A model generated the notes under the pieces. It ran no database searches. It was not told the origin of the DNA and worked only from the letters and a program-made list of their open reading frames with translations. 64,000 nt of DNA from Zanthoxylum bungeanum (taxonomy: Eukaryota > Streptophyta > Magnoliopsida > Sapindales > Rutaceae). Made by a program: the position numbers and the translations under genes. Positions 1 to 64,000 of this stretch are shown piece by piece. Within the stretch, counting starts at the first letter, position 1. Each line of letters starts with the position of its first letter. The stretch is from the NCBI GenBank assembly GCA_019454045.1, contig SKCR01023735.1, forward strand, positions 1 to 64,000, read 5' to 3'.

Positions 1-375
1 AAGCTGTTTTCCGTACCATCGGTAAAACACAACCTCCTACCGCACTTGCATAAGTATCCAATACTTAAATATATGAGAACTATGCCGTTGTGCCCTTACA
101 ACATGCACAAGTGCAGTACTAGTCTATTCCGCATTATCGATGTCCAATCTCGATAATACTACGACTAGGGATATTTAATGATTAAACCTTTATGGATTGA
201 TACTTACTCATATCATCACAATCCGGAACTAATCATAGGGACTTTTACCATTTATATATCAAAGTAAATAAATTACAAAACGGTAAAAGGCATTTCATTA
301 CTACATAGTTAATTTTGTACAATAATACAATATCATTTACAAAATAGTGACGCTATGGGTCATTACTGTCTAACA
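1..375 (-). mobile_element. Copia-type LTR fragment, antisense, cut by window edge
   Basis: Read on the minus strand, this stretch matches the first part of the solo LTR at 31453-33371. Both share the 'TGACCCATAGC' start region, the 'ATGATAAAAGTCC'-like block and the stretch around 'TCGATAATGCGGAATA'. On the minus strand it starts with TGTTAG at 375 and runs off the left edge of the window. The flank from 376 onward is Athila-like internal sequence, so this LTR sits inside the Athila-like element as an antisense insertion. No coding potential was seen. Confidence 0.7.
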
Positions 376-626
376 GCTTAGTCACTAACATGTTTTGTTT
401 GTTTGAACTTTTTGCTTTTATGTGCATTTGATGTTTGTGTGTGTCATCGCTGTATGCCCTCACGATACTACAACTCGTCCACTAGGGACACCTAGGGGTT
501 CAAAGGCTTGTTGCATACGCTAAATGCAACAGTGATCCCTACGAAAGTGGCTTAGTTTAAAGTTTTTTATTGTATTTTATTTTGTTGTTTTGCTTGAGGA
601 CTAGCAAAATGTTAGGTTTGGGGATG
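376..626 (+). mobile_element. 3' internal tail of Athila-like element 1
   Basis: This stretch matches, on the opposite strand, the tail of the complete Athila-like element at about 55825-56110. Shared landmarks are 'AGTCACTAAC', 'CTACAACTCGTCC', 'GGGACACCTAGGGG' and 'GCATACGCTAAATGCAAC'. It ends with the probable polypurine tract GGTTTGGGGATG (615-626), directly before the LTR. The rest of this element lies to the left, interrupted by the Copia LTR at 1-375. Confidence 0.75.
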
Positions 627-2316
627 TGATTAACGGTAAATATATCAGTATTTACCGTCCATTTTACTTGATATTTCATTTAGTTTCTCGAGTTTTGTGA
701 ATATTTTTATGTATTTTGCAGATAAATAAAGTTTCGGAACTCACTGGAATTGAATCAGAGCTAAAATGGTGAAATTCGGATCAAAAGGGCAAATTGGGAA
801 ATTTTCTGTTCACGCGTCGCGTCGTGCAACATCCTTTACGTCACGACGCGCCATAATTATACAGCCTACCGACACGCGTTGTCACGACGCAGAACCCTCA
901 AAGCATCGCGAAGCCAAGCCAATAATTCTACCTACAGCCACGTGTCTTCATCGCATCAAATCAACGGCGCTTCTCGACACGCATGTGTTTTACGTCGAGA
1001 AGCGCGGGGCAAAATTTTGCCTATAAATTGAAGCTGAAATCAGAAGGAAAATTCATACCTTCTTCTGGGGATTTCCTTAATAATACTAAGAAGATTATAT
1101 CTTGTTTGTTTATTTACAGCTTTCTTGTATTTAATTTTTATTTTATGCAATGTTCTATCTTTATTTTACTTTTCAAAATGAGGAGGTAACTCCCCTCTGC
1201 TGGGTGAAGGGTAAAGCTTTTATTACTAATATTTAGGTTAATCTCCTTTAATTATAATAAATAAACTATTTTAAAAACCTGACTTAATGGGATACCGCCT
1301 TTATGGTCGGTTGGACTTAAATAAATTGATTTTAACCTGACTAAATTGGATACCACCTTTATGGTCGGTTGGAATTAATCATAAATTTGACTTAATCAGG
1401 ATACTGCCTATATGGTCGGTTGGTAATGTCATGCAAAGTTTATATATTATAATAATGGAGATATCTAAATTAGAAGTAATAAAAATGGATCCTCTAACCC
1501 CCAACATTTTATTTATTGTTAATTTATCTTTTTAATTTCCAAGCTTTACTTTATATCATTTACTTTATTTATGTCTTTAATATTTCTAGATATGTGTGGT
1601 AACTAAACCCTTTATCTAGGGTTGTGATGAATTCCAATATCACCATTTTATAAGTGGTTATTTTATGTCTTGGGTAATATAAAGGTTTATTTATCGAGTC
1701 TTAAGCTTAATGCTTCTTGTTAACTGGCCATTAATAAGATTGATTTGGTAAACTTAAAAAAAAATTGACGAAAGAATTTTAGGTTTCAGCCTTAGATTCA
1801 GTAGCTCACGATCTCATCTTGGGGCGTGGTGACCCTTAGGTAGATTTCCTTCCAGGATAGACATATACCTATCGGGCGGGGGTAGCCATAATTGGAACTT
1901 AATCTTAATGAATTCAGGTAATTTGGTTAACATAGACATATGATTAATTGGATTACTTTTGGTGTTTGCATCTGACCATCGACAGAGGCTTTTGCATAAT
2001 TTTGTGTTCTAGGTTAATAAACCGATATATTGCACAAACATGAGATAGTCACTTCATCTTTAAAAGATATTGAAAGAATTCACAACCCTAGATAATTTTA
2101 TAATATTGATTTTTCCTTTAATTTACTTTCGCACTGTTTTATTTACTTGTTTTCATACAAAAATCACCATCCAATCAACAATCAATCAATTAGATACTCG
2201 TAAACATTTGGCTTCATATATTAATAGCTTAGGTATTAAGTCCTCATGGGATCGATACATTTTATACTACTTGAGCGATACTTGCGCTTGCGTTACGTGA
2301 GTGATTTCACCGATCA
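627..2316 (+). mobile_element. 3' LTR of Athila-like element 1
   Basis: The LTR begins TGATTAACGG next to the polypurine tract and ends ...ACCGATCA. It aligns along its length with the solo LTR at 3326-5410 and, inverted, with the LTRs of copy 3. Shared features are the TATA region, three 'ATACCGCC..TATGGTCGG' repeats (1290-1425), a 'GACATATACCTATCGGGCGG' block (1860-1879) and the terminal 'TTGCGCTTGCGTTA'. Short open frames in it are shadows. TSDs cannot be checked because the left end is outside the window. Confidence 0.8.
811..1030 (+). promoter_or_regulatory. LTR core promoter: CpG-rich palindromes, G-box, TATA
   Basis: A TATAAATTG box lies at 1022-1030. About 75-85 bp upstream is a G-box, GCCACGTGTC (938-947). 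Further upstream (811-915) are several CpG-rich inverted words of the type CGTCACGACGCG and CGTCGCGTCGTG. The same order of ACGTG element, CpG palindrome and TATA is seen in the LTRs of copy 3. The role as U3 promoter is inferred from position. Confidence 0.5.
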
Positions 2317-3325
2317 CATACCCTACGGTGACACTTATTTGTGGGATGATAGATTTCTATAGCATAGTAATTCTTTTAGGTCTCTAATTCGTTATTCCTG
2401 GTTCATGCATCATGTTTAAATTTATGCCAAAATTGTTTGACAGTTTTAATATGCGATGAATGAATATTAAATGCATGTTTATTTTTATTTTTCGGCCATG
2501 GTTTCTCAAATTATTTCCATACTCTCAAATGATAAATTAAACTGGAGAAAACTATGTTAAGTGGAAAAGTAACATGAACGCTATCCTAGTCTGTGAAGAA
2601 CTAAAGTTTGTCTTGATAGAGGAGTGTCCTCCCGAGCCGGCCAAAAATGCTGGCCAAGCTGTGCGCGATGAATACCAGAAATGGGTCGTGGCTAATGAGA
2701 AGGCCTGTTGCTACTTGCTAGCATGGATGTCCGAGGTTCTTACTGCAAAGCATGAGCCTATAGCTTCAGCATCTCAGATGATAGAGTCGTTGTAGGTCAT
2801 GTTCGAGCAACCTTTGGAGCGTCAACGTCATGAGAACATGGTCTCAGTGATGACTGCTAGGAAGAAGGATGAGACATCAGTCCGAGAGCACATCTTGAGG
2901 ATGATGACCTATCTCAACACTTCTGAAACCCATGGTGCTCGTATTGACGAGCGGAGCCAGTGATCATGATTATGGAAACTATTCCGAAGAGTTTCCAGCA
3001 GTTTAAAAGCAACTATGTTATGAACAAGTTGACTTTTACTTTGACCCAGCTGCTTAATGAGCTCACTTACTATGAGTTGATGCTTGTGGATCCTCGTAAG
3101 CCCGTGCTGAGGTAAATGTTGTCAAGTCTTCTAAATCTGCAAAGAATAATAAGAATAGCACAGGGAAGGCCAAGACTAAGCCCATGAAGAAGAAGAAGAA
3201 CAAGAAAGACTCCAAGGATGCCAAGTCCAAGGGAAAGTGTTTCCACTGCAACAAGGACAGGCATTGGAAAAGGAATTATCCTAAATACCTAGCTGAGCTA
3301 AAGGAAAAGAAGGCTACAGGTAAAT
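2317..3325 (+). pseudogene. gag: Ty1/copia leader and gag, decayed
   Basis: Gag is the capsid and nucleocapsid precursor of a Ty1/copia retrotransposon. A likely start ATG is at 2498, followed by a typical copia gag opening (VSQIISILSNDKLN). The frame then breaks, resumes at 2574-2795 (NAILVCEELKFVLIEECPP), and continues with further stops to a lysine-rich segment. The zinc knuckle (about 3235-3285) reads C-x2-C-x4-H-x4-Y, so its last cysteine is lost. Gag is cut at 3325 by the solo LTR and pol resumes at 5416. The element's 5' LTR is not in the window; it was probably split by Athila-like element 1. Confidence 0.75.
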
Positions 3326-5410
3326 TGATGAGCGGAAAATATATCAATATTTAGCGCCCTTTTTACTTAATATTTTGTTTAGTTTCTCGGGTTTGATGAA
3401 CGTTTTGATATGTTTTAGTTTATTTTGCAAATAAAATAATATTTGGACTTAATGAAATCATTTAGGACGAAATATGGGTCAAATAAGGGTAAATATTGGA
3501 CTTGACATATTAATTTTGGAGATTGGAAACTTGAAAGGGCGTTTTAAAGAAGTGCAGTTTTGGAAATTTCAGTTTTGCGCATCTGTCGTATTTTAGGCAT
3601 AACGTTTTACTCCGATATCGGATTGAGCTGATTCAAGTTCCAGATTAAATAAGACTCAATGATATACAACTGTGAAGAACAAAATAATTTCGAATTCTGA
3701 ATATTTCATGACCGAAATTGATGAAATATTTAGAAGTGTGTTATGTGTAATGATTAAAGTCATTTTCAAAGCAAATAAATAAATAAAAATAAAAATAGTC
3801 AAACTCCCACTAAACATGATAGCAATTAGTGGAGCAATTAATAATGGATTTGGTGGATGATTTGATGGGGGCAAAATTTTACCTATAAATACCAAGCCAT
3901 TTCATTTGTAAATTCTTACTTTCTTCTAAGGAATTCCTTAAGAATATTAAGAAGATTGTATCTTGTTTATTTATTTACAGCTTTCAGTAATTAATTTCCG
4001 CTTTCGCACTTTCTTTTCTTTACTTTTCAGTTTTTACTTTCCGTAATTTACTTTTACGCACAATACTTTTCTTTCTTTAATTTTCAGTTTTTACTTTTCA
4101 GTAATGAGGAGGTAACTCCCCTTTGTTGGGGCAAAAGGTAAAAATTTTATTACTAATATTTAGATTAATCTCCCTTAATTATAATATATAAACTAGTTAA
4201 AACCTGACTTAACGAGGATACCGCCATATTGGTCGGTTGATAATTATTTAAATTGGTTTTAACCTGACTAAACTGGATACCGCCTGATTGGTCGGTGGTA
4301 ATTAATTATTAATTTGACTTAATCTGGATACCGCCTATATGGCTGGTTGATAATTATCATGCAAAGTTAATATATTATATTAAGGGAGATATCTAAAATA
4401 GAAGTAATAAAAGTGGACCATTTTACCTCAGCATTTTCTTTTATTGTACTTTTACTTTATTTACTTTTCAGCAATTTACTTTCAGCATTTACTTTTCAGC
4501 AATTTACTTTCAGCATTTACTTTTCAGTAATTTACTTTCAGCATTTACTTTCAGCATTTAATTTTCAGTATTTAATTTCAACATTTACTTTCCGTCATTT
4601 ACTTTTCAGAAATTTACTTTCAGCATTTTACTTTATGGCTTTTATTTTATTTAAGTTTTTACTAGCCCTAGTTATGTGTCGTAACTAAGTTAGTTATCTA
4701 GGGTTGTGATGAATTCTAATATCACTGGTTTATAAGAGGTTATTTTATAGTTTGGGTAATTTAAAGGTTTACTTATTAAGTCTTAAGATTAATGCGTCTT
4801 GTTAATTGGCCACTAATAAGATTGATCTGGTAAATCTAAAATAAACTTGACAAATAAATTTTAGGTTTCAGCCTTAGACTTAATAGCCCACGATCTTCCT
4901 TGAGGATAAATAACTCTTTAATAGATTTCCTTACAGGATAGACATATACATGTCGGGCGGGGTAGCCATAATTGGAACTTAAACTTAATGAATCCAGGTA
5001 ATTTGGTTGACATAGACATATGATTCAATTGGGTTATACTGGGTATTTGCGTCTGACCATCGACAGAGGCTTTCGCATAATTTAGTGTTCCAGGTTAGTA
5101 AACCGATATATTACACAAACGTGAAATAACCACTTCATCTTTAAAATGATATTGGAAGATTCACAACCCTAGATAGTTTCTTAATATTGAATTTTCTTAA
5201 ACCTACTTTCGTGCAATTTTATTTACTTATTTTTTTTAAAATTTAGAATCATCACCATTTCAAATCAATCAATCAACCTGTTAGATACTAGTAATCATTT
5301 GACCTCATAAAATTAATAGATTAGGTATTAAGTCCTCATGGAATCGACATTTTTTATACTACTTGAACGATACGTGCGCTTGCGTTATACGCGTGTGATT
5401 ACGCCAGTCA
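3326..5410 (+). mobile_element. Solo LTR, Athila-like, TSD TAAAT
   Basis: A 2085-bp LTR starts TGATGAGCGG and ends ACGCCAGTCA. It is flanked on both sides by TAAAT (3321-3325 and 5411-5415). It has no internal region, so it is a solo LTR left by LTR-LTR recombination, inserted between gag and pol of the copia element. It has a TATA-like box near 3889 and three 'ATACCGCC' repeats (4217-4345). A run of ~33-bp repeats (TTTACTTTTCAGCAATT-like) lies at 4440-4635. Open frames here are repeat artefacts. Confidence 0.9.
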
Positions 5411-5415
5411 TAAAT

Positions 5416-6289
5416 ACGATTTACTTTTTATCGAATCTCTATTAGTGAAGGATGATAAATTCACTTGAATTGTTGATTCTGGAGCCACTAATCATGTTTG
5501 TTCTTTTTTGCAGCTACTTGACTCGTGGAGGGACCTTGCTGAATCTGACTACACCATGAGGGCCGAGACATGGATTCGTTTCAGCAAGAGCAGTGAGAGT
5601 TTTCAGTTTAAGTTTTTTCAAATAATAGTTATTTAAATTTGAACAATGTGTTATTTATTTATGATTTTCACAGGAATTTGATTTATGTTTCCAAACTTTT
5701 GGATGATGATTTTTCAGTTTCTTTTAATAGTAATTTGGTTATTATTGGTAGAAATGGATTAACCATATGCACAAGAAACTCAGAAAATAACTTGTATGTG
5801 TTAAGACCGTTAACACATATGTCACTGCTCAACACTGAAATATTTAAGGTTGAGAAACCTAAAATAAAACGGCAAAAGATTTCTCATGATGACACATATC
5901 TGTGGCATCTTAGGCTTGGTCATACCAACCTTGACCGAATAGATAGGTTGATAAAGAATGGAGCCTTAAACAAGTTAAAGCTCAGAACTTTACCAGTCTG
6001 CGAATCATGTTTAGAAGGAAAAATGACCAAGAGAGCTTTTACTGGAAAATATATAAGAGCTAGTCAACCATTTGAGCTAATACGTTCGGACGTTTTCAGA
6101 CCGATTAATGTAAGAGCCCAGGGTGGTTATGAATACTTTGTCATATTTATTGACGATTATTCAATATATGAGTATGTTTATCTAATGCAGCACAAGTTAC
6201 ATACATTTGAAAAGTTCAAAGAGTATCGTGCTGAGGTTGAGAACCAGTTAGGTAAGACAATCAAAACTCTACAATCGGATCATGAATGA
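5416..6289 (+). pseudogene. pol: Copia protease remnant and integrase N-terminal half
   Basis: Around 5465-5500 the sequence encodes the aspartic-protease active site (VDSGATNHVC), followed by a broken stretch. The clear frame at 5639-6289 (216 aa) holds the GAG-pre-integrase region and the HHCC zinc-binding part of integrase (WHLRLGH ... CESC). It continues into the catalytic core with the first aspartate (RSDVF) and second aspartate (LQSDHE). An in-frame TGA at 6287 ends it. Copia order (protease, integrase, RT, RNase H) is clear from what follows. Non-functional. Confidence 0.85.
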
Positions 6290-6925
6290 GAATACCTTGA
6301 CAGAGATTTCGAGGAATTCTTAGTTAAGCATGAGATAGTATCCCAGCTCACAGCACTTGGAACACCACATCAAAATGGTGTTGCAGAAAGGAGAAATCAG
6401 ACCCAACTAGACTTGATAAGATCTATGTTTAGTTATAGTTCACTACCTAGTTCATTTTGGGGATATGCAGTGCAAACAACAATGTATATCCTTAATGTAG
6501 TTTCATCTAAGTCTGTTCCTAAGACTCTCTTAGAGTTGTGGAGTGGTCGTAAAATTAGTTTACGACATTTCCGCATATGGGGGTGTCCAGCACATGTGCT
6601 GAAGAATAAGACTACTAAGTTGGAGCCACGTTCTCAGAGATATGTATTTATAGGCTATCCTAAGGAGACTAAGGGTGGATTCTTCTATAGTCATGATGAT
6701 AACAAAGTGTTTGTATCGATAAACGCTATGTTTCTAGAGGAGGACTATATGAGGGAGTTCAAACCTCAAATTAAAGTGTTACTCGAGGAGTTACTTGCTG
6801 ATTCGACCAGCACACCATCGTCAACGACAGTTGACAAACACATAGCACCTTCGACATCTGAGTGTCAGATGCAAGTTCGTCATAATGATCTACCACCTAG
6901 ACGTAGTGGGAGGGTTGTACGATAA
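6290..6925 (+). pseudogene. pol: Copia integrase C-terminal half
   Basis: This continues the integrase core in the same frame after the stop: 6290-6412 encodes the region around the catalytic glutamate ([13 protein letters not shown]). The uninterrupted frame 6413-6925 (170 aa) carries the remaining integrase and the copia-specific C-terminal part ([19 protein letters not shown], then [14 protein letters not shown]). It ends at a stop before the linker to reverse transcriptase. Degenerate copy of a conserved protein. Confidence 0.8.
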
Positions 6926-7801
6926 CCTGATCGTTATCTAGGAGTTGGAGAGGCATAAGTTGTCGCCTCCAGCGATGGTGTAGATGATCCATTAACCTAT
7001 CGTAGTACAATGGATGATTCTGAAAAAGAGAAATGGCTCAAAGCCATGAACCTCGGGATGGAGTCTATGTACTCCAACTCAGTCTGGGAACTTGTGGACC
7101 AACCTGATGGGGTAAAACCCATAGGTTGCAAGTGGATCTACAAGAGAAAGAGGGGAGCAGATGGGAAGGTACAGAGCTTCAAGGCTAGGCTAGTGGCCAA
7201 TGGTTATACCTAGAAAGAGTGAGTTGACTGTGAGGAAACTTTCTCGCCAGTAGCTATGCTAAAATCCATCTGCACTCTTATATCCATTGTTGCATATTAT
7301 GACGATGAGATTTGTCAAATGGAAATCAAGACTGCATTCTTGAATGACAATCTTGATGAGTGTATCTATATGGTACAATCAGAGGGGTTCATAGCCCAAT
7401 GTTAAAAGCAAAAGGTTTGCAAGCTGTAAAGGTCCATTTATGGACTTAAGCAAGCATCTCGATCTTGGAACATAAGATTTGATACCACGATCAAGTCCTA
7501 TGACTTTGAGCAGAATGTTGATGAGCCTTGTGTATACAAGCGCGTCATTGATGAGAATGTGGATTTTCTTGTTTTATACATCGATAATATTTTACTCATT
7601 GGGAATGATATAAAGATATTATCGGACGTGAAAACATGGCTAGCTAACCAATTCCAAATGAAATATTTAGGAGAGACCAATTATGTTCTTGGGATCCAGA
7701 TACTTCGGGATCACAAGAAATGACTGTTAGCTATGTCTCAGGCATCGTACATCGATAATATCCTTATGCGATTTGGGATGTAAAATTCCAAGAAAGGCAA
7801 T
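6926..7801 (+). pseudogene. pol: Copia reverse transcriptase, broken by stops
   Basis: The RT domain begins near 7010 (KWLKAMNLGMESMYSNSVWE, then GCKWIYKRKRGADGKV and FKARLVANGYT). Stops follow at 7211, 7402 and later, but the homology continues: FSPVAMLKSI, then MEIKTAFLNDNLDE, then YGLKQASRSWN. The catalytic box reads YIDN instead of the usual Y-x-DD, so one metal-binding aspartate is lost. It then continues to YLGETNYVLGIQI and further. The enzyme would copy element RNA into DNA, but this copy is dead. Confidence 0.85.
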
Positions 7802-8572
7802 TTGCCTTATCGACATGGAATTCATTTTTCAACGGAACAGTCTCCTAAGACACCTCAAGGAGTTGAGGAAATTAGACATATCCCATATGCCTCAGCAGTT
7901 GGTAGTCTTATAAATGTTATGTTATGCACGAGACCAGACATCTACTTTGCAGTGGGAGTAGCCAGTAGGTTTCAATCTAACCCAAGATTGGATCATTGGG
8001 TGGATGTGAAACACATTCTCAAGTATCTTAAGAGAACGAGAGATTATATGCTTGTGTATTCTGGTGAAGATATGATCCTAAGAGGATATACATACTCTGA
8101 TTTTGAGACAGATGTCGATTCTAGGCTTTCAACTTCTGGATCAGTGTTTACCATAGATGGTGGGGCTATAATATGGCAGAGTATAAAACAATCTTGTATT
8201 GTTGACTCCACCATGGAGGCTGAGTATATAGCAGCTTGCAAAGCAGCTAAGGCAGTCTGGCTCCGTAAGTTCTTGGGAGATCTGGAAGTCGTTCCAGATA
8301 TAGATAAACCACTCATACTTATTGCAATAATAGTGGTGCAGTGGCAAATTCAAAGGAACCAAGAAGTCACAAGAGGGGAAATCATATAGGGAGGATAAAT
8401 CATCTCATCAGGGAGTAGTACAGAGAGGAAACGTTTCTATTACAAAGATTGCATCCGCAGAGAACCTGGTTGATCCGTTTACAAAGACCTTGTCGGCTAA
8501 AGTGTTTGAAGGTCACCTAGATGGTCTAGGATTACGTGACATGTCCCATTTGCTCCAGTTCAAGTGGGAGAT
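7802..8572 (+). pseudogene. pol: Copia RNase H and 3' end with polypurine tract
   Basis: The frame 7802-8389 (195 aa) encodes the RT-RNase H connection (YASAVGSLINVMLCTRPDI) and RNase H. It includes SDFETDVDSRLSTSG in place of the usual D-x-D-W motif, and STMEAEYIAACKAAKAVWLR. After a frame break, 8390-8560 still encodes the copia RNase H tail (ASAENLVDPFTK). The polypurine tract CAAGTGGGAGAT (8561-8572) directly precedes the 3' LTR. Degenerate. Confidence 0.85.
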
Positions 8573-9624
8573 TGTTGGGATATATGCCCTAGAGCATCAT
8601 GTAATGTAAACGGTATTATGTTTTATGAAATAAAGATGTATTATTCATTTATCAAAGCATTTGTTTAATATCACATATTGTATATTATCATGTTTACCCT
8701 AGATTACTCTTGTACCTTCAGACTTAGTGTATGAATTAGTAATCTAAAATAATCCATAGATAGCAAATAAAACAGGTACTTTGTTTGTAGTTTATCTATA
8801 GCTGCGGTCCATTCTATAACTGTATAGCGACCTTGATCCATGATCGTCCATGTGGAGACATGAGAATGTAGGCATCTTGTATAATGTTATCATATAGGAC
8901 TGGATCCAGATAGAAATGAGTTTCTTATAATATCTGTTAAATAAAGAAATTCATTTTGATCTACCAGATGGTCATATATGGATTGATATTAATCCTGAGT
9001 ATACTAAGAACTCATGCATGGCAGGCTATGTCCTTTGATTTACCAATGTGAGGTTGGTAGAGCAATTCTGACCAATAACTACGTACTTTGGGGACATGGT
9101 TTGGTGTGTAGCTGGAGACATTTTATATAGATATGGAGTTCACTCCTTCTTGCGAGAAGTAGAGGAGTATCTCCCTTAAGGGTTGATTCGGTACTTGAAC
9201 GGTTAGAGCGCTCAAGTATTTCTATTACGAATAAAAAGATTATGGTTATGAATAAATCATTCATTAGAGAAACAAAGGTACTTAAGGTAAAAATAATTAG
9301 AGGGGTATAATGGACATTATGACCCGGCTCTAATTATGAGATACTCGTGAAGGGTTAATCCGTATGTAATGACAATATCGATGGAAACCGACGTGGTTCG
9401 GCTTAATTTATCTATATGCGGCAATGCGAGTGCAGCTTCGAGTTTTTAGTGGAATAACCAAGAGTTAATAATTTGAAATATTTAATTAAGAGATTAATTA
9501 ATATTTCGGGATTATTGGAGCTCAGAAACGTAGGTCCATTTGGTCCCCGTGCTAGCTCGATATAGTATAGCATATTAAATATAATTGGAAAGTCCAATTA
9601 TATATTCACATATGAAAATATTAT
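8573..9624 (+). mobile_element. Copia 3' LTR, first part
   Basis: Starts TGTTGGGATATATG right after the polypurine tract. It runs to 9624, where the gag-only element is inserted (target site ATTAT, 9620-9624). The remaining LTR resumes at 19975/19980. Short frames inside it are not genes. Confidence 0.85.
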
Positions 9625-12586
9625 TGTAGGCATTGTATTTTTGCATATAAAACCCGATGATGAGTCTCATTTGGAGGCACTACCTTTTGAGTCACGGAAG
9701 CCGCGGGAAACGGATATCGGAAGGGGAAATTCAGAATAAACAAGGTTCACTGTTTTCGTTCGTGCTGCGTTCGTGTATGCGTTCGAACGGCAAACAGATT
9801 GCGGGCGTTCGTGTCGCGTTCGAGGAAGCGTTCGAACGGTGTCGGTAATTCTGGTTTTGCTGCTAGCCTCAACCCAAGCCCAATTAGCCCACCAAGCCCA
9901 TAAGACACATCCTAATTAAATCAAATATTAATTAAATTAAAAGTCAATTAAATAAAATATTTAAACCATCATACCTAATCTAAACCAATCAAATATAATC
10001 ATACCAAGTTAAAATCAATCAACCAATATATTATTCCCAAACTTAAAATATTGTATGCCTAATCAACATAAACTAAATATTCAACCTTCCCTATCTAGCC
10101 AAGATTTGTCCCCCCTCAATCTTTGACTTCCCTTATCCAACACCAAATCAAATCCCTCTTTAATTAGCCAAATCTCTTTCCTTGTCAAGCCTAACCATTT
10201 TCCTATAAAAAGAACCTTTCACCAACCTTCTCAACCCTAGCTAGCTCATACACATAAGATATACAAAACTCACACAAATCACAAGAGAAAAGAAAATAAC
10301 CCCAAGCCTTCACATTAAAAGCACCATCACAACACACCAAGAGCCCTAGCCACTCAAGAAAATAACAAGAAAGAGTTCTCTTCATCCCCACTCTCCCATT
10401 GCCGAAATCATACCTTAATATAGTAGCCCCTTTAACACTAAAACAGTAGCCAAATCACGCCCAAACCACCCCCTATACAGCAGCAAAATACACTTAAAAC
10501 ATCCCCTAAAAACCTTAAAAACAGTAACATAAATAAAACTGCATTCATAATCCTAAAAGACTCACACAAGACTACACTAAAAACCCACACAAAAACTTGG
10601 AACAGTCTGTTGAAAAGTCAAAACAGGTGACCTGAACAGCGAGCAGCAAACCAGAGGCCGAACAGTAGCAAATCGGAGTCAAAAGCAGCAGCAAAAGACG
10701 GAGAATGACGACTCCCAACAGTGAGACAACGAACGAGAACAGTGAACCAGTGAACCGAAAGAGTTGCGGAGCATCCACCCTTCCGAAGACCGTGTGTCGT
10801 ACATCCGAGAGGTGATTTAAAAGGTTAGACCTGAGGGTATTTTTCACACTCATCTTTATTTGATTTTTGTTATTTATTTTGATCGTATTTTACTTATTCG
10901 TTAAATCTCGTTTGTGTATGATGTGTGTTGTGGGTATTGGATGAATGAGAGATGTGTCAACTCTCGCGGTATATCGGATGGAAACCCGGACATAGATTTC
11001 ATAGCCGATTCCGAATGGACGGTAATATGATCTGTACTCGGGACACAACTCCACGTACCGCTTGAGTAAACGGCACCCTCTTTTGTTTTTTGTTGCTTTG
11101 GTTTATTTATTTTTTGTCATTTGGATTTTGTATGTCGTTTATGTATGCATGATTCAATCGAGCGCATGGGCTTAGTAAGTGGAATGAAAGATCCCCTATG
11201 GGGAGGGGCTAAAGCTCTTTACCACGATGCTTTGCCGCGCCGGTTGATGTGTGTTCGGTTGGATGCAATATACGTTCAATCGGGCATACTTAGTTTGATA
11301 TTATTGTCTTTATCTTTGTTATGCATGGTTCAATCAAGCGCATGGGCTTAGTAAGTGGAATGAAATATCCCTTATGGGGAGGGGTTAAAACCCTTTACCA
11401 CGATGCTTTGCCGCGCCGGTTGATGTGTGTTCGGATTGGATGTAAGATGTGTTCAATCGGGCATACTTTGTTTTGATATGATTGGCTCTATTTTTGTATG
11501 TATGATGCGATCGAGCGCATGGGCTTAGTATGTTGGTCTAAAGGTCCTCTCTTTGAGAGACCAAGAGCCCCAAAAGGCCACCTTTACGGCAGTACTTCGC
11601 CGCGCCCCTTTATTTTGTTGTTTATGTATTGCGTCCCATTTCATGCATCAGGTCTGTTCCCGTTCGAATGCGTTTACGAACGCAACTCGAACGCGCATGC
11701 ATTTTTGCCTTATCATGCATCAGGTCTCATTTTCGTTCGAACGCGTTCACGAACGTCATACGAACGTGAGCATTCTATTTCATTTCCGTTCGAACGCGTT
11801 CACAAACGCCATACGAACGTGAGCATTCTATTTCATTTCCGTTCGAACGCGTTCACAAACGCCATACGAACGCGAGCATTCTGTTTCATTTCCGTTCGAA
11901 TGCGTTTACGAACGCTACTCGAACGAGAACATTCTGTTTACCGTTCAAACGCGTCTACGAACGTTGCACGAACGCACACGGTAAACTGATCATCTTGCAT
12001 CACATTACGACATGTCCATCTTAGCATATAGTTACCCCTTTTCTATGTTATGCATTTGTATTACCCCTCTAGTTGTCTATTTCTGTTATGCGCTTAAATA
12101 TCTCTTCTTAATATGCATGCTAATAAGAATGCTATTTGTTTGTGCTTCGTGTTTACCAATGCGTTAATTGACTTGTACGCTTGCCGTATGATAATCCTTA
12201 TGTATGCAAATTGAGACATAGATTACATGCAAATAGGCTGTATGCAAATTCGAATAATGTGTTACATATAAATTTAGATGAACTTGTTGATGTATGTATG
12301 TGAATGTAGAAGCATGATATTCTTAGAAATAAGTGTTACTTAAGCCTAATTAAATTATTATATAAATCCTTTCATTACAAGTGGCATAAGTAAGGGACCA
12401 TTCTGAACCCAACGGTTTGAGGTCTTCCCTTGCGAGGGGTGAATGCGGCCTTAAATCTCATTTTCCCGGTTCACACCGGGTGGCGACTCCATTATTCTCC
12501 GGTTTAGTCCCCCGTGGCTATTCCGTACTCCGGAACGGGCCGCGAGCCCGGGACAGCATGCGTCGCCCAGTTCCTGTGTCCCCACA
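9625..12586 (+). mobile_element. Left (5') LTR of gag-only Ty3/gypsy element
   Basis: A 2962-bp LTR begins TGTAGGCATTG and ends TGTGTCCCCACA. It has a TATA box (TATAAA, 10204-10209), three ~178-bp repeats with 'GAGCGCATGGGCTTAGTA' (starting about 11150, 11330 and 11504), and an array rich in TTCGAACG (11655-11985). It is almost identical to the right LTR. The main difference is a 46-bp block present here (about 9817-9862) and missing on the right, so the insertion is young. The open frames are periodic repeat artefacts. Confidence 0.9.
11655..11985 (+). repeat. ~53-bp tandem repeats with TTCGAACG palindromes in LTR
   Basis: About six units carry CGTTCGAACGCGTT followed by CACAAACGCCATACGAACG and GAGCATTCTATTTCATTTC. 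The same array is present in the right LTR at 19042-19375. Units differ by single bases, mostly at CpG sites. Related words also occur near the LTR start (9755-9840). Confidence 0.8.
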
Positions 12587-12589
12587 GTC

Positions 12590-12608
12590 TGGCGACTCCA
12601 CTGGGGAT
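12590..12608 (+). promoter_or_regulatory. Primer-binding site of gag-only element
   Basis: TGGCGACTCCACTGGGGAT follows the left LTR after a 3-bp gap. This form (TGGCGACTC...GGGGA) resembles the tRNA-Arg-type primer site I associate with Ogre/Tat gypsy elements. The tRNA assignment is from memory and should be checked. Confidence 0.65.
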
Positions 12609-13610
12609 AGAGAATCGGCCCCGAAATATTATCTTGTGATGTTTGGATTTATGTTTTAATTGACCGTGTCTATAGTGGATAAAGTGAGGGTTTAATCAAG
12701 GGCATTTTGAGGCTAGGTAATGGTTTGGTGTCTTCCTTCATTCACTACCTTTCTAGAATGAAAAGCTGTGAAGGCACCTAGATAGCCATCTACTCGTAGC
12801 CTATTGTGATGGACTAATTTGGAGGACTCGTTGTTTATTCCTGACACCAAGCGATAAGAGCCTAAGAGGCTTGGGTATTTAAGTGAGCCTCTCTCCACCT
12901 TCCCTATGGGGAATCTACAACGGGAAATCCATTTGACAGTCTGTCACACACCATAGCTCATTGGCACGTACCTTAGTGTATAAAAAAGGGTGCGCTCACT
13001 TGGTTGCTCGAACCCTTGAGTGGGGAGACCTAGTTGTGGGTCATCCTTCGCCGGTGAGAGCCTTTGTCTATACTCTTGCTAACCCACCCATAGACCGGGT
13101 TGGCTAAAGTAACAATTATTTCCTTGAATATGTGCTTGTGGACCATCCTCATTTGGATACAGTTGGATCATTGTCAGAAATGCGGACTTGCTGGGCCATT
13201 TAAACTGGGGTGAGTTCGTACCTTATGACCATTGGGCCCAAAGCTTCTGAAATATTGATGGGCCATTCTGTAGAAATTATTGTTATATGTTTGCATTATC
13301 ATTCTTTGTGCTTATGTTCGGAACACTACCATTTGGATTTAGTTGGGCTCCTTGCCATGAGATGTGTACTCGTTGGGCCATTTAAACTGGGACGAGTTCA
13401 CTCCTATGACAGTTAGCCCAAAATCTTCTAAAATGATAACGGGCCGATTTGTTTGAAAATTTTAGTTGATTTAGTATGTTATATATGTTACATGCATCTC
13501 ATGCACCCCATGCATACATACATCATGTTAACCATTGTGTTCTGAAAGCCATCATAGATTCCCGTTGGGTTAGGAAAAAGGGAAGACTCACCAAAATACT
13601 GAGAACATAC
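12609..13610 (+). other. Leader of gag-only element, with a direct repeat
   Basis: This untranslated leader lies between the primer site and gag. It holds a direct repeat of about 175 bp (roughly 13128-13275 and 13300-13450). Both units contain 'GGGCCATTTAAACTGGG' and a 'CCAAA.CTTCT.AAAT' block. No credible coding region was seen; the small open frames are not conserved between the repeats. Confidence 0.6.
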
Positions 13611-14776
13611 ATGAGTGAATCAGATATTGAGGTATCCCAGATAGATCAGTTGGAAAATGGTTTCGCTAAGATTACTGAACAGTTGCAAGCCTTGACTACT
13701 GCCATGACAAATATGGTTGTACCTCGTGCCGGGGGAAATTCTGAGAATGTGAGGCGTGATAAGCCTTCGAATGGGTTGGGGATGATACCCCCGCTTTTGA
13801 TGATGATATGGCAGAGTATGCAGCATGCAGAGTATCTGGGTCTCAGGCAGAGTTACAGAAGCTTTGGGATCAGGTTGAAACAGTTACCCGTAAAATAAGA
13901 GGTAAGAATGAGGATTTGTTAGATTATGAGGCAATGACGTTCGGAGAACAGCTGCCAGCTCAGTTTAAATTGCCCGACATGGCCAAGTTTAATGGGAACA
14001 GAGACCCGAGGGTCCATCTGCAGCAATATGTCTCAATCATGAGTTCAATGGGCCTATCACAGCGCCAAGTCCAAAAGATGTTTGGGATGTCACTCGAGGG
14101 GGCACCTGTGGTTTGGTATCATAGCCTTGAGAAGAAGGTTAAAGAAGATTGGAAGGAACTAGCTGATGCTTTTCTGAAGCAGTATGTTACAGACTTAGAA
14201 ATTGACTTGTCACTCCGTGATTTGGAGAACACTAAGCAGAAGCCGGAAGAAAGCTTCAATGAGTATGTAGACCGCTGGAGAAGCCAGCTTCTGAAAATGC
14301 AGACTCGGCCCTCAGAGAATGACCAAATCAAAATGATCATCAAGGGCACCAAGCCCTCTATTTATAGTAAGCTGAGGAGGATGACTTCGATGATTTCTGA
14401 TTTTCGACAATTGAGGGAAACTGTCATGGATATTGAGGAAGAGGAGGCTGAAAACAGAAAGTCCTATGGCCAGAATAGGCAGACTTTTGGGGGGTATTCT
14501 GAGACTAAGCCCGCTACTGTCGAGGTTGCTGCCATCAGGAACCGGCAATTCTCCAACCTTGGTAGACCTTTGTCGAAGGTATTTGAAAAGTTACAGGGAC
14601 AAGGAATCTTGAAACCCTTAGAAGGCAAGCCACTTTCGCACCCCCCACCACCACACATAAATGTGAACCTTTATTGTCACTTCCACCAGCTACATGGCCA
14701 TGACACCGACAACTGCACCCACCTCAGGCATGAAATTCAAGATCTCATAGATTCCCATAAAATACCCAACCCCTGA
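13611..14776 (+). pseudogene. gag: Gag of non-autonomous Tat/Ogre-like element
   Basis: Gag polyprotein, the structural protein of the virus-like particle. The start chosen is ATG 13611 (MSESDIEVSQ). The frame shifts in a G-run near 13778-13784 and continues at 13808-14776 (322 aa in the open part). The second part carries the gypsy capsid fold: KLPDMAKFNGNRDP, GAPVVWYHSL, FLKQYV, then EESFNEYVDRWRSQL. A zinc-knuckle-like C-x2-H-x4-H-x5-C lies at the end (CHFHQLHGHDTDNC). Homology seems to trail on past the stop to about 14890. No protease, RT or integrase follows before the right LTR, so the element would need enzymes from a relative. Confidence 0.85.
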
Positions 14777-15399
14777 AAAGAGACCCTCAATCACCAAGCT
14801 TCTTACATGGATGACAGTGAAGAACAATAGGCCGAGGAAGAAGACAGTGTTGTGGATGATAGAGATGTTACTCATAGTCTATTTGATCCAGTTTTTTTTA
14901 AAATGACATTGATTTTGTTACTTGTTCGAACTCTTTTCCTCAACAATAATAAAGACGTTCATTTCGCTGAAACTCTTCTACAATATGAGTATATTTGAGA
15001 AAAGTATTCAACCTTGGTACTATGGAATCCAGTAATGAACACGGGGAACCTTCGAAATAAGCAAACAGAAAAGATAAGATAGACATTCAGAAATTGGGAA
15101 ATAGAGCCAGTGAAAATATCAGACTTGGAAGGGAATTAGTTCGCCGAGCCGATCAACGTAGACAGATTGAAGAAGTAGATTGTCTGAGGAAGAGAAAGCT
15201 AAGCAGTCACCAAGAGAATTGAAGGAAGACCTAACCCGACGGGATAGGAACATGCATGCATGCATACACGTAACGCATTTTGCATCCTTTCGTGTTTGTT
15301 CTGTTTTGTAATAACAGGTTTCAAAGAAAAAAAAAAGTGCCGAATGCAAGCCAACCAGAAGCAGTAACAGTACAATGTCAGCAGTCTTCATGAACGAAT
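14777..15399 (+). other. Post-gag region, no gene recognised
   Basis: Immediately after gag there is an acidic, in-frame but stop-containing tail (EEDSVVDDRDVTHSLFDP). Beyond about 14890 I see no coding homology. pol should lie here but is absent. Confidence 0.5.
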
Positions 15400-15690
15400 C
15401 ACATGGGCGAGGCCCATGTCATCAGTATCAGTTTGGGATGAATCCCAGGGTTGAGGCCCATATCAGTATCAATCTGGGGCGAGGCCCACATCAGTAACAG
15501 TGTTGGGGCGAGGCCCACATCAGTTTCAGGGGTGAGGCCCATATCAGTATCAGTCTGGGGGCGAGGCCCATATCAGTAACAGTCCGGGCCGAGGCCTACA
15601 TTAATATCAGTTTGGGGATGGGTCCCAAGGCCGAGGCCCACATCAGTATCAGTTCAGGGGCCAGGCCCGCATCAGCATCAATATCAGTTT
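15400..15690 (+). repeat. Degenerate ~40-bp repeats, GAGGCCCATATCAGTATCAG type
   Basis: About seven irregular units, each with GAGGCCCA(T/C)ATCAGTA and a G-rich segment (TCTGGGGGC-like). This is the first of three adjacent arrays filling the space where pol is missing. Confidence 0.75.
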
Positions 15691-16016
15691 AGCCGGGAAT
15701 GGCAATCCAAGAATGGAGCAGAGTTCAAGAATGAACAAGCCGGGAATGGCACTCCAAGAATGGAAATGCAGTTCAGTAATGAACAAGCCGGGAATGGCAC
15801 TCCAAGAATGGAAATACAGTTCGAGAATGAACAAGCCGGGAATGGCACTCCAAGAATGGAAATGCAGTTCAGGAATGAACAAGCCGGGAATGGCACTCCA
15901 AGAATGGAAATACAGTTCGAGAATGAACAAGCCGGGAATGGCACTCCAAGAATGGAAATGCAGTTCAGGAATGAACAAGCTGGGAATGGCACTCCAAGAA
16001 TGGAAGAACGGTTCGG
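15691..16016 (+). repeat. 48-bp tandem repeat array
   Basis: About six to seven units of 48 bp: GGGAATGGCACTCCAAGAAT, then GGAAATACAGTTCGAGAATG, then AACAAGCC. Two unit variants alternate (ATACAGTTCGAG and ATGCAGTTCAGG). Because 48 is a multiple of three and stops are absent, several frames on both strands stay open; these are not genes. Two more units reappear at 16385-16515. Confidence 0.85.
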
Positions 16017-16915
16017 GAATGAACCACCTCACAGTAACGGTTCAGGAATGGACATCTCACAGTAACGGTTCGGGAATAGACCACCTCACGATAACAGTTC
16101 GGGAATGGACCACCTTACAGTAACAGTTCAGGAATGGACACCACAATAACGGTTCGGGAATGAACCACCTCACAGTAACGGTTTGGGAATGGACATCTCA
16201 CAGTAACGGTTCGGGAATGGACCACCTTACAGTAACAGTTCGGGAATGGACACCTCACAGTAACGATTCGGGAATGGACCACCTTACAGTAACAGTTCGG
16301 GAATGGACACCTCACAGTAACGGTTCGGGAATGGACCACCTTACACTAACAGTTCGGGAATGGACATCTCACAGTAACGGTTCAGGAATGAACAAGCCGG
16401 GAATGGCACTCCAAGAATGGAAATACAGTTCGAGAATGAACAAGCCGGGAATGGCACTCCAAGAATGGAAATGCAGTTCAGGAATGAACAAGCTGGGAAT
16501 GTCACTCCAAGAATGGAAGAACGGTTCGGGAATGGACCACCTCACGATAACAGTTCGGGAATGGACCACCTTACAGTAACAGTTCAGGAATGGACATCAC
16601 AATAACGGTTCGGGAATGAACCACCTCACAGTAACGGTTCAGGAATAGACATCTCACAGTAATGGTTCGGGAATGGACCACATTACAGTAACAGTTCGGG
16701 AATGGACACCTCACAGTAACGGTTCGGGAATGGACCACCTTACAGTAACAGTTCGGGAATGGACACCTCACAGTAACGGTTCGGGAATGGACCACCTCAC
16801 GATAATAGTTTGGGAATGCACACCTCACAGTAACGGTTCGGGAATGGACCACCTTACGGCAACGGTTCGGGAATGGACCACATCACAACACGGTTCGGAA
16901 TGAACCAGGGGTCGC
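16017..16915 (+). repeat. ~28-bp tandem repeats in a higher-order arrangement
   Basis: Units of 28-29 bp have the form GGTTCGGGAATGGACCACCT followed by a TACAGTAAC-like end, often in pairs (ACCACCTTACAGTAA and ACACCTCACAGTAA). A block of these, then 48-bp units (16385-16515), then a second similar block (16516-16860) shows that a compound segment was duplicated. The 48-bp and 28-bp units share CGGGAATGG. Confidence 0.8.
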
Positions 16916-17044
16916 AGCACCTCACCACCCAAATCAACTCAACACATGGTAAGTCAAGTGACAGCTGGCGAGCCAGGTAAGTAAAAATACATTGCATAAC
17001 TTTGATAGGATTGTTCAAAGTCACACACTGCACAAGTCCCATCA

Positions 17045-17057
17045 AAGTGGGGGCGAC
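17045..17057 (+). promoter_or_regulatory. Polypurine tract of gag-only element
   Basis: AAAGTGGGGGCGAC lies directly before the right LTR, which starts TGTAGGC at 17058. It has the expected position and purine richness for second-strand priming. Confidence 0.7.
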
Positions 17058-19974
17058 TGTAGGCATTGTATTTTTGCATATAAAACCCGATAATGAGTCT
17101 CATTTGGAGGCACTACCTTTTGAGTCACGGAAGCCGCGGGAAACGGATATCGGAAGGGGAAATTCAGAATAAACAAGGTTCACTGTTTTCGTTCGTGCTG
17201 CGTTCGTGTATGTGTTCGAACGGCAAACAGATTGCGGGCATTCGTGTCGCTAGCCTCAACCCAAGCCCAATTAGCCCACCAAGCCCATAAGACACATCCT
17301 AATTAAATCAAATATTAATTAAATTAAAAGTCAATTAAATAAAATATTTAAACCATCATACCTAATCTAAACCAATCAAATATAATCATACCAAGTTAAA
17401 ATCAATCAACCAATATATTATTCCCAAACTTAAAATATTGTATGCCTAATCAACATAAACTAAATATTCAACCTTCCCTATCTAGCCAAGATTTGTCCCC
17501 CCTCAATCTTTGACTTCCCTTATCCAACACCAAATCAAATCCCTCTTTAATTAGCCAAATCTCTTTCCTTGTCAAGCCTAACCATTTGCCTATAAAAAGA
17601 ACCCTTCACCAACCTTCTCAACCATAGCTAGCTCATACACATAAGATACACACAACTCACACAAATCACAAGAGAAAAGAAAATAACCCCAAGCCTTCAC
17701 ATTAAAAGCACCATCACAACACACCAAGAGCCCTAGCCACTCAAGAAAATAACAAGAAAGAGTTCTCTTCATCCTCACTCTCCCATTGCCGAAATCGTAC
17801 CTTAATATAGCAGCCCCTTTAACACTAAAACAGTAGCCAAATCACGCCCAAACCACCCCCTATACAGCAGCAAAATACACTTAAAACATCCCATAAAAAC
17901 CTTAAAAACAATAACATAAATAAAACTGCATTCATAATCCTTAAAAGACTCACACAAGACTACACTAAAAACCCACACAAAAACTTGGAACAGTCCGTTG
18001 AAACGTCAAAACAGGTGACCTGAACAGCGAGCAGCAAAACAGAGGCCGAACAGTAGCAAATCGGAGTCAAAAGCAGCAGCAAAAGACGGAGAACGACGAC
18101 TCCAAACAGTGAGACAACGAACGAGAACAGTGAACCAGTGAACCGAAAGAGTTGCGGAGCATCCACCCTTCCGAAGACCGTGTGCCGTACATCCGAGAGG
18201 TGATTTAAAAGGTTAGACCTGAGGGTATTTTTCACACTCATCTTTATTTGATTTTTGTTATTTATTTTGATCGTATTTTACTTATTCGTTAAATCTCGTT
18301 TGTGTATGATGTGTGTTGTGGGTATTGGATGAATGAGAGATGTGTCAACTCTCGCGGTATATCGGATGGAAACCCGGACATAAATTTCATAGCCGATTCC
18401 GAATGGACGGTTATATGATCTGTACTCGGGACACAACTCCACGTACCGCTTGAGTAAACGGCACCCTCTTTTGTTTTTTGTTGCTTTGGTTTATTTATTT
18501 TTGTCATTTGGATTTTGTATGTCGTTTATGTATGCATGATTCAATCGAGCGCATGGGCTTAGTAAGTGGAATGAAAGATCCCCTATGGGGAGGGGCTAAA
18601 GCTCTTTACCACGATGCTTTGCCGCGCCGGTTGATGTGTGTTCGGTTGGATGCAAGATACGTTCAATCGGGCATACTTAGTTTGATATTATTGTCTTTAT
18701 CTTTGTTATGCATGGTTCAATCAAGCGCATGGGCTTAGTAAGTGGAATGAAATATCCCTTATGGGGAGGGGTTAAAACCCTTTACCACGATGCTTTGCCG
18801 CGCCGGTTGATGTGTGTTCGGATTGGATGTAAGATGTGTTCAATCGGGCATACTTGGTTTTGATATGATTGGCTCTATTTTTGTATGTATGATGCGATCG
18901 AGCGCATGGGCTTAGTATGTTGGTCTAAAGGTCCTCTCTTTGAGAGACCAAGAGCCCCAAAAGGCCACCTTTACGGCAGTACTTCGCCGCGCCCCTTTAT
19001 TTTGTTGTTTATGTATTGCGTCCCATTTCATACATCAGGTCTGTTCCCGTTCGAACGCGTTTACGAACGCAACTCGAACGCGCATGCATTTTTGCCTTAT
19101 CATGCATCAGGTCTCATTTCCGTTCGAACGCGTTCACGAACGCCATACGAACGTGAGCATTCTATTTCATTTCCGTTCGAAAGCGTTCACAAACGCCATA
19201 CGAATGTGAGCATTCTATTTCATTTCCATTCGAACGTGTTCACAAACTCCATACGAACGCGAGCATTCTGTTTCATTTCCGTTCGAACGCGTTTACGAAC
19301 GCTACTCGAACGAGAACATTCTGTTTACCGTTCGAACGCGTCTACGAACGCTGCACGAACGGACACGGTAAACTGATCCTCTTGCATCACATTACGACAT
19401 GTCCATCTTAGCATATAGTTACCCCTTTTCTATGTTATGTATTTGTATTACCCCTCTAGTTGTTTATTTCTGTTATGCGCTTAAATATCTCTTCTTAATA
19501 TGCATGCTAATAAGAATGCTATTTGTTTGCGCTTCCGTGTTTACCAATGCGTTAATTGACTTGTACGCTTGCCGTATGATAATCCTTATGTATGCAAATT
19601 GAGACATAGATTACATGCAAATAAGCTGTATGCAAATTCGAATAATGTGTTACATATAAATTTAGATGAACTTGTTGATGTATGTATGTGAATGTAGAAG
19701 CATGATATTCTTAGAAATAAGTGTTACTTAAGCCTGATTAAATTATTATATAAATCCTTTCATTACAAGTGGCATAAGTAAGGGACCATTCCGAACCCAA
19801 CGGTTTGAGGTCTTCCCTTGCGAGGGGTGAGTGCGGCCTTAAATCTCATTTTCCCGGTTCACACTGGGTGGCGACTCCATTATTCTCCGGTTTAGTCCCC
19901 CGTGGCTATTCCGTACTCCGGAACGGGCCGCGAGCCCGGGACAGCATGCGTCGCCCAGTTCCTGTGTCCCCACA
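17058..19974 (+). mobile_element. Right (3') LTR of gag-only element, TSD ATTAT
   Basis: A 2917-bp LTR is nearly identical to 9625-12586 apart from one 46-bp deletion. It ends ...TGTCCCCACA at 19974. The target duplication ATTAT occurs at 9620-9624 and 19975-19979, which proves the element borders (9625-19974, 10,350 bp). The TATA box is at 17591-17596. Confidence 0.92.
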
Positions 19975-19979
19975 ATTAT

Positions 19980-21016
19980 TAATATGATTAATAATATTAT
20001 TTTTGTCACATTTGAAACTATATTAAAATTTAATATATGGTTCTAATAATTATATGATAATTATTAAATACAGGAAATTAAATTATATGTGATATAATTT
20101 AATAATATCAAATTTGGAATTTCCAAATTTTGGGTTTTGGAAACTCTTGGTTTTATTTTGGACGTTACACCTTTTTGAAAGTTAATAACACATTCAATTT
20201 TGTAACATTTTCTTATTATGGTAATTAAATATTGTTGTTACAAAATTTTGAAAATAATACCATGGCCGAAAATATTAAGGGGTGAAAGGGGAAGAGTTTT
20301 CATTTGTTTTGGAAACAATAACCCAAGGTATAAAAATGAAATATGATTTTCTTTTTGCTAACCTAATTCATTTTGAAACCCTAGCCATATTTTCTTCTTT
20401 CAAAAAACTCTCGCAAGTGTTGAGAGAAACAAAAACAAAAATAAAAATAAAAAAAAAAGAAAACCTTGTGTGATATTAATCTCTAAAGTGTTTAGAGATT
20501 AATTTTATGAGTTTAGCCCACACTAGTTTCTGTTGGTTGCGAGACATAGCACGGAAGTCCTTTTGGTGTTGAACCAAAATCCATCTCCATCTTATTGTTG
20601 TTTGACACTCGACAGTGAGGCTTGTTTTTGCTCACTGCCGCACATAGTTTTGTGATTTCGGGGCTCGGTTTGTTTTTGTTTCAATCCATAATTTTTTGGG
20701 AACACATAGGGGTGTCTCGGGGCTGTGTTAGGGCTGTTTTGGCTAAAAAAAATCATAACTGAAACAGAGGGACTGTTCACGCAATCAAGGGGTTGTTTTG
20801 GCAGTGAACTGGCCGCGAATCGGGTCCAAAGCAATCCAGTTTTTATGCTCATGTTCAGGAGCTGTTCCGGGGCTGAAATTTTATCCAAAACAGAAGCAAA
20901 ATTTCAGTAGTGGTACTGGTAACTTTCGGCCAATAGGAGAGAAGGGCAGAAAAAAATTTCAAGTCAGATCCGAGTGCCTAACGTGTTTCCGCTGCGCTAG
21001 GAAAATGGTTCCTACA
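19980..21016 (+). mobile_element. Copia 3' LTR, second part
   Basis: Continuation of the LTR begun at 8573, after removal of the nested element. It contains a TATA-like box (GTATAAAAATG, about 20328) and ends ...GGTTCCTACA at 21016. Short frames in it are not supported. Confidence 0.75.
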
Positions 21017-21210
21017 ATATTATTATTAGTAATTATTAATTATCATTAAGAGATTAACAACGGAAACATAAATAATGAAATAATTCAAATTAGATTCTTA
21101 ACTAAAATATAATATATATATTTATATAACTCTAACGCCATTAGTTGCATTTAATCTACTTTTTTTACCAATCAATCTCAAGTAACGAGGCAATAAAGTT
21201 TCACTATGCC

Positions 21211-21575
21211 TAAAAAATGAAGGTTGTTGACATAAGAATGTTTAAATGGATGTATGAGTGGACTAGAAAAGATAGAGTTAAAAGTGTAGCAATTAGGAAG
21301 AAATTGGATATAGTACCGATTGATGAGAAGATGCGAGAAATAAGGCTAATTAAGATAGTTTGGACATACTCAATGTAGATCTTTAAGTGATTTGGTGAGA
21401 AAATAAGAGTAAATGGTGTTGTAATATGCCAAGCGAGGAAGGAGAAAGTATAAGTTTATATGGACAGAAACTATAAAAAATACATAGATTTTATGGAGTT
21501 TCATGAATCAATGATTGCAGATAGTGTACAGTGATATCAAAATATCCATATAACTGACCCATCTAGTGGAAAAAT
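21211..21575 (+). pseudogene. LINE reverse-transcriptase C-terminal remnant
   Basis: Conceptual translation gives RMFKWMYEWTRKDRVKS, then IRKKLDIVPIDEKMREIRL, and near the end NIHITDPSS. These match the C-terminal segment found downstream of RT in plant L1-type LINEs. It has several stops and no N-terminal part. A fossil fragment in the spacer between the copia LTR and the chorismate synthase gene. Confidence 0.65.
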
Positions 21576-21691
21576 AAGCTTTATTTGGGTTAATAATTTT
21601 TTGAAACATATGAAAAATTGTTTTAAGTTATTAAATTTAATAGATGAATGTCACATCAACACTTAAGATGGGAATTACATATCTTCCAATC

Positions 21692-21853
21692 TAATTATAT
21701 CAGCTTTTAAATTTAGGTTTTGCTACTTTTAAACCATCATTATCTTAGCAATAACATTTCTAACCAACCAATTATATCATTTTGAGCTTTTAAATTTGGG
21801 TTTTGCTACTTTTAAACCATCATTATCTTAGCAATAACATTTCTAACCAACCA
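21692..21853. repeat. Two-unit tandem duplication, ~83 bp
   Basis: The block GCTTTTAAATTTAGGTTTTG...TTCTAACCAACCA (21703-21770) is repeated almost exactly at 21786-21853, each preceded by ATTATATCA. A recent local duplication in non-coding DNA. Confidence 0.85.
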
Positions 21854-22164
21854 ACATAAAAGACAAAGAGTTTCCCTATAATTTTGGATTCATGAACAAC
21901 TAAGGGCAGGTATTGTGCTCTTTCAAAATGATGTGGTAACATGTGACACTCAATTGAATATACTTTTAAAAACATTATTCAAAGAGAGTATTTGGATTAT
22001 GACATGTTACTTGCAAGTAAGGTTCTGTCTTTCACCGCCACTTACCGATGAAGAGACATAATTTGACAACTAAATTTTTCTAAGCCTAAGTGAAGCTACA
22101 TATTTAAAATTTAGGTCAAAGTAATTAGGGGTGGTAGCTTGCTTTAAGTAGATGAAAGTACAAA

Positions 22165-22351
22165 AGAAGTCTCCAAAGGGGTATGGTTTGATGGTGTAGG
22201 GTTCATGATCTCACATTGAGATCTTGGGTTCGAATTCAACGAGTGTGTTTCTTGTAAGAGTCTGAGACAGCCGGAAGTTTTACTTGCTCTATTTAAAGCC
22301 CGGAAGAGATGATTTGGAGGTGCGATTTCCAACGATTTGAAAAAAAAAAGT
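22165..22351 (+). mobile_element. tRNA-derived SINE-like element
   Basis: A Pol III B-box-like word GGTTCGAATTC lies near 22228, with a weak A-box-like GATGGTGTAGGGTT about 45 bp upstream. A unique tail (CCCGGAAGAGATGATTTGGA, about 22301-22320) and an A-run (22339-22349) follow. This layout suggests a SINE. A partial antisense copy of the tail is at 23028-23100. Confidence 0.5.
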
Positions 22352-23027
22352 ACAAAAGAAATTAAGTTAATATAGAGCTGCAAAAATTTGACCAATTTTA
22401 CACTTCTAAGTCTAGCTACTTTGTCTCTATGTTGCATAAAATTAATTGAAATGAAAGAAATAGATTTTTCATGGACGGCACATAGTTATCTTTAATTTTA
22501 TAAAATCCTATACGGATTTTTAAATGAGATTTCTACCTATCGATAAATGATAAAAAAATATAAATTATATTATATATTAAAAATTAAAATAACTTTAAAT
22601 TTCGACTGCTTGTATCCACTTTTGACAAGAGTATCTCTCAATCTTGCTTATTTTGACAACTCAGCATAACAAAAGTTGTTGAACAAGTGTTTTGCTAACT
22701 TTCATCTTATACAGGAAAAAAAAAAAAAAAAGAAACATGATGTAACAACTGATTTTATCAAGTCAAAATGTTGACTATTTTAGTAAGCAGTTTAAAAAAA
22801 GACAGTTGATTTATTTTTTCTTTTATACATTCATTTTCAAGTTCAGTACATGCACCAAATGCTCTCTAACGCTCAGCTTCTCGTGTGATTAAAATTGACA
22901 AGGGTAAAATCGAACTATTACCTAACATAGAAAGATTTTCGAAGTTCAACTGAGAGAAAAAGAAAGAAACTACTGAGCACCAAAATGTGGAACTAAAATT
23001 TTAGTTCGATGGAGCCGGAATGGAAAG
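22352..23027. other. AT-rich spacer, nothing recognised
   Basis: Non-coding, AT-rich sequence with homopolymer runs (A-run near 22712-22730). No coding or element signature seen. Confidence 0.5.
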
Positions 23028-23110
23028 ATAATATTTTTTTTTTTTGGAAACTACGCCTCCAAATCACCCGATCCGGACTTAAACAGAGTATGTAAAAAAA
23101 AGTAAGTAAA
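23028..23110 (-). mobile_element. SINE-like 3' tail, antisense
   Basis: T-run (about 23031-23045), then GGAAACTACGCCTCCAAATC, then CCGATCCGGACTT. Inverted, it resembles the end of the SINE-like unit at 22290-22351 (GATTTGGAGG, then poly-A). Confidence 0.5.
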
Positions 23111-23781
23111 ATTTCGATTTTGTTAGCCACAAAATATTTTTTTTTTGTATGATTGGGGTTAATTATAAATATTTTTAATGCCATCATTTATAAGGTTTAT
23201 ATATCAATTAAAATTAGATGTTCTTGTATTTTATGTTTTGACTTTTGAGTTTATAATTTATCTAATGTAAATTATTTTTTCCCTTTTAACGATATTAATT
23301 TTGAGACTTTATGGGCAGTAATGTACAGGGAATTGCAATTGGGGCCATCCAATTTGAAGAAAATATCTATCTTTAGAAGCATTGGGCTGGATTTCAACAT
23401 GCTTTTAGAGGGATTCTAAATACACCCAATTTGATTTCTCAGCGCCCCCACCAAACTCAACTCCTTTTGTTGTAATCGGAACTTAAATTGTGTTTACAAC
23501 ATAACTCAAATATAAGGATGAAATAATTGCAAAATTACTTCAAAATAATTTATATTACAACAAAACACAGAGAAAATCATCAGTTGAAACATCCTCATCA
23601 ATCATCAATTACACACATCCTTCATAGATGATTATTGAAAATAATAAAAATTATGACCATTTTGGATTTGTAACGCCAAAAATATGAAAGTGCCTCACTG
23701 TAACAGGAAAAATCTCTTGATGAATTAGTAGTGGTAATGATGCTTAGCTACTTCATTGCCATTCGCATTTGCAAGTACCAT
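23111..23781. other. Downstream flank of chorismate synthase
   Basis: Non-coding sequence that probably includes the 3' UTR of the minus-strand gene just above. No other gene seen. Confidence 0.5.
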
Positions 23782-26700
23782 TCACATTTGCAAGTTGGCT
23801 GGCTCAAGCTCTGGCAACTTCAATGGTCCTTGCAAATCTGGATTGACGGGAAACAGATGACATTGTGCATATTGTGCCATCAATTGGTCCACAAGCACCA
23901 AAGCTACCATGGCTTCGACCATTGGTACCGCTGCATCAGCAAAAAAAAAAAACAAAACAAAAGACAAGTGGACTTTCTTAGCGGGATTTCTTTTATCGTA
24001 TTGTACAAACTAATCGAATTTATTTTTGGAAAAAAAAGAGATCAGAGGAAATTTATTTATACACACTCCTGTTATTCTATTTATTGCTATCTCATAGGAA
24101 AGCAGATATCAATTCTCAAGGATTTGGCCCATTTGTGAAACTCTTAAGAAACATCTTTTGCAGATTAGTAGCATAGCATATTGTCATCACATGGATTTGG
24201 TTGATTACATAGGTAATTGCAAGAACAATAAAGGAAAAAAATTTTGATGTAAAGAGAGGAAAAGGTGATGAATAAAAGTTGATCTATCAGACGAAGACAT
24301 ACCTCGTGGGACAACACAAGGATCATGACGACCGCGGGCTATAAGTTCTGTCTCTTTCTTATCTCTGGTCACTGTATTCTGTTTTCGCTGCACAATTATA
24401 ACAAAAGCATAAAAACATTTAGAATGATGTTTCAAGAATCTAATCACGAGCTCTTTAAACAGGGCTTATATAAAAGGGAAGTACACAAATATCTCAAGCT
24501 ATGAGCAAAATAAATTTAAGTAGAAGCCGTACAGTGAATTTACCACCATGACAGGAAGGTATGAACAAGGTACATACGCTAATTCCACAATAAAAAAGAG
24601 TATACGGCAATAATAATCTCAGGAGTCCTGAGTTTAAAAATAAGTGGCGGCGCCTCGAGGCGGCCGGCCATTGAGGCGCGAGGCGGACCTCCTCGAGGCG
24701 GTGAGGCGGGCACCTCGATCCGAAAATTGGAAAAATAATCCAAAATACATTCATTTCTTCATAATTCATAGTATGTTGATATTTCAATTCAGATTCACAG
24801 ACACTAAGTAATTATTTATCAACTGTAATTATAGCCAAGCAAAAACAGAGCCGCAACTTTAGACATCAAAGTGAAAATATATAATTCATTTAGTTAAAAA
24901 CCACACGAAGATATAATTCGTTCTAGCATTTTTAATTTAATTTAATTTTTATTTGTTTAAGTAAAAATGCACACGAAGACATAATTCATTTCCTTAAAAA
25001 ATGCGTTTTTTTAACAAATTAACGATAAAGTTAAGCCAAACAACATTTGAATCAAATACAAATGAGGTATAAACCTTCGAATGGAACTGGTATTCTTGAA
25101 GATCAGAGATGATGTTGATACACGCAAAGCAGAGATAGAGCCGACAGACAGGAAACGAGAGATGAGGAAGGTAAGAGACGAATAAGATGCAAAGCAGACG
25201 CAAACCAACGACAAAGCAGACGCAAAGCAGAGACGAAGAAGAGATGTTGATGCTGAGAGATGAGGAAGGTAAGAGACGAAGCTGAGAAACCCTAAATCAA
25301 AGACCCCAAAACGTCTATATGCGCGCTGATTCCTTTTTTTTTTTATAAAGGCGCCAAAACGACGACGTTTTGGCACACCAAAACGTCGTCGTTTTGGTTA
25401 GAATCGGCGCGAGGCGGGCTGAGGCGGCCGCCTCAGCGGTGAAAGGCGGCAAAAACGGTACACAGCGAATAAGGCGGCCGGCGGCGCCGAGAGGCGGCGA
25501 TTCGGCGCCTCAATACGTTTTTTTAAACACTGCAAGTCAGGACATGATATAAAAAATGAAAAAGTAGGAAAAAGCACCAGCAGCACTTCTTTTATTAATA
25601 CCCCATATGGAAGATTTTGTTCAAAATATTGAGTTGATAATCTAGGAAGCCACATAGGACAAGAATTCAAGGCATGGACAGGAATCATAATCTATGGAAC
25701 TATCTACAAGAATAGAAAACAAACAACTATATGACAATCATACAACATTACGAAAACTACAATGTCACAAGGTGGTGTTCGTAATGTTAAAATAGGCTAA
25801 TAGCCATAAAAAGAGACTATTGGCTTTCTATGACAGTTAACAAACTTATATCAAAGTTAAGGTTCATGAATCATGACCAACAGTTCAATTAGTGTTGCCA
25901 AGAAAATGTTCAAGAACAAAGATACAGAGGGATATGTGGCAATGAAAATTTCAGACTACACATGGGCAAAAGCACCAAGAGCCCAAAAGAAGGATTGATG
26001 CAGATCCATAGCAACAGTATAAAACACAAGTATTTGTCTTTGTTGAGAGAGAGACAGAGAGATCAAACTTACTGAAATTGTAGATGTTGGCTTGAAACCT
26101 ATTCTCATGTTTATGATTTCCCCATTGGATATCCCCCCCTGCAAGTCAACATAAAAATCTTGCTTAATAAACCACATCCAAACATTTTACTTCCTTGATG
26201 AGAGAAACAAATGACTTGAGTAGTAAACAAATACCTGAATCCCACCGGATCGATTTGTTCTTGTCCTGATATTTCCAAATTCGTCAGTGTAGAACTCATC
26301 ATTATGTTCACTACCAGTCAAAAAAGTACCTAAGATTTTCATCAAAAGTTTTTAGAAGAAACGAAATTTAAATAAAAAGCCCATGCATGCAAGTGCATTT
26401 CAAGTAATTGTTCTCCTGCCAGCCTTCTCCTGCCAGCCAGCTCAATTTGTAAAATTTGAAGGCAAATAAATACATAGAACCAAACAAATTCCCAACCTGC
26501 AAACCCACTGCCAAATTCGAAGCCCTTGGTTGCAGGTAATGACATAGCAGCTTTAGCTAGTTGGGCTTCAAGTTTGTCAAAAACCGGTGAACCAAGCCCC
26601 TGATATCAATTATGTGCTTCAACCATCAGTAGAACATCCACAGAAGGCATACAAGCGACAAAATAATAACTTTCAAGAAACTTGTGCAACTAATAAAGCA

Positions 26701-29700
26701 GCAACACATGTGCATCATAATTTGTGCATGGACATAATCGCACGATGTGTGAATGTGGGAGAGGGAGGGGGAGAAGGGGAGAGAGAGAGAACGGCACATG
26801 TGCATAATAATTTGTGCATAGACATAAAAAGCAGCAGAACATGTGCATGGACTGATGGACATAATCGCACGAAGTGTGTGGGTGGGTGGGAGAGAGAACA
26901 GTCCATGTGCACAATAATTTGTGCATTAACATAATCGCACAAACTGTGTATGTGGGAGGAAGGGAGAGGGGGGGGGGGGGGGGGGGGGAGGAGAGAGAGA
27001 GAGAGAGCATACACGAGGGCAATTCCTCACAATGCATGTGACAACACCGCCAACAGAATCCCCTCTCACTCGGACAGCATCAATTGCAGCAATCATCTTC
27101 TCAGCATATTCAGGATCCGGACATCTAACAATGTTACTCTCTATCTGATAAGGTACACATTCAGAAATAATTAGGCTGCTGGCTGCTGGAACTCATATGG
27201 AAATATCATAAAAGGGATCCAGAGAAATGGAAAAGATGCAACAGTTCAAAATAAGAAAATAGTCTCTCAGAAGCCAGCAAAGAACCCACTGATAAAGTAC
27301 ATTCCTTGTTACCTAAACACAGCCAATTACAAATGACATAGTCTTACTATTCACAAAACAAGACTAAAATATTTCACCACTTTCAGTAGATAGAATAATT
27401 AATGAGCATATATGCAATGGGAAGAGATAGTCTTCATAAATGCATTTATACCATTACTCAGGAAATTTCATGCATGCATATCAGCAATGAAGCAATTATT
27501 GCATCTTCAAAAATTTAGTATCAGTTATACCTGATCAAGTGTCAACGTCTCATGATCAACCACGCCCTCTGGAAGCACAACATTGTGCGCTTGGGAGACA
27601 TAAGCAAGAATCTGAAGGCACAAACATTAAGGGAAAGGTTTAACAAGAAACCACAACTGAAGTCCATAAATAGCAGAAGAAATCATTCCTACGTTATATC
27701 AAAAACATGATTAAAGCTATCATCCTTTTTTTTTATAGATAAACCTATGACAGACTCTAGATAGAAGATTCCAGGCTTTCCCACCCAGCAGAGAGAAAAT
27801 TAGAAACAGAATAGGGAAATCCTAATTCCAAATACTCAAATACCAACATCTGATTGATAGGTAAAATTACCAGTAACATATCTTAACTTAACTCGATGAA
27901 ACTTCTTCAACTATGCGCATTTTTCCATTTGAAAAGGAAATCAAATGCAATAACAAATACCTCAGCACAAATGAACCAACTAAAGTCTTTATGTATAATT
28001 CTACGAAATTAAAGCATACCAGAACAAGAAGCTCAACCCTCAAGTCACAAGAAACAAAACACACCTCAGTTCCTGCAAATTGCTTCAGAATTTTCTTTGC
28101 AACAGCTCCTGGTGCAACTCTTCCAATGGTTTCTCTAGCTGAAGATCTTCCACCACCCTTGAATTACACAGTGAAATCAGATAGATCATAGATTGGAGCC
28201 AAAAAATTGCCAACTCCTAAAAATTCAACTTTTCATTTTAAAATGATTCTAGAAATTAGTACCTGAACTGATCTCACACCATACTTCATGTCATAAGTCG
28301 CATCTGCATGAGATGGCCTGTAAGCTAATGACATTTCACTGTAATCCTGGAAATACAAAGATCTGATTATCGGACCTTCTATCAAGTATCATCAAAACAA
28401 TAATTCAAAGATCAACTGAGTAAAGTGTTTCTCAGGCACACATGTAGTTCGCTCATGAACTTCATACAGAGTATCACAGTCAAATTGTGTCGTCCAAAAT
28501 TAGAAAAAATCTCTGGACTCCTAATCATTTTAGCATTTCCACATACTTCCATTGCCTTGCATTTACTTTAGCTCATTCCATTTATCAATTCTGGCTCAGG
28601 GTATAATTGGAAATCCCAAAGGACTCAAAGACATCATTGATATTTTCTAGTTATACACAATTTTGCAACCTGGAATGAAGCCATAACTGAATATTAAGCT
28701 GCCATTACAAATGCATAATGCAACTTGAAGAAACATGAACTCAAAAAATCCTAAAAATGATCCTCTAGAGCAAATAATACAACTCCACGTCGATGCTAGA
28801 GATAAAATGCAATATACTACTTAAATTATATTGTATCAATGAGATGTCAACAAGCTAAACTACTTGAAGTTTCCCATCTAAAAGAAAGGATAAAAGTGCT
28901 AACAGAAACCACATGTCCTCACAAAACCACCCTGCCTCCCAAAACCAAATAAAAAGGCTATTTATCATTATTCAGACTATTTTTCTAGAAACCTAATGTT
29001 ACATCAGCCTCTGGCATATGATACTTACATGTCCTCTCTGATCAGTATTGGGAACAAATACATGGATGGGTGTTCCAGTGGTCACCCCTGCAATTATTTT
29101 GTCATGAAACAGTCAATTTAAATTGAAAGGAACAAAGTATCTGCTTCTTGCTCAACAGAACACAAACAGGATAAATATCTTAAATAGTCGGACCTTCAGA
29201 AACTCCTGAATATATCTTGCATGTATCAGTCTCTTTTCTAGGGGTTGTAATTCGGCTCTGGCCGGGCCTCCTGGACACCACAACACTCACCATTAAATAA
29301 ATTTTGAGGGAAAAATTTGAACACCAACGGTGATGTATAAAACATGCCATGGGAAACATAGAATGTAATAATAATACACAATACACAGTTCACATTCTTA
29401 ACTGCTGCTACTTTTGCAAATGCACGATGGAAAATGAAGCACAAATGGCCTAAATAGCTACCTTCTGTCAAGGTCAACTTGCATATCAGCTTCCGAGAGA
29501 GGAATCCGGGGAGGGCATCCATCAATAATACAACCAACACCTCCTCCATGGGATTCTCCAAATGTCGTAACGCGAAAGTAAGTTCCAAATGTACTCCCAG
29601 CCGCTTTTACTTCTGCTATGCAGTATCCAAGATGTGAGAACTTAAAGCTTTTAAAGCCAATCACACTCTATGACTTTAAGAAAATTAATCAAAATTACTA

Positions 29701-30309
29701 TGAGACGAAGCTTTCCTTCATCTTCTACTATCATGCATAAATGACAAAACAAGTTCATGAATTCAAGTTGTAAGTCTTCTACAATGGACTTAACAGCACG
29801 AGACAATAACTGTCAAATATTATGCTTGGAGATGTCAGTCCCGGACTTCTGTAAAGAAAATGATCTCAAATCGAACCCCATCCCAATTTTACAGACAACA
29901 AGTACATCAAGAAATATCGTTCCCCTTGATTCCCATTACATCCTTTGGTTAATGCAAGCTCTAGTACAACATAAAATTTCCTCAATAAATTGACAAATTT
30001 TCAACCCCCAAAACAGAAACTTCTATGAATTTTAAATATTCAAACATCTGTTATTGCTACACAATTAACTTTTTAACATGATGTAGTACTACATACACAT
30101 AAATAAACAAAAACAAAACACTACAGTCCACATAAAAGAGAGAGAGAGAGAGGCTCAAACTCACGGAGCTTCTTCGGCGTACGAGAGCGGATCAGTATTT
30201 GGACGTTTGGTGATGGGAGTTGTCGAAGATCCGACGGCAGGAGAGAACCCAACGACCCATCAGTTCTAGGAGCTGCAAGAAATGTTTTTGATGCAATAGA
30301 AGAAGCCAT
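23782..30309 (-). CDS. CS: Chorismate synthase, plastid precursor (13 exons, complete)
   Basis: Converts 5-enolpyruvylshikimate-3-phosphate to chorismate, the last shikimate-pathway step, using reduced FMN; in plants it acts in plastids. Exons in transcript order: 30309-30165, 29612(or 29615)-29462, 29270-29194, 29087-29029, 28346-28263, 28157-28065, 27611-27531, 27144-27013, 26599-26497, 26329-26235, 26138-26073, 24387-24303, 23930-23782. They join in frame to about 439 aa plus stop. Residues 1-48 are Ser-rich, Arg-containing and non-acidic ([18 protein letters not shown]), like a transit peptide. Family signatures are intact: [16 protein letters not shown] (exon 2), [17 protein letters not shown] (exon 6), [17 protein letters not shown] (exons 12-13). 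All introns are GT-AG; the exon 3 donor is weak (GTCCGA). Intron 11 is the largest (24388-26072). ATG 30309 is the only suitable start. It appears functional. Confidence 0.95.
24628..25532. mobile_element. GC-rich hAT-like non-autonomous insertion in CS intron
   Basis: The ends are inverted and similar: CTGAGTTTAAAAATAAG... at the left and, on the other strand, CAGTGTTTAAAAAAACG... at the right. Both are followed inward by GGCGCC/GAGGCG-rich sequence (24645-24720 and 25405-25510). The interior is AT-rich with duplicated GAGATGAGGAAGGTAAGAGA words (25160 and 25258) and a CAAAACGACGACGTTTTGG palindrome near 25355. No convincing 8-bp target duplication was found, so the exact ends are uncertain. 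Confidence 0.5.
26700..27006. repeat. Intronic minisatellite plus G-run and GA-run
   Basis: Three imperfect units of roughly 95-110 bp (CATGTGCATAATAATTTGTG, CATAATCGCACGA, then GTGGGAGAG). They are followed by about 22 consecutive G (near 26968-26988) and a (GA)n run ending at 27006. It lies in the intron between exons 8 and 9, abutting the exon 8 donor at 27012. Open frames across it are artefacts. Confidence 0.8.
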
Positions 30310-30554
30310 TCAGATGCAAAATGAACACAAATTTGTGCTTTTTGTTTATATTTTTGAAAAAATGGTTGGTGGGTGGATTTGTGAAGCTGGGTCGTAAAAA
30401 AAAAAAAAAAAAAAAGCGGCTGAGCCCACCCACCTTTTTTTCGTCTTTATTATATTTAATCCTACCATTTTTGCTTGTTTTTGGGTGGGTAGACCAAGTG
30501 GACATGACATGGTAGGTGGTGGGGGTCCAAAAATACAAGGAAATTCGGAATAAT
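30310..30554. other. Upstream region of CS gene
   Basis: Probable 5' UTR and proximal promoter of the minus-strand chorismate synthase gene, with an A-run at about 30396-30414. I could not single out a convincing TATA box. Confidence 0.4.
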
Positions 30555-30709
30555 AATGATACGTGTATTAAAAGGGTGATAGAATGATGATTAAAATTAA
30601 TTATTAAATATTAATATTTTATTATTAAAAAATAATTTCAATATAAAGTATTAGTATTTTTTGACTAATTTTAATCATCATTTTGTCACCTTATAATAAA
30701 CATATCATT
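30555..30709. mobile_element. MITE-like inverted repeat, ~155 bp
   Basis: The left arm AATGATACGTGTATTAAAAG...ATGATGATTAAAATTA is matched by the inverted right arm, which reads on the other strand AATGATATGTTTATTATAAG...ATGATGATTAAAATTA. The centre is AT-rich. The size and fold-back form fit a MITE close to the gene promoter. Target duplication not clear. Confidence 0.65.
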
Positions 30710-31263
30710 ATTCAATTTGGAATATTTTATTTAGAGATATGACAATTATGAAAAAATGAGGGATAAAAAAAGTATTTATATATTTAGCGAAATTGAAAAT
30801 AATAATAATAATTCGTATTTTTTTTGGTGCTTTAACTTATTATTAGTCAGAATTTAGAAGTCCTTTTTTATATATTATTGTAAGGATGAAAATTAATGAT
30901 TCGTCTTAATACGTAAATCTCATTCACCGCCAACCAACCGATGTAGGCATAGGAGTATATGGATATATACAATATTCATAATGACATAGTATAAATAAAT
31001 ATATAAAGTGATGATACCTACAAACCATCATGAAAAATGAACTTTTCAAGTATTCACATTTTGGTTTGTGATTTCATCACGCGGCTAGTTATTTAGTATT
31101 TTATTATATAAAAGTTAGTTTGATGTAAAATGTCTAATGTAGATACCTTCAAAATTTATTTGTTTTTATCAAAATAATAAATTAATATAATAATGTAGCT
31201 CCAGCCCCCCGCCTGCTCCCGCCTGCTATTCATATTATAGGTTTAAAGTTTAAAAAAAAACTC
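30710..31263. other. AT-rich spacer, nothing recognised
   Basis: Non-coding, with simple AT-rich runs. A short CCCGCCTGCTCCCGCCTGCT duplication lies at about 31209. No gene or clear element. Confidence 0.5.
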
Positions 31264-31452
31264 AAAAATTAATATATTCTTTTTTGACAATGTAAAAAAC
31301 GTTGTCAGAGAACATAGTCAAAATGAGAATAAAAGATGACGGTTTAAATACAAATCATCATTTTTTTACTAACAATAGATAATGGTTTTTATAAAAAAAA
31401 AAACCATCATCTTTTGTTATATATAAAAATAATGACGGTTTTATGGAAAATT
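31264..31452. repeat. CACTA-like repeat array, left part
   Basis: Irregular units of the form AAAGATGACGGTTT with the complement AAACCATCATCTTTTGTTA, separated by TATATATAAAAAT. The array is interrupted at 31452 by the solo LTR and resumes at 33372, where the sequence joins cleanly (TTATGGAAAATT to AAATTGTCATAAA). Confidence 0.6.
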
Positions 31453-33371
31453 TGATGGACAATTATGACCCATAGCATCACTATTTGTAAAAGACATGGT
31501 GTTTTTGTACAAATTAACTATGTGACAAAAGAAATTGCTCTTTTATCATTTTGTAATTGGATTACTTGGATATATAAATGATAAAAGTCCATATGATTAG
31601 TACCGGATTAATAAGATATGAGACAGTATTAATCCACGAAATGTTTAATCATTAAATATCCTTAGTCGTAGTATTATCGAGACTGGACATCGATAATGCG
31701 GAATAAGCTAGTATTACACTTGTGCGCGTTATGGAAGCTTAACGACATAGTTCTCATATATTTAAGTATTGGATACTTATGCAAGTTTGATAGGAGGTTC
31801 TGTTAGCCGTTGGACCGGGAACAACTTCGCTCTGGATAGACCCATCGGAATTCCATTGGTAGTATGACTATGTGTCTATGGGAATCCGACTCAGGGTAGG
31901 TGTATGTGGTCTTAACCCGAGACTTGCATCGCTAATACTTGCGACAATCAGTATACTTTGGTTTTGGTCGTCCGGAGCTTTAACAGGTTCTGTGTACGCC
32001 TCTTCTGGGTATACTGAGAATCGTAGTGTATTGAGTGTGATGTCAAGATGGAAGTATCACTTCAGTCATATGGAGATGATGATCACGCAGGGATACAGAA
32101 CTAATACTCTTAAATGCTGCAGCTATCGGGATAGTATGACTAGGTCATGATTATCCGATTACAGAGACTAGTTGCTAGTGATCCGATATATGTTTCGTAC
32201 GGGCAGACACAATTCCAGCCCCAGGCCTAGCATGTGACATCCGATACTGGATCGTAATACACAATACATAGTATACTATGCTTGATAAAGATTATTTATT
32301 CCTCGTTGAATATTTTTTGAGAATTGGGTAGGCACGGTGCTTTGCTAGAAGCCAATCATGTCTTGTAAATCGGTGAGAATGTTGTACCGGGTACGCACGT
32401 GTTCGGATAGTCCGATGACCGTATTTACTGCCAATATATCCAGAGATCTCTTGGGTCGCTTCCCAAAGATTTACCGATGACATTTGACTCAAACAGAATT
32501 AATCTGGGATTAATTATGAGAGAGAAAATTAATCTGAGATTAATTACGGCAAGAATTAATCTGGGATTAATTATCAGCGAAAGAATTAATCTGTGATTAA
32601 TTGCGTTATGAATTAATCTGGGATTAATTCATGAAGAAGAGAGAACGCGATTAATTTGGAATTAATCGGCAAAGTAAATTTAATAGTTAAATTGGATTTT
32701 ACTATTTAATTTATTTAATTGGGCTAAAATAATATATCGAAATTATTAATTGAAATTGGATTTCAATACGGAATTAAAATTGGATTTTAATTCAAGCAAA
32801 CAAATTAATTTGGAATTAATTCGTAAGCGACTTTCGTAATAATTTTTTGCTAGGCATTATTATTTAATTAAATTAGATTTAATTAAGTCGCGACGAAAAA
32901 TTCGTTTAATCAGATTAATCGAACCCGACCCCAAAGTGTATTGTATAAGCCAACTTGAATTTGGAATTCAATAATTGGGTGAGACTCACAACTCACATCA
33001 CATGTCAAATAAGTGATGAAAGTAGTTGGCCATTATAAATAAAGCATTTATTCCACACAACACACACTTTTGGAAAGCTACTATTCACATCTCTCTTTCC
33101 TCTCAAATGCCCACCATTGCCGATTCTTGTTCTTCTTGGAGAAGAAATTTTGTTTCAATTTTTGGACAAAGTAGCACTTTGGGAGTCAAAATAAGGTGAT
33201 AGGGAAACTCACCCTCGAGTTTAGAACTCAACGACAAAACTTGGAGTTTCTACATCCTTCGAAATTTTTGAAATCTCAACTGATCAATGTAAGTAATTTC
33301 CGCAACTTATCTTTGATTTATTCACACACAAATCAATCTTAGAGATCCTTGGCATGTCTAGGACACTAACA
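31453..33371 (+). mobile_element. Solo Copia-type LTR, TSD AAATT
   Basis: A 1919-bp LTR starts TGATGGACAATT and ends GGACACTAACA. It is flanked by AAATT on both sides (31448-31452 and 33372-33376). A TATA-like box lies near 33035 (CATTATAAATAAAG). It contains dyad repeats at 32497-32670. No internal region remains. The window's left edge (1-375) is part of another copy in reverse. Confidence 0.88.
32497..32670. repeat. Dyad repeats AATTAATCTGGGATTAATT in LTR
   Basis: Six to seven units of AATTAATCTG(G/A/T)GATTAATT, separated by 6-14 bp spacers (for example ATGAGAGAGAA, ACGGCAAG). Each unit is nearly self-complementary (ATTAATC...GATTAAT). They lie about 370-540 bp upstream of the TATA-like box. 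Confidence 0.8.
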
Positions 33372-33815
33372 AAATTGTCATAAAAAATCGAAGTAAAAAA
33401 TGATAGTTATTACAAAAATTATCATTTTTTTACTAATAAAAGATGACGGTTTTATAAAAACCGCCATCTTTTGTTATATATAAAAATCATGACAGTTTAT
33501 GAAAAATCATCATAAACAATCAATAGAAAGATGACGGTTTTACAAAAATCGTCATCTTTTACTAACAAAAGATGACTGTTATTATAAAAATCATAATCTT
33601 TTGTTAGTAGAAAGATGATGATTGTTATAAAAAACTGTCATCTTTTGTCATATATAAAAAATTATGACGGATTTATGAAAAAACATTGTCATAAATTTAC
33701 AAACAAAAGATAACGGTTATTATAAAAATCGTCATTTTTGTTTTTAATGACGGTTTTTATTAAAACCGTCATAAATACCGCGTCATCAAAAATAAGTTTT
33801 GTAGCACTGAGCATA
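33372..33815. repeat. CACTA-like repeat array, right part
   Basis: At least six units alternate GATGACGGTTTTTATAAAAA with the complementary ACCGTCATCTTTTGTTA type. The end near 33795-33815 (AAAATAAGTTTTGTAG) resembles the inverted CACTACAAAA terminus of CACTA transposons. No transposase is present, so this is probably a non-autonomous or internally deleted copy. The matching left terminus was not found. Confidence 0.5.
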
Positions 33816-34404
33816 CAAGGATTTGAGATAAATTATAAAGTTAATACAAATAATTATATAAATCATGTGCTATTTTTTTTTTCCAACCAATCTCTTAATG
33901 CAACATCATTATACAGTACAAAATGTCTATAACTCTATCATTATCATATAATATAAGATAAGTTTTAGTAGGTTTAGTGATTGTAGATTTTTTTTTTTAA
34001 AAAAAAAAAAATATAAAAGTAATCCAATATGATAAGTTTTACTACGTGGATCATTTGATAATACATCGAAGGGACTATAAATGTATTAACATTTTTTTAA
34101 ACTCCAAAATTACATATTATATTTGATTTAAGTATATAATAAAACTAAATTAGATGAGTATCCACATGTGATTGTGATTATATAAAATAAATATTAAAAG
34201 TAAAGAACATATTTAAAAATAACATGGGGTACACTATAGAAGACATGTGATAAATAATAAATATTAAGCAAATAAAGAGATACAATAGAAATAACAAAAT
34301 GAAGAGCAGATAAAATTTTCTGTTTCTTTTCAAAATTAAAAGTGGCTACAAATATTAATAATGATAATAAATTTAACTCAAATCATTAATTACATTAGCA
34401 AATT
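33816..34404. other. AT-rich spacer, nothing recognised
   Basis: Very AT-rich, with T/A runs near 33990. No gene or element signature seen. Confidence 0.5.
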
Positions 34405-34615
34405 CATTGACTTAGAAATAACAAATATATTCATTAAATTAAGTTCATTTACCTCACTAAATCAAGTTTATCCACCTCTTATAAATGAGAAATATATTCA
34501 TTAGATCATGTTCATTCATTTTATAAAAATGACAAATATATTTATTAGATCAAGTTCATTAACCCGATAAAAATGATAAATATATTCATTAAATTAAGTT
34601 CATTCACCAAATAAA
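34405..34615. repeat. ~60-bp AT-rich tandem repeats
   Basis: Four diverged units built on AAATATATTCATTA(A/G)AT(T/C)AAGTTCATT, followed by CACC/CCCGATAAAAATGA-like spacers. Confidence 0.7.
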
Positions 34616-35844
34616 TACACAAATATTTCAAAGTTTCAAAAAACCGTACACCATTGAAATGTCAACTAAGAATGGTAACAAGCCGGGTTTGACATGGGAA
34701 TGCTAATATCCGTATCCACCATGTTCAATCAATGAGGGCAAAGATTATTTCATTATCCGCCCCTAACATTTCGAGTCATCACAGCCCCATAGAGATCCCT
34801 ATTTACACGAGATTTTACTTAAAGCTTAATATTCTAAGCTTCTATTTGACTATTTCCACAAAATTTTTATCATCCTTGATGACAAACAGCAACCCAATAC
34901 AAAAAAGCAGAGATGTTAGTTTTCAAGGAGCGGTCAAAGATGGTACGGTTCTTTCTTTCTTTCTTTCTTTTTAATTTATAAGTCGTTCTGATTTATGAAA
35001 TAATAATTATTTCCTCTGTGTCTCATCGACCAGTCAAACATGGTGTACGGTTTTTATTTTTAATGATTATTAATTAATATATTAAAGCATACGACGACCA
35101 CAAACAAATTCAAACCCAAAGAACCATGTTTGAGAGGTTGGTGTTCGAATTCGGACACCAATTCGAGTGTCTGTGTCGGGTAAAATAACTTTTTTGATCC
35201 TGTTTTATTACAGAACTGATATATAGGCTTTTACGAGATGATGCGAAGCTTAACTGTTATATAGGCTCGTAGCTCTGTCTCCTTGTTCTAAGTGTCTGAT
35301 CAAAGATAGACTCGGTCATCATTTTGGTTCGCTTCCGAATCATCCGATTCCCAATTTCATATTTATGGAATAGAAACCAAATATGATAATTTCGGTTTGG
35401 TTTCGTTTTCATAAGAATGTGGAACCGGGAACCAGAATCGAGCTGGATCGGGCAGTTCAGTTCCAGCCTGATTTTTTTAATTAATTTAAAAATTAAATTT
35501 TAATTTTTTTTTTTAAAAATAAAAATGGGATTTTAAATTTATTATTTTTATTTTTATTTTACATTAAATTAAAAATAAAATAAAAGAACTTGAACTTAAA
35601 TTTTTAAAAACTTAAGTCACCAAAGTATACTCTTGGGGTGAGAAAAATCAAAACTCACGTTATTCCATTATATTTTAAGATAGTTCCCCATTAGTGGCTA
35701 TTACAATTATTTACTTATCATCATTATTTGTGCCTGGTGTTGATCCTTCAACTCATGTTCTGCTTGCACTTGCAGATGCATTGTCGAACAAATCTTCAAA
35801 GTCATCGGGGCCATCCTATTGTTATCTTAGATTAGCTCAGGTTT
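34616..35844. other. Spacer with TTTC microsatellite
   Basis: A (TTTC)n run lies near 34948-34970. A fold-back word GGTGTTCGAATTCGGACACC is at about 35141. The rest is AT-rich, with no convincing gene. Confidence 0.5.
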
Positions 35845-36045
35845 AATCATTAACACATGGTGTTGCTTTTAAAATGCTTGGATGTAATCAATACCGTCTC
35901 TTTTCCAAAATATTGTATTCCTAAGTTGAAGACTTGTTCAACCGCAACGGTGGAAACAGATGATGTAACACCTCTTTAGCAATAATTGATAAAATATGAT
36001 AGACACTTTGACGTCGGTTCCACCAGTCAAGTACTTGAAAATTTT
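35845..36045 (-). pseudogene. hAT transposase C-terminal (dimerisation) fossil
   Basis: Minus-strand translation gives FQVLDWWNRRQSVYHILSII, then AKEVL. After a frame change it reads SSVSTVAVEQVFNLG, and in another frame ILEKRR. This matches the hAT C-terminal dimerisation domain (L-x-WW...YP-L-x-A...ST...E...FS). It is frameshifted and truncated; no N-terminal transposase was seen. Confidence 0.6.
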
Positions 36046-36479
36046 TACTTACTAAAATTTCAGAAGGAAAACTCAAAGTTTAATTCTGAATTGTTAGTCG
36101 TGGTTTCCATCTGTTTTTTTATTTTGTTGTAATAATCAACGATCACCTATGCTAAGTCTTGAATGTATTACGGGTTCTCTACTAGATTGTCCTGATGATT
36201 GACAGTTATATCTACTCACATAATCATTAAATAAATTTATTAAATCATTTTTTATTCAATATATTATTTTTCTAACATTAATTTCATCTTCTATTCCTAA
36301 AAATTTATAATAAGTTTGTAAGCCACGATTCAAACCTTATAATTTAAATTTATGATCAAAAATTATGGTAATAAGATAAAATAATGTAATATCTTTAAAA
36401 TAAATTAATCATTTTCTCTTCATAAAAGTAATAATTTCAAATAAAATAATATCATTAACGTTAGAACTTTCAGCATGCT

Positions 36480-37809
36480 CATATAGAATATCGACACACT
36501 CATAAAGTGGTTCTTTACTCCCGAGTATAAGAGTGTTGAAGTAATAAAATAACATGGTAAGTTCGGGGTCGATCCACATGGAATAGATTTAGTAAAATAA
36601 AATAATAATTCAAGTGACAAAAAAGACTGAATTGTTTAAAGTGATGGACAATTTTAAATTGAACTGCAACAATAAATTAAAATGACGGGGGCTAAGGGAA
36701 CCACTCTTGATATTTCAAATTTAGAGAACTCTTACTTTTTATAATATATAAATTTTCATTATTACCCAGTTAATTTATTTCAGGAATTAATTATGCCAAA
36801 ACATATAAAACCAGCCATAAAGGCATTGATAACATCTGTCTATAATAAGTCTAGTTAGGTACTCAATTATGCCAAATATATAAAAGCAGTCATATAGACA
36901 GTAACAAAGTTTGTAAATAATTAATCCAGATTTAAATTAAATATTAGTTGATACACTTACAAAGTGATTCTTTACTCCAAAGTATAAGAGTATCAAAGTA
37001 ATAAAATAACCCGTTAAGTTCGAGGTCGATCCACAATGAATAAATATAGTAAAATAAAATAATGATTTGAGTGAAAATAAAAAGACTGAATTATTTGAAA
37101 TGATTTACAATTTTTAAATTGGACTGAAAGACTGAATTATTTGAAATGATTTACAATTTTTAAATTGGACTGCAATAATAAAATAAAATGATGGGGCTAT
37201 GAGATCCACTTTTAATATTTCTAATTTAGAAATCTTATTTTTTTATAATATATAAATTGTCATTATTACTCAATTAATTTATTTCAGGAATTAATTATGT
37301 CAAAACATATAAAACTAGCCATAAAGGCGATGATAACATTTGTCTATAATAAGTCCAGTTAAGTACTCAATTATGCCAAATAAATAATATAAGCGGTAAC
37401 TAAGTTTGTCAATAATTAATCCAGATTTAAATTAAATATTAGTTTTTAGATTATAATTCATATATTATAATATAAATAAGATTAGTCTATATTTTTTATA
37501 TTAAGAGCTTTACTCTTTACCCCAAATAATGAATTTAGCTACTCATGATTTGAATAAAAATAAAAATAATTTTATTACCAAAAGAAAAAGAAATTACAAG
37601 AAAGTTTTAAAAAATTAAAACACACAATAGCTGGAATTCCAAAAAATTTCAAAGAAAACTATGGACTCCATGACTGATTTTCTAAGGTGCTGAGCACCTC
37701 TATCTAAAGTAGAGAGTTGAACGCCCTCACCCTTCACATATCATATAATTTATAAATTTATAAATTGCATGATTGTGATAGGTGGAATGTCATTTCCCAT
37801 ATATATATA
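36480..37809 (-). mobile_element. 3' LTR of Athila-like copy 2, left segment, partly duplicated
   Basis: The segment contains AAGTAATAAAATAAC...GGTCGATCCACA and CAGCCATAAAGGC words like those in the left part of the copy 3 LTR (GTATCGATCCCACG, CAGCCATATAGGCGG), in the same inverted orientation. A ~480-bp portion is present twice in tandem (about 36480-36955 and 36956-37440). It is broken at 37809 by the Tat-like element; the LTR continues at 41592-42076. The outer end is not sharply defined. Confidence 0.55.
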
Positions 37810-38584
37810 TGTTGATGGTGTTTTTAAGCACTATGATATTTAAGCAGTACGGCAGAGGTAAAAAGGGTGTAAATCCCTTCTTGATCGAGATCATTAATAC
37901 CGACCCGACCACAGGAGTTAGGGGCCGAGCACTTAAGATCGGTAACCGACCACTTAAAGATCGGATGACCGGGCATTATCAGATCGACATCAGCATTCTC
38001 AGTTCAAAATACCATCGTGACCGACCTCATGAAGACCGGGAATATGGCGGGATATGCTCCAGAAGATAAGTTATCCTACTTTCATGGGGAAAACTGATGA
38101 GTCAGTGTCCAAATAGGATAAAAGAAGGGAACAGTTTTGACTAGGAATCCTTATGGGAAACTAAATTGTTTCAACTAGGAAATTCTTGTACAAATAGGAA
38201 TATGATTTCTTCACCATTATAAATAGGAGGGTAGAGTGGGTGTAGAGGTAGGTAAAAAAAAGGAACAAGTTGAAAGTTGAGAGTTGGGGGAAGGAAGAGG
38301 AAGTAAAAAGTTGAGATCAATATCATTATTGTGAGACTTGTAAACAAAAGAGAGAGCTGAGAAGCGTGTTTGAGTAATAAAAGTATCATCCTTTTTGTGC
38401 CCGTGGACGTAGGTCGGACCAAGATCCACGAACCACGTTAAATCTCTTTGTCGATTGGCGTATTATTTGTCTTTTGCTAAGTTTGCTTTTGGTCCCCCAT
38501 AACCAAACAAATTCACTATTGAGGGAGGATTTCCTCGGGAGTGATATTCCCATATTACCCTGAGACCAAAATCCGCCGTCAACA
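37810..38584 (+). mobile_element. 5' LTR of small Tat-like element
   Basis: A 775-bp LTR begins TGTTGATGGTG and ends CGCCGTCAACA. It is nearly identical to 40821-41591. The target duplication ATATA lies at 37805-37809. The promoter region has CATTATAAATAGGAG at about 38215. Confidence 0.9.
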
Positions 38585-38586
38585 GT

Positions 38587-38604
38587 TGGCGCCGTCTGTG
38601 GGGA
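38587..38604 (+). promoter_or_regulatory. Primer-binding site of Tat-like element
   Basis: TGGCGCCGTCTGTGGGGA starts 2 bp after the LTR. This is a primer-site form typical of Tat-lineage plant elements (from memory); the tRNA was not assigned. Confidence 0.7.
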
Positions 38605-38625
38605 ACTCAACAAAAAGCAGCTCGT

Positions 38626-38901
38626 GTGGTAAGACGATGGCAGAAGATGGAAATCACCGATCGTCAGGCATTTCACCAGATAGTTCGGGAAATCCAGGAT
38701 AAAGGTCTGTTGGCCGAGCCTAATTTGAGGAGGTTCCCGATTGAGGAGGAAAATAGTAGGGCATACTGTATCTACCATAACGTAAGGGGACATGCCACGA
38801 ATGGGTGCAGAGACCTGCGGGAGCAGGTGGAAGACTTGGTGAAAGAATGCTATCTCAGTGAGTACATAGACCATTCTGTTTTTGAGGTCAACCAAAGTTG
38901 A
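38626..38901 (+). pseudogene. gag: Gag zinc-knuckle remnant of Tat-like element
   Basis: The 91-aa frame holds EITDRQAFHQIVREIQDKGL, then YCIYHNVRGHATNGCRDLRE and QVEDLVKECYLSEYI. The C-x3-H-x4-H-x4-C pattern with flanking acidic residues is the C-terminal knuckle of Tat/Grande-type gag. The capsid part is missing and no pol follows. The element cannot move alone. The ATG given is only the first in frame; the true protein would start elsewhere. Confidence 0.65.
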
Positions 38902-39102
38902 TAGCGGAAGTCATCCGGTCGGATGCGTGGAATACTGAAATGCAGAGAGGACGTATTAAGAAGAGCCTTACTTGTAGTAACCCTTGTAGAGTTGTAAGAA
39001 AGACAACGGATCCCAAAAATGTGAGTAAAACCTCTTCTGACTTAGGTTGACATTTGATCATGCTTGTTTGTTATGGCTCACACAATGGTTTTGATATTTG
39101 TT
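38902..39102. other. Short non-coding spacer before repeat arrays
   Basis: No gene seen. Possibly a residue of the gag-pol region. Confidence 0.4.
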
Positions 39103-39905
39103 TTACGGCTCGGGTCTGCTCTTGTACCGCCGAGACCGATGTTTCTTTCCGGCTCGGGTCTGCTCTTGTACCGCCGAGACCGATGTCTCTTTCCGGTTCG
39201 GGTCTCTGCTCTTGTACCGCCGGGACCGATGTCTCTTTCCGGCTCGGGTCTGCTCTTGTACCGCCGAGACCGATGTCTCTTTCCGGTTCGGGTCTGCTCT
39301 TGTACCGCAGAGACCGATTGTCTCTTTCCGGCTCGGGTCTGCTCTTGTACCGCCGAGACCGATGTCTCTTTCCGGCTCGGGTCTGCTCTTGTACCGCCGA
39401 GACCGATGTCTCTTTCCGGCTCGGGTCTGCTCTTGTACCGCCGAGACCGATGTTTCTTTCCGGCTCGGGTGTGCTATTATACCGCCGAGACCGATGTCTC
39501 TTTCCAGCTCGGGTCTGCTATTGTACCGCCGAGACTGATGTTTCTTTCCGGCTCGGGTCTGCTCTTGTACCGCCGAGACCGATGTTTCTTTCCGGCTCGG
39601 GTGGTGTGTTATATACCGCCGAGACCGATGTCTCTTTCCGGCTCGGGTCTGCTCTTGTACCGCCGAGATCGATGTTTCTTTCCGGCTCGGGTCTGCTCTT
39701 GTACCGCCGAGACCCATGTTTATTCAGCTCGGGGCTGGTTTTCGTTCCGCCGAGGCCACTTGTTTATTCGGCTCGGGCCTGGATTTCGTTCCGCCGAGGC
39801 CGCTTGGTTATTCGGCTGGGGGCTGGATTTCGTTCCGCCGAGGCCGCTTGGTTAATCGGCTCGGATCTGGATTTTATTCCATCGAGGCCTTATGGTTTAT
39901 TCAGC
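39103..39905 (+). repeat. 44-bp tandem repeat array
   Basis: About 18 units of 44 bp: GCTCGGGTCTGCTCTTGTAC, then CGCCGAGACCGATGTCTCTT, then TCCG. The last few units are diverged (GGCCTGGATTTCGTTCCG). Since 44 is not a multiple of three, each long open frame cycles through all three phases of the repeat. This explains the large overlapping frames on both strands (for example 39054-39956), which are not proteins. Confidence 0.9.
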
Positions 39906-40610
39906 TCGGGGTCGGGTTACGTCCCACCGAGTCGGCTTCTTTGGACTGAGATGTAATATTCCCCCAGAGCCAAGTCTTTCTTTTAGCTCGGGGTCGGGTT
40001 ACGTCCCACCGAGTCGGTTTCTTTGGACTGGGGATGTAACATTCCCCCAGTGCCAAGTCTTTCTTTTAGCTCGGGGTCGGGTTACGTCCCACCGAGTCGG
40101 TTTCTTTGGACTGGGGATGTAACATTCCCCCAGTGCCAAATCTTTCTTTTAGCTCGGGGTCGGGTTACGTCCCACCGAGTCGGTTTCTTTGGACTGGGGA
40201 TGTAACATTCCCCCAGTGCCAAATCTTTCTTTTAGCTCGGGGTCGGGTTACGTCCCACCGAGTCGGTTTTTTTGGACTGAGGATGTAACATTCCCCCAGT
40301 GCCAAGTCTTTCTTTTAGCTCGGGGTCGGGTTACGTCCCACCGAGTCGGTTTCTTTGGACTGGGGATGTAACATCCCCCCAGTGCCAAGTCTTTCTTTTA
40401 GCTCGGGGTCGGGTTACGTCCCACCGAGTCGGATTCTTTGGACTGGGGATGTAACATTCCCCCAGAGCCAAGTCTTTCTTTTAGCTCGGGGTCGGGTTAC
40501 GTCCCACCGAGTCAGTTTTCTTTGGACTGAGGATGTGACATTCCCCCAAAGCCAAATGTTCTTCTCAACTCGGGGTCGGGTTACGTCCCACCGAGTCGAT
40601 CGTCATCAGC
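39898..40610 (+). repeat. 83-bp tandem repeat array
   Basis: About eight units of 83 bp: AGCTCGGGGTCGGGTTACGT, CCCACCGAGTCGG, TTTCTTTGGACTGGGGATGT, AACATTCCCCCAGTGCCAAG, then TCTTTCTTTT. They are very uniform, so recently homogenised. They share with the 44-bp units the pattern GCTCGG...CCGAG, which can pair as a short stem. The 60-aa frames in each unit are artefacts. Confidence 0.9.
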
Positions 40611-40820
40611 ATAAGGGCAAAGTATTTTCTCCACGGGTAGATATCGGGATCCTCGTTGACTGAGCACATGAAGGTGGCAGGAAGGACCAGATTTACCGCC
40701 AAGGCATTTTTCTCTGCGGTTCCTGGAGTGACCACCGACGGATTCATCGGTACACCATCTTTTTTTATAGTTCCCGGCATCAACTCGCAAACTCGTTGTT
40801 ACCGAGAACTAGGGGATAGA
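40611..40820. other. 3' internal end of Tat-like element
   Basis: No gene supported. A small minus-strand frame (40565-40783) is not recognisable. The purine-rich AACTAGGGGATAGA just before 40821 is the probable polypurine tract. Confidence 0.5.
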
Positions 40821-41591
40821 TGTTGATGGTGTTTTTAAGCACTATGATATTTAAGCAGTACGGCAGGGGTAAAAGGGTAAATCCCTTCTTGATCGAGATC
40901 ATTAATACCGACCCGACCACAGGAGTTAGGGGCCGAGCACTTAAGATTGGTAACCGACCACTTAAAGATCGGATGACCGGGCATTATCAGATCGACATCA
41001 GCATTCTCAGTTCAAAATACCATCGTGACCGACCTCATGAAGACCGGGAATATGGCGGGATATGCTCCAGAAGATAAGTTATCCTACTTTCATGGGGAAA
41101 ACTGATGAGTCAGTGTCCAAATAGGATAAAAGAAGGGAACAGTTTTGACTAGGAATCCTTATGGGAAACTAAATTGTTTCAACTAGGAAATTCTTGTACA
41201 AATAGGAATATGATTTCTTCACCATTATAAATAGGAGGGTAGAGTGGGTGTAGAGGTAGGTAAAAAAAAGGAACAAGTTGAAAGTTGAGAGTTGGGGGAA
41301 GGAAGAGGAAGTAAAAAGTTGAGATCAAGATCATTATTGTGAGACTTGTAAACAAAAGAGAGAGCTGAGAAGCGTGTTTGAGTAATAAAAGTATCATCCT
41401 TTTTGTGCCCGTGGACGTAGGTCGGACCAAGATCCACCGAACCACGTTAAATCTCTTTGTCGATTGGCGTATTATTTGTCTTTTGCTAAGTTTGCTTTTG
41501 GTCCCCCATAACCAACAAATTCACTATTGAGGGAGGATTTCCTCGGAGTGATATTCCCATATTACCCTGAGACCAAAATTCGCCGTCAACA
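40821..41591 (+). mobile_element. 3' LTR of Tat-like element, TSD ATATA
   Basis: The 771-bp LTR differs from 37810-38584 by only a handful of changes. The flank ATATA (41592-41596) matches 37805-37809, although the surroundings are AT dinucleotide repeats, so the duplication is only modest evidence. The element is 3782 bp in all. Confidence 0.88.
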
Positions 41592-42076
41592 ATATATATA
41601 TATATATATATATTGTTTTTTTTCTTGTTTTTGTCTTTAATAATTACATATAACATACTTTGGATTTTTATCAATTCCGGCCTTGAAAACTTCAGAACTA
41701 AAAAATCTTATAAACATCAAAGTTGTAGATATTTGAGTCTTCTTTAATCTGGAACTAGAATCGTCTCAATCCGATATCGGAGTAAACAATTATGGCAAAA
41801 TACAAAAATTATGAATGGTTGGAATTTCCGAAATTGTACACTATTAAAATACCATTTTAAGTTTTTGGCCTCTAAAATCCAAATGTCACGTCTATTTTTC
41901 TAGTTACGCATCCAAAGTATTATTTCACCTATATAAGAAATAAAAATCATAATAAAAATCTATAAAACATAATTTAATTATTATTTTACAAATGTGCTAA
42001 ATTAAGGGGATTAATGAAACTATAAGTAAAATGATTACTTTCTATTTATTAAATGTACATTTTTTAGTGTTCATCA
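41592..42076 (-). mobile_element. 3' LTR of Athila-like copy 2, right segment
   Basis: Inverted, it matches the first third of the solo LTR 3326-5410 (for example TACTCCGATATCGGATTGAG at 3609-3628 against its complement near 41768-41787). It ends TTCATCA at 42076, followed by CACCTCCCAACC, the polypurine region of the element read on the minus strand. Confidence 0.75.
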
Positions 42077-43549
42077 CACCTCCCAACCAGCTTATTACTA
42101 ATCCTTAGTAATTTAAGCGAAAACTTAAGATAAATTTTTTTTATCCAAGTTGATAATTGTTTTCTTTTTTCTAAATAATCAAAGAAGTAAATTCTAATGT
42201 ACTTTTTACCATTCTTCCGTACACACATAAAATAAAGAATCAATCAATTCATTGTGCCCATAATATTCACAGGTCTTGTTGAAAAAAGAGTAATATTTTT
42301 GTCCTAAAATTATATTAGAGTTCACACTTTTTTGGCAATAAGAGTTTATTTATAAATACAAAATATTTTTTTTAAATAATAATACATCTTCAAACCTTGT
42401 AACGAGATTTGGGTCAGTGACTCGTAAACTATTCGGCTTTAGAGCACTAGGTGATAAGACACCCCTACAGACTTAATTGCTCGGATCTCAGATGTTAAAA
42501 AGAAGAAGTGTCTGATTTCCTTAAACTTTTTCTTTAACTCATGTAACGAGCTTTGAGCCACATACTCCCAGACCAATTGGCCTTAGGGCACCAAGTGTTA
42601 AAATAACCCAACAGACTTAATTGCTCGAGTTAGAAAGGTTACGAAATCGAATTTATTCACACATTTTCTTTCAATCTCAAGCTCTAATGTTTTACTTGAA
42701 CAATCACTGCTTGCTGAGGCAAAATGTCCGGTTACTAAGTAAAAGCTTGATTATTATTAATATCATTTTTTAAACTAATTCAAGCTATATCGTTTTACGT
42801 GAACAATCACTGCTTGCTTAGGCAAGATGTCCGGTTACTAAGTAAAAACATGATTATTTTTATTGAATAAAAACACATATTCCACTGCCTTTAGGTGCTA
42901 CCTCAAACAAACTAGAGAACTGAATATTATAAAATTTTCACTTACAATCCACGATCATATGTTACCGTGTATATTGATAATACCTGTCAAATGAGCATAT
43001 GAGGATCAAATTTAATCAATATTATGGAGAATTCACAAATTTAAATGATTCAAAAAGAAAAGAATAAAAATAACTTGTTACAAAATATTGAGATGCGTCT
43101 CAGGAGTGAAAACTTCTTACATTGCCATCTTTGAACAACAATTCCACTTGGTTAGTCAAAACTTTATTGTTTGTTTGTGTGTAGTTTTTTTTTTTTTTAA
43201 AAAAATCACAAAAGAAAATCAACACAAAATAATTATTTTTTTACACTTAAATTAACAACAAAGCAAAAACAACATATATATTTTTTTTTTTATTTTTACA
43301 TAAAACAACAACACAAAAATGAAAATATTTTTTTTGAAAGAAAAACATAACATAAAAACGAAGATATTTTTTTGAAAGAAAAACACAACATAAAAACGAA
43401 AACTATATAGTCAACTATCCCCTCCCTATCCAAATTGAGACATTGTCCCCAAAGTCTGAATAAGAAGAAGTAGAGTTTATAAGACATCACCTGGTTAGTG
43501 TGGAATCGACAATTGAATCTACGACTATTTAAAAGAAAAAAATTAAAGA
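42077..43549 (-). other. 3' internal non-coding region of Athila-like copy 2
   Basis: Equivalent to 55825-57135 of copy 3. It contains two ~143-bp repeats (starting about 42399 and 42545) with AACGAG(A/C)TTTG, 'GGGCACCAAGTGTTAA' and 'GACTTAATTGCTCG'. T-runs and repeats of AAAACATAACATAAAAACGA lie near 43340. No gene. This is the tail between the LOG-like frame and the 3' LTR. Confidence 0.65.
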
Positions 43550-44194
43550 TTAAGATTCAAGTCAACTCTACCCTTCTAGACACGATCATTATCAGACCTG
43601 TTCAACTTGGAAAGAATGAGGTTGATTTTTGATTCATAAGCTAAGAGTTGGTCAATTAATTCATAACCTTTTCTTGTATTTAAGACGATATCTTTTACCG
43701 ATCTTGAAATGAACCCAAGTCTTTTGGCATCCTTAAGAAATACTAAAAAAAATCGAAAAAATGATTAACATTAAGTAGTCCAATGGGTTTTTGGTGAATG
43801 TCCAAGTTCGCTCATGACGCAACTGTGAATATTTATTCGAACGTGCCTAGCCTATCTAATAAAGTAATAAAAACGTCATCATGATTAATCATTTCAGTAA
43901 GTCTTTCAGACATACATGAGACACTGTATTATTCTCCATTTGATTTTCCAATGAGGTTTTCGTCTATCAAAGGTTTTGGAATGATTCCCAAAACTTGACT
44001 GCCACCTTCTTGCACGACCTTTGAAACACATCCCATCAATCTAAGATTACCATCGTCATATACTAAGTGCATGTTTCTTTCCGTCATAACTCTACCCAAT
44101 TCTTTTGCAGCCTCAACAAATTCTGGTTTAGTTCCAGAGCTAGTTCCATAAAATACACAGATATTAGTGACTCGTCATTTTGAAGTTTTTTCAT
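43550..44194 (-). pseudogene. LOG: LOG-like cytokinin riboside 5'-monophosphate phosphoribohydrolase, decayed copy
   Basis: Reading the minus strand from ATG 44194, after one frame change, gives NICVFYGTSSGTKPEF, LGRVMTERNMHLVY, QEGGSQVLGIIPKPL, SERLTEMINHDDVFIT, ANLDIHQKPIGLLNV and ELIDQLLAYE. These follow the LOG family order along its whole length without introns. The nucleotide-binding motif has decayed (VYDDGNLRLMG for VYGGG-x-x-GLMG) and the PGG-x-GT-xx-E motif is destroyed (LLDRLGTFE*). Stops occur at least three times. It lies between the nucleic-acid-binding-like frame and the 3' LTR, exactly as in copy 3. Confidence 0.85.
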
Positions 44195-44689
44195 TTTTGT
44201 TCTCTCTCTTATCTGGATATGTCGAAGGGAGAAATGACGAGTTGTATTTATGGATCCTGAAAAAAAGGTGAGTAATAAAAGCACTAGTACCTGTAAAATG
44301 ACAATTGTTAGATGAACAGTAAAATAGATCGTGAAAGTAAAAAAGTTTAGATACTGTCGTTAAAATTAAAGTAAAGGAATTCAAAACAGTGAATTAAAGT
44401 AAATCAAAACAATAATTTAAAGTAAGAGAAATCAAAACAATAAATTGAAACAATATGTACTGGTAGTTGTTATTATGGCTCACGTCTTCCTCTAATTTTA
44501 CGTCTAGTAACGGCTTGAGCGCCCTCTATGGGTCGAACATATGCTTCCCATCCAATTTTCTTATAAATTGGCAAACAGGTCTTTTAAAGTTAGATTCTCG
44601 AGACTGTATTGTTAACTTTCTTTTTGAAATTATGTATGCAAATTATGAATTACTCAATAAATATGTCCACTAGGATGCGTCTCAAGAGT

Positions 44690-45068
44690 CAACGATATAT
44701 CATCTAAAGTCTCCTTACTCAAGTTATCTATAATGAATTGAATTTTATCTTCGCGATTGTCAGACACCATTCCTAAATAACGATAACGAGTGTTGCATGT
44801 CCAACGTGCACATTTATAACAAACACCTAATTATTTAGCTATTCGTTTCTTAGCATATGTGTTTTTACCTAAACCGGGCATGTAAGAAATGAAAGAGTCA
44901 GATGACTCATCTACCAAGCGTGCTTTAATTACCAAACAAATATCGCTAAGAATACCATTGATCATAAGAAGCTTCATTCTTTCGATGCATGCTTTGTAAA
45001 TTTTCATTAGAGCATTTTGGGGGAGAGAATGAAAATGATTGTGGAGTTTTACGAGAGTTTCTTCTATG
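44690..45068 (-). pseudogene. Carlavirus NABP-like zinc-binding frame, decayed copy
   Basis: Minus-strand translation from about 45066 gives EETLVKLHNHFHSLPQNALM, KIYKACIERMKLLMINGI, SDICLVIKARL, SDSFISYMPGLG, YAKKRIAK, stop, GVCYKCARWTCNTR and GMVSDNREDKIQFI. It is collinear with the 58205-58588 frame of copy 3 and has one internal stop. The fourth zinc cysteine is replaced by Tyr. The initiator appears mutated (ATA for ATG). Function unknown in this element. Confidence 0.75.
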
Positions 45069-45259
45069 CTTTGATTGTAGGGTATCGGTAATTTTAGGAA
45101 ACTGAAAGAACCGACTTAGAGTCACAGAGTACCGTTATCCGCTGTTTAACCAGGGTACAAGATTCTGACAAAAAGAAAAAAAAATACTACAAAACTCAAG
45201 AAAAATGGAAATTAGATAAATACAAAAGAAAAGAAAAGAAAATAACAACTTGAAATACA

Positions 45260-46400
45260 TCAATCATAGTACACTGGGTTTGAAAGGAAAAACGATTCTT
45301 GAAAATTTGAACACTCCAAACATGGTTTGAGATGTTGTCCATTCACTTTAAATATATCACCATCCCTAAGATTGTCAGTGTCAGTAGCTCCATATGGGTA
45401 AATGTGGTTTACAATAAAAGGGCCACTCCATTTGGATTTCAATTTTCCAGGAAATAAATGAAGACGAGAATTATAAAGTAAAATTTTCCGACCAATTTCA
45501 AACATTTTTCGTGAAATTCGACTATCAAGAAAGGCCTTAGTTTTATCTTTAAGAATTTTTGCATTCTCATATGAATCATTCTTTAGCTCTTCATGTTCAT
45601 TTAATTGCAGTTTACGTTCATGACTGGCATTTTCAAGGTTTGAGTTGACTGTTTTAATAGCCCAGTATGCCTTATGGTCAAGTTTTACAAGCAAATGACA
45701 AAGTTTTCCATAAACTAGACGATATGGAGACATTCCTAAAGATATTTTGAAAGCTGTTCGATATGCCCAAAATGCATCAGTCAGTCAAAAAGACCAATCT
45801 GTGCAATTTGGGTTAACAGTTTTTTCCAAAATTTGTTTGATTTTCCTATTTTCTAGTTCAACTTGACCATTTATCTTAGGGTGATAAGATATAGAAACTT
45901 TATATGTAATTCCATATTTTTCATTAAGGACTCAAAAGGCTTGTTACAAATATGTTTACCTCCATCACTTATAATGGCCCGAGGGATTCCAAATCGACTT
46001 AAAATATTTTCTTTTAAAAATTTAATCACAGTTTTGTGATCATTGTTTTGACAAGGAATCGCCTCAACCCATTTTGAGACATAATCGACCCCAACTAAAA
46101 TATATAAAAATCCAAATGACGATGGAAATGGACCTATGAAATCTATTCCTCAACAATCAAAGATTTCGATGACTAGGATGTGATTTAAAGACATCATGTT
46201 TCTTTTTGAAATAAGTCCCAACTTTTAAAATTTTCACAAGTTTTGCAGAAAATATGTGTATCTTTAAAAATGATGGGCCAATAAAATCCACACTGTAAGA
46301 TTTTTGCAGCGCTTTTCTTAGATGAGAAGTGAGCTCCACATACTTCTGAATGACAAAACTGAACAACACTACTTATCTCATTGCCCGATATGCATCGTCA
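45260..46400 (-). pseudogene. pol: Ty3/gypsy integrase of Athila-like copy 2
   Basis: The open frame 45260-45733 (157 aa) holds the integrase C-terminal part: [35 protein letters not shown] and [12 protein letters not shown]. The core precedes it on the minus strand (45740-46150): GPFPSSFGFLYILVGVDYVS, KWVEAI, then IISDGGKHICNK (second aspartate region), with stops and frameshifts. The zinc-binding N-terminal region falls around 46157-46400 in another frame. Inactive. Confidence 0.75.
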
Positions 46401-47716
46401 GAAAATTTGATCAGGGCAATACTTGAATAATTATGGATCGTCACAGTAGAATCTTTTGACTTCGATTAAAAATTTCTTCTTATCTTAATGGCTCCAATTT
46501 GGAGGTATTTTTCCTGTTGCAAGAAAATTGACAATATTAGCATACTAAGACAATATATTTACAGAAAATAAAAAATCATCAGGAAAAGAGTCATTGGTAG
46601 GAGTTATGTCAATTTATGACTCATTTGTGAGTCTCGATAAATGATTTGCAACCAAATTCTCCGCTCCTTCCTTGTCATTGATTGTGAGATTGAATTCTGG
46701 AAGCAACAAAATCTACTGTAATAATATTGGCTTTGCATCCTATTTAGACATCAAATATCTAACATCAGCATGGTTAGAATAAACAACGGTTGAAGAACTA
46801 ATTAAATATAATTGAAATTTATCCAATGCAAATATTACAGTAAATAATTCTTTTTATGTGGTAGTGTAATTCATTTGTGCATTGTTTAAAGTTCTACTTA
46901 CGTAATTACATACGGCTTGTCTTCCTTTCTCCGTCTTAATACTGCACCAACTGCATAATCACTGGCATCCTATATTAGCTCAAAAAGCAAAGACCAATCA
47001 GGGGATTGCATGATAGGAGCAGAAGTTAAAAGACTGATAATCCTTTCAAATGATTTTTGACATTCTTCTGTCTATTCAAATGTTGCATCTTTTAATAAAA
47101 GGTTACACAATGGTTTGGATATGATACTAAATTTTTTAATGAACCTCTTATAAAACCATGCATGTCCTTAGAAAGAACGAATTTCATTGACTATTTTTTA
47201 TGGTGGCAATTTAGAGATTACCTATATTTTTACTTTGTCAACCTCAATACCTTTAGATGACACAACGTGACCCAAATAATTCCTGAATTAGCCATGAAAT
47301 GACATTTTCTCAGTATAACACAAGTCATTTTTCTTCACATCTTTTCAAAATATTTTCCAAATTATTCAAGAAATTATCAAATGAGTTCCCAAAAATAGTT
47401 ATATCATCCATAAATACCTCTAAACAGTGTTCAACCATGTCATTAAATAGGCTTAACATGCATCGATGGAATATTGCTGGTGTATTACAAAGTCTAAAAT
47501 ACATTTTTCTAAATGCAAATGTTCCAAAGGGACATGTGAATGTGGTCTTTTCCTGGTCTTCTAAAGCAATGAGAATTTGATAATAACCTGAGTAACCATC
47601 AAGAAAGCAATAGTAGTGATGTCCTGCTACTCTTTTTAAAAGTTGGTCAAGAAATGGTAAAGGAAAGTGATTTTTTTCTAGTGACGTCATTTAGTTTTCT
47701 ATAATCAATGTAAAAT
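46401..47716 (-). pseudogene. pol: Ty3/gypsy RT-RNase H of Athila-like copy 2, 5' truncated
   Basis: The clearest piece is 47325-47690: NHFPLPFLDQLLKRVAGH, CFLDGYSGYYQI, TFTCPFGTFAFRKMYF and FMDDITIFG. This is the RT palm, with FMDD in place of the usual Y/F-x-DD context. Just upstream, in another frame, is IDYRKLND. Downstream (46401-47320) is broken RT thumb and RNase H. Homology stops abruptly at about 47716, so gag, protease, 5' LTR and primer site of this copy are missing. Confidence 0.8.
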
Positions 47717-48984
47717 GTTCTGATTAGTTGTAAAGAATCGTGGACATGTCGACATGAGATGTGCGCATCGGAAACTTGACGATGTAATCCATGTTCCTAA
47801 GCACAACTCGAATAGCCTATGACGGAGGGATGGTTAAACATATTTGATGACCTCGAATTATATTGTTCAGAAAGGTCGTTCGTGTTCTTCATGAATTCAA
47901 AGGTGGCTTAATTGCGTATATATTAGCTAGGCTTATATGACGAACATGTCTTGACTTATAGAGTCCTACAATATGAAGTGTACTCATTGAGAACTTCAGT
48001 AGCTGATAATGTTTGATAATGAATAATGTTTGATATTATAATTATCAATTAAAATAATTAAGTGTTATTGGATAACATTAATTATTTACTTTGATCCAAT
48101 TGGATTAATCCAAAATCATATAAGGGCTTTGCTGTAATTTCATAAATATATCTACTATTGGAGGATATTTTGGTATATACAAATATGTAATAATAAGTGT
48201 ATTTGTTTTGATTTAATTAAATTAAATCAAAGTGGTAGACAATGAACTAATCCATTTGTTAAACTTTGTCTTGATTTAATTCGATTAAATCAAAGTGGTA
48301 GACAAATGTGATTAGTTATACCTAATTATACATATTTGGACAAATTGGATTAAGCCCACCTAAAAGTTGATTAAGACTTTTATTAATTAAAAATTGCATA
48401 AGTTTTGCTATAAAAGGCATGCTTGAGTAAATTTTTAATTAATCTTAAGCTTAAGAAAGTTAAGTTTGTGAAAGCTAAAACAAGTAAGGTTTAGAAATAT
48501 TAACCTAAGTAAAAGAAGTGTTTAGAGAAGCTTTGGAAGTTCTCTACAATATTTCAACAAGGAGAAATTTAGATTGGATCTTGGAATCGAGCTTGCTAAT
48601 TTTGGAATCAAGATTGGATCTTGGAATCAAGCTTGCTAGGTTTGAAAGTTCTCTATAACATTTCAACAAGGAGAAGACGATTGGATCTTGGTATCAAGCT
48701 TACTAGGTAAGTTTGAACTTCTCTAAAGTTATGTTTTCATTAGTGAGTTATCATTAGTGAAACATATAATGATGTATTATGTATTGGATACATAATAACA
48801 TAGCTTGATGTTGAAATTAGGCTAATAAATTTATGTATGGATGTTTTGGAAGCATAAATCCAATATACTTGTGATTGGGTCAAAATGTTCATGTTGGACA
48901 TGGAACATAAAATTAGAGTTTGGAACTCTAAATGAAAGCTTGGAGCTATGGCTACCATTCTAGAATCACATGACCACCTTTGAG
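47717..48984 (+). mobile_element. LTR-like fragment, family not identified
   Basis: AT-rich sequence with a TATA box (GCTATAAAAGGCATG, about 48407). It is followed by a leader with two ~110-bp repeats (GAAGTTCTCTACAATATTTC near 48535 and its relative near 48644, each with ATTGGATCTTGG). It resembles U3-R-U5 of a copia-type LTR, but neither end nor any coding part was found. Confidence 0.4.
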
Positions 48985-51595
48985 TGTAACACCCCGCCAG
49001 AGGCAGGATGCTACCGGCAAGAGACAGTACTAACCCATCTCCATAAGCCTCCAAATTCACAAAAAATTGAGCATGATGTATCCTAAAAATGGACAACCTG
49101 GAACAAAGTCCAGCATTAAAATGAATTCTGAAATAGATATCATATATCAAAAGGGCCTCCGGTTCACACAAAACACATCAGAATCATCACATAAGGGCTA
49201 TGTGCCCATATCATCTATCAACATTCAAGGGCTCTGTGCCCACAACATAATAAGCAATCAAAACATTTACTTAATACAAACAGTATGCTCAGCACAATAA
49301 ACAAAACAATAACCAAATATCCTAAACTTCTAAAACTTCTCCCATGACAATTGGGAGGGTGACAACCGCTTGTGTAATCCTCATCTCGAGCATGACTTCC
49401 AAAACTGAAGTGGTTGAACCATCTGGTAGTCAACCTATAAAACTAGCAAACTGGTTTGGTGAGTTATAACAACTCAGTAAGTAACCATTCCAGTACTACA
49501 GACATAACATACAAGTCAATCACATTAGAAGTTTTTCATAATTATCAAGTTATTACGAGTTTTAGAATTATCAACTTTCTATTATCCTTTATACTTTACC
49601 CGCGTCAAGTTTTCATATTTACATATTTACATGTTGTCAATTTAAGGCCAGACATTCAAAGCATACAAAGCATGGATTCGAAATCATAAATTATGTCATA
49701 TAACATCGAAACCATTTTAATGTTGAAGCATGAAGTCACATATTAATACTTATCACAAGTAAACATCTTTGAAATATCATCAAATCGGTAAATCTAACAG
49801 ACTTTCTTTTATTCGATAACAAACTATCTTTAATACCAAAACAACTTACTTCAATACCAAAATAATCTTTATTTAACCTTGTTTTACCACGATAACCTTA
49901 CAATAGCGTAACACTTGGGGTTCATATGTATTCACACATACCGTATCACATTTCTCTTATATACATGCAAATACAATTTCAGAATTCTTACACGTATACG
50001 TACATACCAATACAATTTAGCAAACACACTTTATAACCTTTGATATTCACATCGGTTTCAAATCATCCATTCATTTCATATAAGCATACACGATCCATAC
50101 ATATCACGAGTTCTATCATACACATACATACACTCAGACATATTTACAAACATCATGCAACCAACCATGAAGCACATATAACAATCGATACATCAAAGAT
50201 CACATCATCCAACAATACATACATACGGCTGGCTTACACACACAATGCTCGTACGTGACTCATTACCTATTTTAGAATATGTATGAGATGAATTCCATCC
50301 GAACGTATTCCTAACCATATCAACTACTACACCATGAATCATCCAAACAAACATACACACATACACACATACTATTTAACATAAACTCATCACATGATTT
50401 CTCATACACAAGAACATACATGACAAACAATCCGAACATCATTTAAATACTCATATACATACATATGTTTCAAACATAAGAATACACACCTCACTATGAA
50501 TTCAAATATCATATCTTTCATAATACTCATATCTCTTCATTTATCGATCAATCATACTCATTTTAAAATTTATATCTAGAAATATTTAATACAATATCTT
50601 TACCAAATAAACATATTCGTTCGGAGAGAACTTAACTTATACTCATTTCTTATCTCATTTAACCATCCCAATCTCTGTACAAATAATCGCATGTACCAAT
50701 CGATATCAAACTTATTCCATTTACCGATCCTGTATACTCAAATTATTCATAGCTTATCATTACATACATATATAAATCATTACTTGTTCATACACTTACA
50801 TGCATCAATACAAACATGTAGCCATCAAACTCATGAAATTTTTCACTTCAAAACACATCAATACATACGTACAAACATTAAGATCGTCAAACATCTCACT
50901 TCATATCATAAAATAACAAAAGTCATATATGTGATGGTCGACTAACTCAACTATACATGATCTCGAAGTCCTTTCTCAAATCCATATTTTAACTATCCTA
51001 AACCTTTCAAATATATATATATATATAACACGAAATAAACAATTCGACAACTCATCGCATGGGTTACTTACTTGGCTTCGCGAGCACTCCAGGTCCAAGT
51101 CAAGTCCGCCAAAACAAATGGCGAAAAGCCATCAGAATCGTTACTTTACAAAATTCTTGACTAAAATATGACAACTTTCGGATCTTTTTGGGACAACCAA
51201 ATCAAGTCTGATTTCAATATTTTCAGTTTCATAGTCTTAAAACATCATTATAAACTAATTCATGCCATTAGTTAACTTGAATCCTCGATTTACGCATTTT
51301 TGGAAAATCTTCCGAAAAAGTTTACGCAACGCTACGGAAGGGTCCCTAACCCTCCGAACCTACCCGGATTTATCCAAACATTATTATATCATCATATACG
51401 ACTCATACCTTTCATTACGATAAAAAAACACATTAATACACGGAAAACTTACTTTTGTAAGAAACTTATTTAATCTATCGGATCGATCCAACTCGTTCTG
51501 TTTTCACTCGGATTTTACCAAATTAATATATTCAATATACTCATACCCAAATAATTCAATTTATATCAATACGCTACTCTATGAAGCTATCAGAA
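48985..51595 (-). mobile_element. Chromovirus-type LTR, inverted, truncated
   Basis: Begins TGTAACACCCCGCC...GGATGCTACCGGC. This is the complement of the end of the plus-strand LTR at 63755-63785 (GCCGGTAGCATC...GATGTTACA), so this copy lies in minus orientation. It is followed by about 2 kb of CATACA-rich, non-coding sequence. The expected other end (...GGGGTGTTACA) is absent before the next LTR starts at 51596. Confidence 0.55.
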
Positions 51596-53829
51596 TGTAA
51601 CACCCCGGTAATCCCGATGACTACTCAGTTATGGATGACATAATACATGATATAAACCATGTTCAAGCATGTATGTGTTTGAAAAATTATATTTCGGACC
51701 TTCGATAAATCCTTTGCAGTTCTAGTACGAAATTTATTTTATTTACCATTCCGAGCAACTCTTATTAATTGGGCCATAACCTTTTTCAAACGATCTCTAA
51801 TTTTTATGGATTTTATATCTTCGGAAAGCCAAGACTGAGACCTACAACTTCTGCGTTGGATAGGTTTCCAAATTCGAACCAGAAATAGGTCAAAAACACA
51901 GATTAAAAATTCAGATGAATAGTCCCCGAGGACTAATCTAGAGAATTCTCCAAGTTTCTCAAATTTTATGATTTTCTTTACCATTAATCATTACAAAAAT
52001 CATCCAAATCAGCCCATATTATAAATATAAGGCACTATTCATTCATCTTAAAGTTTAGAAGAAGGAAAAAAACATGAGAGAGAAAGAAGAATGGAGAAAG
52101 AATATGGAAAGAAAGAGGGGAAACCATTTCTTACCAAAAATTAAAGAGGAATCAAATGCTAATCAACTAACAACAAGCTAGAAAGAAGAATATTAAGCTT
52201 AGAAGACTTGCAGGGTGTAGGAAATCAAGTGAAATGAGGTAAATAAATCTTGATCCAAAACTTGGATTGTGGAATTTTGATAGTATGATGCTACGTTAGA
52301 GTTATTGGCATACCAGAGATTGCATTTAGGTGGATAATGAACAAATAAATTAATTATATTAAGAAATGCCCAAATTTTTGGAAATCCTAAATGTTGAGTT
52401 AAAATAAGATTTATGATATTAGGGTTTATCTTGATGATGGAATGTTGGTTACCATGTATAAATATTGATATTAATGAAATGTTTGTGTGAAAGTTGTAGA
52501 GTGGGGGTGTTGGTTTTGTATTTTGGAATTTGGCAGTGGGGAGTTGAAATTTGACCTGAAATCAGGCCAGCGTCGCGACACGTATGGGCTAGCGTCACGA
52601 CGCCAAGCTTGAAAATGCTCTTTGTTTCAGTTCTGGGTTGTGAATATCGTGACACCAAGGGGCTAGCGTCGCGACGCGGAGACAGAGGAAGCTCTCTGCC
52701 TCAGCTTGATCTGTGTGAGCGTTACGATGCCAAAGGGCCAGAGTCGCAATGCCAAGGGGCCAGAGTCGCGACCCGTGACCAATTTCCAGAATCAGATTTA
52801 ACCATTCCAATTTCATCCTAGAATGTTAGAGGCCACTCTAAGGGTCTTATATCAGAGTACCTACATGCATTACATCATGTCACAAACATCATACGTCATG
52901 TAGTGATAAAAGCTCCGAAGCATATTTCACGGTTTACATTCTAACTAAGTTTATCGATTATAGATTGTCGACAGGAACCGTAATTTTCTTCGACGAAGCG
53001 AAGTAGTACCAGTCAGATTCTAAAATCAGTGAGTGGATCCTTTTCTCAAATTGATATTTACTAATTTGTTTTGAATTAAGACTTACTTTTAAGCACTTAG
53101 GGCGTTAGCCAAGATTTCTTTCAATTGTGTCTTGAATGAGAACGTTTAGAGAAATATTTTAGAAAGAAATTATTTTCAAAGCTTGAGTTTTATGATTTTT
53201 GGAGGCATAAGAGAAAAACCCACCTCATATGTAACTTGACACATATATGAAATTGACAGACACATATATCGTATGCACACACAATTCAGGACTAGGGATG
53301 ATAAATTCCCCTAGATCCCAGATTCTGAGTCAGGAGAGTAGCATGGATTCGAACCCTCGCTCCAGTTTAGTGGCTTTGGGGATGGCGAGACGTAATGCCC
53401 CAAGACCACCAGATTATGCGTTTGGGGGGACGGTGAGACGTAACGCCCACATGTGTCAGGATTTCAGATATCGATTTTTCAGAAACATATTTTCAGAAAT
53501 GGATTTCCAGAAACATATTTTCAGAAAAGATAAGTTTTATGAAATTTTTTCAAGAGAGATCAATATTTACAGAAAGAATTCAGAGTCTTTCAGACAAGAA
53601 AAGAGTTTTTAGAAAAGAGGATTTTCTTGAGATAGTTTCGATTTTAGAACCAAATATTTTCATAAAAGCATTTCAGTTTCCATTTTAAATTATCCACTCA
53701 CTAGATCGTTCAAACGATCTACCCCCTACTCCCAGTGTTTCTGTTTTGCAGGTATACCCGGAAGACGAGCTCGAGATGATGGATACTGATGGCAGTCACT
53801 AGGGTGTTTGGTCCACCAGGTCAAGTGAG
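51596..53829 (+). mobile_element. Chromovirus-type 5' LTR, first part
   Basis: Begins TGTAACACCCCGGTAATCCC. It contains repeated CpG-rich words (GCGTCGCGACAC, GCGTCACGACGCC, GCGTCGCGACGCGG) at 52569-52690. Another part carries CATGG.TTCGAACCCTCGC and GGGATGGCGAGACGTAA (53340-53460). It is interrupted at 53829 by Athila-like copy 3 and resumes at 63494. Confidence 0.7.
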
Positions 53830-55824
53830 TGACCGGTGCATAATCACACGCATATAACGCAAGCGCACGTATCGTTCAAGTAGTATAAAAAGTATCGATC
53901 CCACGATGACTTAATACCTAATCTATTAATTTTATTAGGTCAAATTATTACTAGTATCTAACAGGTTGATTGATTGAATGGGAATGATGATGATTTTAAA
54001 TTTAAAAATAAGTAAATAAAATTGCCCAAAAATAGGTTGAGGAAAATTCAAATTTATAAAATCATCCAGGGTTGTGATTTCTTCTAATATCTAATTAAAA
54101 ATGAAGTGGTTATTTTTTATTTTTGTAATATATCGGTTTACTAACCTGGAACTCGAAATTATGCAAAAGCCTTTGTCGATGGTCAGATGCAAATACCCAG
54201 TGTAACCCAATTGAACCATATGTCTATGTCAACCAAATTATCTGGATTCATTAAAATTAAGTTCCAATTGTGGTTACCCTCGCCCGACAGGTATATTTCT
54301 ATCCTGTAAAGAAATCTATTAAAGGGTTATATATCCTCAAGGAAGATCGTGAGCTATTAAGTCTACGACTGAAACCTAAAATTCCTTTGTCAAGTTTATT
54401 TTAGATTTACCAGATCAATCTTATTAATGGCCAATTAACAAGACGTATTAAACTTAAGACTTAATAAGTAAACCTTTAAATTACCCAAACTACAAAAATA
54501 ACCCCTTATAAACCGGTGATATTAGAATTCATCACAACCCTAGATAACTAACTTAGTTATGACACATAACTAGGGCGAGTAAAAACTTAAAAATAAAAGA
54601 CATAAATTAAAATGCTGAAAAGTAAATGCGGTAAAATAAATACTGAAAAGTAAAATTACAATAAAATAAAATGCTAAGGTAAAATGATATACTTTTACTA
54701 CTACTAATTTAGATATCTCCCTTAATATAATATATTAACTTGTGATGATATTACCAAACAGCCATATAGGCGGTAACCTGATTAAGTCAAATTAAGTCCG
54801 ACCAGCCATATAGGCGGTATCAAAATTTGTCCATAAACCTGCCATATAGGCGGTAAGAAAGTTTAATTACCAACCGACCAATCTGGCGGTATCCTTGCTT
54901 AGTCAGGTTTAAACCATTTTAAAATGAATTACCAACCGACCAATATAGCGGTATCCTTATTAAGTCAAGTTTTAAATAGTGAATATATTATAATTAATGG
55001 AGATTAATCTAAATAGAAATAGTAAAAGAATTACATTTCACCATAGCAGGGGGAAGTTACCTCCTCATGGTTGAATAGTAAAAATTGTAAAAGTAAAGAA
55101 AGTAAATTACAATTACTATTACAGAACGTAATTAAAATTAATTACAAAACTGAAATTAAAATAAATTAGATAGAAAACTCCCTATTTAGATCAGAGAATT
55201 CAGAGAGGAAGGTATATCTGAAACTGAAATTTCGAGCTCAATTTATAGGCCTCGGTAACCCCCTCGCATCGCGACGCGCAAGTTTCTTCTTGCGTCGCGA
55301 CGCACTGACGTGTCGCTCTCTGATTCGTCGACTCAGATTCTTATCCGCTGACGTGGCAATTGCAGATGATTAACTCAATAATTGTGCTGACGTGGCAGTG
55401 ACGTGGCACATTGACTCGGTCAACTGGTGATGTGGACGATGGCATGGCTGACACGTGACGATGGCGATTGTCGGCACCATAAGATGATGACACGTGGCAC
55501 AGCGCACGTTAGCAGATCGACTGTGATGGTGACACGTGGCACGGTGCACGTTAGCAAAGTCAAACTTCACAGATTATGACATGTGGACCCGACACACGTT
55601 AGAATAGAGCGGCGCATGTTAGGTGTCGCGACGAGCCAATTTACAATTTTGCCCTTTTGTGTCATTTTTCACTGTTTTGGTCCCAAATCACCTCCAGAGA
55701 GTTCTGAAACTTTATTTATCTACAAAATAACACAAAACACATCAAAATATTCACAAAACTCAAGAAACTATACAAAATATTATGTTAAATGAGTGAGAAA
55801 TAATGATACATTTACCACTCATCA
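53830..55824 (-). mobile_element. 3' LTR of Athila-like copy 3
   Basis: A 1995-bp LTR; on the plus strand it starts TGACCGGTGCATAATC and ends CCACTCATCA. It is almost identical to 61492-63493, so the insertion is young. The flanks are GTGAG (53825-53829) and GTCAG (63494-63498), a 4-of-5 target duplication. It carries the same promoter motifs as the other LTR (ACGTGGCA words at 55349, 55388, 55399, 55490 and 55532) and five to six GGCGGTA repeats at 54745-54960. Confidence 0.93.
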
Positions 55825-55840
55825 CACCCCCAAACCTAAC
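55825..55840 (-). promoter_or_regulatory. Polypurine tract of Athila-like copy 3
   Basis: On the minus strand, GTTAGGTTTGGGGGTG directly abuts the 3' LTR. The same word precedes the LTR of element 1 (615-626). Confidence 0.7.
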
Positions 55841-57135
55841 ATTTTGCTAGTCCTCGAGCAAAACATAAAATAAATTAACATAAACATCTTTAAAATAAAA
55901 TTTAACTAAGCCACTTTTGTAGGGATCACGGTTGCATTTAGCGTATGCAACAAGCCTTTAAACCCCTAGGTGTCCCTATGGGATGAGTTGTAGTCTCGTG
56001 AGGGTTTACATCAATGATACCCACAAATATTTTACAAAAGTAAAAATGTAGTGAAACTAATGCACACAAAAGCAAAAAGACAAGAGAAAATGGAATAAAG
56101 AAGTTAGTGACTAATCAGGTGAAACTTCTACTTCAAGTCACTAGTTGTTTTCTTTCTTTCTAAATTACCGAATAAGTAAATTCTCCGATTATATTTACCA
56201 TTGTCCATATATATAGCCAACAAAATATTAATCAGCTCATTTTTGCCCACAACAGTCACAAGTGCAGTTGATAAGAGAATAATATTTTTGTCCTAAAGTT
56301 TTATCAAAATTCACACCTTTTTGCAGCAGTGGAATAATTTTTCTTTGATTTTTTTTTATTTTTTTTATATACAATATCTTCCATCTATGTAACGAGTGTT
56401 GGGTCGGTGGCTCCTAAACCAGTTGGCTTTAGGGCACCAAGTGTTAAGACACCCCTATGGACTTAATTACTCAGACTTCAGATATATATATTTTTTGCAG
56501 CATCTTTGATCCATGGAGCGAGCTTTGGGCCAGTGACTCCCAAACCAGTTGGTTTTAGGGCACTAAGTGTTAAAACACCCATACGGACTTAATAACTCGG
56601 ATCTCAGACTTTTTTTTTTACTCCATTGCTTTTTGAGATGCTACCTCCAATTAAACTAGAGCACTGAATATTACAAACTTTTCAATTACAGCTTATGTCT
56701 GTATGTTACCATGCATGTTGATAATACCTGCCAACTGAGCATATGAAGATCCATTTTAGTCAATTTTATGGAGAATTTACAAATTAAATAATTCAAAAGG
56801 AAATAAACAAAAACTAACTTGTTTCGAAAATGGGTTGAAGTACGTATCAGGAATGGGAACTCCTTACACAGCTATCTTTCACCAATTTCACCTTTTTAGT
56901 CAAAATAAAAATAAAAAACGCAAAATATTTTGGTAATTTTTGAAAATTTTTCAATTTTTTTGTATTTTTTTAAAAATTTTGGACTAAAAATAAAAACAAC
57001 ACACAACTAAAAACAAGATACTGATAACCTAATTCCCTCCCCCAAACCTAAATGAAACATTGTCCCCAATGTCTTAAACAGTAGAAGAAGAGTTTAGAAG
57101 ATAGTACCTGGTTAACTGAAATTCGACACGAAAAG
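55841..57135 (-). other. 3' internal non-coding region of Athila-like copy 3
   Basis: Non-coding tail between the LOG-like frame and the polypurine tract. It holds two ~123-bp repeats (about 56395 and 56518) sharing CGAG.(G/T)TTGGG, AAACCAGTTGG and TTTAGGGCAC.AAGTGTTAA. T/A runs follow near 56910-56990. Copy 2 has the same organisation; element 1 retains only the end of it. Confidence 0.65.
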
Positions 57136-57788
57136 TTAAAGGTTAAGATCCAGATTAATCTGATGTCTCTTACCATGATCGTCCTCAGACCAATTTATCT
57201 TTGAAAGGATATGGTCAATTTGTGGTTCATAAGCTAAGATTTGGTCAATTAGATCCGGAGCAGTTCTGGCAGTGAAGAGGAGTTCTTTTAAAGGTTTTGA
57301 CACGAACCCATTTCTCCGGGCATCATCAAGAAACACACAAAGAAAATCATAAAATCCTTCAACGTTGTACCGTCCAAGCGGTTTCTGGTGTATGTTCAGG
57401 TTCGCCCAAGATAACACTGTAAACATTTCCTCCAATGTACCCAAGCCACCTGGCAAAGTAATAAAAGCATCAGCATGGTTAATCATTTCTACCAATCGTT
57501 CAGACATACCTGGCACGATCAGTTCCTCTCCGTTTGATGGTCCAATAAGATTTGCTTCTGCCAAGGGTTTTGGGTGATTCCCAAAACGTGACTGCCTCCT
57601 TCCTGTACGACATTTGAAATGATCCCCATTAGTCCAAGATTGCCACCACCATATACTAAGTGCATATTTCTTGCAGCTAAGACTCGACCCAATTCATGTG
57701 CTGCTTCTATGTATTGTGGTTTAACACCAACACTAGTACCGCAAAACACACAGATGTTTTCAACTCATCTTCTTGAAGTGGCTTCCAT
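57136..57788 (-). pseudogene. LOG: LOG-like cytokinin-activating phosphoribohydrolase carried by retrotransposon
   Basis: LOG enzymes release active cytokinin bases from their riboside 5'-monophosphates. From ATG 57788 the frame gives NICVFCGTSVGVKPQYIEAA, LGRVLAARNMHLVYGGGN and LGLMGIISNVVQEGGSHVLG. Then follow SERLVEMINHADAFITLPGG, LGTLEEMF and ANLNIHQKPLGRYNVEGFYD. The nucleotide-binding GGG-x-x-GLMG and the catalytic PGG-x-GT-xx-E motifs are intact. Length (about 217 codons) equals plant LOGs, but there is no intron where host LOG genes have several, so capture probably went through RNA. Two lesions: TGA at codon 8 (57765-57767) and a one-base frameshift near 57575. A splice-acceptor-like site lies 52 nt upstream. 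Confidence 0.88.
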
Positions 57789-57836
57789 GTTTTACTCTGG
57801 ATGTCTTCAAAAGTGCAATGATGAGTTGAATTTATA

Positions 57837-57866
57837 ACACCTGAAAAGGGTGAGTAAAAATAATAG
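57837..57866 (-). promoter_or_regulatory. Splice-acceptor-like signal before LOG-like frame
   Basis: On the minus strand, TTTTTACTCACCCTTTTCAG ends at 57841, 53 nt before the LOG ATG. It has a branch-site-like TACTCAC, a pyrimidine tract and CAG. Copy 2 keeps the same arrangement (TTACTCACC, then TTTTTTTCAG, ending 44257), 62 nt before its ATG. No transcript evidence. Confidence 0.5.
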
Positions 57867-58204
57867 CACTAGTACATGCCAAATGACAATTATTAGTTAA
57901 ACAGTAAAATAAATCGTGATAGTCAAAAAGGTTTGGATCCTGTCGGAGAAAATAAAAGAAAATGACAAAACAATCACAATTATTAGGAAAAGACAAAGTG
58001 ATATAATATGTACAAGAAAAGTAGTGGCTTGATTGACGTCTATGCGTCAGGAACAAGCTTCACATCCAATTTTCTTATAAATTGGCAAACAGGGTCTTTT
58101 TGAGTCAGATTCCCGAGACTTAACTGTTGTCTTTCTTTTTGGAATTGTGTATGTAATTTGCGAATGGCTATATGAACATATCCACTGGGATGCGTCTCAA
58201 GAGT

Positions 58205-58588
58205 TTAAGATTTATCATCTACAGACTTCTTACTCAAGCCATCCCTAATGAATTTAATTTTATCTTCGCGATTATCAGACACCATTCCTAAAGAAAGACA
58301 ACGAGTATTGCAATTCCAGCGTGCACATTTGTAACAAACACCCATTTGCTTAGCTCTACGTTTCTTTGCATAGGCGCTTCTTCCAAAATCAGACAGATGT
58401 GAAATAAAAGAGTCAGAAGACTTACCTGCCAATCGGACCCGTGCTTCAATAATCCAACGAATATCAGTTGGAATACCTTTGATCATCAGTAGTCCCATCC
58501 GTTCCAAGCGAGCTTTGTAGACTTTCATTAGAGATTTTTGAGGGAGAGAAGGAAATTGCTTGTGAAGATTTGCGAGAACTTCTTCCAT
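58205..58588 (-). CDS. Carlavirus NABP-like zinc-binding protein carried by retrotransposon
   Basis: A frame of 127 codons from ATG 58588; it is open 26 codons further upstream, but that part looks like intron (TTTAATTTTTGCAG). Visible parts: a Leu-rich helix region (MEEVLANLHKQFPSLPQKSL), then GIPTDIRWIIEARVRLAG, a basic block YAKKRRAK, a CYKCARWNCNTRC cluster (C-x2-C-x4-C-x3-C) and an acidic/basic tail. The order 'IP-x-DI...A...basic block...zinc cysteines' is what I know from the small carlavirus nucleic-acid-binding, silencing-suppressor protein. Sequence is complete with no lesion. It lies between integrase and the LOG-like frame. It could alternatively be a host-derived zinc protein. 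Homology to the viral family is judged by eye only. Confidence 0.6.
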   Translation of the reverse strand: MEEVLANLHKQFPSLPQKSLMKVYKARLERMGLLMIKGIPTDIRWIIEARVRLAGKSSDSFISHLSDFGRSAYAKKRRAKQMGVCYKCARWNCNTRCLSLGMVSDNREDKIKFIRDGLSKKSVDDKS

Positions 58589-58601
58589 CCTGAAATGACT
58601 T

Positions 58602-58640
58602 ATCCTGCAAAAATTAAACACACAAAAATAAAACACACCA
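58602..58640 (-). promoter_or_regulatory. Splice-acceptor-like signal before NABP-like frame
   Basis: On the minus strand, a T-rich stretch (TTTTTGTGTGTTTAATTTTT) is followed by GCAG and G (cut after 58605), 17 nt before the ATG at 58588. It has the form of a plant 3' splice site. Confidence 0.45.
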
Positions 58641-58762
58641 AATAACAATATATACAAAAATTGCATGGGTTGCCTCCCTACGAGCGCTAACTTTAACGTC
58701 GTCAGCTAGACGTGACTTCTCGAACGTTAGGCTGGATCTGAAAGTGTGACACTTTCTTTTTG

Positions 58763-59329
58763 TCACTCAAATGATTCTCCCCAGTAGTGCTTAACACGCT
58801 TGTTTTTAACCTTGAATGTTTTGTTGGAGTCAGGATCATGTATCTCAACGGCTCTATCTGATAAAACCTTAGTGATTAGGAATGGACCTGACCACCGTGA
58901 TTTTGGCTTCCATGGGAAAAATTTCACCCTTGATTTGTTTAACAGTACCTTCTGCACCGGTTCCAGTTGTATGAGCACTAACTTCTCATCATGTCTTTTC
59001 CTTGCTTTTTCTTTGTACAATTTGGCATCCTCAAAAGGCTGATTCTGAAATTCCTCCAATTCGTTGAGCTGGTGGAACTTTTTCTCTTCTGTTGCTTGTA
59101 GTGCAAGAATTGGATTTTTCAGTGCAAAAGACGCTTTATCTTCAGGCTCCACAGGCAATTGACATGTTTTAAGTTTGTCAGTAGAACTTTGCATTGCATT
59201 GGAGTTCTGAATGGTACTGTGTATCACATCAAGTCTGAAACATTCCTCCTTCTTTTCATCATCTGGGAAATTCATGGCCTTGAAAACATTGAATGTTACT
59301 TCTTGGTCCTGTACTCTCATGGTTAATTC
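58763..59329 (-). pseudogene. pol: Protease end fused in frame to integrase C-terminus (pol core deleted)
   Basis: The 185-codon frame from 59320 starts with the C-terminal part of the gag-protease region (QEVTFNVFKAMNFPDDEKKE, ECFRLDV). After a short linker it runs into the integrase C-terminal part: FHQLNELEEFQNQPFEDAKL, then KEKARKRHDEK, then WKPKSRWSGPFLI and KVKNKRVKHYWGE. RT, RNase H and the integrase core, present in copy 2, are absent. The join keeps the reading frame. It is separated from the frame upstream only by one TGA (59330-59332). No enzyme activity expected. Confidence 0.85.
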
Positions 59330-60241
59330 TCATTTTTGTACATCAATAATGGTTCGACTTGTAGCCAAGAACGGTCTCCCGTGGATGATTGGCATGTCTG
59401 CGTCTTCCTCCATATCAAGGACAATAAAATATACTGGGAAAATGAATTTGTCAACCTTAACCAGCACATCCTTAACTACGCCTCTTGGAAATACGAGCGT
59501 TCTATCAACAAGTTGTAGAGAGACTGAAGTTGGCATTGTTTCTCCAATCTGCAATTTCCTGAAAATATAAAAAGGCATCAAGTTAATACTCGCACCTATA
59601 TCACATAAAGCCCTACCAAAGTTATGTTCTCCTATAATGCAAGAAATGGTGAAACTGCCAGGATCTTTCAACTTTGGGGGAAGCTTCCTCTGAATGATGG
59701 CGCTGTATTTTTCTGTCAATGATATTGTCTCGTAATCTCCCAATCTCCATTTGCGTGAAAGAATGTCTTTCATGAATTTTACATAGCTGGACATTTGTTC
59801 CAAGGCTTCTGCAAATGGAATGTTGATGTGCAGCTTTTTGAACACCTCCAGGAAACGAGCAAACTGCTTGTCCAGTTTGTTTTTCTGAAGACGCTGAGGA
59901 AAATGAGGAGGTGGAGTGATCTGTTCTTTTTCCTTTGCTTCTTTTTCCTCCATCTGTTGCTTTGTTTCTTTTGGAACTTCCTCAGCTGTTGTTTTGGCTC
60001 CAACATCTTTGTTGATTTCAGTACCACTTTTTAACATGATGGCATGACACTGCTCCTTCCCTATGTTCCTTGGATTTGGTTCTGTGTTGCTGGGAAGATT
60101 CTCTGGCGGTCTGTAACTCTGAGCATTGGCCAGTTGTCCAATTTGATTCTCCAATGCTTTGATGGAAGCAGATTGGCTTTGAAACATAACATCATATGCT
60201 GCTTGTTGCTTTTTGAACATCTCTGCAATCAATTCCTTCAT
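59330..60241 (-). CDS. Gag C-terminal region and aspartic protease of Athila-like copy 3
   Basis: A frame of 303 codons. The first part (MKELIAEMFKKQQAAYDVMF, then SIKALENQIGQLA) is the coiled, Gln-rich end of Athila gag. It is followed by a Lys/Glu-rich linker and PPHFPQRLQKNK. The protease core reads FGRALCDIGASINLMP, with DIGAS in the place of the usual D-S/T-G; a Gly-Ala variant here is normal for Athila elements as I know them. IIHGRPFLATSRTIID closes the domain. The ATG at 60241 overlaps the gag stop as ATGA, so the frame is -1 relative to gag. The protease would cut the Gag-Pol polyprotein. Confidence 0.8.
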   Translation of the reverse strand: MKELIAEMFKKQQAAYDVMFQSQSASIKALENQIGQLANAQSYRPPENLPSNTEPNPRNIGKEQCHAIMLKSGTEINKDVGAKTTAEEVPKETKQQMEEKEAKEKEQITPPPHFPQRLQKNKLDKQFARFLEVFKKLHINIPFAEALEQMSSYVKFMKDILSRKWRLGDYETISLTEKYSAIIQRKLPPKLKDPGSFTISCIIGEHNFGRALCDIGASINLMPFYIFRKLQIGETMPTSVSLQLVDRTLVFPRGVVKDVLVKVDKFIFPVYFIVLDMEEDADMPIIHGRPFLATSRTIIDVQK

Positions 60242-61359
60242 TTCTGGTTCTTTTCAAACTCCTGGCTTTGCTGTTGGAATCCTGGTGGTGGATAGTTCTT
60301 TTGCCCTGAATTGTTGCTCCATGAAAAGTTAGGATGATTCCTCCACCCTGGGTTGTAGGTGTTGGAATATGGATTGTTCCCCTGTTTGTTGAAATTGTTG
60401 ACATAATTCACAGTTTCTTCAAGTTGGTTTGGCTCTGATGTTATTCCAAAAGGTGAACTTGTGGCTCCAATGTTGCTTTGAGTGCTGAGAGTCTCCATGA
60501 ATTTGCATATCTGATCCAGCTTGGCATTGACTGCTGTATTGGCTCCAACTTCATAAATTCCAGCAATTCTTTGAATCATACTTCTTTCTGTTGGCCATAA
60601 GGAATTGTTGTTGGCCATTTCTTCGATTAGGTCCCATGCTTGATCTTCTCCTTTTGCCATCAAAGCTCCTCCAGCAGCAGCATCAATTATGGTTCTCATC
60701 AATCCAGAAAGTCCATTATAGAAAGTTTGGACTTGAAGCCATTTTGGAATCTCATGGTGAGGACATTTCCGGAGCAAATCTTTGTACCTTTCCCAAGCTT
60801 CGTAGAGAGTTTCCGAGTCTTGTTGTACAAAGGATGTGATGTCATTCCTCAGCTTTCCAGTTATGGCTGGTGGAAAGTACTTTGCAAGAAATTTGGTGGC
60901 TAAAGTGTTCCAAGTTGTGATGGAACCTGCTGGTAGTGAATGTAGCCAAGATTTTGCTCTGTCTTTCAAGGAGTATGGAAAAACCCGCAGTCTCATTGCT
61001 TCTTCAACTTCTCGGTTGTAATTGAAAGTGCCGCAAACTTCCAGAAAGTTGCTGATGTGGGTATTAGGATCTTCAGTTGCTTTTCCCCCAAACTGCACTG
61101 ACTGTTGAATCATCTGAATGCATGATTTGATGTCACACGCATTTGCTGGTAAATGGGGAAGTACAATACAGGAAATGAAGCCGTCGACCACCATAATGGT
61201 TCTGTCTCGAATGGGTATTGGTGGTGCAACTTCCAAAGGTTCAGGCTCCATGTTGACTAAAGCTTCTTGGCCTTCTCGCCTTTCCCTTCTCAACTGTCTG
61301 ATGGTTCTTTCAATTTTCGGGTCAAACGGTCGGAGTTCAAAGCTTCTAGTTCGTCTCAT
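60238..61359 (-). CDS. gag: Gag of Athila-like copy 3
   Basis: Structural protein of the virus-like particle, 373 aa from ATG 61359. The N-terminus is Arg-rich (MRRTRSFELRPFDPKIERTI). The capsid region (about residues 85-210) has ISNFLEVCGTFNYNREVEEA, RLRVFPYSLKDRAKSWLHSL, LATKFLAKYFPP, LYEAWERYKDLLRKCPHH and VQTFYNGLSGLMRTIIDAA. It ends with the Asn/Gly-rich NPYSNTYNPGWRNHPNFSWS typical of Athila gag, without a zinc knuckle. It is intact. A splice-acceptor-like TTTTGTTTTCTTGTGTTTTAG ends 15 nt before the ATG (61375). The end overlaps the protease frame by 4 nt. Confidence 0.88.
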   Translation of the reverse strand: MRRTRSFELRPFDPKIERTIRQLRRERREGQEALVNMEPEPLEVAPPIPIRDRTIMVVDGFISCIVLPHLPANACDIKSCIQMIQQSVQFGGKATEDPNTHISNFLEVCGTFNYNREVEEAMRLRVFPYSLKDRAKSWLHSLPAGSITTWNTLATKFLAKYFPPAITGKLRNDITSFVQQDSETLYEAWERYKDLLRKCPHHEIPKWLQVQTFYNGLSGLMRTIIDAAAGGALMAKGEDQAWDLIEEMANNNSLWPTERSMIQRIAGIYEVGANTAVNAKLDQICKFMETLSTQSNIGATSSPFGITSEPNQLEETVNYVNNFNKQGNNPYSNTYNPGWRNHPNFSWSNNSGQKNYPPPGFQQQSQEFEKNQK

Positions 61360-61467
61360 CTAGTTTCTGAGAACCTAAAACACAAGAAAACAAAAACAAT
61401 AAGTAAAAAGAAATTAGATACAAGTAAAGGTATCTAACCTCAAAACTAATAGTGAAATATAAATTGG

Positions 61468-61485
61468 TCCCCGGCAACGGCGCCA
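61468..61485 (-). promoter_or_regulatory. Primer-binding site, tRNA-Asp type
   Basis: On the plus strand TCCCCGGCAACGGCGCCA equals the 3' end of plant tRNA-Asp(GTC) over 18 nt, so the minus-strand element RNA would pair with it. It sits 6 bp from the 5' LTR. This primer is characteristic of Athila elements. Confidence 0.88.
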
Positions 61486-61491
61486 AAAACT

Positions 61492-63493
61492 TGACCGGTG
61501 CATAATCACACGCGTATAATGCAAGCACACGTATCGTTCAAGTAGTATAAAAAGTATCGATCCCACGATGACTTAATACCTAATCTATTAATTTTATGAG
61601 TTCAAATGATTACTAGTATCTAACAGGTTGATTGATTGAATGAGAATGGTGATGATTTTAAATTTAAAAACAAGTAAATAAAATTGCGCAAAAGTAGGTT
61701 GAGGAAAATTCAAATTTATAAAACCATCCAGGGTTGTGATTTCTTCTAATATCTAATTAAAAATGAATTGGTTATTTTATGTTTGTGTAATATATCGGTT
61801 TACTAACCTGGAACACGAAATTATGCAAAAGCCTTTGTCAATGGTCAGATGCAAATACTCAAAGTAACACAATTGAACCATATGTCTATGTCAACCAAAT
61901 TACCTGGATTCATTAAGATTAAGTTCCAATTGTGGTTACCCTCTCCCGACATGTATATGTATATCCTGTAAAAAAATCTATTAAAGGGTTATCTATCCTC
62001 AAGGAAGATCGTGGGCTATTAAGTCTAAGGCTGAAACCTAAAATTCCTTTGTCAAGTTTATTTTAGATTTGCCAGATCAATCTTATTAATGGCCAGTTAA
62101 CAAGACGCATTAAACTTAAGACTTAATAAGTAAACCTTTAAATTACCCAAACTACAAAATAACTTCTTATAAACCAGTGGTATTAGAAATCATCACAACC
62201 CTAGATAACTAACTTAGTTATGACATATAACTAGGGCGAGTAAAAACTTAAAAAATAAAAGACATAAATTACAATGCTGAAAAGTAAATGCGGTAAAATA
62301 AATACTGAAAAGTAAAATTACAATAAAATAAAATGCTAAGGTAAAATGATCTACTTTTACTACTACTAATTTAGATATCTCCCTTAATATAATATATTAA
62401 CTTGTGATGATATTACCAACCAGCCATATAGGCGGTAACCTGATTAAGTCAAATTAAGTCCGACCAGCCATATAGGAGGTATCAAAATTTGTCCATAAAC
62501 CTGCCATATAGGCGGTAAGAAAGTTTAATTACCAACCGACCAATCTGGCGGTATCCTTGCTTAGTCAGGTTTAAACCATTTTAAAATGAATTACCAACCG
62601 ACCAATATAGCGGTATCCTTATTAAGTCAAGTTTTAAATAGTGAATATATTATAATTAAGGGAGATTAATCTAAATAGCAATAGTAAAAGAATTACATTT
62701 CACCCTAGCAGGGGGAAGTTACCTCCTCATGGTTGAATAGTAAAAACTGTAGAAGTAAAGAAAGTAAATTACTATTACTATTACAAAAAGTAATTAAAAT
62801 TAATTACAAAACTGAAATTAAAATAAATTAGATAGAAAACTCTCTATTTACATCAGAGAATTCAGAGAGGAAGGTACATCTGAAACTGAAATTTCGAGCT
62901 CAATTTATAGGCCTCGGCAACCCCCTCGCGTCGCGACGCGCAAGTTTCTTCTTGCGTCGCGACGCGCTGACGTGTCGCTCTCTGATTCGTTGACTCAGAT
63001 TCTTATCCGCTGACGTGGCAATTGCGGATGATTAACTCAATAATTATGCTGACGTGGCAGTGACGTGGCGCTGACGTGGCATGTTGACTCGGTCAGCTGG
63101 TGATGTGGACGATGACATGGCTGACACATGGCGATGGCGATTGTTGGCACGGCGCACGTTAGCAGATCGACTGTGATGGTGACACGTGGCACGTCGCACG
63201 TTAGCAAAGTCAAACTTATCAGATTATGACATGTGGACCCGGCACACGTTAGAATGGAGCGGCGCATGTTAGGCGTCATGACGCAGCCTGCGCGTCGCGA
63301 TGCGCCAATTTACAATTTTGCCCTTTTGTGTCCTTTTTCACTGTTTTGGTCCCAAATCATCTCCAGAGAGTCCTGAAACTTTATTTATCTATAAAATAAC
63401 ACAAAATACATCAAAATATTCACAAAACTCAAGAAACTATACAAAATATTAGGTTAAATGAGTGGGAAATAGTGATACATTTACCACTCATCA
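61492..63493 (-). mobile_element. 5' LTR of Athila-like copy 3
   Basis: A 2002-bp LTR, TGACCGG...CACTCATCA on the plus strand, nearly identical to 53830-55824. In element direction it would drive transcription leftward. It has five GGCGGTA-type repeats at 62405-62635 and the promoter described separately. The complete element is 9664 bp. Confidence 0.93.
62901..63191 (-). promoter_or_regulatory. LTR promoter: TATA, GC hairpin, ACGTGGC cluster
   Basis: In element direction the TATA box TATAAATTG is at 62909-62901. A GC-rich fold-back (62928-62967, GCGTCGCGACGC twice around TTTCTT) lies just upstream. Then come TGACGTGGC words at 63011, 63050, 63061 and 63072 and ACACGTGGCA at 63182. ACGTGGC is the core of ABRE/G-box sites and TGACG that of TGA-type bZIP sites. 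Together they suggest bZIP-driven, possibly stress- or ABA-responsive, transcription; this is inference. Confidence 0.6.
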
Positions 63494-63785
63494 GTCAGAT
63501 AGCGAGTTCGGTCACAGTCACAGTAAAGTCATGTGTCAAATATCAGTCATTGTCTTATGTTAAAGTGTTTATGAATAAGAGTTGCAAAGATCAGTATATT
63601 TAGGTACACAGTTATGAACATTAAGATGCATTTCATGTTTATGAGTTGGGGAATGGTCCATATGCATGAGTTTATATTTTCAGATGGGTTTAGCAATATT
63701 GATCATAGTCAGAAAGTCAGAGGCTCATGAAGATATGACGACATATTCCCTGCGCCGGTAGCATCTCATGGAGGGTGATGTTACA
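63494..63785 (+). mobile_element. Chromovirus-type 5' LTR, second part
   Basis: Continuation of 51596-53829 after the Athila insertion. It ends GGAGGGTGATGTTACA at 63785, the inverted counterpart of the TGTAACA start. About 2.5 kb in total. Confidence 0.7.
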
Positions 63786-63789
63786 AAGA

Positions 63790-63801
63790 TGGCATCAGAG
63801 C
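63790..63801 (+). promoter_or_regulatory. Primer-binding site, initiator tRNA-Met type
   Basis: TGGCATCAGAGC, one base from the usual TGGTATCAGAGC, starts 4 bp after the LTR. It fixes the orientation of this chromovirus-type element, whose body lies beyond the window (63802-64000 is only leader). Confidence 0.75.
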
Positions 63802-64000
63802 ATGGTCTAGGGAGTCAGTGACTACAATTTGTAGAGTGCTTGAGTCTTATATACGTAGTATGCCCAGGGTACTAGTATGCGCGGCACTACCTCTTCAGTA
63901 TTCGATCCTCGAGTACGTCCTCAAGTCCTATAAACAGATTAGTAAGAATTCCCAAGCCATCTGAATTTTCCTCATAACAAAGTAACCATAATCCATGTCC
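63802..64000 (+). other. Leader of chromovirus-type element, cut by window edge
   Basis: No coding region seen before the window ends. gag would be expected beyond. Confidence 0.4.

Follow-up and report, generated by a model that had tools for sequence, protein, structure and literature searches.

A gene for a virus-like nucleic-acid-binding protein paired with a LOG-like gene in Athila-type LTR retrotransposons

RNA viruses make proteins that act against RNA silencing; whether plant retrotransposons do so too is, to our knowledge, a largely open question. LOGL4-like ORFs were reportedly described in two Athila-like elements by Steinbauerova et al. in 2011. Consensus sequences of LTR elements from two Citrus species were found to contain a YgdH/LOG domain, as were those of P. 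trichocarpa once the filter was relaxed, a result that the available text of that study presents as 'in line with' the 2011 paper by Steinbauerova et al. (PMC9289625). As LOG domains in LTR elements are thus in print, LOG capture was already known, and the Citrus and P. trichocarpa elements do not bear out the novelty seen in an earlier sequence-only reading of this DNA, which knew of no described LTR family with a cytokinin-biosynthesis gene (PMC9289625). Those Ty3/gypsy elements share with ours a LOG-like extra coding region inside an LTR element, whereas a neighbour resembling a nucleic-acid-binding protein (NABP) and the pocket signature reported below go unmentioned in the accessible parts of that paper (PMC9289625). 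The same source, as far as its available text goes, gives another case of an additional enzyme gene that became fixed among Ty3/gypsy elements, the AlkB m6A demethylase of a lineage in orchids (PMC9289625). Gene and host there differ from those of element A, the retrotransposon described here. AlkB domains also occur in flexiviruses.

Chrysanthemum virus B p12 is described, in the part of the source available, as a nuclear transcriptional activator and cytoplasmic silencing suppressor (PMC7588395). With such carlavirus-type NABPs the element protein shares Carla_C4/Viral_NABP and a basic stretch followed by clustered cysteines, but it is borne by a retrotransposon, has 182 aa with extra N- and C-terminal parts, and is known here from sequence (compare PMC7588395, accessible parts). 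Insect R1 retrotransposons possess a tobamovirus-like helicase domain for which weak silencing suppression was reported (PMC6338049; also PMC4686597, both as far as accessible). They are a case of a plant-RNA-virus-type domain with suppressor activity in a retrotransposon, proposed to be protective (PMC6338049). R1 are non-LTR elements of insects with a helicase domain, whereas element A carries an NABP-like gene. In sunflower, extra ORFs of LTR elements include a Tekay ORF proposed to modulate RNA silencing and a 3'-terminal Athila ORF; these are DRBM-like (Tekay) or transmembrane env-like (Athila), and the available text names no viral NABP or LOG (PMC11728184). That text names VANDAL DNA transposons as a case of anti-silencing, which for some LTR elements is proposed only (PMC11728184). 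NABPs go unmentioned in the accessible parts of three works on extra ORFs (PMC7264820, PMC6317226, PMC11728184), and in the open-access literature, covered mostly at title and abstract level, we came across no work that describes an NABP from LTR elements. New here are the pairing of a virus-type gene with LOG and the LOG pocket signature.

The window, the whole 64-kb stretch of DNA that was analysed, is LTR-element-rich and plant-like. Element A occupies part of it, with the following features:

63493-53830, minus strand: element A, Athila-type LTR element with paired LTRs, gag and primer-binding site
61492..63493, minus strand: 5' LTR, 2002 bp, pairing with the 3' LTR
61468..61485, minus strand: primer-binding site TGGCGCCGTTGCCGGGGA, presumably of tRNA-Asp type, just inside the 5' LTR
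60238..61359, minus strand: gag ORF, 373 aa (Pfam Retrotrans_gag, E 4.2e-22)
59330..60241, minus strand: gag-protease-region ORF, 303 aa, assigned by position and a presumed motif
58763..59320, minus strand: integrase C-terminal tail, sharing 46/128 residues with the integrase-tail ORF in element B
58043..58588, minus strand: NABP-like accessory gene, 182-codon span (Pfam Carla_C4 and Viral_NABP; 87% identity to P0001)
57136..57788, minus strand: LOG-like accessory gene with one stop and one frameshift (PF03641; alignment to intact P0090)
53830..55824, minus strand: 3' LTR, 1995 bp, pairing with the 5' LTR

Element A has the LTR pair, gag and primer-binding site of the Athila lineage, TGGCGCCGTTGCCGGGGA being what we take to be the complement of plant tRNA-Asp. 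The paired LTRs (63493-61492 and 55824-53830) and the tRNA-Asp primer site of the sequence-only reading were therefore recovered, the latter with its presumed tRNA assignment. The LTRs differ by a K2P distance of 0.046 (1971 sites; 54 transitions, 33 transversions), and the 5-bp flanks, CTGAC and CTCAC, are alike at four of five positions with one mismatch. At 1.3e-8 or 7e-9 substitutions per site and year, the insertion would date to about 1.8-3.3 million years ago. The 303-aa ORF matched no Pfam family at E 0.01, and its assignment to the protease region uses its position and a DIGAS-like motif; Integrase_p58_C matched the integrase tail at E 0.012, below the family cut-off. Reverse transcriptase (RT), RNase H and the integrase core are absent between the gag/protease ORFs and the integrase tail. 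Element A is therefore a dead, pol-deleted insertion, and its earlier description as a complete element needs correction, as only gag, the protease-region ORF and the integrase tail are present. The gag and protease-region ORFs (59330-61359, minus strand) are still open despite these losses, a pattern possible for a non-autonomous gag-bearing family. On the strand opposite to gag, an Rfam snoR71 match (60749-60855, plus strand; 47 bits, gathering cut-off 40) marks either a snoRNA within gag or an Rfam family that has absorbed retroelement sequence.

Between the integrase tail and LOG, just upstream of the latter, lies the NABP-like gene, which the sequence-only reading overlooked. It has one in-frame stop after codon 127, past which homology runs on, and over 182 aa is 87% identical to the intact P0001. 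The ORF at 58666-58205 matches Carla_C4 (E 2.4e-6; 27.9 bits, cut-off 20.9) and Viral_NABP (E 2e-5; 25.1 bits, cut-off 23). A protein search with the element A sequence yielded 88 relatives, and an alignment of 28 sequences used as query gave 748 matches with E<=10, the listing covering 120; among the matches listed, intact-length relatives of 182 aa occur in Populus, Acer, Xanthoceras and Rhamnella. Viral_NABP and Carla_C4 were each found in 27 of the 28 aligned sequences (E<=0.01), and in scans of single rows two of six (P0018, P0062) fell below one of the two cut-offs. Counting fragments, 143/169 family rows have a basic KKRRA-like stretch and 123/169 a C-x2-C-x3/4-C-x3-C cluster. These matches, mainly Pfam and modestly above cut-offs, identify the gene as a probable homologue of flexivirus nucleic-acid-binding proteins and RNA-silencing suppressors. 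That it is instead an independent, non-viral, cysteine-rich basic protein whose likeness to viral NABPs is convergent appears quite unlikely to us. Much of the Pfam match is carried by a short basic zinc-finger-like region, and structure scores are weak: the AF2 model of P0001 has a low pLDDT (54.8) and its best BFVD match has E 0.071, with none below 0.001. Against convergence, the Viral_NABP match extends over 84-89 residues, including a part N-terminal to the finger, in five sequences (copy A, P0006, P0018, P0032 and P0054; it is shorter in P0074, with 54 residues, and P0062, with 36). Flexivirus nucleic-acid/RNA-binding or silencing-suppressor proteins also head the viral structure list, making up 19 of the top 23 and 25 of the 46 BFVD matches listed for this poor model; the viruses concerned are presumably all plant flexiviruses. 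Run against PDB sequences, the NABP profile had no match up to E 1, and IMG/VR scans with LOG P0090, NABP P0001 and the NABP alignment found no relative.

The LOG-like gene is the feature from which the sequence-only reading started, and its identification held up: PF03641 matches the C-terminal ORF (57564-57136, 142 aa) at E 2.4e-27, and the minus-strand translation contains the motifs GGGNLGLMG and PGGLGTLEE. The intact 217-aa relative P0090, which also matches PF03641 and is modelled with a type-I LOG fold, covers the whole gene in two frames, confirming one stop and one frameshift. Frame 1 (57788-57564) is 76% identical to P0090 residues 1-75 and holds the in-frame stop; frame 2 (57600-57139) is 84% identical to residues 64-217. 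PGGxGTxxE and the catalytic Arg and Glu are all present in the element A copy. As a captured LOG cargo gene the feature therefore stands, whereas its novelty does not.

We took a census of LOG residues in 99 element-type rows, using CgLOG numbering and counting resolved rows. Catalytic Glu122 is kept in 91/97 and catalytic Arg99 in 74/86; since Arg99 is lost in the other 12/86, some lineages may have an element-type LOG that does not work as an enzyme. The adenine/prenyl pocket of CgLOG/AtLOG3 type (His97, Lys100, Glu125, Trp129) is not found in element-type LOGs. Lys100 is replaced in 87/87 rows, Glu125 in 97/97 and His97 in 81/87 (kept in 6/87), while Trp129 is kept in 95/99; the element A copy has Ser, Leu, Thr and Trp at the positions of His97, Lys100, Glu125 and Trp129. 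In CgLOG, according to the accessible text, Lys100 takes part in adenine binding, and the proposed prenyl site includes His97, Lys100 and Glu125 (PMC4979012). With the exception of S19A, replacing AMP-binding or catalytic residues by alanine left CgLOG almost inactive, though that text does not itemise the mutants one by one and Glu125 does not belong to the AMP-binding set (PMC4979012). Compared with the type-I LOGs AtLOG3 (2A33), AtLOG8 (1YDH), CgLOG (5ITS) and PaLOG (5ZBJ), the element LOGs appear as a distinct clade in which Lys100, Glu125 and mostly His97 are replaced. It has been suggested that the gene product is an ordinary cytokinin-activating enzyme, raising cytokinin where the element is expressed and so favouring meristematic transmission. 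The type-I fold, the retention of Arg99 and Glu122 in most rows and past purifying selection on LOG (see below) agree with this, whereas the replaced residues, their pocket roles in CgLOG (PMC4979012, accessible text) and the 80/80 bacterial LOG loci that keep both Lys100 and Glu125 speak against it, and we consider it unlikely. With Lys100 and Glu125 lost in every resolved row of the element clade and Arg99 in some, the label 'cytokinin-activating' is in doubt and should not be assumed. The pocket change thus offers a specific reason to doubt cytokinin activation by element LOGs.

In one tree, plant and element LOG rows fall on one side of a branch from 48 others (46 bacterial-type rows from database or loci, and two bacterial LOGs whose structures are known), the branch having a support of 93/48 and the bootstrap being unsettled. 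This grouping favours derivation of the element LOG from a plant-host LOG, the plant-host comparison comprising two proteins, AtLOG3 and AtLOG8. In a separate LOG tree three groups join at one node, which is uninformative on origin. Element-type LOGs are also about equally similar to AtLOG3 and to P. aeruginosa LOG, P0133 for example being 49.5% identical to the former and 48.4% to the latter.

A divergent sibling in the same window, element B, holds copies of both genes about 13 kb from those of element A:

about 47.7-42.1 kb, minus strand: element B, with order and strand of both genes as in element A
47325..47690, minus strand: RT fragment (Pfam RVT_1, E 4.6e-13)
45260..45733, minus strand: integrase C-terminal region, assigned by match to the element A tail and position
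44529..45067, minus strand: decayed NABP-like gene with six stops, assigned by homology to A and intact relatives
43546..44192, minus strand: decayed LOG-like gene with six stops and a frame change, assigned likewise

The LOG gene is thus not a one-off insertion. As in element A, the NABP-like gene precedes the LOG-like gene, here downstream of the RT fragment and integrase-tail ORF; the integrase region (45260..45733) had no Pfam integrase match. At the DNA level, A and B align mainly in four stretches with 70-78% identity, which run from 58591, the NABP start, to 56134, some 300 bp before the 3' LTR of A. By contrast, the integrase tails share 36% of residues (46/128) and gave no blastn match. 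This difference would fit a passage of the module from one sublineage to another, faster evolution of the integrase tail being the alternative. In Acer yangbiense, a single gene model (P0074) contains Carla_C4/Viral_NABP followed by a SLOG/LOG domain (SLOG, PF18306, at 24.5 bits, below the cut-off of 26.3); it supports NABP-LOG adjacency in another plant, but may be a mis-joined prediction. Location inside LTR elements was seen directly for A and B only, and for LOG in Citrus and Populus it comes from the literature. An equal longest contig of 6562 for P0038 and P0130 was dropped as a sign of linkage, being unverified; the same-size argument is weakened by P0022 and P0172, both 654, where two genes would hardly fit.

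We compared codons between A and B under guidance of intact relatives, skipping stop codons. For LOG (209 codons) pS was 0.60 and pN 0.24, with dN/dS 0.24-0.25; for NABP (170 codons) pS was 0.39 and pN 0.19, with dN/dS 0.41. In-frame pN/pS was 0.40 (LOG) and 0.50 (NABP), against 0.84 and 1.14 (LOG) or 0.84 and 1.11 (NABP) in controls with codon pairs shifted by one or two bases. Both genes were under past purifying selection. For LOG this answers the dN/dS comparison among element copies that had been proposed earlier, run here as A versus B, and together with the sibling copy it supports the view that an Athila-type lineage passes LOG on as part of the element. Since decay after insertion inflates the ratios, constraint during the active life of the element was probably stronger than they indicate. 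One could argue that both genes are selfish passengers, captured and carried without benefit, with apparent constraint predating capture; the A and B copies of both genes are broken pseudogenes, and some LOG relatives have lost catalytic residues. Against this, A and B are distant (dS about 1.2 for LOG, near saturation, versus about 0.54 for the adjoining NABP) yet have the module in common, which makes it most likely that the signal of selection dates from their time as element genes. Exact lengths are also kept despite wide divergence and many fragments, at 217 aa in 25/99 LOG rows and 182 aa in 71/169 NABP rows, and we regard mere carriage as very unlikely.

The reading we prefer, at a probability of roughly 60%, is that of an Athila-type Ty3/gypsy lineage with a two-gene module in the env position, comprising an anti-silencing-type NABP and a LOG-derived enzyme whose pocket has been remodelled. 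Points against it are the broken state of both copies in the window, the weak structure scores, the loss of Arg99 in part of the LOG rows and the unequal dS of the two genes between A and B. Its observed part consists of gene order and strand in two divergent elements, purifying selection and many intact-length relatives. In env-bearing Athila elements, env lies apart from gag-pol in the position of this module. Between integrase and 3' LTR, a probable homologue of the cysteine-rich NABP known from carla-, viti- and related flexiviruses is followed by a LOG-derived, putative type-I phosphoribohydrolase. A pyrimidine-rich CAG precedes each ORF (TTTTTGCAG and CCCTTTTCAG); these are putative splice acceptors, and we postulate that both proteins were made from spliced subgenomic RNAs, as for env. 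By analogy with chrysanthemum virus B p12, the NABP-like protein may bind RNA and lessen the silencing of the element by small RNAs. With its adenine/N6 pocket remodelled, the LOG-like protein could use a nucleotide 5'-monophosphate or a similar ligand, in place of the customary cytokinin precursors or in addition to them; candidates are a cytokinin-like ribotide in modified form and a signal of defence. Past selection on both a relative of viral suppressors and the altered LOG beside it suggests that the element acquired means of handling its host. A selection-kept homologue of a viral suppressor in a retroelement lineage provides named proteins for testing the anti-silencing idea.

A more far-reaching version, which we hold as a tentative and rather doubtful possibility, is a counter-defence island moving as a unit between Athila sublineages, in which a suppressor of viral kind, passed between flexivirus and Athila, would be joined to a non-cytokinin LOG that, its ligand pocket rebuilt, binds or destroys a nucleotide signal, possibly a host-defence signal. 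SLOG sensors, ThsA among them, share the LOG fold.

Several other repeats were seen in the window. LTR-like copies with up to 89% identity to the element A LTRs lie at 431-2316 and 3499-5404 (plus strand), opposite in strand to A and only about 1.2 kb apart. A 2.96-kb direct repeat (9625-12586 and 17058-19974; 97% identity) possibly represents the LTRs of another element. Dense tandem arrays occupy 15691-16907 (29-57-bp units) and 39102-40598 (44- and 83-bp units), and the long ORFs inside them are probably spurious.
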